Assembly: GCA_018060515.1 (NCBI GenBank)
Contig: JAGOVY010000004.1
Coordinates: 1 to 41,255, forward strand
Length of the DNA: 41,255 nucleotides
Origin: Anaerolineaceae bacterium
GTDB taxonomy: Bacteria > Chloroflexota > Anaerolineae > Anaerolineales > Anaerolineaceae
Reading direction: 5' to 3'
Positions 1 through 41,255 of the stretch are shown here, piece after piece. The notes below the pieces were generated by a model. That model was not told the DNA's origin. It did no database searches and worked only from the letters and a program-made list of their open reading frames with translations. A program made the position numbers and the translations under genes. Each line of letters begins with the position of its first letter. Within the stretch, counting starts at the first letter, position 1.

Positions 1-482
1 GCGCTGGCAAGAGGGAGAGGTCCTTCCACCTGCGCGGTTGCAAGGGCAATCACAGGGGCTGTCGGGGTTTGTGTAGGGTCAGCGGTCGCCTCATCAGGCT
101 GCACGGTATCAGTGACCTGCCTGGGCAGCGGTGTGATGGCGATTCTCTCGTTGCTCACGGCTGCCGCCAGAACAGCCAGCGCGCGCCCGCGTTCTGTCTT
201 CCCGTTTTCACGCAGTTCACGCTGTGATTGCGCCAGCAATGCATCTTTGGGGCTGGCATCTTCCAACAACATCAATCTGGCCATTGCCCGGCCGGTATCC
301 GCTTCGATCAGAAAGGTTTGTGCAATAAGCGCGCGATAGTTTTGCCGGTCGCTGTTTTTCAGCATGGCAGGGCTGGTTTCAATCGCTTTCACCGGCATAA
401 TGTATGTTGCCAGCAATAGACCAATTACCGCTCCAATGACCAGACCGGTTAATAGGTACCAGGAACCACGTTCATCGTTCAC
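1..482 (-). CDS. Membrane-anchored hypothetical protein (partial, C-terminus beyond window)
   Basis: The frame stays open to the left edge, so only about 160 N-terminal residues are visible. I place the start at a GTG at 480-482, which overlaps the TGA stop of the upstream gene (479-481) in a GTGA junction; this implies translational coupling. After a short start (VNDERGSW) there is one hydrophobic helix (about residues 9-27, ending ATYIMP), then a helical region rich in Leu and Ala, then a Thr/Pro/Ala-rich stretch near the edge. The layout (N-terminal anchor, then a soluble helical part containing a YRALIAQTFL-like segment) resembles the gene just upstream, so the two may be diverged tandem copies. 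I do not recognise the family. The soluble part probably lies outside the membrane, possibly with TPR-like helices; that is inference. Confidence 0.7.
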   Translation of the reverse strand, partial: MNDERGSWYLLTGLVIGAVIGLLLATYIMPVKAIETSPAMLKNSDRQNYRALIAQTFLIEADTGRAMARLMLLEDASPKDALLAQSQRELRENGKTERGRALAVLAAAVSNERIAITPLPRQVTDTVQPDEATADPTQTPTAPVIALATAQVEGPLPLAS

Positions 483-832
483 CGCGCGCCGCCTGGTGAG
501 TTGTGCAGCAGCGCAGCCTCAAGGTCAGCAATCAGGCGCATATCTCCCTCTTTGTATTCCATCCCTTGTGCGGTTAACAAACCACGCTGCACAGCGTTGA
601 GAGCGTCACCCGGATGGATGGAATTCAGCAGTGAAATTGCGTTATCAAGGTCTCCGTTGTTATGGTAACTTTCTGCCACCATCAGCACATAATCTGCCTT
701 GAAATCAGCGCGCAGACTGTCGAGTGTGGTATTGGTCATTTGAAGTGGATGGTACAACCAGCCATACACCACCCCTCCGATAATACCCAACAGGATGGAG
801 ATGAAAAAGCCGATCAACCTGCCTGTGCGCAA
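479..832 (-). CDS. Small membrane-anchored helical protein
   Basis: A 117-residue product with one N-terminal transmembrane helix (about residues 5-25, GFFISILLGIIGGVVYGWLY), followed by a helical domain with a TPR-like segment (MVAESYHNNGDLDNAISLL). The start is TTG at 830-832, only 2 nt after the hutU stop; a GGAGG inside the last hutU codons sits 7 nt upstream and supports this start. Its stop overlaps the next gene by 4 nt. It is therefore probably the second gene of a hutU-led transcript, though nothing links its function to histidine breakdown. No family recognised. It shares its layout with the following gene. Confidence 0.7.
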   Translation of the reverse strand: MRTGRLIGFFISILLGIIGGVVYGWLYHPLQMTNTTLDSLRADFKADYVLMVAESYHNNGDLDNAISLLNSIHPGDALNAVQRGLLTAQGMEYKEGDMRLIADLEAALLHNSPGGAR

Positions 833-834
833 CT

Positions 835-2493
835 TTATTCCTCCGGAAGCATGGGAATGTGAATTCCCTTTTTACGAGCGGTTTCAATCGCCAGCGGATA
901 ACCCGCATCAGCATGCCTGACCACCCCCATGCCGGGGTCTGAGGTCAGCACTCGCTGCAATCGGCGCGCCGCAGCCGGTGTACCATCAGCAACAATGACC
1001 ATGCCCGCGTGCTGACTGAAACCAATACCCACCCCGCCGCCATGATGAAAAGACACCCAGGTGGCGCCGCCTGCTGTGTTAATCAGCGCATTGAGGATCG
1101 GCCAATCGCTGATGGCATCTGAACCGTCGTTCATACTTTCAGTTTCACGGTTAGGCGATGCCACAGAACCAGCATCGAGATGATCGCGCCCGATAACAAT
1201 GGGGGCTTTCAATATGCCGCTGGCAACCATTTCATTAAATTTCAACCCGGCTTTTTCTCTTTCGCCATACCCCAGCCAGCAGATTCGCGAAGGAAGTCCT
1301 TGAAAGTGAACTTGTTCACGCGCCATCTTCAGCCAGCGTTTTAAATGCTTGTCTTTAGGAAACAGCTCGATAATAGCTTCATCGGTACGGTAAATATCCT
1401 CGGGGTCGCCTGAAAGCGCCACCCACCTGAATGGCCCTTTGCCCTCGCAGAAAAGCGGGCGGATATACGCCGGTACAAAACCCGGGAAGTTGAAAGCGTC
1501 TTTCACTCCATTGTCAAAGGCGCGCTGACGCAGGTTGTTGCCGTAATCAAATACCTCAGCACCGCGGCGTTGAAACTCCAGCATGGCACGGATATGCGCC
1601 GACATGGATTCAAGCGAACGCTTCTCATATTCCTGCGCTTCAGTCCAACGCAGCTTGTCTGCATCTTCGAGCGACAACCCCGCCGGAACATAGCTCATCA
1701 CGTCATGTGCCGGGGTCTGATCGGTGACTACATCGGGAACCACGCCGCGCAGCACCAGTTCCGGATAGATTTCGGCTGCGTTTCCGATGAGTCCAATGGA
1801 GAGCGGCTTACCCTCGTCACAGGCCTCCTGAACCAACGTCATGGCTTCTTCCAGCGTATCCACTACCACGTCCACATATCCGGTTTCAAGGCGGCGCTGT
1901 GCCCGCTGCGGGTCAACTTCTACACACAGCCCCACGCCTTCATTCATCTTGATTGCCAACGGTTGTGCGCCGCCCATCCCACCCAAGCCGGCGGTGAGCA
2001 CAAACTTGCCGCGCAGCGAAGCCCAACCTTTTTGCTGCGCCAACGAGCCGAGTGTTTCGTATGTACCCTGCAAAATCCCCTGCGTGCCAATGTAGATCCA
2101 TGAACCGGCTGTCATCTGTCCATACATGATCAACCCCTTCGCTGCGAGCTCGTCAAAATACTGCTGCGTTGCCCAATGAGGTACGAGGTTGGAATTGGCG
2201 ATGAGCACACGCGGCGCATCTTCATGGCTCTTGAAGACTGCCACGGGTTTGCCCGATTGTACCAGTAACGTCTCATCGGCTTCGAGGTTGCGCAGCGTTT
2301 TAAGGATGGCGTCAAACGCTTCCCAATTGCGAGCTGCCTGTCCGCGACCGCCGTAGACCACCAGGTCTTGCGGGCGTTCGGCAACTTCAGGGTCAAGATT
2401 GTTTTGAAGCATACGGTAAGCGGCTTCAATTTGCCAGTTCTTGCAGGTCAGTGCGCTTCCGCGCGGGCTTCTAATGACGCGTGCTTCCACCAT
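835..2493 (-). CDS. hutU: Urocanate hydratase
   Basis: HutU is the second enzyme of histidine degradation; it converts urocanate to 4-imidazolone-5-propionate using tightly bound NAD+ as an electrophile, in the cytoplasm. The 552-residue product matches the usual bacterial length of about 555. Family hallmarks visible: [14 protein letters not shown] near the N-terminus, the glycine-rich NAD site [10 protein letters not shown], the conserved block [11 protein letters not shown] holding the active-site cysteine region, and [16 protein letters not shown] near the C-terminus. I chose the ATG at 2493 because GGAGG (2498-2502) lies just upstream. An in-frame ATG at 2529 would add 12 residues, but it sits directly against a TATAAT box and has no ribosome site. 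No other hut gene is in the window, so hutH and hutI must lie elsewhere or upstream genes feed into this one. Confidence 0.95.
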
Positions 2494-2496
2494 ACA

Positions 2497-2536
2497 GCCT
2501 CCATATTTGCGGGGTGCTTTCTCGTTCATAATTATA
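2497..2536 (-). promoter_or_regulatory. hutU start region: GGAGG site and TATAAT box
   Basis: Reading the minus strand, TATAAT occupies 2531-2536 and GGAGG 2498-2502, followed by the ATG at 2493. I see no good -35 hexamer 16-18 nt further up. If TATAAT is a real -10 box, transcription begins near 2524, inside the longer candidate reading frame, which excludes the ATG at 2529 as the start. Confidence 0.45.
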
Positions 2537-2630
2537 CGCTGAAAACTAAGGCAGGCATTTAACGCCTGAGATCTCCCCCTGACCTGACCCTCAACCGGTT
2601 GGTTATGTTTGGAACAGGCAATACTGCGGG

Positions 2631-3950
2631 TTATTCGTACTTAAGTGCGTCAACCGGAACCAGCGATGCCGCGCGCAGCGCCGGGTAGAGACCCGACAAC
2701 AAGCCGATTACGGTGGCAAAAACAAGCGCAAAAACCGGCAGCCAGGCCGGAGTCGAGGCAGCCCCGCTGGTGAGCCCGCCGCCGCCGGATGCTGCCTGGC
2801 TGGCAAAGTAAGACATTGCGACCACGTTGAGTATCGCACTCGCTCCCCAACCCAGCGCAACACCGCCAAGGCCACCCACAAAACCGATCCCCGCAGCTTC
2901 ACCCAAGAAGATGCTGAGCACATCGCGATTGGTTGCCCCCACTGCCTTCATCAAACCAATTTCTCTGGTGCGCTCAAGAATTGCCATCGCCATGGTGTTG
3001 GCAATCCCAATCGCTGCCACCAGCAGGGCTATTGCCCCCACCCCACCAAAGATGATCTGCAACACCAAGAAGAACGAGTTGATTCCTTCCAGATACGACT
3101 GCGGAGTATTCGCCATATAACCCAACGCGTTGATCTGGTCTGCAACATCCAGCACAATCTCGGGGTCAGAAGCTTTGACGATGAGCATGTTGTATCCTTC
3201 TTTGTTGCGATTAATCCTCGACCCACGCGCCCATTCGCTGTATGCGGTTACCTCATCCAACTGCATATACATATTGCCATCCGCCATTCCGCGGGTTTCT
3301 TCGAGAATACCGACAATGCGTACGTTATAATTGCGCCGCACTTCTTCTCCATCTGTGGTCCACTTGATAAGGGTAAGGCGAATGGTTTGGTCGAGAAGAT
3401 CCGGCGGTTCCGTCATCTCTTCTCCCGGACGTGGATTGGGGTTGTAAAAATTCTGCGGTACCCATGAGCCGATAATCATCGTTCCCCTTGAAAGCTCCGT
3501 AGTACCCTGTGCAGCGGTTAAGCCCATATCCGCCAGATCATTAATATCCACACCCATAATGCCTCCCCAAGACATCAGGTTACCAAAACGGATTTCAGAA
3601 CTGGCCTGCAAATAATCGTGAATGATGGTTTTGCTCACGCCAGGTATCGCTGAAATCTCATTTATTGCATTCGGGGTAAGCATCTTCATACCGGAGTCAT
3701 CATAAACCATCCCCCCGCCCCCTGAACCACCTATGTTTACCTCCTGGTATCCAGGGTATACCTCAATACTGGTGAGATCATTAATACCCCAAAGCTGCTG
3801 GGTGGCGTTCTTTTGCAAACCAACCGCCAGAGACACCAATACCACCACAGCTGCAGTACCAATGACCACGCCTACGGCTGTAAGCAGCACCCGACCTTTA
3901 CGCCGACCAAGGTTGTAAATTATCAAACTCACCAGATCAATAAAGCGCAT
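2631..3950 (-). CDS. MacB/FtsX-type ABC transporter permease
   Basis: A 439-residue membrane subunit of a type VII (mechanotransmission) ABC system. It has an N-terminal helix (about residues 19-45, [21 protein letters not shown]), a large extracytoplasmic MacB-PCD-like domain (about 46-280), then three helices in an FtsX domain with the typical [19 protein letters not shown] cytoplasmic loop and an [19 protein letters not shown]-like end. A Gly-rich insertion ([12 protein letters not shown]) lies early in the outer domain. It is the last gene of an operon with a Yip1-like protein, a LolD/MacB-type ATPase and a CARDB protein. Such systems move or release lipoproteins, peptides or surface components; the cargo here cannot be read from sequence. 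An AGGA ribosome site lies upstream of the ATG at 3950. Confidence 0.9.
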
Positions 3951-3965
3951 CGGAGATCCTCTTTA

Positions 3966-5747
3966 TCAGCCGCCTTTGGATGGTACCGGTATAAACTCGC
4001 CGTCTGGATATTCTTCTACCGGGTACTCCTGTACCGGCTCCACCACACCGCTGTCAAGCCCAATCATTCCTTTAAAGAAGCGCACCACTTTCTGCCAGAA
4101 TGTTTCAGGGGCAGGTTCCACAACCTCACCGCCGGGATTTTCGCCATTCATATCCGGAGGAATCTCCATAGCGGGCTGTACCTCGATGGGAATTATCTGT
4201 TCAATTGAGCGCGGTTGATTGAAATCATCTGTGAAACTGATCGTGATCTTTAATTCCAACGGACCTTCTTGATAGGGGGTCAGGCTGGTATCGAGGGTGA
4301 AAAATCCGCCAGGGTCAAGCGCGCCTACCAGCATCACATTATTAAAGACGTCTGCATTCTCAGCAGTGACCTTCATATTGCCCAGAACGCTGGTTTTTCT
4401 GCCCAAATTGGTGATTTGCAGCGGCAGGATATTTTCCATGCCGGCAGTAATCATCCCTGCGTCGCGGTAAAAGCTTACCTCCACCTGCGGCAGTGAATAG
4501 ACCAGCAAAGTAATGATCTGGTCATCCACAATTCGGTTGCCTTTAGAATCTGTATAGACGAAGGAAAGCTTCAGCGGATACGCCCCGGGTTGTGCCGTAA
4601 CATTCACGACCAATTTTTGCGTTACCTTTACTTCTACATCTTTGTTGATATCACCAATCACCACAATATTCGAGCTGCCAAGCGGGGCAAAGGTGGTTAA
4701 ATCACCGCCAGAACCGGAAACACCGCCAGGTTGGGGTGTGCCCATATCATTGGTTACCGTCACACCGCCGCCGATCACCGCTGAAACTCGTTTGGCATCA
4801 TCCTGACCAAGGTTCTTAACATCCAATTCCAACTCGAAAATTGAACCAGGCTGCAGCGGGTCTACATCTGTAATGTAGCCTGTGACAACCAGCTGCGGAC
4901 GCTGCGGAACATTGGAGGTGGAAGTTGCTACGCCAGAGGAGGAGGGCTCAGCAATTACGATGGGAAGGGTAAAGTTCTCTGAAAAAGCGTTGCCTGAAGC
5001 ATCGGTATAACTCACAGTTGCTTTAATACTGGCGACATTTGCCCACATCAGCGCTTCACCGATAAGGAACTTCTGGCTCACCGATGTGCTGCCGCCAGAA
5101 TCAATGGAACCGACAGAACGTACCCCGCCGGTATCGCGCGGGAAGAAGTCGCCGCCATCAAAGGTGACCACCACGTTATTGGCTCTTGCCGAACCATCGT
5201 TGCGCAAAGCCATCTGCAAGGTCATTTCATTGCCGGCATACAGCTTCTTGTCGCCGACGGTATAACTGCCAATGGTCACCATCGGTCTGCCGGCGACTTT
5301 GGCAGGCTTAACGCTGGTGTTAAGTTGTATAGATTGAGTTGTCGTTCCATCTGACACATTGATAACCGAGATATCGTTTTGTCCTTCAGTGGCGCCCCCC
5401 GGTATGGGTACAACCACGCTGACTACGGCAGATCCACCGTTCGCAATTGGCAGTGAGGAAGGGTTTAAGGTTGGGTCTGATGGTACAACAGTTGGGCTAA
5501 TCCACGGGGAACCTGTAGTGCTTTCTGCGGTAATATTTGCTGTCAAGTCAGCGCCGCTGATATTCTGAATGGTCACAGTATAAGTAACCGTTTGCCCAGG
5601 GAGACCGCTCTTGGCATTGCCGCCGTCTACAGAAATGTTAAATGAGGGAGGGGTTGGCGCCTGCGCGAGCGAGTTTGAGGTGATTGCGCCTGCAACAAAC
5701 ACCAGTAATAAAGCGATAAATGAAATCTTCTTGAATAACCTGTTCAT
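3966..5747 (-). CDS. Secreted protein with tandem CARDB/Ig-like domains, exporter-associated
   Basis: A 593-residue product with a Sec signal peptide ([20 protein letters not shown], likely cut after SLAQA). About four beta-sandwich repeats follow, of the CARDB/NPCBM-associated type, marked by recurring patterns such as PGQTVTYTVTIQNISG, AGNEMTLQMALRNDGSARANNVVV, PGSIFELELDVKNLGQDDAKRVS and ITAGMENILPLQITNLG. The C-terminus is different: an amphipathic helix (WQKVVRFFKGMIGL), then an acidic Pro/Tyr/Glu tail. There is no C-terminal membrane helix or sortase motif. Its ATG overlaps the stop of the ATPase gene (ATGA), and the permease gene follows 15 nt after its stop, so it is built into the exporter operon. 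I infer an extracytoplasmic partner of the permease; it could instead be the surface protein the system handles. Confidence 0.85.
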   Translation of the reverse strand: MNRLFKKISFIALLLVFVAGAITSNSLAQAPTPPSFNISVDGGNAKSGLPGQTVTYTVTIQNISGADLTANITAESTTGSPWISPTVVPSDPTLNPSSLPIANGGSAVVSVVVPIPGGATEGQNDISVINVSDGTTTQSIQLNTSVKPAKVAGRPMVTIGSYTVGDKKLYAGNEMTLQMALRNDGSARANNVVVTFDGGDFFPRDTGGVRSVGSIDSGGSTSVSQKFLIGEALMWANVASIKATVSYTDASGNAFSENFTLPIVIAEPSSSGVATSTSNVPQRPQLVVTGYITDVDPLQPGSIFELELDVKNLGQDDAKRVSAVIGGGVTVTNDMGTPQPGGVSGSGGDLTTFAPLGSSNIVVIGDINKDVEVKVTQKLVVNVTAQPGAYPLKLSFVYTDSKGNRIVDDQIITLLVYSLPQVEVSFYRDAGMITAGMENILPLQITNLGRKTSVLGNMKVTAENADVFNNVMLVGALDPGGFFTLDTSLTPYQEGPLELKITISFTDDFNQPRSIEQIIPIEVQPAMEIPPDMNGENPGGEVVEPAPETFWQKVVRFFKGMIGLDSGVVEPVQEYPVEEYPDGEFIPVPSKGG

Positions 5748-6487
5748 ATTATTTCATCCTGTTCTTCGAGGGTTTGCGCCAGGTTTTCGGTGGCTTCTCG
5801 ATATTGTTCTTCTGATACTACCAATCCATCCAACAGATACAGTGTGTTTGTGGCAAACTGCCGCATGCGCGGATCGTGTGTCACCACAATCACCGTTTTC
5901 CCTGCCTGATGCAGCCGCGAAAGAAGTTTCATGATGATCAGTCCGCTCTGGGTATCCAGGTTGCCGGTGGGTTCATCCGCCAGAATCAAAGGCGGGTCAT
6001 TGATCAATGCCCTGGCAATCGCGACGCGCTGCTGCTGTCCGCCTGAAAGTTCGGTTGGTTTATGGCTGGCGCGGTCGCTCAAGCCAACATTTGTTAAAAT
6101 TTCCTGCGCGCGGCTACGGCGCTGTTGGTGCTTTATACCCGAAAATCGAAGTGGAAAACTCACATTTTCTTCTGCCGGCATCGACGGAATTAGATTAAAA
6201 GATTGAAAGATGAATCCCACGCGGTTACGTCTGAACTCAGCCAGCTTATTTTCATCCATCTTATCAATCTCGTCTTCACCAATGATGATCGAGCCAGAGG
6301 TTGGCCAGTCCAACCCGCCGAGCAAGTAAAGTAAGGTACTTTTGCCAGAACCTGACGGCCCCATAATCACGGTGAATGACACGGGCATAATCTCCAGCGA
6401 TACCCCTGCCAGAGCAGAGACTGTAACCTCGCCCATGGTATATATCTTTTTCAGGTCATGAATCCTGACCAAAGCGGTTTCGTTCAT
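5744..6487 (-). CDS. ABC transporter ATPase, LolD/MacB type
   Basis: A 247-residue nucleotide-binding subunit that powers the FtsX-like permease two genes downstream. Visible motifs: Walker [13 protein letters not shown]-loop in [12 protein letters not shown], signature [15 protein letters not shown], Walker [13 protein letters not shown] and H-loop VVVTHD. The TGNLD form of the D-loop is typical of the LolD/MacB/FtsE group. Length is normal for the family. It follows the Yip1-like gene by 17 nt and overlaps the CARDB gene by 4 nt. Confidence 0.95.
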
Positions 6488-6504
6488 TAATGTTTTCCGT
6501 TAGG

Positions 6505-7284
6505 CTAAAAGTAAAAACCGCCTGTCATGTTCAGCCCACCCAGTGCGGCAGAAAGCAGGTTGGGGATGCCCACCAGTAAAAGCAAGATGAGGATGGAAAT
6601 TGCAGTGGCCATCCACGCCTTTGAACGTGTTAACCCTGAAAGTGGTACAGACCCCAAAAGCAGCAGGACAATTTGAAAAATGAAGTAGATGTCGATATAC
6701 CCAAGGAGCCCTCTGAAATATGCAGCCATACCGGTTGCGCTGCTGTCAATGAACCCGGAAAGCCCTGACGAAGTGACCGCGGTTTTGGTGAACAGCATCA
6801 CCAGAATCTGCACAACCATGCGTATGGCAAATGGAAGCATCGACCAGCCAACAAGGTTATAGGCGCGCATGCTGCCGGCACGGCTGCCCGCGAGCGTGAG
6901 GCTGAGATACATCAGGATGCTGAGCAGGAACCAGGGGAACCATACGCGCAACAAGCCTGAAAGTAATGGGAAGAGATAGAGAAACAGCGGTGAGGTTTGT
7001 TGCGCCTGCCCTGCAAAAAACTGTTCTTGCATCTCGGGTGAGTAATACTCAAAGTTAGGCGGCGTTGTGCTGCCCATCTGAATGAGGTTGCGCTGAATGG
7101 GTGCACCAATAAGCACAGAAAGCACAACCAGAATCGAAAGGATCAACAGCGGAGTCAGCCAGACGGCTTTCTCGTGCTCTACAATCTCCTTGATTGTTTT
7201 CCTGGGACGGATGAAAAGGGGAATAATCCAACCAAAATTAAATCTTTTAAAGAAAGGAATTGGGGTCGATGATTTCGATGACAA
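6505..7284 (-). CDS. Yip1-family polytopic membrane protein
   Basis: A 259-residue integral membrane protein with about five or six helices and a cytoplasmic N-terminus bearing the PRKTIKEIVEHEKAVWLTPLL segment typical of bacterial Yip1-domain proteins. The start is a TTG at 7282-7284: an AGAGG site lies about 8 nt upstream and an in-frame TAA shortly before leaves no earlier choice. It heads the ABC exporter operon (ATPase, CARDB protein and permease follow), so it may assist membrane insertion or assembly of that complex. Function of bacterial Yip1 proteins is poorly known; the role here is inference. Confidence 0.85.
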   Translation of the reverse strand: MSSKSSTPIPFFKRFNFGWIIPLFIRPRKTIKEIVEHEKAVWLTPLLILSILVVLSVLIGAPIQRNLIQMGSTTPPNFEYYSPEMQEQFFAGQAQQTSPLFLYLFPLLSGLLRVWFPWFLLSILMYLSLTLAGSRAGSMRAYNLVGWSMLPFAIRMVVQILVMLFTKTAVTSSGLSGFIDSSATGMAAYFRGLLGYIDIYFIFQIVLLLLGSVPLSGLTRSKAWMATAISILILLLLVGIPNLLSAALGGLNMTGGFYF

Positions 7285-7372
7285 AGCACACCTCTTTGAT
7301 TAAGGGTATAGCCATAAGACGAATCAATAGTAACATAAGTTCCCATACTCACGCATTAATGGTTTGAACTGC

Positions 7373-7389
7373 TATAATCATCCCGGGAG
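7373..7389 (+). promoter_or_regulatory. -10 box and ribosome site of the DinB-like gene
   Basis: TATAAT at 7373-7378 and GGGAG at 7385-7389, 7 nt before the ATG at 7397. No clear -35 is seen. The -10 placement argues against the TTG at 7364 as the start. Confidence 0.5.
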
Positions 7390-7396
7390 TTTTTAC

Positions 7397-8101
7397 ATGC
7401 GCGTCAAGGTTGGTGTTGAAAACAATATCGAGGGAAGGTCTCTTGCCTGGGCATTGGATTACCCTGGTTGCTTTGCCTATGGAAAAGACGGCAGCGATGC
7501 TATTTTGCGTATTCCCCATGCGCTGCTGCGTTACAAAGATTGGGTGGATAGCCACGGTCCGCTCAGCTGGATGTACGGCTTGGAAGATTTTGATATCTAC
7601 CTCGATCAAACTTTCGAAGTGTTCAGCATCCAGCCAGAGAATGCAGAAAACAACACGGGTTATGAGGTCAACGCCTTTTTTCGTCATGACGAATCTCCCC
7701 TCACTGTCGAGGATATTCACAACGGCATGCTGACGTTGGAATGGAGCCGGCAAGACCTGCTCGAACTGGCAGCGGCGCTAACCCCTGAACAAATGAACTG
7801 CTTACGCGAAGGTGAGCGCTGGAGTGTCGAAGGGGTGCTGCGTCATGTGGCTTCAGCCGAGCACTGGTATCTCACTCGTTTGAACCTTGCCGCAATACCC
7901 TATCGGCAGCTGCCTCAGGAAGTTTTCGAACGGCTTTTTGTGGTGCGCCAAATGTTATTTGCTGCTCTACCTGCTTTGGAAGGTGTGGGGAACATCGTTG
8001 ATGTTGACGGCGAGCTTTGGTCTCCGCGGAAGATTTTACGCCGCGCAGCATGGCACGAGATTGACCACATCGAACACATCTTTAAGCTCATTACCCAATA
8101 G
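7397..8101 (+). CDS. DinB-like protein with HicB-like N-terminal half
   Basis: A 234-residue two-part protein. Residues 1-50 look like a HicB-type fold (AWALDYPGCFAYGKDGSDAI), a small domain otherwise found in antitoxins. The C-terminal half is a DinB/YfiT-like four-helix bundle with the histidines expected for a metal site (LRHVASAEHWY and HEIDHIEHI). DinB-superfamily proteins are often thiol-dependent transferases or metal-dependent hydrolases, but no substrate can be assigned. ATG at 7397 is preceded by GGGAG. Transcribed alone, divergently from the Yip1-led operon, with a hairpin terminator behind it. Confidence 0.8.
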   Translation: MRVKVGVENNIEGRSLAWALDYPGCFAYGKDGSDAILRIPHALLRYKDWVDSHGPLSWMYGLEDFDIYLDQTFEVFSIQPENAENNTGYEVNAFFRHDESPLTVEDIHNGMLTLEWSRQDLLELAAALTPEQMNCLREGERWSVEGVLRHVASAEHWYLTRLNLAAIPYRQLPQEVFERLFVVRQMLFAALPALEGVGNIVDVDGELWSPRKILRRAAWHEIDHIEHIFKLITQ

Positions 8102-8106
8102 TCAGA

Positions 8107-8130
8107 AACACCTCCCGTTTGGGAGGTGTT
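8107..8130 (+). terminator. Hairpin terminator after the DinB-like gene
   Basis: A perfect 10-bp stem (AACACCTCCC with GGGAGGTGTT) around a 4-nt loop, starting 6 nt after the stop codon. The tail (GATTTGTG) is only weakly T-rich, so termination may be incomplete. Its reverse side could also end the minus-strand microprotein transcript. Confidence 0.6.
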
Positions 8131-8165
8131 GATTTGTGCAAGTCAGGAAGGCAGGTGCTTCTGCT

Positions 8166-8258
8166 TCACTTAGGTGAAGAATCAAGCCCAAGCAGGCTGA
8201 GTCCAAAGAAAAACAGCCCAAAAATGCCAATTACCAGGTATACAATCAACGCCATCAT
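8166..8258 (-). CDS. 30-residue single-span membrane microprotein
   Basis: Reading the minus strand from two adjacent ATGs (8256-8258, 8253-8255), the frame runs 30 codons to TGA at 8166-8168 and encodes one hydrophobic helix (ALIVYLVIGIFGLFFFGLSL) with a polar tail LGLDSSPK. An AGGAGGT at 8261-8267 sits ideally for the second ATG (5 nt) and makes real translation likely. It stands alone, 190 nt downstream of amrS, convergent with the DinB-like gene. A 6-bp inverted repeat (8332-8337 with 8347-8352) lies upstream and might be an operator. Function unknown; similar tiny proteins often bind and tune larger membrane complexes. Confidence 0.6.
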   Translation of the reverse strand: MMALIVYLVIGIFGLFFFGLSLLGLDSSPK

Positions 8259-8448
8259 GCACCTCCTCTACACTTTCCGAAAAACTCCTTGAATTAAAAT
8301 TAATGCTTACAGGCTGCAAACCATTCGCAGCGGTTTATTAATACGTTAAACCCCAGAAGTCATTGCTCGATACTGTTTTTGTGACTTGGTATTTTTATTC
8401 GAGACCTGTTCTTATGATGAGGTTCTCACAATAGGCTTCTGCGGGCGA

Positions 8449-9504
8449 TTACCCCCACACCCCGGCAATGGCCTGTCGACAGAAGGCGCATTCACCCGCC
8501 GCACTGATGTGATAGCCGCTCATAATGTATCCATGACGAGAAATTAACACCTTGCCGCAGTGCGGGCAAAAGGTATCTTCCAAAGAACCAACTCTTCCCG
8601 GCAGATTACCGGCGTACACAAAATGCAAGCCAGCTTCCTGCCCAATCTCCGCCGCACGCTGCAGCGTGGAGGCTGGCGTGGGCGGTGCATCTTCTTTGTA
8701 GTCTGGGTGGTAAGCCGTCACATGCCAGGGGATGTCGGCTGAGACGGAAACCAGGTAGCGTGACAATTCCCACAGCTCTTCGGTTGTGTCGTTCAAACCC
8801 GGAATTACGAGCGTCACCACCTCAAGCCACAGCCCCATTTCCTTTATTCGCTTAATGGTATCGAGCACCGGTTGAAGCCTGCCGCCCATCTTGCGGTATT
8901 CACTGTCGCGCATGCTTTTAAGGTCAACCTTGTAACTGTCAAGCCAAGGCGCCAAATAATCGAGCGCTTCGGGGGTGGCAAAGCCGTTAGAAACATAGGC
9001 TGTCTTTAGCCCCTTCTGCCTGGCAATTCTGAACACCTCAACCGCCCACTCAGTCGAGATGAGCGGTTCATTATAGGATGAAGCAATTGCCTCCGCTCCA
9101 TGATCTAACGCAAATTGAACCAGACGCTCAGCAGAAATTGCCTTAAAAGATTCAAGCGCCTTCCCGGCGGCAGGGTCGCGCAGTGCTTGCGATGAAAACC
9201 AATTTTGGCAGAAACGGCAGTGGAAATTACAGCCCAGCATGCCAAAAGTCAGCACCTGGCTGCCGGGTAAAAAATGGTTGAATGGCTTTTTTTCAATCGG
9301 ATCAATCTGTACCCCGGCAACGTATCCTTCAGGCACCATTAATACACCGGCATGGTTATAGCGTACACCACATATTCCGCGACGCCCAGGTTTGAGCAGG
9401 CAGCGGTGCGCGCACGCCAGACAGCGCAAGCCGCCTTCGTCCAGCTCCTCCATCAGGTCACCAGGTCGGGTCATCTGATCCAAACGTTCAAATGGTTTCA
9501 TCAT
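8449..9504 (-). CDS. amrS: AmmeMemoRadiSam system radical SAM enzyme (PflA-like)
   Basis: A radical SAM protein of about 351 residues, related to pyruvate formate-lyase activases. The 4Fe-4S motif is C92-x3-C96-x2-C99 (GCNFHCRFCQNW). An N-terminal Cys group (RCLACAHRC and GICGVR) and a C-terminal zinc-ribbon-like end (CPHCGKVLISRHGY and ECAFC) match the AmrS family. Family members co-occur with AMMECR1 and MEMO1 proteins, which are not in this window; the substrate is not established. The frame is open far upstream into mutS2, but that part is only the reverse of mutS2 codons. I choose ATG 9504 (or 9501) because GAGG lies just before them, and a promoter at 9518-9545 would start the mRNA near 9511, excluding ATGs at 9519 and 9513. 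Confidence 0.85.
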   Translation of the reverse strand: MMKPFERLDQMTRPGDLMEELDEGGLRCLACAHRCLLKPGRRGICGVRYNHAGVLMVPEGYVAGVQIDPIEKKPFNHFLPGSQVLTFGMLGCNFHCRFCQNWFSSQALRDPAAGKALESFKAISAERLVQFALDHGAEAIASSYNEPLISTEWAVEVFRIARQKGLKTAYVSNGFATPEALDYLAPWLDSYKVDLKSMRDSEYRKMGGRLQPVLDTIKRIKEMGLWLEVVTLVIPGLNDTTEELWELSRYLVSVSADIPWHVTAYHPDYKEDAPPTPASTLQRAAEIGQEAGLHFVYAGNLPGRVGSLEDTFCPHCGKVLISRHGYIMSGYHISAAGECAFCRQAIAGVWG

Positions 9505-9517
9505 TTTCCTCATCTTC

Positions 9518-9545
9518 ATTATAGCCACGCCAGGCTGAAATTCAA
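9518..9545 (-). promoter_or_regulatory. Promoter for amrS
   Basis: On the minus strand, TTGAAT (9540-9545), a 16-nt spacer and a perfect TATAAT (9518-9523). Predicted start of transcription is near 9511. It lies between the divergent amrS and mutS2 genes. Confidence 0.6.
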
Positions 9546-9592
9546 ATAAGGCAAAAGCGCAGGCAGAACAAGATATGGTAAACTCGCAGCAT

Positions 9593-11992
9593 ATGGATGC
9601 GAAGACCATTAATACCCTTGAGTTCCCGCGCGTAATTGCGAAGCTGGCAGAATACGCTGCCTTTACCGCATCAGCCGCGCTGGCGAGCCAATTGAAACCG
9701 GCTGCCACGCTCAAAGAAGCGCTGGAAAGACAGGCGCTTACCACGGAGGCGCGCCTGCTGTTGAGCTTAAAAGCTGATCTAAACGTAGGCGGTGCGCATG
9801 ATATCTGCCCACTGATTAACCTGGCGCAACGCGGCGGAGTGCTCACGGAGGCGGAATTTCTCTCGATCAGCAGCACGCTGATGGCTTCGCGCGACCTGGC
9901 GCGTCATTTTGAAAAATTCAAGGAGCGCGCACCACAACTGGCAGAACTTGCGGAGGCGTTCCCGCCGCCGCCTGGAATCATCGAGGCTATTTCACGTTGT
10001 ATTTCTGACCGCGGCGAGGTGCTGGATGGCGCTTCACAAAAACTTGGGACGATTCGCTCTGAAATTAAGGTGTCACATAGCCGTTTGCTTTCACGCCTTG
10101 AGCATCTCATCGGCGACTCTCGTACCGTGCCGATGCTGCAAGATCCCATCATCACCCAGCGCAACGGGCGTTACGTCATCCCCCTCAAAGCTGAGTTTAA
10201 GGGCAAGTTAAAAGCAATCGTGCATGACCAATCCTCTTCGGGCGCTACGTTATTCGTAGAACCGCTGGCAGTGGTAGAACTTAATAATCGCTGGCATGAA
10301 CTTCAGCTGCAGGAGCGTGATGAAGTACGCCGAATTCTCGGCGAGCTTTCCAACCAAATCGGCGCGGAAGCCGAAGCCCTCAACCAGATTGTGGGTGCAC
10401 TTGCCCGTTTTGATTTTTGTCTGATGTGCGCCAAATATGCTGAAGATCTTCACGCCAGCGAGCCATTGCTGAAAGCCATCAGTCCGCCGCGCGACGGCAG
10501 CCATCCCGGCACTACCATCAAACTGCACAAAGCCAGGCACCCATTGCTTGACCCCGCCCGCGTGGTGCCAATTGATGTTGACCTGAACCCTGCCACCTTC
10601 GTTTTGGTCATCACCGGGCCGAATACAGGCGGCAAGACGGTGACGCTAAAAACCGTGGGCGTAATTGTCCTGATGGCGCAATCTGGTCTGCATATTCCGG
10701 CTCAATCAGGCTCTGAGTTAAGCTTTTTTGACAACCTCTTCGCCGATATTGGCGACGAACAATCGATTGAGCAATCTCTCTCCACCTTTTCAGGGCATGT
10801 GACCAATATCGTGCGTATCCTCGGGTTGGCGCGTACTAAAACCCTGGTACTGTTTGATGAACTGGGTGCCGGCACTGACCCGCAAGAAGGTTCCGCTCTG
10901 GCGCGCGCCATCCTGCTTTATCTGGTTGATAAGCGCGTACCGTGTTTTATCGCAACCCATTACCCTGAGTTAAAGACGCTGGCGCACGCTACCCCTGGGG
11001 TCATAAATGCCAGTATGGAGTTTGACCTAAAAACGCTGCGCCCAACTTACCGCCTTACCATCGGAATTCCGGGGCGCTCAAATGCGCTGCTGATTGCCCG
11101 TCGCCTCGGTCTGCCTGATCAAATCCTGGAAAACGCCAAATCGCTCATTGACCCGAACGAACTGGTTTCAGATGACCTCTTGCACGAGCTCCATCATCAG
11201 CGCGAGGTGGCGCGTAAAGCCCGATCCTCTGCTGACCGCGACCGCTCGCTTGCACAAAACCTGCGCCAAGAGCTTGACCGCCGCCTGGAAGGGATAGAAG
11301 ACGAACGGCGTGCTCTGTTGGCAAAAACCCAGGCTGAATCAGAGCGCGAGTTGGAAGCGCTGAGAGATGAAATTAATATGCTGCGTAAGCAGCTTCGACA
11401 TACACAGCAATTACCACCCGAAATTGCAGAGATCAGCGAACAATTGGATGTGCTTGAAGAAAAAACAGCCAGAAAAAGCCGCGTAAAAACCACAGCGTAT
11501 GTCTCACCCGTGTTAAAACTCGGTTCAAAGGTGAAGCTGCGTTCGATGAAGCTTGAAGGCATCATCACAGCCCTCAACGGAGAGGATGCCGAAGTACAGG
11601 CAGGCAACCTGCGCGTCAGGGTCAAAACGAGCGACCTGACTTCCGCCGCTGCTGACCACGAAGACTCCGCGACCGGCAAGGCGCCAGTTGCGGCGCGCAC
11701 TGTCTCTGACCGCAAATCGCCCTCCACACCCTTCAGGCCGACACCCGGAATGGAATTGATACTCATAGGCATGCGCGCCGAAGACGCTCTGGACCGGCTG
11801 GATGCTTACCTGACAGAAGCTTATGCCAGCGGGATGCCCTTTGTGCGCATTGTCCATGGCAAAGGTACCGGGCGCCTGCGCCAAGTCATCCGCGAGGCAT
11901 TAAGAGATTCTGCTTATGTCAGTTCGTATGAAGAGGGGAAAGATAAAGAAGGCGGAGAGGGTGTGACGATTGCCCACCTTTCAGAAGGGTAA
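9593..11992 (+). CDS. mutS2: MutS2 ATPase with C-terminal Smr domain
   Basis: A 799-residue cytoplasmic protein of the MutS2 family, linked to suppression of recombination and, in Bacillus subtilis, to rescue of collided ribosomes. Seen: N-terminal clamp helices; Walker A GPNTGGKTVTLKT near residue 342; Walker B LVLFDELGAGTDPQEGSAL; a long charged coiled coil (about 520-640); a KOW-like segment; and a C-terminal Smr domain (about 719-799) with HGKGTGRLR. The usual LDLRG motif of Smr reads LILIG here, losing the acidic and basic residues. I prefer ATG 9593 because MutS2 proteins normally begin one or two residues before the KTLxxLEF-like block; ATG 9575 would add six residues. A TAAACT 8 nt before 9593 could be a leaderless -10 box. 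No mutS or mutL is nearby. Confidence 0.93.
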   Translation: MDAKTINTLEFPRVIAKLAEYAAFTASAALASQLKPAATLKEALERQALTTEARLLLSLKADLNVGGAHDICPLINLAQRGGVLTEAEFLSISSTLMASRDLARHFEKFKERAPQLAELAEAFPPPPGIIEAISRCISDRGEVLDGASQKLGTIRSEIKVSHSRLLSRLEHLIGDSRTVPMLQDPIITQRNGRYVIPLKAEFKGKLKAIVHDQSSSGATLFVEPLAVVELNNRWHELQLQERDEVRRILGELSNQIGAEAEALNQIVGALARFDFCLMCAKYAEDLHASEPLLKAISPPRDGSHPGTTIKLHKARHPLLDPARVVPIDVDLNPATFVLVITGPNTGGKTVTLKTVGVIVLMAQSGLHIPAQSGSELSFFDNLFADIGDEQSIEQSLSTFSGHVTNIVRILGLARTKTLVLFDELGAGTDPQEGSALARAILLYLVDKRVPCFIATHYPELKTLAHATPGVINASMEFDLKTLRPTYRLTIGIPGRSNALLIARRLGLPDQILENAKSLIDPNELVSDDLLHELHHQREVARKARSSADRDRSLAQNLRQELDRRLEGIEDERRALLAKTQAESERELEALRDEINMLRKQLRHTQQLPPEIAEISEQLDVLEEKTARKSRVKTTAYVSPVLKLGSKVKLRSMKLEGIITALNGEDAEVQAGNLRVRVKTSDLTSAAADHEDSATGKAPVAARTVSDRKSPSTPFRPTPGMELILIGMRAEDALDRLDAYLTEAYASGMPFVRIVHGKGTGRLRQVIREALRDSAYVSSYEEGKDKEGGEGVTIAHLSEG

Positions 11993-12002
11993 ACAATCAA
12001 TA

Positions 12003-12039
12003 AGGCCGATAGTAGTTCTCCTCAAAACACTACCGGCCT
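12003..12039. terminator. Hairpin between convergent mutS2 and regulator gene
   Basis: AGGCCG (12003-12008) pairs with CGGCCT (12034-12039), extended by TAGT/ACTA after one mismatch. Read on the minus strand the hairpin is followed by TTATTGATTG, so it may end the regulator transcript; on the plus strand it lies 10 nt after the mutS2 stop without a T-run. Confidence 0.5.
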
Positions 12040-12096
12040 CATGCGCACAGACTCCCTTTGCCTGCGTCGGAATTATCAATTACTCGATAGTTTATA

Positions 12097-15000
12097 CTAC
12101 TTACGCGTTGACATAACATTGACATATCTTATCCAATTGTTACGGAATTTTTGAAACGCTCCCTTAATTGCCGGCAAGGTTGTCTTCTCTGCCAGTTTAT
12201 CTAGAATCTCTTTCACACGCTTTTTTTCGTACTCGATACTATAGGGCGTGTTGGAGTAAATACTGATGACCCGTTTGAGTACCTGTAATTCACCCCACAC
12301 ATTGGATGAGCGCTCCATCACCTGTTGTAAGTCGCGGTAACGCTCAAGCCCTGCCGGCAAGTCGCCCTGTGATTCGATGGAGATCGCTTCCACCATTCCT
12401 TTATAAAAGGAATGGTTCAGCAAACCTCGTTCCACAATTTCTTCCATTACAGCGGTGGCTTCTTTATTGTTGGCGCCAATGAACCCCGTCGCATGCGCCA
12501 GCATTAACTGAGCCATACGAGATTTCAAGGCAATCCCCTCTAAAGTCTTTCGGCGTGCATCGTTAATGGCGATTTCATGAAAAGCCATCGCCTCTTCCAA
12601 TCTGCCTTCTTCTACAAGAATCATCGCCAGTGACACACGGCATTGAGAAGCTTCATAATTTGAAATACCGAAAGACAACACTTCTTCGTATAACCCGCGC
12701 GCCTTAGTTAGATTCCCCAACGAGCGGAGAATATCGCCTTTTATCATGATGGTATGCATGAAAAGCTTTTCTTCGGTATAGTCCTCTTCGCGGCGATAGA
12801 CACGGTCAGCCAATTGCCAGCTTTGATCCATCTCGCCGATGTGAAAATACACCATGGATTGAATGATTTCAAGCAACGACAACCAGTAACGCACATTAAT
12901 CATTTCAGCCAGATCGCGGATGTTGTTGCAGGTTCGCAGGGCTTCGAGTACTTGTCCGTTATAGTATTGGGTCAACGCTAATAGAGTGTGTGCCTGCACT
13001 TTGGCTGATTTACGGTTTACCAAAATACTGAGGCGCGCCAATTCTCCAGCGATCGCCCCGGCTTTAAGCGGGTTCCCGGTGAAAATGTACAAAGAACATA
13101 AATATGAAAGCATGTTTACGCGATTATCCAGCGATACCTGGTCTTTGCCGCCGCGATCAAGCTGCTGTGCTTTTTCCAACAGTGCAATTGCCTGGATGTA
13201 ATCGTCTTTTCTGAAATTCATGATTCCAAGCCTAGAATATGCCTTAACCAACTCGGGGTAATATTCTGAATCCGACAGATAGAAAACCGCGCGCTGTAAA
13301 TATTCTTCTGCTTTCTCATAATCGCGCTGAGCGTCTGCAACCCTCCCCAAACCGCTCAACCCGGCACCGGTTAATAACAGGTTGTTTTTTAACTCACCGA
13401 TTTCAAAACAGCATTGATAAATTTTTTCACTCATTACCCAGTCATTCAGATCATAGGCGTAATTCCCCCACTCATTGACCACATCATAAATCAGGGTCTC
13501 GTCAAATATTATTGGGGCTTCACAGATTAACTCAAGCGCATTGTGATATGCCGTGTAAGAATTTTCTCGGTTGGCTTGGGAAAGGTCGAATCTTCCTGCA
13601 TCAAGCCAGGATTGCGCAGCTTGCAGGTCATCGCCAGCCGCCTGGAAATGCCGCGCCAATTCACCAGCGGCTTCTGGCCTGTTTTTGCGGCGGCGCAAAT
13701 AGGCTTGAGCAGCGCGGACATGGGCATGCCGCCTGCCGGCAACCCCAATTTTTTGGATGACCGCTTCACGCTCAATATCGTGTTTGAAGGTGAAGCTTCC
13801 ACTTACGCCCGTGTCACGTTTGGGCATCAGAAAACCCTCACGGATTAACTTTTCAATACCCGCCACTAAAGCATCGCCACTGACAGCGCTCATTTCTTCA
13901 ACTAAATCAATATCGAAATCCCTGCCCAGAATGGCAGCGTTTTTGAGAATTTTCAGCGAAATCTCATCAAGCTCGTTGAGTTTTTCTTGCACCAGTGTGA
14001 AAACTGCGCTAGGCAGAAGGCTGGTTTCTATTGCCTGACCAGGTTTATTGCCCGATGCGGGTTTTTTAATCGCTCGCAGGTATTCATTCAAATAGAATGG
14101 ATTGCCGCCGGTTAATCTTTGTATTTCTTCAATCGTTTTATTTTCCGGCATGAAGCCAAAAATCCGGTTGGCAAATTGAGCAGTTTCCTGGATATCCAAC
14201 GGCAGAAGCTCTATGGATTCCATATTGGCGTTGCGGCGAATGTGCTGCAGCAGCGTTTCCAGCTTTTGGTTTTCAGTTTCAGACGAAACCACAAGCACCA
14301 ACATACTATATTTCTCAAAGAAGTGTTGTTCAACCAGGTAGGCAATGAATGCAATGCTGGCCGTATCCACCCAACGCACATCCTCCATGATAAAAAGCAG
14401 CGGGCGGTGAGAAGAAGCAATTCTTAACAGGTTTTCTGCGGCGCTGAATACATCATTCAGTAAGTAAGGTAAATCTGCTGTGCTTCGATACATACCAGAC
14501 CCGTGCGGAGATTGAAGCACTTTGTCAAAAAAATCAATCAGCAATTGCTTGTCAGCCGCATCCAGGTCCTGCCAATCTTGTTTTGTCATCTGAGTGCGAA
14601 TAGCCTGAACAAGCGAAAAGAACGGTACTTCTTTTGCTAATGGATGGGGTTGGCAATATAGCAGGCGCGGTTCATAAAGCTGGGTACTGTAAAACTGTTT
14701 GAGCAAGCGTGTCTTACCGATTCCTTCGTCGCCTTGCAGCACCACAATCCCTCGTTTGCGAAGCAGTCTATTCAACGCGTCCAGTTCCATCTCTCTGCCG
14801 ATAAAGTAGGGGTCGCCCGCCTCATGCGTTGGCCAATGACTGTGTTCTTTTAACCGAGTTTCGTTGTTTTCAAGGGCTTCGTTTTTTAATTCTACGAAGC
14901 GCTGCGGAATTTGAAATTGATTCTCATTGAACAATCCTTCCAGATAATTAACATAGGCGATGATCTCTTTGGGTTTTTCCATATCGCGCAGGCAGATAAG

Positions 15001-15633
15001 TTTGAGGTAATTTGCATTCTCATCCACCGGGTTCATGTCGAGCAATCTGTTCAGCCATATGAGCGCTTCTTCGAGGTTGCCGCTGGAGATATTGTGGTCA
15101 ACAAGGCTATCGATCAACCTTTCTACCCGATATCGATGCCGTTGGTTTTCCGTCTCCATCCAGTTCGAGAAACCCGCCATCCCTGAGAGGCTTATCCCCT
15201 GTAAAAAGTGATGGGTTCTGCCAAGGTTAAAACCCGCCTTCAATTGGTTCAACATCCATTCTGGTAATGTGCCGCCATTATTCAGCTCAGAGCTATTCAT
15301 CAGGGGTGAGAGCAGCGCGTCCATTTCTCTGTAGTCAACAGACACAAACCGTGGGTTAAGGGCAATACTCTCACCCTTGGTTTGGATCAGATCGGCAGCC
15401 TGCAGCTCAGTGCGCAGACGGCTTAAAGCTTCGCGCAGCTTTTTACGTGCATCATCCTCTGTTTCATCAGGCCAAAACAGGCTGCACAGAGCTTCGCGTG
15501 TTACTGGGTGCAGTTGGGCGGCAATATAGAACAATAAAGCCCGATTGATACGGCGCTTAATGCTTATTGGTTTACCATCAAGAAGTATTTCGGGCGGACC
15601 AAAAAGAAGGATTTCAAGTTGAGGGTTAGCCAT
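12097..15633 (-). CDS. BTAD/AAA ATPase/TPR transcriptional regulator (SARP-MalT-like)
   Basis: A giant regulator of 1178 residues. Residues about 1-95 form an OmpR/SARP-type winged helix (ILLFGPPEILLDGKPI, then LFWPDETEDDARKKLREALSRLR). A BTAD-like helical domain follows (about 95-260). An AAA-type ATPase has Walker A GDEGIGKTRLL near residue 301 and Walker B-like LLFIMEDVRWVD. The C-terminal half is an array of TPR repeats, as in MalT-type STAND regulators. Such proteins use ligand sensing plus ATP-driven assembly to switch on transcription; inducer and targets are unknown. The start is ATG 15633, 4 nt past the recN stop; the frame also runs back into recN, but those codons belong to recN. 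It is the last gene after nadK, a zinc-ribbon gene and recN. Confidence 0.88.
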   Translation of the reverse strand: MANPQLEILLFGPPEILLDGKPISIKRRINRALLFYIAAQLHPVTREALCSLFWPDETEDDARKKLREALSRLRTELQAADLIQTKGESIALNPRFVSVDYREMDALLSPLMNSSELNNGGTLPEWMLNQLKAGFNLGRTHHFLQGISLSGMAGFSNWMETENQRHRYRVERLIDSLVDHNISSGNLEEALIWLNRLLDMNPVDENANYLKLICLRDMEKPKEIIAYVNYLEGLFNENQFQIPQRFVELKNEALENNETRLKEHSHWPTHEAGDPYFIGREMELDALNRLLRKRGIVVLQGDEGIGKTRLLKQFYSTQLYEPRLLYCQPHPLAKEVPFFSLVQAIRTQMTKQDWQDLDAADKQLLIDFFDKVLQSPHGSGMYRSTADLPYLLNDVFSAAENLLRIASSHRPLLFIMEDVRWVDTASIAFIAYLVEQHFFEKYSMLVLVVSSETENQKLETLLQHIRRNANMESIELLPLDIQETAQFANRIFGFMPENKTIEEIQRLTGGNPFYLNEYLRAIKKPASGNKPGQAIETSLLPSAVFTLVQEKLNELDEISLKILKNAAILGRDFDIDLVEEMSAVSGDALVAGIEKLIREGFLMPKRDTGVSGSFTFKHDIEREAVIQKIGVAGRRHAHVRAAQAYLRRRKNRPEAAGELARHFQAAGDDLQAAQSWLDAGRFDLSQANRENSYTAYHNALELICEAPIIFDETLIYDVVNEWGNYAYDLNDWVMSEKIYQCCFEIGELKNNLLLTGAGLSGLGRVADAQRDYEKAEEYLQRAVFYLSDSEYYPELVKAYSRLGIMNFRKDDYIQAIALLEKAQQLDRGGKDQVSLDNRVNMLSYLCSLYIFTGNPLKAGAIAGELARLSILVNRKSAKVQAHTLLALTQYYNGQVLEALRTCNNIRDLAEMINVRYWLSLLEIIQSMVYFHIGEMDQSWQLADRVYRREEDYTEEKLFMHTIMIKGDILRSLGNLTKARGLYEEVLSFGISNYEASQCRVSLAMILVEEGRLEEAMAFHEIAINDARRKTLEGIALKSRMAQLMLAHATGFIGANNKEATAVMEEIVERGLLNHSFYKGMVEAISIESQGDLPAGLERYRDLQQVMERSSNVWGELQVLKRVISIYSNTPYSIEYEKKRVKEILDKLAEKTTLPAIKGAFQKFRNNWIRYVNVMSTRK

Positions 15634-15637
15634 GATC

Positions 15638-17386
15638 TCAATTATCGGGTATTGGCTCGACAGATGCCTGGCGCCCATTCGCACGTTGAAGAATTTCTCG
15701 CGCTGCCGCCAGGTTGGAGTCGCTGGCGTTGCCGTTCATCAGTGCCAGTTCATATATGCGTTGTTCGCCATCCAAACGCGTCACATTGGTTATCGTGCGT
15801 TCATCCACCACTTGCTTCTCAACCCTATAATGCTCATCGCCAAAGGCAGCCAATTGAGAGAGATGGGTCACGCACATCACCTGGTGGCAGCGCGCCAGAT
15901 GCCACATTTTTTCTCCCACCACAAAACCAACCCTGCCGCCAATTCCCTGGTCGATTTCATCAAATATCAGGGTGGGGATGTGATCTGCCTGCGCTAATAC
16001 ATTTTTCAACGCCAGCATCAGGCGCGATGTTTCGCCCCCTGATGCGATTTTCACCAACGGCTTCAGCCCTTCGCCAGGGTTGGGGGCAATAAGGAATTCA
16101 GCCTCGTCCAAGCCAGCATCATGCAGTTCGATCGATTCTATCAAGCGGTCATCGTCGTCTGCGAATTTCTCGAGGGTGTTGAAGGATACCTCAAAGCGCG
16201 CACCTTTCAGGCTGAGGTCATTAAGCTCCGCCTCCACTTCGCGGCTTATCTTTTCTGCTGCCTGACGGCGGACCCTACTTAATTCATAACCAGCCTGAAG
16301 CGCCTGGCGCCGGACATCGGCTTCTTCTTTTTCCAGTTCAAGGATGTGTTCGCCTGCATTCTGTACTCTTTCCAGTTCTTCGCGGGCTGCCTTGCCATAC
16401 GCCATCACCGCTTCGGTAGAAGCGCCATACTTACGTTGCAATAAGTGGATTAATTCTAGCCGGTTCTCCACTTGTTCAAGTCTCTTGGGGTTGAACTCAA
16501 GCCCATCAAGGTAGCCGCGCAGATCACGGCTGATCTCCGAGAGCGCCGCACTTGCGCCCTCCAACTGGTCAGTAAGCTGAGTTTGCTGCGCATCTATGCG
16601 CGCCAGGGTTGCAAGTATCTTCGATGCCTGCCCAAGCAGATCAAGCGCAGAGGCGTCTTCAGGAGAACCTTCATCTAAAATCGTCAGCGCTTGCTGTGCA
16701 TTCGTAGCCAAGGCTTCGGCATTTGCCAGACGGATGCGCTCATTCTCAAGCTGCTCTTCCTCACCCACCTCGAGCCGGGCGGTTTCAATTTCCTGCGCCT
16801 GAAACGTAAGCAGTTCAAGCCGCCGCGAAGATTCCAGTTCAAGTTCGCGCAAACTCTTTAATTGTTTCCGTACCTGCTGCAGATTGCGGTAGTATGCCTG
16901 GTAATTTTCGCGCTCTTGGTCGCAGCCGGCATAGCGGTCGAGCAGCGCGAGGTGCGAATGGACATTCAACAATGACAGATGTTCTGACTGCCCATGAATA
17001 TCCACCAGCAGGCTGCCGAGCTCTTTCAGCAGGCCCACGTTGACACTGCGTCCGTTGACCCGAGCGACACTCCGCCCACCCATGCGGATCTCACGCGAGA
17101 GCGTTAAATAGGGCTCGTCTTCGAGCAAATCTTCACGATTCAGAATTTCGTTAACGTCTGCGCGGCAGGCGGCTGGAATGTTGAACACGGCTTCAAGCGT
17201 GGCGCGTTCGTCACCCTGGCGCACCATCGTACCATCTACTTTGCCGCCCACCAGCGCCATGAGTGCATCAAGAATTATGGATTTACCGGCTCCGGTTTCT
17301 CCGGTGAAAATGAGCAGCCCCTCACCGGGGTGTAATTCCAGCTTCTGGATAATAGCGAAATTTTCAATACGCAGCTCAGTCAGCAT
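15638..17386 (-). CDS. recN: DNA repair protein RecN
   Basis: A 582-residue SMC-like ATPase acting early in double-strand break repair. The N-terminal Walker A is GETGAGKSII. Long coiled coils (about 150-360) separate it from the C-terminal signature ASGGETSRLMLALKNVLA, Walker B PTLIFDEIDQGIGG and the VTHLSQLAA block. Length is typical (about 550-580). It begins 10 nt after the zinc-ribbon membrane gene, and the giant regulator begins 4 nt after its stop, so these are likely co-transcribed with nadK. The nadK-recN neighbourhood is common in bacteria. Confidence 0.96.
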   Translation of the reverse strand: MLTELRIENFAIIQKLELHPGEGLLIFTGETGAGKSIILDALMALVGGKVDGTMVRQGDERATLEAVFNIPAACRADVNEILNREDLLEDEPYLTLSREIRMGGRSVARVNGRSVNVGLLKELGSLLVDIHGQSEHLSLLNVHSHLALLDRYAGCDQERENYQAYYRNLQQVRKQLKSLRELELESSRRLELLTFQAQEIETARLEVGEEEQLENERIRLANAEALATNAQQALTILDEGSPEDASALDLLGQASKILATLARIDAQQTQLTDQLEGASAALSEISRDLRGYLDGLEFNPKRLEQVENRLELIHLLQRKYGASTEAVMAYGKAAREELERVQNAGEHILELEKEEADVRRQALQAGYELSRVRRQAAEKISREVEAELNDLSLKGARFEVSFNTLEKFADDDDRLIESIELHDAGLDEAEFLIAPNPGEGLKPLVKIASGGETSRLMLALKNVLAQADHIPTLIFDEIDQGIGGRVGFVVGEKMWHLARCHQVMCVTHLSQLAAFGDEHYRVEKQVVDERTITNVTRLDGEQRIYELALMNGNASDSNLAAAREILQRANGRQASVEPIPDN

Positions 17387-17396
17387 GGCGCGTCCC

Positions 17397-17930
17397 TTAG
17401 ACCCGAATACCCTTCAGCCGATAGAAAACCGTACTGGCAGCCAACACGGCATAAACAGCCGGCCACAATAGCCCCAGCAACTGAATCCCTGTGAATTGCC
17501 CGCTGGTCAGCAGCGGAAGCAGGATATTAAACAGCGGTAAGGCTAAGCCACCCAACAAGGTAGCTACTGCCGCCAAGGTGGGCAGCAGCCGTGAACGGCG
17601 TTTTCTTACCACAAAGCGCACGGCCTCAGTGATAACCATCCCCGCCACAGGCGCTAAAAAGATGGTAAAGAAACCAAACAATCTGGTGATTTGGCTGCCA
17701 AAATATGAAAGCACCATCGCTGCCAGAAATGCCAGCGGATAGTCCCACCAGGTAGTCGTTTCAAACTTTTTCTGTTGACCACTCACACATTCTTTACAGC
17801 GGTATCCGGTAGGGGTGAGCACAGCACACGACTGGCAGATGGGTCTTTCACAGCGATTGCAGCGCAGTAAGGTTTCACGCTTGGGGTGAATATAGCAATA
17901 CATCGGTTGAACGGCGGGCTCTTCAGACAT
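17397..17930 (-). CDS. Zinc-ribbon (B-box-like) membrane protein
   Basis: A 177-residue protein. The first 50 residues hold a Cys/His zinc-binding module of B-box type (CYIHPKRETLLRCNRCERPICQSC, then GYRCKEC). Three or four membrane helices follow (about 60-80, 83-105, 115-137, 150-170). This N-terminal zinc module plus helices is frequent in Chloroflexota and Actinobacteria, without an assigned function. Its ATG overlaps the nadK stop (TAATG), which implies translational coupling, and recN follows. Confidence 0.85.
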   Translation of the reverse strand: MSEEPAVQPMYCYIHPKRETLLRCNRCERPICQSCAVLTPTGYRCKECVSGQQKKFETTTWWDYPLAFLAAMVLSYFGSQITRLFGFFTIFLAPVAGMVITEAVRFVVRKRRSRLLPTLAAVATLLGGLALPLFNILLPLLTSGQFTGIQLLGLLWPAVYAVLAASTVFYRLKGIRV

Positions 17931-18799
17931 TAAAAATCACCAATAGAAGGATTTTGTTCCATATAGTTGCTTAAATTACGATAAAAATAACCGGGATCCT
18001 GGAAGACCACAAATTTTGCCACAAGCTCACTTGCAGTCACCCTGACCCGATTGTTATTGCCAAATGCTGCCGGCTCATGGCCATCCACACTCATTAATGC
18101 TTCATGATCGCAATCCACCGTGATCTCCACGCTGGCGCCTTCCGGCAGGATGGCAGCTCTGTCCATTGAAAGGTGCGGCGCCACCGGCACAATGAGGATG
18201 TTGCGCAGCTCTGGTGGCATTATCGGCCCACCGACTGCCAGGGCATAGGCAGTTGAGCCGGTCGGCGTAGCCGCAATTAACCCATCAGCCACATAACCTG
18301 CAAGCATATATCCATCCACCGCAGCACGGATGCGAATCGGGCGAACCACCCTTCCGCGCGCCACTACCACTTCATTAATAACATGGGATGTGCTGACCAA
18401 CTCTTGCAAGTGCCAGAGCTCCGCTTTAAGCATCATCCGGTTTTCGATCTTATAATCGCCATCCAGCAGGCGCGGCAGTTTCTCTTGCCAATCAGCACGC
18501 GACAACTGCATTAAGAAGCCGAACTTGCCGAGGTTAATGCCCAATATCGGTAATCCATGCGGCGCCGCCAGATGACCAGCCCGCAGCATGGTACCATCAC
18601 CCCCCAGAGCGATCAACATATCAACTACGCCGCTTTCAATTTCCCGCCGTAAGCGGAGTTTATCCGTGGTGGTAACCAGGCTGTTTACTCCACGTGTTTT
18701 TAACCAACTTTGAATGGTCGCGCCTTCGATGAGTGTATCGTTCGAACCGGGGCGCAACACGATGGCCACATTTTTAAGTGAAGGCAGTTGAGTGCTCAT
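17930..18799 (-). CDS. nadK: NAD kinase
   Basis: Phosphorylates NAD+ to NADP+ in the cytoplasm. The 289-residue product shows the family motifs GGDGTML, LGINLGKFGFL, NEVVVARG and the ATPTGSTAYALAVGGPIM block, plus SVDGHE near the C-terminus. The frame can be read back to a GTG at 18898, but ATG 18799 gives the normal length and lies 9 nt after a perfect TATAAT (18809-18814). That suggests an mRNA starting at or within 1-3 nt of the ATG and no ribosome site. It heads the nadK, zinc-ribbon, recN and regulator cluster. Confidence 0.95.
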   Translation of the reverse strand: MSTQLPSLKNVAIVLRPGSNDTLIEGATIQSWLKTRGVNSLVTTTDKLRLRREIESGVVDMLIALGGDGTMLRAGHLAAPHGLPILGINLGKFGFLMQLSRADWQEKLPRLLDGDYKIENRMMLKAELWHLQELVSTSHVINEVVVARGRVVRPIRIRAAVDGYMLAGYVADGLIAATPTGSTAYALAVGGPIMPPELRNILIVPVAPHLSMDRAAILPEGASVEITVDCDHEALMSVDGHEPAAFGNNNRVRVTASELVAKFVVFQDPGYFYRNLSNYMEQNPSIGDF

Positions 18800-18808
18800 T
18801 ATCTGATT

Positions 18809-18814
18809 ATTATA
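18809..18814 (-). promoter_or_regulatory. -10 box of nadK, possible leaderless start
   Basis: TATAAT on the minus strand, with only 9 nt between it and the nadK ATG. No convincing -35 was found. A perfect 12-bp palindrome TCACAATTGTGA lies about 110 nt upstream (18924-18935); its role is unknown. Confidence 0.5.
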
Positions 18815-19074
18815 ACGAACTTTAGTAGAACTCTCGCCAGATTGATTCCACGCAGATTGAATCAAATTTCTTGCGCAGGTTGCCACCTGCAATAACACCC
18901 TCTATTTTGATTTTTAAGAAGCATCACAATTGTGACAATCGCTGATTAAGCCAGCCAACCCAAACAGGAGGTTTGCCGTGTTGAGCAACCCCCATCATTG
19001 GCTTGGAAGATAAAATGAGGGGGGCAGCTTATGCATTTCTTTACACACTTCGGCATCGCGCAAACAGCGCGCTC

Positions 19075-19731
19075 TTAGCTCGTTGTATCTGCCATGCCCG
19101 GAAATTTTTGTGAAAACTGTTCGAGCGCTTCTTGCAGATGTTGTTCGCGTAAGCTTAATGTCAGATCGGCACGCGTGCGTTCAATAATGCCGCGCACCAG
19201 ATCTGTTTGCCGCCGCAGACCATTGGTGATGGCATCGGGATAATCAAGGGTGACGAGAAAGTTATAAATCTCGTCCATTGTCGTCAACAAGCGCTCAGCC
19301 TCTGCAGAGTACCCCTGGCGCAGGATGTCCAGACATCTGCGGCGCAGCTCGCCAATCGTCTCAGCCAACCCGTTAACGTAGTCAGCATTGTCAATGCCAA
19401 GCTCCTCGGGGCGCGGCAGCCTCTGATTTTCGATGAGTGCACAGGTAAGGTTGGCCTCAGCAAATTCTTTAATGGCATCGTGGGTGTAGCCTGTGTGGTA
19501 CAACTCAGGGTAGGGTTTAAGATCGCGCTGCATTGTGTTCACCAGTTGGTACGCCTCATCGAGCAACGCATGGGCTTCATTTGTTTCACCACGGTGGATG
19601 GCTCGAATTGTCAACGCAGAAAGTCGGGTCAGCTGGCGTGCTTGTACAAGTGTGGCGTCACGCACTCTGGTGCGGTCATCAAAAATTTTGCGTGTATTTT
19701 CTACTATTTCCTGAAAGTTATTCATCATCAT
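19075..19731 (-). CDS. Translin/TRAX-like protein
   Basis: A 218-residue all-helical protein matching the translin family (COG2178-like), nucleic-acid-binding proteins that form octamers. In eukaryotes TRAX is the catalytic partner that nicks and degrades small RNAs. The strongest match is DYPDAITNGLRRQTDLVRGIIERTR, the conserved C-terminal translin block. The segment KEFAEANLTCALIEN keeps an E-x-x-E pair and the later DYPD an Asp, arranged like the acidic catalytic residues of TRAX and archaeal TRAX-like enzymes, so nuclease activity is plausible but not shown. Three consecutive ATGs (19731, 19728, 19725) overlap the end of the DUF3467 gene by 8-14 nt. It is the third gene of an ssb-led operon. 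Confidence 0.8.
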   Translation of the reverse strand: MMMNNFQEIVENTRKIFDDRTRVRDATLVQARQLTRLSALTIRAIHRGETNEAHALLDEAYQLVNTMQRDLKPYPELYHTGYTHDAIKEFAEANLTCALIENQRLPRPEELGIDNADYVNGLAETIGELRRRCLDILRQGYSAEAERLLTTMDEIYNFLVTLDYPDAITNGLRRQTDLVRGIIERTRADLTLSLREQHLQEALEQFSQKFPGMADTTS

Positions 19732-20065
19732 TCCCGTTCTTGGGTGGGTTAGGCGGAATCACAGATTTAAACAAACTATCGGCCAGCCCAGTATCTCCGG
19801 GAAGGCGGATTTCGCCAAATGCTGCTTCATAGCGGGCAAGGTTCTCTGCGAGCGCCCGCAGCAGCAACTTTGCGCCTACCGGCGAGAGCAGCACACGCAC
19901 CAAGACAGACAATTTCTGTTGCCCGGGCAAAATACGGGAAAAATCAATTGTCAGCTCAGATGGTGTATGACTGATACGCGCCAGGTTGCTGTATATCGGC
20001 TCTAAATCCTCCGGCAGCTCCAACGGGGGTGTCCCCTGAGCCGGATGCTTGGGATGATCGGTCAT
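19718..20065 (-). CDS. DUF3467 protein
   Basis: A 115-residue protein of the DUF3467 family (LEDLEPIYSNLARISHTPSELTIDFSRILPG pattern, then LLSPVGAKLLLRALAENLARYEAAFG). The family is small, widespread and of unknown function; archaeal and bacterial versions keep the PIYSN and SP-x-GAK-LL-x-AL cores. ATG 20065 lies 7 nt past the ssb stop. The frame extends back through ssb codons, which I reject. It overlaps the translin-like gene, so ssb, DUF3467 and translin-like products are probably made together. Confidence 0.8.
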   Translation of the reverse strand: MTDHPKHPAQGTPPLELPEDLEPIYSNLARISHTPSELTIDFSRILPGQQKLSVLVRVLLSPVGAKLLLRALAENLARYEAAFGEIRLPGDTGLADSLFKSVIPPNPPKNGNDDE

Positions 20066-20072
20066 GATTCGG

Positions 20073-20489
20073 TTAGAAAGGAAGATCTTCAGCCGGCGAG
20101 ATACCCAGATCATCTTCTGGTGTGCCTTCGCCTGCACTTTCTGACCGTTGTGACAGGAACTTAACTGTTTCTGCGGTAACCTCATAAGATGCGCGCGCCT
20201 GACCATCCTGCCCCACCCACACGCGCGGTCCGCCAGTTTTAGAATCTACCGTCAATCGTCCCTCAATCAGCACCATCTTCCCTTTTTGAAGGAAGTTATT
20301 GCATGTCTCAGCCAGCTTCGCCCAGGCAGTAACCCTGAACCAAACGGTTTCTTTTACTGGGTTTCCAGCCTGATCTTTATACTGCCGGTCTGTGGCGACT
20401 GAAAAACTCGTAACCGGTTGCCCGGTTGGTGTATAACGCATTTCAGGGTCTCTTCCCAGCCTGCCAACAATAATTAGTTTCTGATACAT
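20073..20489 (-). CDS. ssb: Single-stranded DNA-binding protein
   Basis: A 138-residue SSB. The OB-fold occupies residues 1-105 (YQKLIIVGRLGRDPEMRYTPTGQPV, WFRVTAWAKLAETCNNFLQKGKMVLIEGRL). A short acidic linker ends in the AEDLPF tip that binds partner proteins such as helicases and RecO. It is shorter than E. coli SSB (178). A strong AAGGAGGAG site lies just before the ATG at 20489. It is the first gene of a three-gene operon with DUF3467 and a translin-like protein. Confidence 0.95.
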   Translation of the reverse strand: MYQKLIIVGRLGRDPEMRYTPTGQPVTSFSVATDRQYKDQAGNPVKETVWFRVTAWAKLAETCNNFLQKGKMVLIEGRLTVDSKTGGPRVWVGQDGQARASYEVTAETVKFLSQRSESAGEGTPEDDLGISPAEDLPF

Positions 20490-20541
20490 GTGCTCCTCCT
20501 TAAGGTAACCTGCGCTAACTATGAGTGTTCGTGCTACTTTA

Positions 20542-20579
20542 ATTTTACAATAAAGTTCGATTTTCTTTTCAATAAAGTT
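20542..20579 (-). promoter_or_regulatory. Putative ssb promoter with a 10-bp direct repeat
   Basis: On the minus strand, TTGAAA (20567-20572) and TAAAAT (20542-20547) with a long 19-nt spacer. Overlapping them, the plus-strand sequence CAATAAAGTT occurs twice (20548-20557 and 20570-20579), 22 nt apart, about two helix turns. This could be a regulator site on one DNA face; no known factor is recognised. Confidence 0.4.
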
Positions 20580-20670
20580 GAATCGGTTTTCATATTGTTA
20601 TTTAGGGATTAACGATAATTGGATTTTGAGGTAAAAAAGTGCCGATTAGATTGATGTTATAATCCTGAAA

Positions 20671-21477
20671 GTGAAATCAATGAAAACCTTGCGTGTTTTT
20701 TTCTTTATGCTTATTGTTTTGGCTGTTTTTGGCTTGCTGGTTTCATCATTTCCGTTTTCAAATCAAGCCAATGCTCAACTGCTATACTTTACTCCCACGG
20801 CAGATGCCAGCGGCGCCATCTACTACGTTGTCAGAGAGGGCGACACCTGCGACAGCATTTCGCTGGTCAACAACATCCCAGTCGAAACGCTGCGCACACT
20901 GAATGGATTAACCTTCGACCAATGTCGCTTCCTGCAGGTGGGTTCGCGGCTGCTTCTGGGCACAGTACCGACTGCCGTCATCACCCCGGGGCCATCTCCT
21001 ACCCCAACCTCCAATTTACCCACGCCTGAGCCTGTACGCGGTTTTGGCACCATCTGCATTTTCCTTTACAACGATGTTAATGGAAACGCTATGGCTGAAG
21101 AAGAGGAAGTTCTCAACACCGGCATTGGCGGTGGACAGGTTAGCCTGACGCAGCTGGGCGGTGAGTATGCCAACACTGGAACCACGTTGAACAACGGCTT
21201 GGCATTGTGTTTCAATGACATTCCTGAGGGAGATTATTCCATCAGCATCGCCATCCCCGATGGGTATAACCCCACCTCTTCACAAACCACGAATGTTCAA
21301 CTGAAAGCCGGCGATACCTCTACCATCAACTTCAGCGCGCAGGTCAGTGGAAGTGCGAACGAAGGCAACCAAGCAGATGATTCTGGCAGCTCTTTGCTTC
21401 TCGGCGCCATTGGCCTTCTCATCCTTCTGGCGGGTGTTGGTGTCGGCTTGTACGCCCGCTATATCCTGAGAAAATAA
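20671..21477 (+). CDS. LysM domain surface protein with Cna-B/SdrD-like domain and C-terminal anchor
   Basis: A 268-residue exported protein in four parts: a signal peptide (about 4-33, FFFMLIVLAVFGLLVSS, ending ANAQ); one LysM domain (about 49-95, YYVVREGDTCDSISLVNNIPV); a Pro/Thr linker; and a beta-sandwich of SdrD/Cna-B type (about 125-220, GTICIFLYNDVNGN, then FNDIPEGDYSISI). A membrane helix (about 240-263) and a short basic tail RYILRK close it. It probably sits on the outer face, binding glycan through LysM. TATAAT at 20658-20663 leaves 7 nt to a GTG start (20671), fitting leaderless initiation; ATG 20680 is the alternative and leaves the signal peptide intact. Confidence 0.8.
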   Translation: MKSMKTLRVFFFMLIVLAVFGLLVSSFPFSNQANAQLLYFTPTADASGAIYYVVREGDTCDSISLVNNIPVETLRTLNGLTFDQCRFLQVGSRLLLGTVPTAVITPGPSPTPTSNLPTPEPVRGFGTICIFLYNDVNGNAMAEEEEVLNTGIGGGQVSLTQLGGEYANTGTTLNNGLALCFNDIPEGDYSISIAIPDGYNPTSSQTTNVQLKAGDTSTINFSAQVSGSANEGNQADDSGSSLLLGAIGLLILLAGVGVGLYARYILRK

Positions 21478-21479
21478 AA

Positions 21480-21499
21480 GTGGCTGGTATCCCAGCCAC
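21480..21499 (-). terminator. Terminator after the molybdoenzyme gene
   Basis: A perfect 8-bp stem (GTGGCTGG / CCAGCCAC) with a 4-nt loop. Read on the minus strand it is followed by TTTTATTTTC, a proper U-tract, so it ends the minus-strand molybdoenzyme transcript; it lies just 3 nt beyond the stop of the convergent LysM gene. Confidence 0.8.
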
Positions 21500-21529
21500 C
21501 CACATACTCCCAGTAATTTTAAATTGTTG

Positions 21530-22168
21530 TTAATCGATGATGCGCTGTTCAGTCCACACATCAGCGTCGTTATGGTAGCCGGCTTCTTCCCAGAAACCCG
21601 GTTTATCCTGTTGTGATAACTCCAAACCACGCAGCCACTTCGCGCCTTTCCAGAAATACGGAGTTGCCAGGTCATCCCGCCCGGGGATGGCGCCAACCAC
21701 TCCCCGCAACGGGTAGCCATGATCAGGGGTGATGGGTTTGCCTTCAAAATGAGTCGCGAAGAGAAAGTTTTCAGCCAGCGCGGTTTCGAGGGGCAGATTG
21801 GTCGTAAAACCATATTCCGCATGTTGGATGATGTAACGGGCACCGGGTTTTGGGCTTACCAGGCCAAGATCAAACAGGGTTCTCAATGCCACTCCCTCCC
21901 AAACAGTGTCAAATTTACTCCACTTTGTAACACAATGCACATCCATTTTGAGGGTTGTGCGCGGAAGCTGCGAAAAAGCCTGCCAGGATAATCTCAGCGG
22001 TTGATTAACTTCGCCCCAAACCTTAAAATCCCAACCAGCAGGGTCAAATGGCGGTATTTCCCCGTAATGCAGCACAGGAAATTTTAACGTGAGCGACTGA
22101 CCGGGAGGCAGCCGTCCTTCACGCTGCATTTTCTCTTCGTTTTCTATGCGTTGTTGGGAAGCATCCAT
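21530..22168 (-). CDS. Sulfite-oxidase-fold molybdopterin oxidoreductase
   Basis: A 212-residue molybdenum enzyme of the COG2041 class (YuiH-like). The molybdenum-ligating cysteine lies in KMDVHCVTKWSKFDTVWEGV. Conserved blocks FKVWGEVNQPLRLSWQAF, GYPLRGVVGAIPGRDD and YFWKGAKWLRGLEL support the call. There is no Tat or Sec signal and no haem domain, so it appears cytoplasmic, unlike MsrP; its substrate is unknown. The ATG at 22168 is preceded by an AGGCGG site, and TATAAT on the minus strand (22189-22194) is a likely -10 box. Monocistronic, closed by a strong terminator. Confidence 0.9.
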   Translation of the reverse strand: MDASQQRIENEEKMQREGRLPPGQSLTLKFPVLHYGEIPPFDPAGWDFKVWGEVNQPLRLSWQAFSQLPRTTLKMDVHCVTKWSKFDTVWEGVALRTLFDLGLVSPKPGARYIIQHAEYGFTTNLPLETALAENFLFATHFEGKPITPDHGYPLRGVVGAIPGRDDLATPYFWKGAKWLRGLELSQQDKPGFWEEAGYHNDADVWTEQRIID

Positions 22169-22231
22169 CTTTACCGCCTTTCTCCCCGATTATAGCCGAG
22201 TTAAATCTTGAAAACGATGATCTACAATAAT

Positions 22232-22261
22232 TTGACTAATTGCATCCATTAGGGATACAAT
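22232..22261 (+). promoter_or_regulatory. Promoter of the GAF histidine kinase
   Basis: TTGACT (22232-22237), an 18-nt spacer and TACAAT (22256-22261), a good sigma-70 match, with transcription predicted near 22268. An AGGA (22271-22274) follows before the ATG at 22282. This excludes the upstream TTG at 22240 as the start. Confidence 0.7.
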
Positions 22262-22281
22262 ATCAGACACAGGACGAACCC

Positions 22282-23994
22282 ATGCTCATTTACGCGCAAA
22301 GCCAGGATCCTTTCGAAACCCGTTTACAAAAATTGCATCGCGATGCCGCGGAACTGGTGGGAAATCTCTCGTTTGATTCCGTGTTGGAAAAGATCGCCAG
22401 TATTGCCTTGGAACGTTCCGGAGGCAGTTATGCTGCGGTTGCGACCCTCGATGAACGCGGAGAAATCGAGCGTTTCGTCACAGCGGGAATGCTGCATACA
22501 CAAATTGAAAAAATCTCCCACCCGCCTAAGGGTTTTGGTTTGATCAGGGCGATGATGCAAACAAGTAAGGCATTACGCATCAACAATATCAGCAGCGACC
22601 CGCGGCATGCAGGGTTTCCACCTGGGCACCCAAAGATGACCTCTTTACTCGGCGTGCCCTTGTTTCAAGGACAACGACAAATCGGCCAAATCTACATCAC
22701 CGACAAGGCAATCAGCGGTGAGTTTTCTGCAGAAGATCAACGCCTGATGGAAATCCTGGCTTCTTACGCAGCGGTCGCCATCATTAATGCGCGCTTGTTT
22801 CGTGATTTCACCATGCATGACCGTGTGCTTACCCGCCAAAACGAAAATCTTTACCTTCTCAATCAGCTTGCCAGCACGCTTTCAACCAGCACTGAAATAA
22901 ATGAGATTCTCGACCAAGGTTTGTACCAGCTAATGGATTATCTGCGGCTTGAAGTGGGAGAGGTGTTTCTTGGGAATGAAGACAGCCGGCAGCTAAACCT
23001 TCTCATTCATCAGGGTGATATCGTCGAAAATTTATGGAAGCGCAACCGCTTTTCGATAGGCGAGAGCACGGTTGGCCGGGCAGCCAAAGGAGATGTTCCC
23101 ATTCTCCTCAACCTGACTGATAATGAATACGCAGATTTGAACCCATTGACGAAAGCGCGCGGTTTGCACGAACTGGCGGCGATTCCCATGAAAGGCAGAC
23201 GCGGTGTGGTAGGTGTTTTGTGTGTTGCTACCTGCCACCCAACGCCGCTAACCGAGCCTGATGTTCAATATGCACAAGGTATCGCTGCCTGGATGGCAAC
23301 CGCAATCGAAAACATACGTCTCAACCTGCAAGGGCGCCGTCTCGCCATTCTTGAGGAACGCGACCGCATTGGCATGGACTTGCATGACGGTATCATTCAA
23401 TCCATTTATGCTGTGGGACTCACGCTTGAGCACGCCAGACTCTTGATGAAAGACGACACCGCCCTCGCTGAAACACGCATTGAACAGGCGATTGAAAACC
23501 TTAACAGCACCATTCGAGATATTCGTTCCTATATCCTTGATTTGCGTCCGCGGCAGTTGAAAGATGAAAACCTGATGCAGGGTATTAACCGCCTTGTTCA
23601 AGAGTTTCGCGCCAATTCGTTAATTGAGGTTTCACTCACGGGACCGAAAGACGGTGTGGGAAACTTGCCTGAACCTCAGGCGATTGCGCTTTTCCACATC
23701 TGTCAGGAAGCGCTCGCCAATATCGCCAAGCACGCTCACGCGCGCCACACTGAAGTTACTGTGTGGACTACCGCTGAACGTACTTTGATCGAAATCCACG
23801 ATGATGGGCGCGGGTTTGACCCCGAAAAAACCAGGGTTTCTATTGGGCATGGTTTATCCAATATGGAAACTCGCGCCACCAACGCCGGCGGCGAGGTAGA
23901 TATTTCATCAGATATCGATGGAGGCACAACCGTGCTAGCCTGGGTGCCTTTCCCTGAACCTGAGTTCTCTGATAACGAATCCATTTTCGAATAA
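22282..23994 (+). CDS. GAF-GAF sensor histidine kinase, NarL-type (HisKA_3)
   Basis: A 570-residue soluble sensor kinase without membrane helices. Two GAF domains (about 15-170 and 185-335) precede a HisKA_3 dimerisation helix with phospho-accepting His368 in ERDRIGMDLHDGIIQSIYAVGL. A HATPase_c domain follows, with the N-box HICQEALANIAKHAHA, DDGRGFD and GHGLSNMETRA. Kinases of this class normally signal to NarL/LuxR-type response regulators, but no regulator gene is adjacent, so it is an orphan here. The GAF ligands (redox, light, nucleotide or other) cannot be read from sequence. The start follows a promoter and an AGGA site. Confidence 0.92.
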   Translation: MLIYAQSQDPFETRLQKLHRDAAELVGNLSFDSVLEKIASIALERSGGSYAAVATLDERGEIERFVTAGMLHTQIEKISHPPKGFGLIRAMMQTSKALRINNISSDPRHAGFPPGHPKMTSLLGVPLFQGQRQIGQIYITDKAISGEFSAEDQRLMEILASYAAVAIINARLFRDFTMHDRVLTRQNENLYLLNQLASTLSTSTEINEILDQGLYQLMDYLRLEVGEVFLGNEDSRQLNLLIHQGDIVENLWKRNRFSIGESTVGRAAKGDVPILLNLTDNEYADLNPLTKARGLHELAAIPMKGRRGVVGVLCVATCHPTPLTEPDVQYAQGIAAWMATAIENIRLNLQGRRLAILEERDRIGMDLHDGIIQSIYAVGLTLEHARLLMKDDTALAETRIEQAIENLNSTIRDIRSYILDLRPRQLKDENLMQGINRLVQEFRANSLIEVSLTGPKDGVGNLPEPQAIALFHICQEALANIAKHAHARHTEVTVWTTAERTLIEIHDDGRGFDPEKTRVSIGHGLSNMETRATNAGGEVDISSDIDGGTTVLAWVPFPEPEFSDNESIFE

Positions 23995-24008
23995 TTCAAC
24001 CGCAGCAG

Positions 24009-24037
24009 TTGCAGCCTGCCTGCCTTTAGACTAAAAT
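24009..24037 (+). promoter_or_regulatory. Promoter of holB, leaderless
   Basis: TTGCAG (24009-24014), a 17-nt spacer and TAAAAT (24032-24037). The predicted transcription start, about 7 nt on, falls on the A of the holB ATG at 24044. Confidence 0.6.
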
Positions 24038-24043
24038 CCTCTT

Positions 24044-25033
24044 ATGAGTTGGAACCTTATCGGACATGACTGGGCGGAAAGCCTGTTAAAAAAACATATC
24101 GCCAATAACGAAGCGCGCCACGCTTACCTGTTTACAGGTGCCCCAGGCGTAGGCAGGCGCAGCCTGGCGCTGGCATTCGCCAGCGCGCGCAATTGCGTTA
24201 ACCCGCCAGCTCCCGGTGAGTTCTGCGGCAAATGCCGTATGTGCAGGTTAACAACAAGCATGCAATTACCTGATATGAGCCTTGTTGAAGCTGACCGTGA
24301 CGGCGGAATAATTAAAGTCTCACAGGTGCGCGAGCTTCAGCGGACACTGGCGCTGACCCCTTATGAGGCAAAGTTCAGAATTGCGCTGTTGCTTAATTTT
24401 CAACAGGCAAATGCCAACGCACAAAACGCGCTCTTAAAGACTCTCGAAGAAGCCCCGGAAAACGTTGTCCTTCTGCTCACCTCCGATACGGTTGACTCGC
24501 TGCTGCCGACCATTGCCTCGCGCTGTGAAATTATCAGACTGCGCCCAGTGGCTGTGGATGTGTTGGAAGAAGCTTTGCTCAATCGCTGGAATCTGCCGGC
24601 AGAAAAAGCGCGCCATTATGCGCACCTTGCCAGTGGACGCACCGGCAGCGCGCTGCAAATGGAGTCTGATGCTGAGATTCTTAATGCCCGTGCCGCCTGG
24701 GTGGAAGAGCTGCTAAGGCTGCTGCCGCTCAGCCGCCGTGAACGCTTCGGGGCGGCTGAAAACCTGGCGCGAAACCGCGACCAATTGCGTAAAATGCTGC
24801 AAACTTGGCTTTCATTTTCACGTGACCTGCTGCTTACTGCCAGTGAATCAGCGGGCAAGGTGGTAAACCTGGATTATTTGGATGATATCAAGCGTATTGC
24901 TGCAAAATTACAAAACGAGGGTTCTTTGAAGATGGTAAACTTGCTCATCAACACACTTGATGACCTTGAAGTCAACGCTAATTTGCGCTTACTTTTGGAT
25001 AACACACTGCTGGAAATTCCCCAAATTAACTGA
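24044..25033 (+). CDS. holB: DNA polymerase III delta-prime subunit
   Basis: A 329-residue clamp-loader subunit. Seen: a degenerate P-loop GAPGVGRRSLAL, where the expected Lys is Arg; a Cys cluster (FCGKCRMCRL) for the structural zinc; the block NANAQNALLKTLEEAPENVVLLL; and the SRC motif in IASRCEIIRL that supplies the arginine finger. The product probably helps open and load the sliding clamp and may not hydrolyse ATP itself. It appears leaderless (see the promoter at 24009-24037). Its last 8 nt overlap the end of the convergent transporter ATPase gene. Confidence 0.93.
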   Translation: MSWNLIGHDWAESLLKKHIANNEARHAYLFTGAPGVGRRSLALAFASARNCVNPPAPGEFCGKCRMCRLTTSMQLPDMSLVEADRDGGIIKVSQVRELQRTLALTPYEAKFRIALLLNFQQANANAQNALLKTLEEAPENVVLLLTSDTVDSLLPTIASRCEIIRLRPVAVDVLEEALLNRWNLPAEKARHYAHLASGRTGSALQMESDAEILNARAAWVEELLRLLPLSRRERFGAAENLARNRDQLRKMLQTWLSFSRDLLLTASESAGKVVNLDYLDDIKRIAAKLQNEGSLKMVNLLINTLDDLEVNANLRLLLDNTLLEIPQIN

Positions 25034-25781
25034 AATTTTGCTGCAAACTTCCCCTCAGGCTGCGTTCGAGCTGTTGAAATTCGGCCGTATATCGCAACTC
25101 TTCCCGCCGAGGGCGGGTAAAGGTAACCGGCATATCTTTAACAATCTGACCAGGGCGCGGGCTGAGCAGTAGAATCCGATCAGAGAGTAAGAGCGCTTCT
25201 GAAATGGAGTGCGTCACCATGATTACTGGGGTACGCTGCCTCTGCCAGATGCGCAACAGTTCACTGCCCATGCGGTCGCGGGTAAGGGCATCGAGCGCCC
25301 CGAAAGGTTCATCCAATAAAAGCAAATCAGGTTCCTGAATGTACGCCCGCGCAATTGCCACGCGCTGCGCCATCCCGCCGGAAAGTTGAGAAGGCCAACT
25401 GCTGCCAAAATCCTCCAGACCCACCAGGCGCATCATCTCATCCACACGGCGGTCAACTTCCTCTGCAGCCCTTCCGAGTAATTCCAGCGGCAGGGAGATG
25501 TTCTGTCTGACTGTGCGCCATGGCATGAGGTTGGCATGCTGAAACACAAGCCCCACCCGCAGCGGGTTCTCGCCGCCAAACATGATGCTTCCACGAGAAG
25601 CGTCGAGCAAGCCGCCAATCAGGCGCAGTAGCGTGCTTTTTCCGCTGCCAGATGGACCGAGAACACACACAAACTCATCGCCTCTCAAGCTGAAGCTAAT
25701 ATCACGCAGCACCTCAAGCCCACCGTGGGAATCTTGGAAGGTCATCTCCAGAGAACGAATTTCAAGAAATGGTTTGTTCAC
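25026..25781 (-). CDS. Riboflavin ABC importer ATPase (SsuB/TauB-like)
   Basis: A 251-residue nucleotide-binding subunit. Motifs: Walker [15 protein letters not shown]-loop LVFQHANLMPW, signature [15 protein letters not shown], Walker B LLLLDEPFGALD, H-loop MVTHS. By sequence it belongs to the nitrate/sulfonate/taurine group, but the operon begins with an FMN riboswitch, so riboflavin is the likely cargo of the system it drives. It starts with GTG (25779-25781) behind AAGG, 9 nt after the binding-protein gene. Its 3' end overlaps holB by 8 nt in convergent orientation, with no room for a separate terminator. Confidence 0.9.
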   Translation of the reverse strand: MNKPFLEIRSLEMTFQDSHGGLEVLRDISFSLRGDEFVCVLGPSGSGKSTLLRLIGGLLDASRGSIMFGGENPLRVGLVFQHANLMPWRTVRQNISLPLELLGRAAEEVDRRVDEMMRLVGLEDFGSSWPSQLSGGMAQRVAIARAYIQEPDLLLLDEPFGALDALTRDRMGSELLRIWQRQRTPVIMVTHSISEALLLSDRILLLSPRPGQIVKDMPVTFTRPRREELRYTAEFQQLERSLRGSLQQNFS

Positions 25782-25790
25782 AATCTGCCT

Positions 25791-26801
25791 TTATGGGATG
25801 AACTGGTTGTCGAATGCTTGGGAAAGATCAATTTCTTTCTCCATCAGCCCCATCTGCAAGAGGATGCGCTGCATATTCTCCCAGGCTTGGGGTTGTGAGT
25901 AACCCATGCGTTCACCCTGCCAAAGTTTTATCGAGTTTAATAACACCTGCATTTGCACCTCCTGGTCTGCCTCCGCCAGGTTGTCTACATATTTTTTACT
26001 GATTTCAAATGCCTCTTCAGGATGACTCGTGGTGTAATCAAGCCCTTTGAGCAAGGCATCTACCATGCTGCGAACCAGTTCAGGGTTCTCGGCAAGCGTC
26101 TTCTCGTTGGTGATGATGCCGTTGGAGGCTAGATCAACAGCGCCGCTAACTGGCAGTAAAACCGTATCAACCCCCATACGTGCCAGTTGTACTGGTTCGT
26201 TGGCAACATAAATTACTGCTGCATCAACGCGGTCAGCCACCAGCGACTCCACCTGGGTAAAACCGATTGATTCAAGTTTTACGTCAGCCTCTTTTAATCC
26301 TGCGGAGTCGAGTAAGGCAATCGCCCCGATGTAGGATGCGCCGTACAAACCAGGCAGCCCAATTTTTCGTCCGCGTAAGTCAGCCACAGTTTCAATACCT
26401 GCTCCGGTTTTGGCCACGATGCCAACCGGGTACTCCTGGTACCAGGCCATTACATACACTACCGGTATTTGCTGAGCCCGCGCCAACATCACCTGCTCTC
26501 CAGAGACCACGGCAAATTGCAAATCTCCGGAACCGGTGAGTACGGTGTTGTCATTCTCCATGCTGTAATCAATCGTCACGTCCAGTCCTTCTGCCCGGAA
26601 GAAGCCTTTTTCAATCGCCACGTAAATCGGTGCAAATTGAATATTGGGTATGTACCCCACCGGCAGACGTACCTGTATCAGCGAAGCATTAGTGGCTGTG
26701 GGTTGGGCTGCGGGAGAGCCCAGTTTTGATACCATAAAAACCGTAATAAGGAGGAGGCCGACAACAACCAGAATGAGAATGTAGCTTGTGTTTTTCTTCA
26801 T
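25791..26801 (-). CDS. ribY: Riboflavin ABC importer substrate-binding protein (NMT1/THI5-like)
   Basis: A 336-residue extracytoplasmic binding protein of the NMT1/THI5 fold: LPVGYIPNIQFAPIYVAIEKGFFRAEGLDV at the start of the mature domain, then GSGDLQFAVVSGEQVMLARA and LRGRKIGLPGLYGASY. It carries an uncleaved-looking N-terminal anchor (YILILVVVGLLLITVFMV) and no lipobox cysteine, so it is probably tethered by this helix. The start is ATG 26801, behind AGGTGG; the frame reads back into the permease gene, which I reject. THI5-like binding proteins serve pyrimidines, taurine and others. The FMN riboswitch and the RibXY system described from Chloroflexus argue for riboflavin here; the ligand is inferred. 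Confidence 0.88.
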   Translation of the reverse strand: MKKNTSYILILVVVGLLLITVFMVSKLGSPAAQPTATNASLIQVRLPVGYIPNIQFAPIYVAIEKGFFRAEGLDVTIDYSMENDNTVLTGSGDLQFAVVSGEQVMLARAQQIPVVYVMAWYQEYPVGIVAKTGAGIETVADLRGRKIGLPGLYGASYIGAIALLDSAGLKEADVKLESIGFTQVESLVADRVDAAVIYVANEPVQLARMGVDTVLLPVSGAVDLASNGIITNEKTLAENPELVRSMVDALLKGLDYTTSHPEEAFEISKKYVDNLAEADQEVQMQVLLNSIKLWQGERMGYSQPQAWENMQRILLQMGLMEKEIDLSQAFDNQFIP

Positions 26802-26823
26802 AAACCACCTAAATTTAATAGAT

Positions 26824-27657
26824 TTATCCCCGGTCTGCCGCTCGCCAACGCGTGGTGCGCTTTTCCGCCCACATAGCCAGCCCATATAAGCTCATCGCCA
26901 TCAGGATGAGTGTAAAGAGGGAGACAAAAACCAACGCCGTATCAAATTGGCCGCGCCCAACATTAATCAGAAAGCCCAGCCCACGGTCAGAGCCAACAAA
27001 TTCACCCACCACTGCGCCGATCACTGAAAGCGCAGCGCCAATGCGCAGCCCACCAAAGAGCACTGGCAGCGCGGCCGGAAGTTCAAGATAACGCAGCGTT
27101 TGAGCGCGGGTAGCGCGCATCGAACGCATCAGGTCATATAGGTTGGCTGATACAGCTCGAAAACCAATGATGGTATTCACCAAAACCGGAAAGAACATGG
27201 TAAGCGCACAGATAAGCACTTTCGAAAACATGCCCTGTCCGAACCAGATGATCAGCAGCGGGGCAATCGCAACCGTAGGAATCGCCTGGCTGGCTATCAG
27301 ATAAGGTGAAAGGATCTTTTCCAACAAACGGGAACGCGCCAAAAAGTATCCCAGCAGCATCGCCACCACACTGCCGATGAGCAGCCCCAGCAGTACTTCA
27401 ACAAATGTCACCCAGGCATGGCGCAGCAACACTCCATTACCGGCAACAAGCAGGAATTTCTCCCAAACCGCTCGCGGCGGCGGCAGCAAAAATGCCGGCG
27501 GGTGCCAGCTTTTTATGATCAGCGACCAGACTCCAAGCGCAGCCAACAGCGAGATGATCGCCAGCCAGCCATTATGTCGCGCCAGAAAAGCCAGCAGCGG
27601 GTTTGCTCCCCTGTTGTCAATCTCATTATCTGGTTGGTATTTAGGGTTATCGCGCAA
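26824..27657 (-). CDS. ribX: Riboflavin ABC importer permease
   Basis: A 277-residue permease of the SsuC/TauC fold with six predicted helices and the cytoplasmic EAA-type loop (SMRATRAQTLRYLELPAALPVLFGGLRIGAAL) that docks the ATPase. Its cargo is inferred to be riboflavin from the FMN riboswitch directly upstream. The start is unusual: TTG at 27655-27657 is formed by the last bases of the riboswitch terminator U-tract, and its only plausible ribosome site, GAGG, lies in the 3' arm of that terminator hairpin. Terminator formation would therefore block both transcription and translation. No alternative start with a ribosome site is seen nearby. Confidence 0.88.
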   Translation of the reverse strand: MRDNPKYQPDNEIDNRGANPLLAFLARHNGWLAIISLLAALGVWSLIIKSWHPPAFLLPPPRAVWEKFLLVAGNGVLLRHAWVTFVEVLLGLLIGSVVAMLLGYFLARSRLLEKILSPYLIASQAIPTVAIAPLLIIWFGQGMFSKVLICALTMFFPVLVNTIIGFRAVSANLYDLMRSMRATRAQTLRYLELPAALPVLFGGLRIGAALSVIGAVVGEFVGSDRGLGFLINVGRGQFDTALVFVSLFTLILMAMSLYGLAMWAEKRTTRWRAADRG

Positions 27658-27687
27658 AAAAAACCTCGAAAAAAGATTTTTTCGGGG
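27656..27687 (-). terminator. Riboswitch-controlled intrinsic terminator
   Basis: On the minus strand, CCCCGAAAAAA pairs with TTTTTTCGAGG (one A-C mismatch), followed by eight U. The first arm, with the preceding base, reads GCCCCGAA (27681-27688) and is perfectly complementary to TTCGGGGC at the 5' edge of the aptamer (27841-27848), which gives a natural antiterminator when FMN is absent. Confidence 0.85.
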
Positions 27688-27726
27688 CGGGATGACAGCT
27701 GCCGAAAACCGGCTTTGCTGGCAGCT

Positions 27727-27852
27727 CTTCTTTCATCCGGACTATACCGTCGACCCCGGAATTTCACCGGATCATGCGCAAGTGTTGCGCTCGTGGGTTT
27801 TCACCACCGATCGGGAATTGAGGGATAACCCTCTCACCCTGCCCCGAAGAAG
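27727..27852 (-). promoter_or_regulatory. FMN riboswitch (RFN element) with extended P2
   Basis: Read on the minus strand this is a clear RFN aptamer. Its parts are: P1 from CTTCTT (27847-27852) and AAGAAG (27727-27732); the GGGGCAGGGTGA core; AATTCCCGATCGGTGGT; ACCCACGAGCG; the CCGGTGAAATTCCGG hairpin; and GTCGACGGTATAGTCCGGATG at the 3' side. Removing a 14-nt hairpin (27820-27833, stem GAGGG/CCCTC, loop TTAT) restores the consensus GGGTGAAATTCCC exactly, so P2 carries a clean insertion. FMN binding is expected to free the downstream terminator and switch off the riboflavin transporter operon. Confidence 0.93.
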
Positions 27853-27869
27853 CGTATTTTATTAAGGTT

Positions 27870-27898
27870 ATTTTATCCTTGGGCAGGATTGGTGTCAA
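27870..27898 (-). promoter_or_regulatory. Promoter of the FMN riboswitch / ribXY operon
   Basis: On the minus strand a perfect TTGACA (27893-27898), a 17-nt spacer and TAAAAT (27870-27875). Transcription should begin near 27863, just before the aptamer, giving a leader of about 205 nt to the permease start. Confidence 0.85.
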
Positions 27899-27936
27899 GC
27901 GAGTTTTTTGTTTTTTAAACCCTTGTGTAAATAAAT

Positions 27937-27965
27937 TTGCGTTTCAGCAAAAAATACCCTATACT
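27937..27965 (+). promoter_or_regulatory. Promoter of the DUF4332 gene
   Basis: TTGCGT (27937-27942), a 17-nt spacer and TATACT (27960-27965), divergent from the riboswitch promoter about 40 nt away. The leader carries GGAGG at 27991-27995, 9 nt before the ATG. Confidence 0.65.
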
Positions 27966-28004
27966 TAGACAAGAAATCAAAGTGAAATCAGGAGGATAAA
28001 TCGA

Positions 28005-28409
28005 ATGACAAGTCTTTTAGAAATCGAAGGTGTTGGCGCCGTTTACCAGCAAAAATTGAAAGCGGTCGGTGTTGGAAGTACTGAAAAACTACTGGAACTT
28101 GGCGGCACCCCCAAAGGGCGCAAAGATCTGGCAGAAAAATCGGGCATCGGCGATGCACTGATTCTCGAATGGGTCAACCATGCTGACCTCTTCCGCATCA
28201 AGGGTGTTGCCAGCGAATATTCTGACCTGCTCGAAGAAGCCGGTGTGGATACTGTAGTCGAGTTAAGCAAACGCGTCCCCAAGAACCTGTATGAAAAGAT
28301 GTTGGAAGTCAACGAAGCCAAAAAACTGGTTCGGAAAATGCCTGTTGAGAAACAGGTTGCTGATTGGGTTGACCAAGCCAAGAAACTTCCGCGCTTGGTA
28401 AGCTACTAA
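28005..28409 (+). CDS. DUF4332 helix-hairpin-helix protein
   Basis: A 134-residue protein of two tandem helix-hairpin-helix modules: LLEIEGVGAVYQQKLKAVGV and LFRIKGVASEYSDLLEEAGV. This is the DUF4332 pattern, related to the HhH units of DNA polymerase and topoisomerase proteins that bind DNA non-specifically. The C-terminal part (MLEVNEAKKLVRKMPVEKQVADWVDQAKKL) is helical and basic. It is transcribed alone from a good promoter, has a strong GGAGG site, and is closed by a strong terminator, suggesting good expression. A role in DNA binding is likely; the process is unknown. Confidence 0.9.
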   Translation: MTSLLEIEGVGAVYQQKLKAVGVGSTEKLLELGGTPKGRKDLAEKSGIGDALILEWVNHADLFRIKGVASEYSDLLEEAGVDTVVELSKRVPKNLYEKMLEVNEAKKLVRKMPVEKQVADWVDQAKKLPRLVSY

Positions 28410-28426
28410 ATCTGATTCATGGAGAC

Positions 28427-28454
28427 AGGGTGAGAGTCTTTCTCACCCTTTTTT
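28427..28454 (+). terminator. Intrinsic terminator of the DUF4332 gene
   Basis: A perfect 9-bp stem (AGGGTGAGA / TCTCACCCT), a 5-nt loop and a run of five T. Confidence 0.9.
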
Positions 28455-28489
28455 CATTTACATTACTATTCAATCAATGGTTGTGCGTT

Positions 28490-29020
28490 ATGAAGCATGT
28501 TTACCTTGCCTCACAAAACCCGGTAAAAGTTAAGGCAGTAGAAGCGGGTTTCCGCCGCATGTTTCCTGATTCCACCTTCATCATTCACCCATTAGCCACC
28601 ACAATCCAATTGCCGGCACAGCCTGATACCGATGCGGTCACCTTTGAATGCGCTAAACTGAGGGCTCAAAACGCGCGCCAGCAGGCACCGGATGGTGATT
28701 ATTGGGTGGGTATCGAAGGCGGGGTGGCAGAGCGACAGGATGAAATGAGCACTTTCGCTTGGACGGTAATTCTCGATTCTGAACGGATGGGCAAAGGGCG
28801 CAGTGCTGAGTTTTACCTGCCCAAAATTGTTGCCGACCTTGTCCGCAGCGGAGTGGAGCTGGGAGAAGCAGACGACCGGATTTTTTCGAGAAAGAACTCA
28901 AAACAAAAGAACGGCGCAGTCGGGCTGCTTACACGAGACGCAGTGACCCGTTTGGACTTATACATTCCTGCCGTTGTCTTTGCGCTTATCCCATTTCAGA
29001 ACCCTGAACTTTTTATCTGA
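28490..29020 (+). CDS. yjjX: Inosine/xanthosine triphosphatase, YjjX-like (DUF84)
   Basis: A 176-residue member of the YjjX/DUF84 family, which hydrolyses non-canonical purine nucleoside triphosphates (ITP, XTP) to keep them out of nucleic acids. Seen: ASQNPVKVKAVEAGF at the N-terminus (nucleotide loop), AKLRAQNARQQ, DYWVGIEGGV and a basic/Gly block SKQKNGAVGLLT. ATG 28490 gives the family's usual start; an upstream GTG at 28430 lies in the preceding terminator and is rejected. No clear ribosome site is visible. Confidence 0.88.
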   Translation: MKHVYLASQNPVKVKAVEAGFRRMFPDSTFIIHPLATTIQLPAQPDTDAVTFECAKLRAQNARQQAPDGDYWVGIEGGVAERQDEMSTFAWTVILDSERMGKGRSAEFYLPKIVADLVRSGVELGEADDRIFSRKNSKQKNGAVGLLTRDAVTRLDLYIPAVVFALIPFQNPELFI

Positions 29021-29030
29021 GCGTAGGCTG

Positions 29031-29930
29031 CTACTCCTGAAGGCGTGTCAAGCGCTCAGCGTACAAGCGCAGGTAATCAACCACGTGCGCCGACCAGTAG
29101 GATTCCTCATGCCGGCCTTCAAATTCAAAAAAGTCAAACGGGATCCCCGCTTCTTCCAGCGCGGTGACGAACTCCGCCACCTTTTCTTTGTCTGCATCAC
29201 GGTCTCCGGCATCGACAAAGATCAACGGAATCTCATCAGCCGGAAGCTTGGCAGCAGCCTGGATATTCCAGATTTCACCATAAAAGAGTGGTGTGCTATG
29301 AGCGCCAATTACTCCGAATATTTCGGGATGAGTAAACCCAAGGTGAACCGCCCAATTACCTCCGCGTGATAAGCCACCTACCGCGCGGCAGGCGCGCTGT
29401 GCACAAACTGCGTAATTGGCTTCGACATACGGAAGCACATCTTCGAGGAGCGCTTCATCGAATTGAGATTCGCTCGGTCCAGGCGTCCAGGTTACTTCAA
29501 AAGGCATGACGATAATCAAAGGAAGAATCTCTTCCTGGCGAATGAGATCATCTGCTGCGTTGGTGATACCCAGCCGGATCCACTGGTCGTTGGATGCTGC
29601 CTGCCCATGCAGCATCAACAGCATCGAGTATCCCTCAGCGATCATGGGGTCATAGCAGGGCGGCAGGTAGATGTTGGTGTTTACCGGCTGCGTCAGCTTA
29701 TCTGTAGGGACATCCACGTTGATAATTCTGCCATTTTTTTCTGTGCACCTAATCGGCGTAGGAACTGGTGTATCCTGCGGCGTGGCGGTGGGCTCAGGTG
29801 TTTGTATACTCAAAAACGGTGTTGAGAGGACTTCCGCTGTAGGGGTAACCAGGCTTACTTCCGGAGCGGCGCAGTTGGTGACTATGAAAATTGTAAAAAG
29901 GCAGGAAAATATGAATAAAATTCGGCGCAT
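29031..29930 (-). CDS. Lipoprotein esterase (esterase D / alpha-beta hydrolase)
   Basis: A 299-residue exported hydrolase. A lipoprotein signal ends in the lipobox IVTNC (Cys20), and a Thr/Pro-rich spacer (about 25-58) leads to an esterase D-like alpha/beta hydrolase. The nucleophile elbow is GGLSRGGNW, the acid is probably in FVDAGDRDAD, and the histidine in EGRHEESYW. It likely removes ester groups from surface or environmental molecules. ATG 29930 is chosen; the frame continues into the tRNA-Pro promoter region, which is not coding. Its natural substrate is unknown. An acyl-transfer cassette lies just beyond the tRNA, but no direct link is shown. Confidence 0.88.
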   Translation of the reverse strand: MRRILFIFSCLFTIFIVTNCAAPEVSLVTPTAEVLSTPFLSIQTPEPTATPQDTPVPTPIRCTEKNGRIINVDVPTDKLTQPVNTNIYLPPCYDPMIAEGYSMLLMLHGQAASNDQWIRLGITNAADDLIRQEEILPLIIVMPFEVTWTPGPSESQFDEALLEDVLPYVEANYAVCAQRACRAVGGLSRGGNWAVHLGFTHPEIFGVIGAHSTPLFYGEIWNIQAAAKLPADEIPLIFVDAGDRDADKEKVAEFVTALEEAGIPFDFFEFEGRHEESYWSAHVVDYLRLYAERLTRLQE

Positions 29931-29966
29931 TGAGGTTAGGAGTTTTCCTTTAGACACGAAGTTTGC

Positions 29967-29996
29967 TTGACGTACTTTGGCAGTTCCGATTATACT
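29967..29996 (+). promoter_or_regulatory. Promoter of tRNA-Pro
   Basis: TTGACG (29967-29972), an 18-nt spacer and TATACT (29991-29996), 9 nt before the mature tRNA. It is back-to-back with the start of the esterase gene. Confidence 0.75.
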
Positions 29997-30005
29997 CGAA
30001 GCGCT

Positions 30006-30081
30006 CGGGGTGTAGCGCAGTTGGCAGCGCACCGCGTTTGGGACGCGGGGGTCGGCGGTTCAAGTCCGCCCACCCCGACCA
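30006..30081 (+). tRNA. tRNA-Pro (anticodon UGG)
   Basis: A complete cloverleaf: acceptor CGGGGTG (30006-30012) with CACCCCG (30071-30077); D-arm GCGC/GCGC; anticodon stem CCGCG/CGCGG with loop TTTGGGA and anticodon TGG (30039-30041); T-arm GGCGG/CCGCC with loop TTCAAGT; discriminator A and an encoded CCA (30079-30081). The CCA end is immediately followed by the stop codon of the convergent SGNH gene, so any terminator for the tRNA must lie inside that gene. Confidence 0.97.
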
Positions 30082-31191
30082 TCATTTACTTCCCAATGAT
30101 TGTATTATTCCAGATTCGATAATTTCCAGCGCCAGAATTTCCTCTCCGGCGGGGCTCAGGTGAATGGCGCTGTTGGTAAATTCCTCTTCCGACACAAGGT
30201 TCCACAAATCCAGATAATACCAGCCATTGGCTGCGCTGGCTGATTCCATCTGAAGCCGGTAGAGGTCGAAAGCCCAACGCGGATAATAAAAATTGTATCG
30301 GATGTCACTGTTGGCGCCGGAACTGATCATGATTGGTTCATTGATAATGACCAGCGGTACATCCCCGGCTATCTTTACACCGGCATCAATCAAGTCGAGC
30401 GCCAACCAGCCCTCAGGGAATGCCGGTGGCGCCCAGTTGTGGAAGTTTTCATCTGCTTCAAGGTCGCGGGCAGCGGTAGCATAACTGGGTGGATACGCCT
30501 GGTCAATGCCGGTGGCTGACCACAGGATGCCGTAAACTTGCAGCCGCAACAGATCAGCCAACTCACGCCGCTGGCCAATGATCGTGCGCTGCCATAGCGA
30601 GGCGCTGCCTGCTGCAGGTGTAATATCCAAATCGTAACGTTCAATCAGCTCATTCAGCCGTTCAGGGTTATTGGCGACTATGGGAGACTCTGCTTGGCGC
30701 CCGCGCGGAAATGACTCAAGCGTCAGCGGCCAAAGAATCAAATCGGGTGAATAGCGCATCGCACCATCCAACACCATCAAGTCTTTAACCAGCGAGAGCG
30801 TGGGGTAACCCAGGTTGTACACCCGCACCTTCCTGCCATCTGCACTGCGCAGGTTGGCAGCATCAAGCAGCCCGGCCAGGGTTTGCTGCGGGCGCAATAG
30901 CGTGCCCCAGGTGGAAGAATCTCCGATGACAATCACGCGGAATTCGTCTGCCGACTTGGAACTGCCATCCAATTTGTGAGAGGTGTACATTGCCTCAAAA
31001 TTGAACAGGCTAAGGTTATAATCTTCTGCGGGGTTTTCTCCAAACGGGAAGCGCTCGCGTCCGCGCCACAGGTGGTTGTACAATGAAACACGCCCCAACG
31101 CATCAGTATCAACCCCCACCCAAACAAAATTAAACACCAGAAAGAGCAGTAACCCTTTCAACAACACATTACGGATAAAGCGAGAAGTCAC
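30082..31191 (-). CDS. SGNH-family acyltransferase/hydrolase, DltD/AlgX-like
   Basis: A 369-residue protein with an N-terminal membrane helix (about 9-27, VLLKGLLLFLVFNFVWVGV) and an extracytoplasmic SGNH domain. The nucleophile is Ser92 in IVIGDSSTWG. The C-terminal catalytic block reads NSAIHLSPAG with His344, where the usual DxxH Asp is replaced by Ser. Paired with an MBOAT and a DltX-like microprotein, it should be the second transferase that takes the acyl group and esterifies a surface polymer. The start is GTG 31191: GGAGG lies 6 nt upstream and the GTG overlaps the MBOAT stop (GTGA). An ATG at 31197 is too close to that site. Confidence 0.85.
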   Translation of the reverse strand: MTSRFIRNVLLKGLLLFLVFNFVWVGVDTDALGRVSLYNHLWRGRERFPFGENPAEDYNLSLFNFEAMYTSHKLDGSSKSADEFRVIVIGDSSTWGTLLRPQQTLAGLLDAANLRSADGRKVRVYNLGYPTLSLVKDLMVLDGAMRYSPDLILWPLTLESFPRGRQAESPIVANNPERLNELIERYDLDITPAAGSASLWQRTIIGQRRELADLLRLQVYGILWSATGIDQAYPPSYATAARDLEADENFHNWAPPAFPEGWLALDLIDAGVKIAGDVPLVIINEPIMISSGANSDIRYNFYYPRWAFDLYRLQMESASAANGWYYLDLWNLVSEEEFTNSAIHLSPAGEEILALEIIESGIIQSLGSK

Positions 31192-32636
31192 TGCCATCCT
31201 CCAAACCCCAAAACTCGCCCCAGTACACGCATGGCAAGTTCAGGATCAGGGATGGTGAACCATACCCAGCCCAATGTTACGTAAGTAAAAGTGAGCACGA
31301 CGCTGAGCGCTGTCTTAACCCCATTCAGAATTGGCATCTTTTGCAGGCGCGTGGCTACAGGCTGTGTCCAACTGCTCCAGCGGTTTTGGATAAACAAGCC
31401 CACACCGTGCCATAGCCCCCATAATGCGAAGTTAACTGTCACACCATGCCACAACCCAATCAAAACCATGGTGGCCAGTTGGGTAAGCAGCATTACCAGC
31501 CAGGCTGGCAGCCATTTCGCTTGGGTGCGGAAAAATCGCGTCAACGGGAAAAAGAAATACGCCCGAAACCACTGGGTTAACGTGATATGCCAACTGTCCC
31601 AAAACCGTGTGAGGTTGGGTTTTAGGTAAGGAGCACGGAAGTTCTCTGGCAAGCGAATGCCCATCAGCCGGCCCATACCAATGGCAATTGAGGTATACCC
31701 ACTGAAATCAAAATATATCTGCAGGCTGTACGCCACAAGAAGCAACCACAGCCAACCAGCAGAGTCAACCTGAGCGCCGTTCGTGCCATTCAACGAGAAG
31801 AGAGCCAGCGTATCAGCCAGCACAAATTTCATAAACAAACCAATCACAAGCCGCGTGATCCCGCTGCCAAAATCCTGCGCGGAGGTCGAATAATTTGTGC
31901 GCAAGTCTTTGATAAACCGTTCGCTGCGGTCGATAGGCCCGGCGCTGATTGCCGGAAAGAAGAGAATATACACCAGGTATTCTTGCAGGCTCATCTGTGG
32001 CAGTCGGCCGGCTTGCCTGTCGCGCAGTGTGTGAATTAAGCGGAAAGCGATGTAAGAAAAACCAAGCCAGCGGATATCCAGCGCAGAAGCTAATTCGCGC
32101 GACTGCCCCGTCAGCCCGCGCAGCCAGGTGCTCAGGGTGAGTGTCAACACCGGAAGTTTGAGCACCAGGAACAACAGCAACAACAGGAAGATCGCCAACC
32201 CCAGGCTGCTGCGAAAACGCCGTCCAGCCAGACTGAGCACCAGCAATGCGCCTGAACCTGACAGCAGCACCAACAACACGGTGAGGGTCTGCGGCGGACG
32301 GGATGCCGTGATTGTTCCATTCATCGCGAGAAACCGCGTCAGCGATAAAAGCAGCACACTGCCGGCGACGATCAGCATTGTGACAATCGTGGCACGCCGG
32401 TCATTTTCCCCCGGGGAAGAAGTCAATGCCCAGCCCAAAATCGTCAGCGCAAGTGTGGCGCAGGGCAGCCAGAAATCTAACCCGCGAATGGGCAAGGCGG
32501 GCTGCAGCCAGAAAATTACCACCACGCTGACGATCAACAGCAGCGGGTTGCGCAGGTGGCGCGTTCTTTCGTAGCGGCAGAGAAGCGCCACGCCCAGTGA
32601 TAAACCAATCAAAAGCAGAACGTCAGTGAGCGCCAC
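31188..32636 (-). CDS. MBOAT-family membrane O-acyltransferase (DltB/AlgI-like)
   Basis: A 482-residue polytopic protein with about 11-12 helices. MBOAT marks seen: SLQEYLVYILFFPAISAGPI; LQIYFDFSGYTSIAIG; FWDSWHITLTQWFRAYFFFPL; and the catalytic His region LIGLWHGVTVNFALWGLWHG. It should move an acyl group from a cytoplasmic thioester donor across the membrane. The C-terminus (LGRVLGFGGWQ) lacks a terminal Tyr shuttle motif, but the microprotein gene directly upstream supplies one. GTG 32636 follows the microprotein TAA with no gap; AGGG inside the last microprotein codons can serve as the ribosome site. The first 220 residues are a hydrophobic N-terminal extension, longer than in DltB. Confidence 0.93.
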   Translation of the reverse strand: MALTDVLLLIGLSLGVALLCRYERTRHLRNPLLLIVSVVVIFWLQPALPIRGLDFWLPCATLALTILGWALTSSPGENDRRATIVTMLIVAGSVLLLSLTRFLAMNGTITASRPPQTLTVLLVLLSGSGALLVLSLAGRRFRSSLGLAIFLLLLLFLVLKLPVLTLTLSTWLRGLTGQSRELASALDIRWLGFSYIAFRLIHTLRDRQAGRLPQMSLQEYLVYILFFPAISAGPIDRSERFIKDLRTNYSTSAQDFGSGITRLVIGLFMKFVLADTLALFSLNGTNGAQVDSAGWLWLLLVAYSLQIYFDFSGYTSIAIGMGRLMGIRLPENFRAPYLKPNLTRFWDSWHITLTQWFRAYFFFPLTRFFRTQAKWLPAWLVMLLTQLATMVLIGLWHGVTVNFALWGLWHGVGLFIQNRWSSWTQPVATRLQKMPILNGVKTALSVVLTFTYVTLGWVWFTIPDPELAMRVLGRVLGFGGWQ

Positions 32637-32753
32637 TTAAAAGCCCTGGTAAATCCATAACGGCGCGTCACTTGAGGAAAGAATGAGCAACAAAACCAGA
32701 ATCAGCGCCAAAATCAACGCCCATAGGTTTTCTTTAGTAAACAAGGCTTTCAT
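32637..32753 (-). CDS. DltX-like acyl-shuttle microprotein
   Basis: A 38-codon gene reading ATG at 32751-32753 to TAA at 32637-32639, directly abutting the MBOAT GTG start. The product has a basic N-terminus (MKALFTKENLW), one helix (ALILALILVLLLILSSS) and a short outside tail DAP followed by the terminal hexapeptide WIYQGF, Tyr at 35. By the positive-inside rule the tail faces out. In Gram-positive Dlt systems DltX is a microprotein of about 50 residues encoded in the dlt operon, whose C-terminal hexapeptide (FIYNEF-like) carries the acyl group on its Tyr from MBOAT DltB to DltD. Aromatic-Ile-Tyr-x-x-Phe-COOH, placement and topology all match. No dltA or dltC is nearby, so the acyl group need not be D-alanine. 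Confidence 0.8.
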   Translation of the reverse strand: MKALFTKENLWALILALILVLLLILSSSDAPLWIYQGF

Positions 32754-32790
32754 TTTGTCGCTCTTTGCTTAATGCAAACCTGCGAATCGC

Positions 32791-33174
32791 TTACTTTTGT
32801 CCGCACAGCAGCCAGGTATCACCCTGTTTTTCGAGCGCAAAGGTCATGCCAGACAGGTCAATTTCCTGGTCTTCTGTGCCGTAAGTGGCGATTATCTTGC
32901 CAGTACAGTTCACAGTGGCACTGCTGCCACTGTTATCAAGTTCGGTGCAGGTCATGTTTTCAAGGCGGGCTTTCACGCCAGTGAAAGAATCCAAAAACAA
33001 CTTGGCCTGCGGCTCCCAGTCTGCGCAGGCAAGCTGCGAGACGGAAGCAGAATCTCCTTCCACCAACGCTGTGTAGAACGCCTCAACCGCCGCTGCCGAA
33101 GAAGAGGAGGATGTGCATGCAGCCAGTGAAAGCAATGCCACAACTAAGATTCCAAAAATGAGTAACTTTTTCAT
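32791..33174 (-). CDS. Small lipoprotein with NTF2/DUF4878-like domain
   Basis: A 127-residue lipoprotein: signal MKKLLIFGILVVALLSLAAC with lipobox LAAC, a Ser/Ala linker, and a domain that begins VEAFYTALVEGDSASVSQLAC and ends DTWLLCGQK, the pattern of DUF4878/NTF2-like lipoproteins. Four further cysteines probably form disulfides outside the cell. It lies 37 nt upstream of the microprotein gene in the same direction, so it may be the first gene of the acyl-transfer operon. A TATAAT on the minus strand (33268-33273) about 95 nt upstream is a likely -10 box. Function unknown. Confidence 0.82.
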   Translation of the reverse strand: MKKLLIFGILVVALLSLAACTSSSSSAAAVEAFYTALVEGDSASVSQLACADWEPQAKLFLDSFTGVKARLENMTCTELDNSGSSATVNCTGKIIATYGTEDQEIDLSGMTFALEKQGDTWLLCGQK

Positions 33175-33334
33175 TTATCCATCCTTATTTTTTTCTCGAA
33201 AATATTATGTTGAGCACAATTCGAGCGGCGTCGGTGCCAAGGGTATCCTTTTACCTGTGTTGGTCGAATTATACATAACAATAGGATTCGTTGCGCAAGG
33301 GAAAAACTCACAACCAGATTATAATTAGCTTCAA

Positions 33335-34072
33335 ATGCCAGACTCAACGCCATTTCTTTCGATTGTTTTCCCCGCATACAATGAAGCGCTGCGGCTTCCC
33401 GCAACACTTGAGAAGGCGCTTACCTTTATCCGCTCGCTACCCTACCAAAGCGAAATTGTCATCGCCGAAAATGGCAGCAATGATGGCACACTTGAACTGG
33501 CGCTTGCTGTCGCTGCGGCAAATACCGAAGTTCGTGTGCTCCACAATGAGCAAGCCGGCAAAGGTCGGGCGGTCCAAACCGGGATGTTGGCTGCCAAAGG
33601 CCAATACCGCTTTATATGTGATGTTGATCTCTCCATGCCTATTGATGAAATCCCACGCTTTTTGCCGCCACTTACTGAAGGCGCAGATATCGTAATTGCA
33701 TCGCGTGAAGCCCCTGGCTCGGTGCGCTATGGTGAACCATATTACCGCCATTTGGTCGGGCGCATTTTCAACGGCCTGGTACGCTGGCTGCTCTTGCCCC
33801 AATTGCATGATACCCAATGCGGGTTCAAGTGTTTTACCGCCGCTGCAGTTGAGCAGTTGTTTCCGCTGGTGACCATCCCAGGTTGGACGTTCGACGTTGA
33901 AGTGCTGGCGATTGCTTTCAAGATGAACTACCGCATCACTGAACTCCCGATACCCTGGTATTACCACCCGAACAGCAAGGTGAGCGTGATGCGTGATTCG
34001 ATCAACATGGCAAGAGACCTGCTTCAGATTCGCAAGAAACTGCGCCGCGGAGATTATGACCTCCCGCTTTGA
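33335..34072 (+). CDS. Family 2 glycosyltransferase, dolichyl-phosphate glucosyltransferase-like
   Basis: A 245-residue GT-A enzyme of the ALG5-like group, which moves a sugar from a nucleotide donor to a polyprenyl phosphate on the inner membrane face. Seen: LSIVFPAYNEALRLPATLEKAL; IVIAENGSNDGT; the metal-binding DVDLSMP; and the DTQCGFKCF and GWTFDVEVLAIA blocks typical of this group. No C-terminal membrane helices are present, so it is peripheral. ATG 33335 lies 9 nt after a TATAAT (33320-33325), fitting a leaderless mRNA. It is divergent from the acyl-transfer operon, which hints at a shared role in surface glycan work. It overlaps rnhB by 17 nt. Confidence 0.9.
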   Translation: MPDSTPFLSIVFPAYNEALRLPATLEKALTFIRSLPYQSEIVIAENGSNDGTLELALAVAAANTEVRVLHNEQAGKGRAVQTGMLAAKGQYRFICDVDLSMPIDEIPRFLPPLTEGADIVIASREAPGSVRYGEPYYRHLVGRIFNGLVRWLLLPQLHDTQCGFKCFTAAAVEQLFPLVTIPGWTFDVEVLAIAFKMNYRITELPIPWYYHPNSKVSVMRDSINMARDLLQIRKKLRRGDYDLPL

Positions 34073-34721
34073 TCGGACGCTGCTGCCTGATGCGCCAGAT
34101 CTCACTTTTGAAACCGCCCTCTGGCAAGAGGGCATCACCACGATCGCAGGGGTCGATGAAGCCGGACGCGGCGCGTGGGCTGGGCCAGTAGTCGCCGCGG
34201 CTGTGATTTTGCCCATCAATTTTTCAGTTTCCTCATTCCCTATGAGACTGCGCGATTCCAAGCAGTTGAGCGCAGAGAAGCGCGCAAGCTTAGAGCCTGT
34301 CATCAAGGCGCAGGCGCTTGCCTGGGGAATTGGCTGCGCAGACAATATGGAAATTGACCTCAGCGGAATTATTGCCGCCACACGCGCCGCAATGACGCGC
34401 GCGCTTGAGGCGCTTAAACCCGCCCCGCAGCATTTACTTATAGACGCATTGTTTCTTCCTGAAATTTACACGTCTCAAACCGCGCTGATCAAGGGCGACC
34501 AAAGATCCCTTAGCATCGCTGCGGCCTCCATCCTTGCGAAAACCTCGCGTGATCGTTGGATGGAAGCGCTGGCGCAGACAGAACCTGGCTATTTATTTGA
34601 GCGCAATAAGGGTTATGGCACGCGGGCACACCAAGAAGCCTTGGCTCGGCATGGGGCGTGCCAGGCACACCGCTTCAGTTTTTCACCGCTCAAAGCACTG
34701 TGTGAAAAGTCAAAAACTTGA
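34056..34721 (+). CDS. rnhB: Ribonuclease HII
   Basis: A 221-residue enzyme that cuts RNA in RNA-DNA hybrids, chiefly at single ribonucleotides in DNA. Acidic active-site residues are visible: Asp34 and Glu35 in GVDEAGRGAWAGPVVAAAV, the Asp in LLIDAL, and the Asp closing the block SIAAASILAKTSRD. RDSKQLS is also conserved. ATG 34056, inside the end of the glycosyltransferase gene and preceded by CGGAG, is the likely start; the frame reaches back further but those codons belong to the upstream gene. Confidence 0.95.
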   Translation: MTSRFDRTLLPDAPDLTFETALWQEGITTIAGVDEAGRGAWAGPVVAAAVILPINFSVSSFPMRLRDSKQLSAEKRASLEPVIKAQALAWGIGCADNMEIDLSGIIAATRAAMTRALEALKPAPQHLLIDALFLPEIYTSQTALIKGDQRSLSIAAASILAKTSRDRWMEALAQTEPGYLFERNKGYGTRAHQEALARHGACQAHRFSFSPLKALCEKSKT

Positions 34722-34758
34722 TTTCAGGTTTTCGGTTGTCAGTTTCTACTACCGAGCT

Positions 34759-36015
34759 TCAGGGAGCAATCACCGTTCCCGCAGGCAACACACCCGATTT
34801 AGGTATGATGACGATGCCATCTCTGACAACCCAGCCATCACCATCAATATCCGTGCCGGCAGGAAAAGGTTTGATGATGGTTCCTTTATTGATGCGGGCG
34901 TTCTTGTCAATGATCGCACCTTCAATGTAGCAGTCCATACTGATTTCGAGCGCCCCCGCAGAGGCTTCTGGCGATCCCGGTCTCTCATAATAATCGTTGC
35001 CCATCAGGATGCTGTCAATAATCGTCGTGCCGCCGCGAATCTGACTGCGCAGCCCGATAATTGAATGCTTAATGGTTGCGTGTTCAATGCGACAGCCCTC
35101 AGCAATGAGTACTTTTTCCATTGTGGATTTTTCGATATTTGACCCCGGTAAGAAGCGCGGGTGGCTGTAGATGGGGAATTTTTGATCGTAAAAGTTAAAA
35201 GGCGGATCTGGCTCGGTCAGCGCGAGATTGGCGGTATAAAACGAACGGATAGTACCGATGTCTTCCCAGAAGCCATCAAAATTAAACCCATACACCTTAT
35301 GTGACTTAATGGCTGCCGGGATGACGTGTGAACCAAAATCATCATGGTCGTAATTCTTCAACAGCTCCATCAATACTTTGGTTTTAAAGAGGTAGATACC
35401 CATTGAGCCAAGGTAAGGGCGTTCGGGGTCATCGCGGCTGATGATGTTTTGTAAAACCATCGCGTCGGTGGGTTTCTCATGAAAATCGGTAATTTGGTAG
35501 TTGCCCGCCCGTTTGAGAATGCCAAAGCGGCTGCAATCTGCAGTTGCCACTGGTTGAACTGCCACGGTGATATCTGCATTCTTCTCTATATGAAAATCAG
35601 TCATTTTTCGATAATCCATACGGTAAAGGTGATCACCCGCAAGGATGAGGATATTGGAGGCGCGCGTGGAACTGATTTCAAGCAATTGTTTGCGCACCGC
35701 GTCTGCGGTGCCCTGGTACCAGTTCGTATTTTCCACCGTCTGTTCCGCCGCCCAAATTTGCACCCAGCCGGTGTGGAAGGCATCAAAATTATAGGTGCGC
35801 GAGATATGGCGGTGCAGCGACACAGAATTGAACTGCGTCAGCACTGCAATGCGGAAGATACCGGAATTAATGCAATTGCTGATGGGGATATCAATCAAGC
35901 GGAATTTGCCAGCCATTGGCACAGCCGGCTTTGAGCGCTCCATAGTGAGGGGATATAACCGGGCGCCGCGCCCACCGCCAAGGATCACACCTAAAACATC
36001 ATCCATTGTGGTCAT
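34759..36015 (-). CDS. glgC: Glucose-1-phosphate adenylyltransferase (ADP-glucose pyrophosphorylase)
   Basis: A 418-residue enzyme making ADP-glucose for glycogen. Seen: the nucleotide loop GVILGGGRGARLYPLTMERSKPAVPMAGK; the PISNCINSGI block; WYQGTADAVRKQL; ILAGDHLYRMDY; the FHEKP motif; FWEDIGTI; and a C-terminal left-handed beta-helix. AGGAGG stands just upstream of ATG 36015. It appears alone: glgA, glgB and glgP are not in this window. It follows the rhomboid gene by 62 nt in the same direction, and converges with rnhB. Confidence 0.95.
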   Translation of the reverse strand: MTTMDDVLGVILGGGRGARLYPLTMERSKPAVPMAGKFRLIDIPISNCINSGIFRIAVLTQFNSVSLHRHISRTYNFDAFHTGWVQIWAAEQTVENTNWYQGTADAVRKQLLEISSTRASNILILAGDHLYRMDYRKMTDFHIEKNADITVAVQPVATADCSRFGILKRAGNYQITDFHEKPTDAMVLQNIISRDDPERPYLGSMGIYLFKTKVLMELLKNYDHDDFGSHVIPAAIKSHKVYGFNFDGFWEDIGTIRSFYTANLALTEPDPPFNFYDQKFPIYSHPRFLPGSNIEKSTMEKVLIAEGCRIEHATIKHSIIGLRSQIRGGTTIIDSILMGNDYYERPGSPEASAGALEISMDCYIEGAIIDKNARINKGTIIKPFPAGTDIDGDGWVVRDGIVIIPKSGVLPAGTVIAP

Positions 36016-36077
36016 GCAATCCTCCTTATGCTTAACTTATTTGTTATCGTTAGTTCATTAAGGCACTAAGCTACACC

Positions 36078-36737
36078 TTACATATACTGTGGGGGCAAGG
36101 GACGGGCGCGGTTACGGTAGAGGAATGAGAGAACCAAACCCGCCGCAAACCCGCCGATATGCGCCATGTAAGCCACACCGCCTGTATCACCCGTGGCGGC
36201 AATTGGTGTATTCACACTGCTGAGCATCTGAATCGCGATCCAAAACCCAATTACAATCAGGGCAGGAAGATGCACAACCCACCAACCCAACAATACGCGC
36301 ACACGGCGCCGCGGGAACAGCACCAGATATGCGCCGAGGATGCCCGCAATGGCGCCAGATGCCCCCATGTTGGGGATGTTAACAAATGGCGCCGCCACAA
36401 ACTGAGCAAGCATGGCAACGAACCCACAAACAAGGTAGAAGAGTAAAAACTTGAGATGCCCAAAACGGTCTTCAACGTTGTCGCCGAAGATGATGAGGTA
36501 GAGCATATTGCCGCCCAAATGCATCCAGCCGGCGTGCATAAACATGGAGGTGAACAGGGTAATCACGTTGCCTAACGGATCTTGCACAAAACGCGCCGGC
36601 ACAAAAGACCAATAAAGGATGAAACCTTCTCCCCCGGCCATCTCGATGAAATAAACGACAACATTTATCACCACCAGAATCCAGGTGACTATAGGGAAAA
36701 GCCTGCGTTGTGAGTTGTCGTCGCCAATCGGTATCAT
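36078..36737 (-). CDS. Rhomboid-family intramembrane serine protease
   Basis: A 219-residue polytopic protein with six or seven helices. Catalytic Ser127 lies in NMGASGAIAG and His193 in VAYMAHIGGFAAG, giving the rhomboid dyad; the HLGGNMLYLIIFG block with its conserved His and Asn sits on helix 2. It cleaves membrane-spanning substrates within the bilayer; substrates cannot be predicted. It lies between clpC and glgC on the same strand. Confidence 0.93.
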   Translation of the reverse strand: MIPIGDDNSQRRLFPIVTWILVVINVVVYFIEMAGGEGFILYWSFVPARFVQDPLGNVITLFTSMFMHAGWMHLGGNMLYLIIFGDNVEDRFGHLKFLLFYLVCGFVAMLAQFVAAPFVNIPNMGASGAIAGILGAYLVLFPRRRVRVLLGWWVVHLPALIVIGFWIAIQMLSSVNTPIAATGDTGGVAYMAHIGGFAAGLVLSFLYRNRARPLPPQYM

Positions 36738-36810
36738 ATCAACTCTGATTTAAATGGTTTGTATGAAGTATAGATTGAATATGCCGCAGGTGCAACCCTT
36801 TTAAATCAAA

Positions 36811-36838
36811 GAACCAGTCAGTTGCAACTGGCTGGTTC
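36811..36838 (-). terminator. Terminator of clpC
   Basis: A near-perfect palindrome GAACCAG(T)CAGTTGCAACTG(G)CTGGTTC, followed on the minus strand by TTTGATTTAAAA. It lies about 50 nt beyond the clpC stop. Confidence 0.75.
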
Positions 36839-36885
36839 TCGTGGTTTTGATAAACGGTCTGCGTTACCCGTTAATTACGCGTAGG

Positions 36886-39420
36886 TCAGACGACTTCACC
36901 TTGCACTTCGACAACTGCTTCAGAGTTGTTCGCAGTTTTTTTAGGCTTGAGTGCAGCCGAGCGTTTGCGATTTCGTTTGAGGACGATGCTGCCCTGTTTA
37001 TCCACATCTACCAACACGGCATCACCGTCACTGAACTCGTGTGCCAGCACCGCATCTGAGAGGCTGTCTTCAACCTTGTCTTGAATTACCCGGCGCAGCG
37101 GACGCGCCCCCATTTCAGGGTTGTAACCTTCCGTCGAAAGCTTTTCAAGTGCAGCATCTGAAGCGGAAAGGGTGATATTGTGGTCAGCCATCCGTTCAGC
37201 CACTTTTGCCAGCTCAATGTTGACAATCTTGCGAATGTCTTCTCGGTTGAGTGGCTCAAAAACGATAACCCCGTCGAGGCGATTGATAAACTCGGGGCGG
37301 AACACCTTGCGCAGTGAATCGAGCAGTTTCTTGCGCATTTCATCATATTCTCTGGCTTCACTTTCTTTTTCATTTTGCTGCAAAGAAAAGCCGAGTGAAG
37401 ATTGGCGACGAATCAAATCAGAGCCGATGTTGGAGGTCATGATGATGATGGCGTTGCGGAAATCCACCTTTCGCCCGCGCGCGTCGCTCAACTGCCCCTC
37501 TTCCATGATTTGCAGCAGCATATTATGCGTTTCAGGGTGCGCCTTTTCCATTTCATCGAACACGACGATGGAGTATGGTCGGCGGCGGATGGCTTCAGTG
37601 AGCTGTCCGGCATCGTCAAAGCCCACATATCCTGGCGGCGCACCGACAAGGCGGCTTACATTATGGCGTTCCATAAATTCCGACATGTCAATTTGAATGA
37701 GAGCATCTTCATTGCCGAAGAGGAACGCAGCCAGCGCGCGAGTGAGCGCCGTCTTACCCACGCCGGTCGGTCCGAGGAACATGAAAGAGCCGATCGGGCG
37801 ACGCGGGTCTTTCAGCCCGGCACGGCCGCGGCGTACGGCTTTGGCAATCGTATGGATGGCGTCTTCCTGCCCGATAATGGACTGACGCAGTTCATCTTCC
37901 ATGTGCAGCAAACGCTCTGATTCTTCGGTTGCCAATTGCACTACCGGCACGCCGGTCCACATTGAAACCAGCTCGGCGATATCATCCGCCGATACAACCG
38001 GGCTGGTGGTTCTATCCCAGCCGCTGCGCAATTGCTCAATCCGTCCTTTGAGGTCGGCTTCTTTGTTCGAGAGCTCCATGGCATCATCGCTGCGCCCGCT
38101 GTGTACTGCCGCGCTGCGGTGAGCTTTAACATCTTTCAGTTCGAGCATTAACTCTTTAAAAGATTGGGCTGCCGGGCTTTTATACATGCGTACCCGCGAA
38201 GAGGCTTCGTCAATCAAGTCAATAGCCTTGTCAGGTAAAAAGCGCTCAGTTACATAGCGCGAAGAAAGGTGCGCCGCCGCCTCAAGGGCTTCATCTGAAA
38301 TCACCAGACGGTGGTGCTCTTCATATGCTTTGCGTATGCCTTTGAGAATCTGAATAGTTTCGTCCACCGTGGGTTCTACCACCACAATCGGCTGAAAACG
38401 CCGTTCGAGTGCCGCATCAGATTCGATGTGCTTGCGATACTCATCCAGCGTGGTGGCTCCCACCACCTGCAGCTCGCCGCGCGACAAGGCCGGCTTGAGG
38501 ATGTTAGCGGCATCCACCGAAGAACCGGCAGAGCCCGCACCCACCAGCATGTGCAGTTCATCAATAAATAGAATCGATTTTGATGCTTTAAGCTCGTCTA
38601 TGACGCGCTTGAGCCGTTCTTCAAATTGGCCGCGATACATGGTGCCCGCCACAAGTGAGCCCACATCGAGCTGTAATACCTTCTTATTGATGAGTGGGGC
38701 GGGAACATCGCCATCGATGATGCGTTGTGCCAACCCTTCTACAATAGCCGTCTTGCCCACGCCGGGTTCGCCGATGAGGGCTGGGTTGTTCTTATTGCGG
38801 CGCGCCAAAATTTGAATGACGCGTTCGATTTCCTGCTGACGCCCGATGACCGGGTCGAGCTTGCCTTCTTCTGCCAGCGCGGTCAGGTCAACAGCCAGTT
38901 GGTCGACCAACGGCATCTTGGCGTCTTTTCGCTCCTCGCGCCGCGCCAGTGGGGCTCCCCCGGCGGAAGCCGGACCGCTCATACTGTCTTCCATCGCTCG
39001 CCGTACCTGACGCCGCACCTGTTCCGCTGAAACTCCGAGCTTCTTAAGCACTTCCAGCGCCAGCCCTTCGCTTGACCGTGTGAGGCCGAGCAGCAAGTGT
39101 TCAGTACCGATAAACTGGTGTCCAAGCTGCCGCGCTTCCTCAATGGCAAATTCCAGCGCCTGCTGTGCGCCAGTTGAAAGCTCAAGCGTAGGCGCTTCTT
39201 CAACACCGATGGGCGCCAGGCGCTCCACCATCTCCTTAACGCGCTCACTCTCGAGCCCCAATTCTCGCAATGCGTGTGCGGCAATACCGCCTTCCTCAAT
39301 CACAAGCCCCAAAAGTAAGTGTTCCGTGTTAATCGTGTTGTGACGCATGCGCTCTGCTTCTTGATGTGCCAGAGAAAGCACCCGTCGTGCACGTTGTGAA
39401 AACCTCTCCATACCTGCCAA
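36886..39420 (-). CDS. clpC: ClpC AAA+ unfoldase
   Basis: An 844-residue Hsp100 protein that unfolds proteins for ClpP or for refolding. Two N-terminal Clp-N repeats (about 5-145, [12 protein letters not shown] and GTEHLLLGL); AAA-1 with Walker [10 protein letters not shown] and [12 protein letters not shown]; a middle domain with a coiled coil (about 410-465); AAA-2 with GPTGVGKTA; and the conserved RPEFINRLD block. The C-terminal tail is basic then acidic. The start is TTG 39420, since GGAGG lies 8 nt upstream; the ATG at 39411 is too far from that site. No ctsR, mcsA or mcsB is adjacent, unlike in Firmicutes. Confidence 0.95.
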
Positions 39421-39452
39421 GAACTAATCCTCCTGATTATGTGAATCGCAAC

Positions 39453-39496
39453 GACCGCTGTCGGCGGTCAAACAATCTCCCATCGTCTGTATTGTA
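39453..39496 (-). promoter_or_regulatory. clpC leader: -10 box and hairpin
   Basis: TACAAT on the minus strand (39491-39496) may be the clpC -10 box; no strong -35 is seen. The leader then contains a small hairpin (GACCGC/GCGGTC, 39453-39469) before the GGAGG site (39429-39433). I see no CIRCE element and only a single GTCAAA, not the double heptad of CtsR. Confidence 0.4.
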
Positions 39497-39647
39497 ACCG
39501 CTGTTTATAAGTATTCGATAAGAATTAATCAACCGTCGCCAAAACGACAACAGGTGCTGCCTGAGGGTTGGAAGTTTAATGGGTTCAAAGGTAAATTCAA
39601 GGGTTTTTCCAGCGAGTTGACATACAGCAAAAAACGCCAGCGTTACC

Positions 39648-39684
39648 AACCAACCTGACCAAATCATCAGGCAGGTTGGTTTTT
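39648..39684 (+). terminator. Plus-strand terminator without an obvious gene
   Basis: A 10-bp stem AACCAACCTG / CAGGTTGGTT with a 14-nt loop, followed by a T-run on the plus strand (TTTTTATTA). Both neighbouring genes (clpC and the M42 peptidase) are on the minus strand, and the minus-strand exit is not U-rich, so it seems to face an unannotated plus-strand transcript. Confidence 0.6.
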
Positions 39685-39693
39685 ATTACAAGA

Positions 39694-40740
39694 TCAATTC
39701 AGCAGATAAGCCAAAATCCATTGAGTGGTGGCTGATAACGCTTCGGTGTGAGTGCGCTCATAGTTATGCGAAGCGTCTACACCTGGACCGATAAGCGCAA
39801 CCGGAATTTCTCCGCCAGAGCGCCAATAAGCACTGCCATCAGACGAGTAGTAAGGGTAAATATCCACCTTATAGGGAATCTGATATTGATCGCCCAAGCG
39901 CCGAAGGCGGCTGTTGAGCCCGTAGTGGTATGGTCCGCTGGAATCCTTTACGCAGATTGTGGCGTGAAATTCATCTGAGGTCTGCCCTTCGCCGACGGCT
40001 GCCATATCTATCACCAACAGTTCAGCGCTGTCCACAGGGATCCCCGAGGCGCCGCCGTGACCGACCTCTTCATAGTTGCTGATGTAAATATAGGTGGTTT
40101 GGGCGGGCTTTAAGCCGGCTGAGTGCAGTGCACGCGCCGCCTCCAGCAGACAGGCAACCCCGGCCTTGTTATCCAGGTGGCGTGAGCGGATAAAACCATT
40201 GCTGATTTCCACGCGCGGGTCAAAAGCCACAAAATCACCCACCTCGATACCCAGCGCTCTTACTTCATCTATAGAGGCTGCTTTATCATCCAGCCGTACT
40301 TCCATTGTAGTTTCGTCTCGTTTGGTTTCACCGGTCTTAGCCCCGTAAACATGCCCCGAGGCGGCCGTCACCAGCAGGCTGCCGCGGATGCGTTTTCCCT
40401 CGCGGGTGAAAATTGTGCAGCCCTCACCCTCTACTGTGTTCCAGGCAAACCCGCCCACGCTGCTGAGCGTCAACCTGCCGCTGGGTTTAATCGTCTTCAC
40501 CATTGCACCCAGGGTATCGGCGTGGGCAGCCAATGCCCGCGGAGCTTCCGCGTGTTCACCCTTGAGCGTCACCAGCAAAGCGCCTTTAGGAGTGCGCTGT
40601 ACCTCAGCACCTGGAATTGCACAGAACATACGCTCAGTAAACGAAACGGCTTCTTCGGTATACCCGGTGGGGCTTGGCTTTTTTAAAAGGTCAACTAAAA
40701 ATTTCACCAACAGGGCTTCATCAATCGGAGGGATTTCCAC
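39694..40740 (-). CDS. M42-family metallo-aminopeptidase
   Basis: A 348-residue cytoplasmic zinc/cobalt aminopeptidase of the M42 family (FrvX/YsdC/TET-like). Metal ligands and the catalytic pair are visible: H73-x-D75 in LAAHADTLGAM, the bridging Asp in RHLDNKAG, NYEEVGHGG with the catalytic Glu, an Asp in VIDMAAVGEG, and the late His in ERTHTEAL. Such enzymes assemble into dodecameric tetrahedra that trim peptides released by proteases. The start is GTG 40740, behind AGGAG. Confidence 0.93.
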   Translation of the reverse strand: MEIPPIDEALLVKFLVDLLKKPSPTGYTEEAVSFTERMFCAIPGAEVQRTPKGALLVTLKGEHAEAPRALAAHADTLGAMVKTIKPSGRLTLSSVGGFAWNTVEGEGCTIFTREGKRIRGSLLVTAASGHVYGAKTGETKRDETTMEVRLDDKAASIDEVRALGIEVGDFVAFDPRVEISNGFIRSRHLDNKAGVACLLEAARALHSAGLKPAQTTYIYISNYEEVGHGGASGIPVDSAELLVIDMAAVGEGQTSDEFHATICVKDSSGPYHYGLNSRLRRLGDQYQIPYKVDIYPYYSSDGSAYWRSGGEIPVALIGPGVDASHNYERTHTEALSATTQWILAYLLN

Positions 40741-40753
40741 GGTCTGCTCCTTA

Positions 40754-41176
40754 TTAAAAAGTTATCCCCTCGCGTTCAGAGAACAACGCCCGCAGTTCAT
40801 CTGAAACGGGTACGGAAGTTTTTGTTTTGTAATCATACGCAACCATGATCGACTCTGCCGTGGCAAAGAGCGGTTCGCTGCCCTCTCCGGTAATTTCATA
40901 TTCGATAGTCACGGTTTTTCCGCTGATGCGTGTAACCCCCAGCGACACAATTACTTTGTCGCTTAACTCGATGGGTTTGTGATAGCGCACATGAATATCG
41001 CCAACGATGAGCGGCAGGTTCCACAGCGTTTTACCGTCCACCAGACCCATATCCATCATATAGCGGCTGCGGGCGTGCTCAAGATACACCAAAAAGCGCG
41101 CATTGTTCACGTGCCAGAAGGCATCGAGATCGCCCATTCTTACTTCAATTGGGTAATGGTATTTGAATTTATTCAT
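40754..41176 (-). CDS. Acyl-CoA thioesterase, 4HBT hotdog fold
   Basis: A 140-residue hotdog-fold thioesterase. The active-site loop RMGDLDAFWHVNNARFLVYLEHAR holds the catalytic Asp18 and the HVNN motif of the 4HBT/YbgC group. It hydrolyses an acyl-CoA of unknown type. ATG 41176 is preferred; a TTG at 41182 would start immediately beside a TATAAT box (41183-41188), so it cannot be inside the mRNA if that box is used. It lies 13 nt before the M42 gene and is probably co-transcribed with it. Confidence 0.9.
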   Translation of the reverse strand: MNKFKYHYPIEVRMGDLDAFWHVNNARFLVYLEHARSRYMMDMGLVDGKTLWNLPLIVGDIHVRYHKPIELSDKVIVSLGVTRISGKTVTIEYEITGEGSEPLFATAESIMVAYDYKTKTSVPVSDELRALFSEREGITF

Positions 41177-41182
41177 GAACAA

Positions 41183-41188
41183 ATTATA
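41183..41188 (-). promoter_or_regulatory. -10 box of the thioesterase gene, leaderless
   Basis: TATAAT on the minus strand, 6 nt before ATG 41176, placing transcription start on the start codon. The remaining bases to the right edge hold no gene that I can see. Confidence 0.55.
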
Positions 41189-41255
41189 CCCTTAAGCCCA
41201 ATCAGCACTTAATTCTGGATTTTTTGCACGTTAAGAAAGTGATTTTTAAACTTGA

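Follow-up and report, generated by a model that had tools for sequence, protein, structure and literature searches.

The window analysed here is a 41,255-nucleotide stretch of DNA from the draft genome of an Anaerolineaceae bacterium (2.05 Mb in 165 contigs, 97% complete). Four genes on its minus strand follow one another in the order lipoprotein, 38-codon open reading frame (ORF), MBOAT acyltransferase and SGNH protein. The lipoprotein (positions 32791–33174) has 127 residues and the lipobox LAAC. The 38-codon ORF (32637–32753) encodes a DltX-like microprotein with one transmembrane span, MKALFTKENLWALILALILVLLLILSSSDAPLWIYQGF, which ends in WIYQGF and includes a candidate acceptor tyrosine, Tyr35. 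Its TAA stop codon directly abuts, with a gap of 0, the GTG start (32636) of the MBOAT gene (31188–32636, 482 residues). The last gene encodes a membrane-anchored SGNH-fold protein, for which there are two start options. The ATG at 31197 gives 371 residues (30082–31197), a 10-nucleotide overlap with the MBOAT gene and a nucleophile numbered Ser94, while the GTG at 31191 gives 369 residues, a GTGA overlap and Ser92. The product of the GTG start begins MTSRFIRNV, matching the aligned N-termini of relatives. The arrangement given in the preliminary description was confirmed, with a lipoprotein gene ahead and an SGNH gene joined to the MBOAT gene by a GTGA overlap.

The genes flanking the operon differ from genus to genus, and the cassette therefore looks self-contained. 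In the window, a tRNA-Pro gene lies just past the SGNH gene on the opposite strand. Leptolinea sp. HRD-7 (Anaerolineaceae, Chloroflexota) belongs to the same GTDB-type family, and in its plasmid record (AP024711.1), the one annotated record examined, the lipoprotein, microprotein and MBOAT are all annotated as hypothetical.

When the DNA preceding close homologues of the MBOAT was translated, the small ORF was found in 41 of 41 orthologous Anaerolineae loci. A larger set comprised 71 MBOATs, 59 without a Tyr motif of their own (split) and 12 with one (fused). An ORF of 33–51 residues was found at the start of every one of the 59 split MBOATs, ending in WIYQGF in 57 and in WIYQNF and WIYSGF in one each. 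The residues at positions -8 (Pro), -6 (Trp), -5 (Ile), -4 (Tyr) and -1 (Phe), which are P31, W33, I34, Y35 and F38 in the source microprotein, were invariant in all 59 while their codons varied. The invariant residues thus make up the hexapeptide and a Pro, not the helix, and all 59 loci include a short single-span protein with an invariant C-terminal aromatic-x-Y-x-x-F. The 12 fused MBOATs, found in genomes of the same family, all end in Tyr hexapeptides (FIYAQF, IYGGF and others), and the ORF was absent from all 12. The Tyr motif was therefore either free or fused, never both. The source genome itself includes a second MBOAT (L166) that is fused and ends in FIYAQF.

The last 8 codons of the microprotein gene showed a mean pN of 0.04 and a mean pS of 0.82, the last 33 codons a mean pN of 0.28 and a mean pS of 0.70, and in 99.75% of the pairs sampled pN was the lower of the two. 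Judged by these values, the microprotein is under strong purifying selection. An exact DNA pattern for WIYQGF followed by a stop codon occurred in 33 of the 55 class genomes and in a single one of the 345 from elsewhere in the phylum; reading the pattern backwards as a control gave 0 in all genomes scanned. The lone genome outside the class had no recognisable MBOAT near the pattern. In two genomes of the class the microprotein was present with no MBOAT found nearby, and these count against the explanation favoured below. A chance ORF was rejected on the basis of its presence in 41/41 and 59/59 loci, the restriction of the pattern with a zero control, and pN far below pS. The microprotein is real and is conserved across a class of Chloroflexota.

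The preliminary description had suggested translating the DNA ahead of Anaerolineae MBOATs as a test, with ORFs ending in aromatic-I-Y-x-x-F as support, and such an ORF was present in every case where the MBOAT has no motif. It had also named two observations that would speak against its reading, loss of the small frame in related genomes and a Tyr hexapeptide on orthologous MBOATs beside an intact locus. Neither was seen.

The microprotein did not match any family in a Pfam search. The DltX family (PF12459) gave no match to the source microprotein or to the other 21 members of the alignment that includes it (A6). There was no DltX match above the 25-bit cut-off in the genus and none whatever in the source genome.

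The source MBOAT has the Pfam match (E 6e-20), the two active-site histidines and the fold expected of the MBOAT superfamily. His350 and His397 are invariant, in contexts equivalent to those of His289 and His336, the reference residues of DltB (PMC11035591). It ends in RVLGFGGWQ and, as had been proposed, has no Tyr motif of its own; none of the 59 split MBOATs has the C-terminal Tyr hexapeptide of the PatA/AlgI type. When a profile of the split MBOATs was compared by sequence with solved structures, DltB was the only match (221 bits), and a Foldseek search with the MBOAT model returned DltB first (E 2e-11), then HHAT and PORCN. The DltB equivalog model (TIGR04091) gave 220 bits over residues 178–460, compared with a cut-off of 375. 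In unrooted trees, split MBOATs, fused MBOATs and DltB each formed a separate group with 98–100% support, and the core alone gave the same result. Core identity of the source MBOAT was 29% to DltB, lower than the 32–41% to the fused forms sampled. Whether DltB and the Anaerolineae clade might share one split depends on where the tree is rooted; one change would suffice. A fold model of the microprotein read through into the MBOAT (DltX-Gly-MBOAT) was usable for the MBOAT part, and the microprotein had a pLDDT of 37–50 and no confident placement, a point against the favoured explanation.

A homologue of the SGNH protein directly follows the MBOAT in 53 of the 59 loci. The AlphaFold2 model (mean pLDDT 70) shows a helix at the N-terminus together with an SGNH fold, the latter recovered with both Foldseek and VIA, and the matches include DltD, in agreement with the SGNH-fold partner proposed earlier. 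DltD aligned over 252–277 residues (Z 13.3–13.5), among the longest alignments, and tied on Z with generic SGNH proteins (13–15) as a fold match. A sequence search of the SGNH protein against solved structures gave no match. The block I GDS serine found in DltD and PatB is conserved, as is a late FTNxxxH motif with His346. The DxxH of block V supplies the usual catalytic Asp and His of SGNH/GDSL proteins. Here, the corresponding FTNSAIH keeps the His and has Ser at the Asp position, across the family at large, and the missing catalytic Asp counts against the SGNH step of the favoured explanation. The lipoprotein is a conserved component upstream of the microprotein, with homologues in 46 of the loci. 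At most, it gave weak matches to SnoaL_3/DUF4440, and it is perhaps an NTF2/SnoaL-like protein.

In many relatives the operon is longer, running from lipoprotein, DltX-like microprotein, MBOAT and SGNH protein to a second SGNH-like lipoprotein with the GDC form, a carrier protein and a ligase. The carrier has 80-odd residues and the phosphopantetheine motif GLIDSF, and is weakly similar to several carriers, including DltC, without exceeding any cut-off. The linked ligase has about 560 residues. Fatty acyl-AMP ligase (FAAL)-type NCBIfam models were best for all 21 ligases scanned, with scores below the curated cut-offs of the models, and the ligase profile gave a full-length match of 362 bits to the FAAL structure 3kxw. 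By these profile matches, the linked ligase belongs with the fatty acyl-AMP ligases and is not DltA. In 16 genomes of the genus, neither DltA (TIGR01734; best score 109 bits compared with a cut-off of 560) nor DltC (TIGR01688) was found above its cut-off. The earlier observation that DltA and DltC do not lie nearby thus stands for the source locus, but it does not extend to the system, many relatives of which include a carrier and a FAAL-type ligase in the operon. The view of the cassette as one without an activation or carrier partner had to be given up, since the operon of relatives often ends with both. The lineage therefore has its own counterpart of DltA and DltC.

The association was examined in 147 genomes of the family, 66 with a split MBOAT and 81 without. 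The carrier was found in 61/66 and 7/81, respectively (Fisher 4e-27), and the ligase, which is less strictly associated, in 46/66 and 6/81 (Fisher 7e-16); incompleteness of metagenome-assembled genomes affects these counts. Where split MBOAT and carrier lie on one contig, they were within 6 kb of one another in 34 of 42 genomes. The carrier was present and the linked-type ligase absent in 18 genomes, which counts against the favoured explanation.

Neither the carrier nor the linked-type ligase was found in the source assembly, which likewise counts against the favoured explanation. In its closest relatives (G132, G125 and G124) the carrier is at a separate locus and the linked-type ligase is absent. 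The carrier of G132 sits between a gene of the size of a ZIP transporter, identified as ZIP in G124, and a gene for an M29 peptidase, and neither of these flanking genes had a match in the source assembly. The absence of the carrier may therefore be an assembly gap. Overall, the absence of carrier and ligase from the source genome may represent either a gap of this kind or a true loss. Two other carriers were found in the source genome, one in a 615-residue open frame with an additional match to an adenylating ligase, the other in an 84-residue frame. Neither is linked to the MBOAT locus.

The explanation we consider likely is a Dlt-like transmembrane acyl relay, fed by the carrier and passing through Tyr35 of the free microprotein and the serine of the SGNH protein. 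We infer every chemical step of it, together with donor, acyl group and acceptor, by analogy with DltX and PatA and from the observed gene content, conservation, selection, folds and co-occurrence. The acyl group would be held on the cytoplasmic phosphopantetheine carrier, which in most relatives would be loaded by the FAAL-type enzyme encoded last in the operon. From there the MBOAT would transfer it, by means of the conserved pair of histidines, to Tyr35 at the outer face of the membrane, and the hexapeptide would then swing over to the SGNH protein. The GDS serine of this protein would accept the acyl group and pass it to a glycan, lipid or protein outside the cytoplasm, and both the small lipoprotein and the second SGNH-like lipoprotein of relatives may assist. 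In the source organism, the donor could be the same carrier, lost from the assembly with missing DNA, another carrier, or an acyl-CoA. An acyl-Tyr has been described for DltX and an acetyl-Tyr demonstrated for PatA (PMC12148441). A ligase of the FAAL type speaks for an acyl group that is not D-alanine, and the relay probably moves a group other than that of Dlt onto a surface molecule. We see roughly an even chance that this is a third kind of MBOAT-SGNH relay, in which a free DltX-type shuttle, a FAAL and a dedicated carrier place a non-alanine acyl group, possibly a fatty or other carboxylic one, on an undescribed envelope polymer.

It is possible, though rather unlikely, that the Tyr relay is the same and the donor is an acyl-CoA (at its simplest acetyl-CoA), as in PatA. 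The system would then be a PatA-like acetyltransferase in which the C-terminal helix and motif have become a separate gene, and the carrier and ligase of relatives would serve a neighbouring pathway. The source genome and some relatives are indeed without the ligase, and the source also without the carrier; the MBOAT core is nearer to that of the fused MBOATs than to DltB, and acyl-CoA is the donor for those fused MBOATs that have been studied (PMC12148441). That the carrier is closely linked to the split MBOAT and co-occurs with it argues for the carrier-fed relay instead, and the absence of both carrier-flanking genes from the source assembly is consistent with missing DNA.

True D-alanylation of a teichoic-acid-like polymer by a diverged dlt operon appears very improbable. 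The functional parts do equal those of dltXABCD, DltB and DltD are structural neighbours, and the carrier is weakly similar to DltC. Against this, the ligase is FAAL-type, the best DltA score in the 16 genomes of the genus is far below its cut-off and DltC falls below its own, the MBOAT does not reach the DltB cut-off, and the microprotein does not match the DltX family. A canonical dlt operon was rejected, as the scores for DltA, DltC and DltB are all below cut-off. Least probable of all is a purely structural microprotein, which would complete the MBOAT fold in place of the last helices of the fused MBOATs and whose Tyr would not carry an acyl group; it accords with the mutual exclusion of the free and fused forms, but the invariance falls on the hexapeptide and Pro and not on the helix, and the equivalent Tyr has been proven to accept the acyl group in PatA (PMC12148441).

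If this third kind of relay exists, the free-shuttle design is not bound to D-alanylation or to teichoic acids. A class-wide system with a microprotein, the usual carrier and a different ligase would separate the shuttle chemistry from D-alanine, and would allow acyl-Tyr transfer to be tested in an independent setting. It would point to an acylated polymer in the envelope of a widespread group with a poorly known cell surface. The microprotein also adds a small-protein family without a Pfam model. No earlier report of the Anaerolineae system was found in the literature on DltX and MBOAT proteins in Chloroflexi, FAAL-MBOAT associations or acyl-tyrosine carriers, mostly in papers available without subscription.

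Like the Dlt system of Bacillota, the Anaerolineae system combines a free single-span microprotein ending in aromatic-I-Y-x-x-F, an MBOAT without its own motif and an SGNH-fold partner, and in relatives the carrier and an adenylating ligase are within one operon. It differs from Dlt in that the ligase is FAAL-type and not DltA, the carrier is not DltC by cut-off, and the hexapeptide is WIYQGF and not FIYNEF-like (FIYNEF in L237). The gene order, the extra lipoproteins, an SGNH protein without the Asp of DxxH, and the host phylum, Chloroflexota, are further differences. The system would appear to work like Dlt, yet it falls below every sequence cut-off tested (DltX, DltB, DltA and DltC). The linked ligase is like the FAALs (PDB 3kxw, FadD32) in its full-length profile match and in having a carrier gene adjacent, but it accompanies an MBOAT-SGNH relay and not polyketide or lipid synthases. 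With PatA/PatB and AlgI-type systems the Anaerolineae loci share an MBOAT and SGNH pair, a C-terminal Tyr hexapeptide and the core identity noted above. In those systems, the MBOAT itself bears the motif as a fusion, and a microprotein and carrier are absent (PMC12148441); the Anaerolineae system is not of this type because its motif is not fused. Non-Dlt MBOAT-SGNH pathways have been stated to have neither a carrier protein nor a DltX-like microprotein (PMC12148441, 2025). Going by its gene content, the Anaerolineae system is an exception to this statement, with the microprotein present and, usually, the carrier as well.

Two of the stretches fetched from Anaerolineae genomes carried a clear microprotein gene (L254, bases 6704–6820, and L259, bases 6559–6675), and no MBOAT, SGNH, carrier or ligase gene was found around either one within the stretch fetched. 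At another locus (L258, bases 6528–10282) the gene order differed from the usual one, with the microprotein gene followed by two SGNH genes and only then by the MBOAT gene. The microprotein is thus encoded by a gene of its own and is more than an MBOAT leader. The lipoprotein, microprotein and MBOAT genes were also found on a 212 kb plasmid of Leptolinea sp. HRD-7 (L269, accession number AP024711.1), where each is annotated as a hypothetical protein and no SGNH gene is annotated adjoining them.

The small lipoprotein (bases 32791–33174 in the window) is a conserved operon member, found at 46 loci. It contains conserved Cys residues besides that of the lipobox, and the only similarity detected, to SnoaL/DUF4440, was weak. 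The first SGNH protein of the operon retains GDS and lacks the Asp of DxxH. The second SGNH-like gene, found at L162 (bases 11681–12628), L185 (bases 11077–12039) and other loci, encodes a lipoprotein with GDC instead of GDS, often with a DxxH-like motif. The window genome includes one copy, 43% identical, on a contig other than that of the cassette (L265, bases 7904–8935). In the window, a putative esterase gene (bases 29031–30032), assigned to Pfam family PF00756 and encoding an N-terminal lipobox-like stretch, lies past the tRNA-Pro gene on the same strand as the cassette.

A protein of approximately 608 aa encoded elsewhere in the window genome (contig C16; L266, bases 2339–4165) matches both adenylating ligases and phosphopantetheine carrier domains, and is possibly another acyl activator. 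AMP-ligase genes also adjoin fused-type MBOATs of the same genomes, with the Tyr motif at their own C-terminus, at L166 (window genome contig C49), L171, L172 and L174, the last three also with an adjoining small carrier protein. Carrier-linked MBOAT systems in these genomes are thus not confined to the split form.
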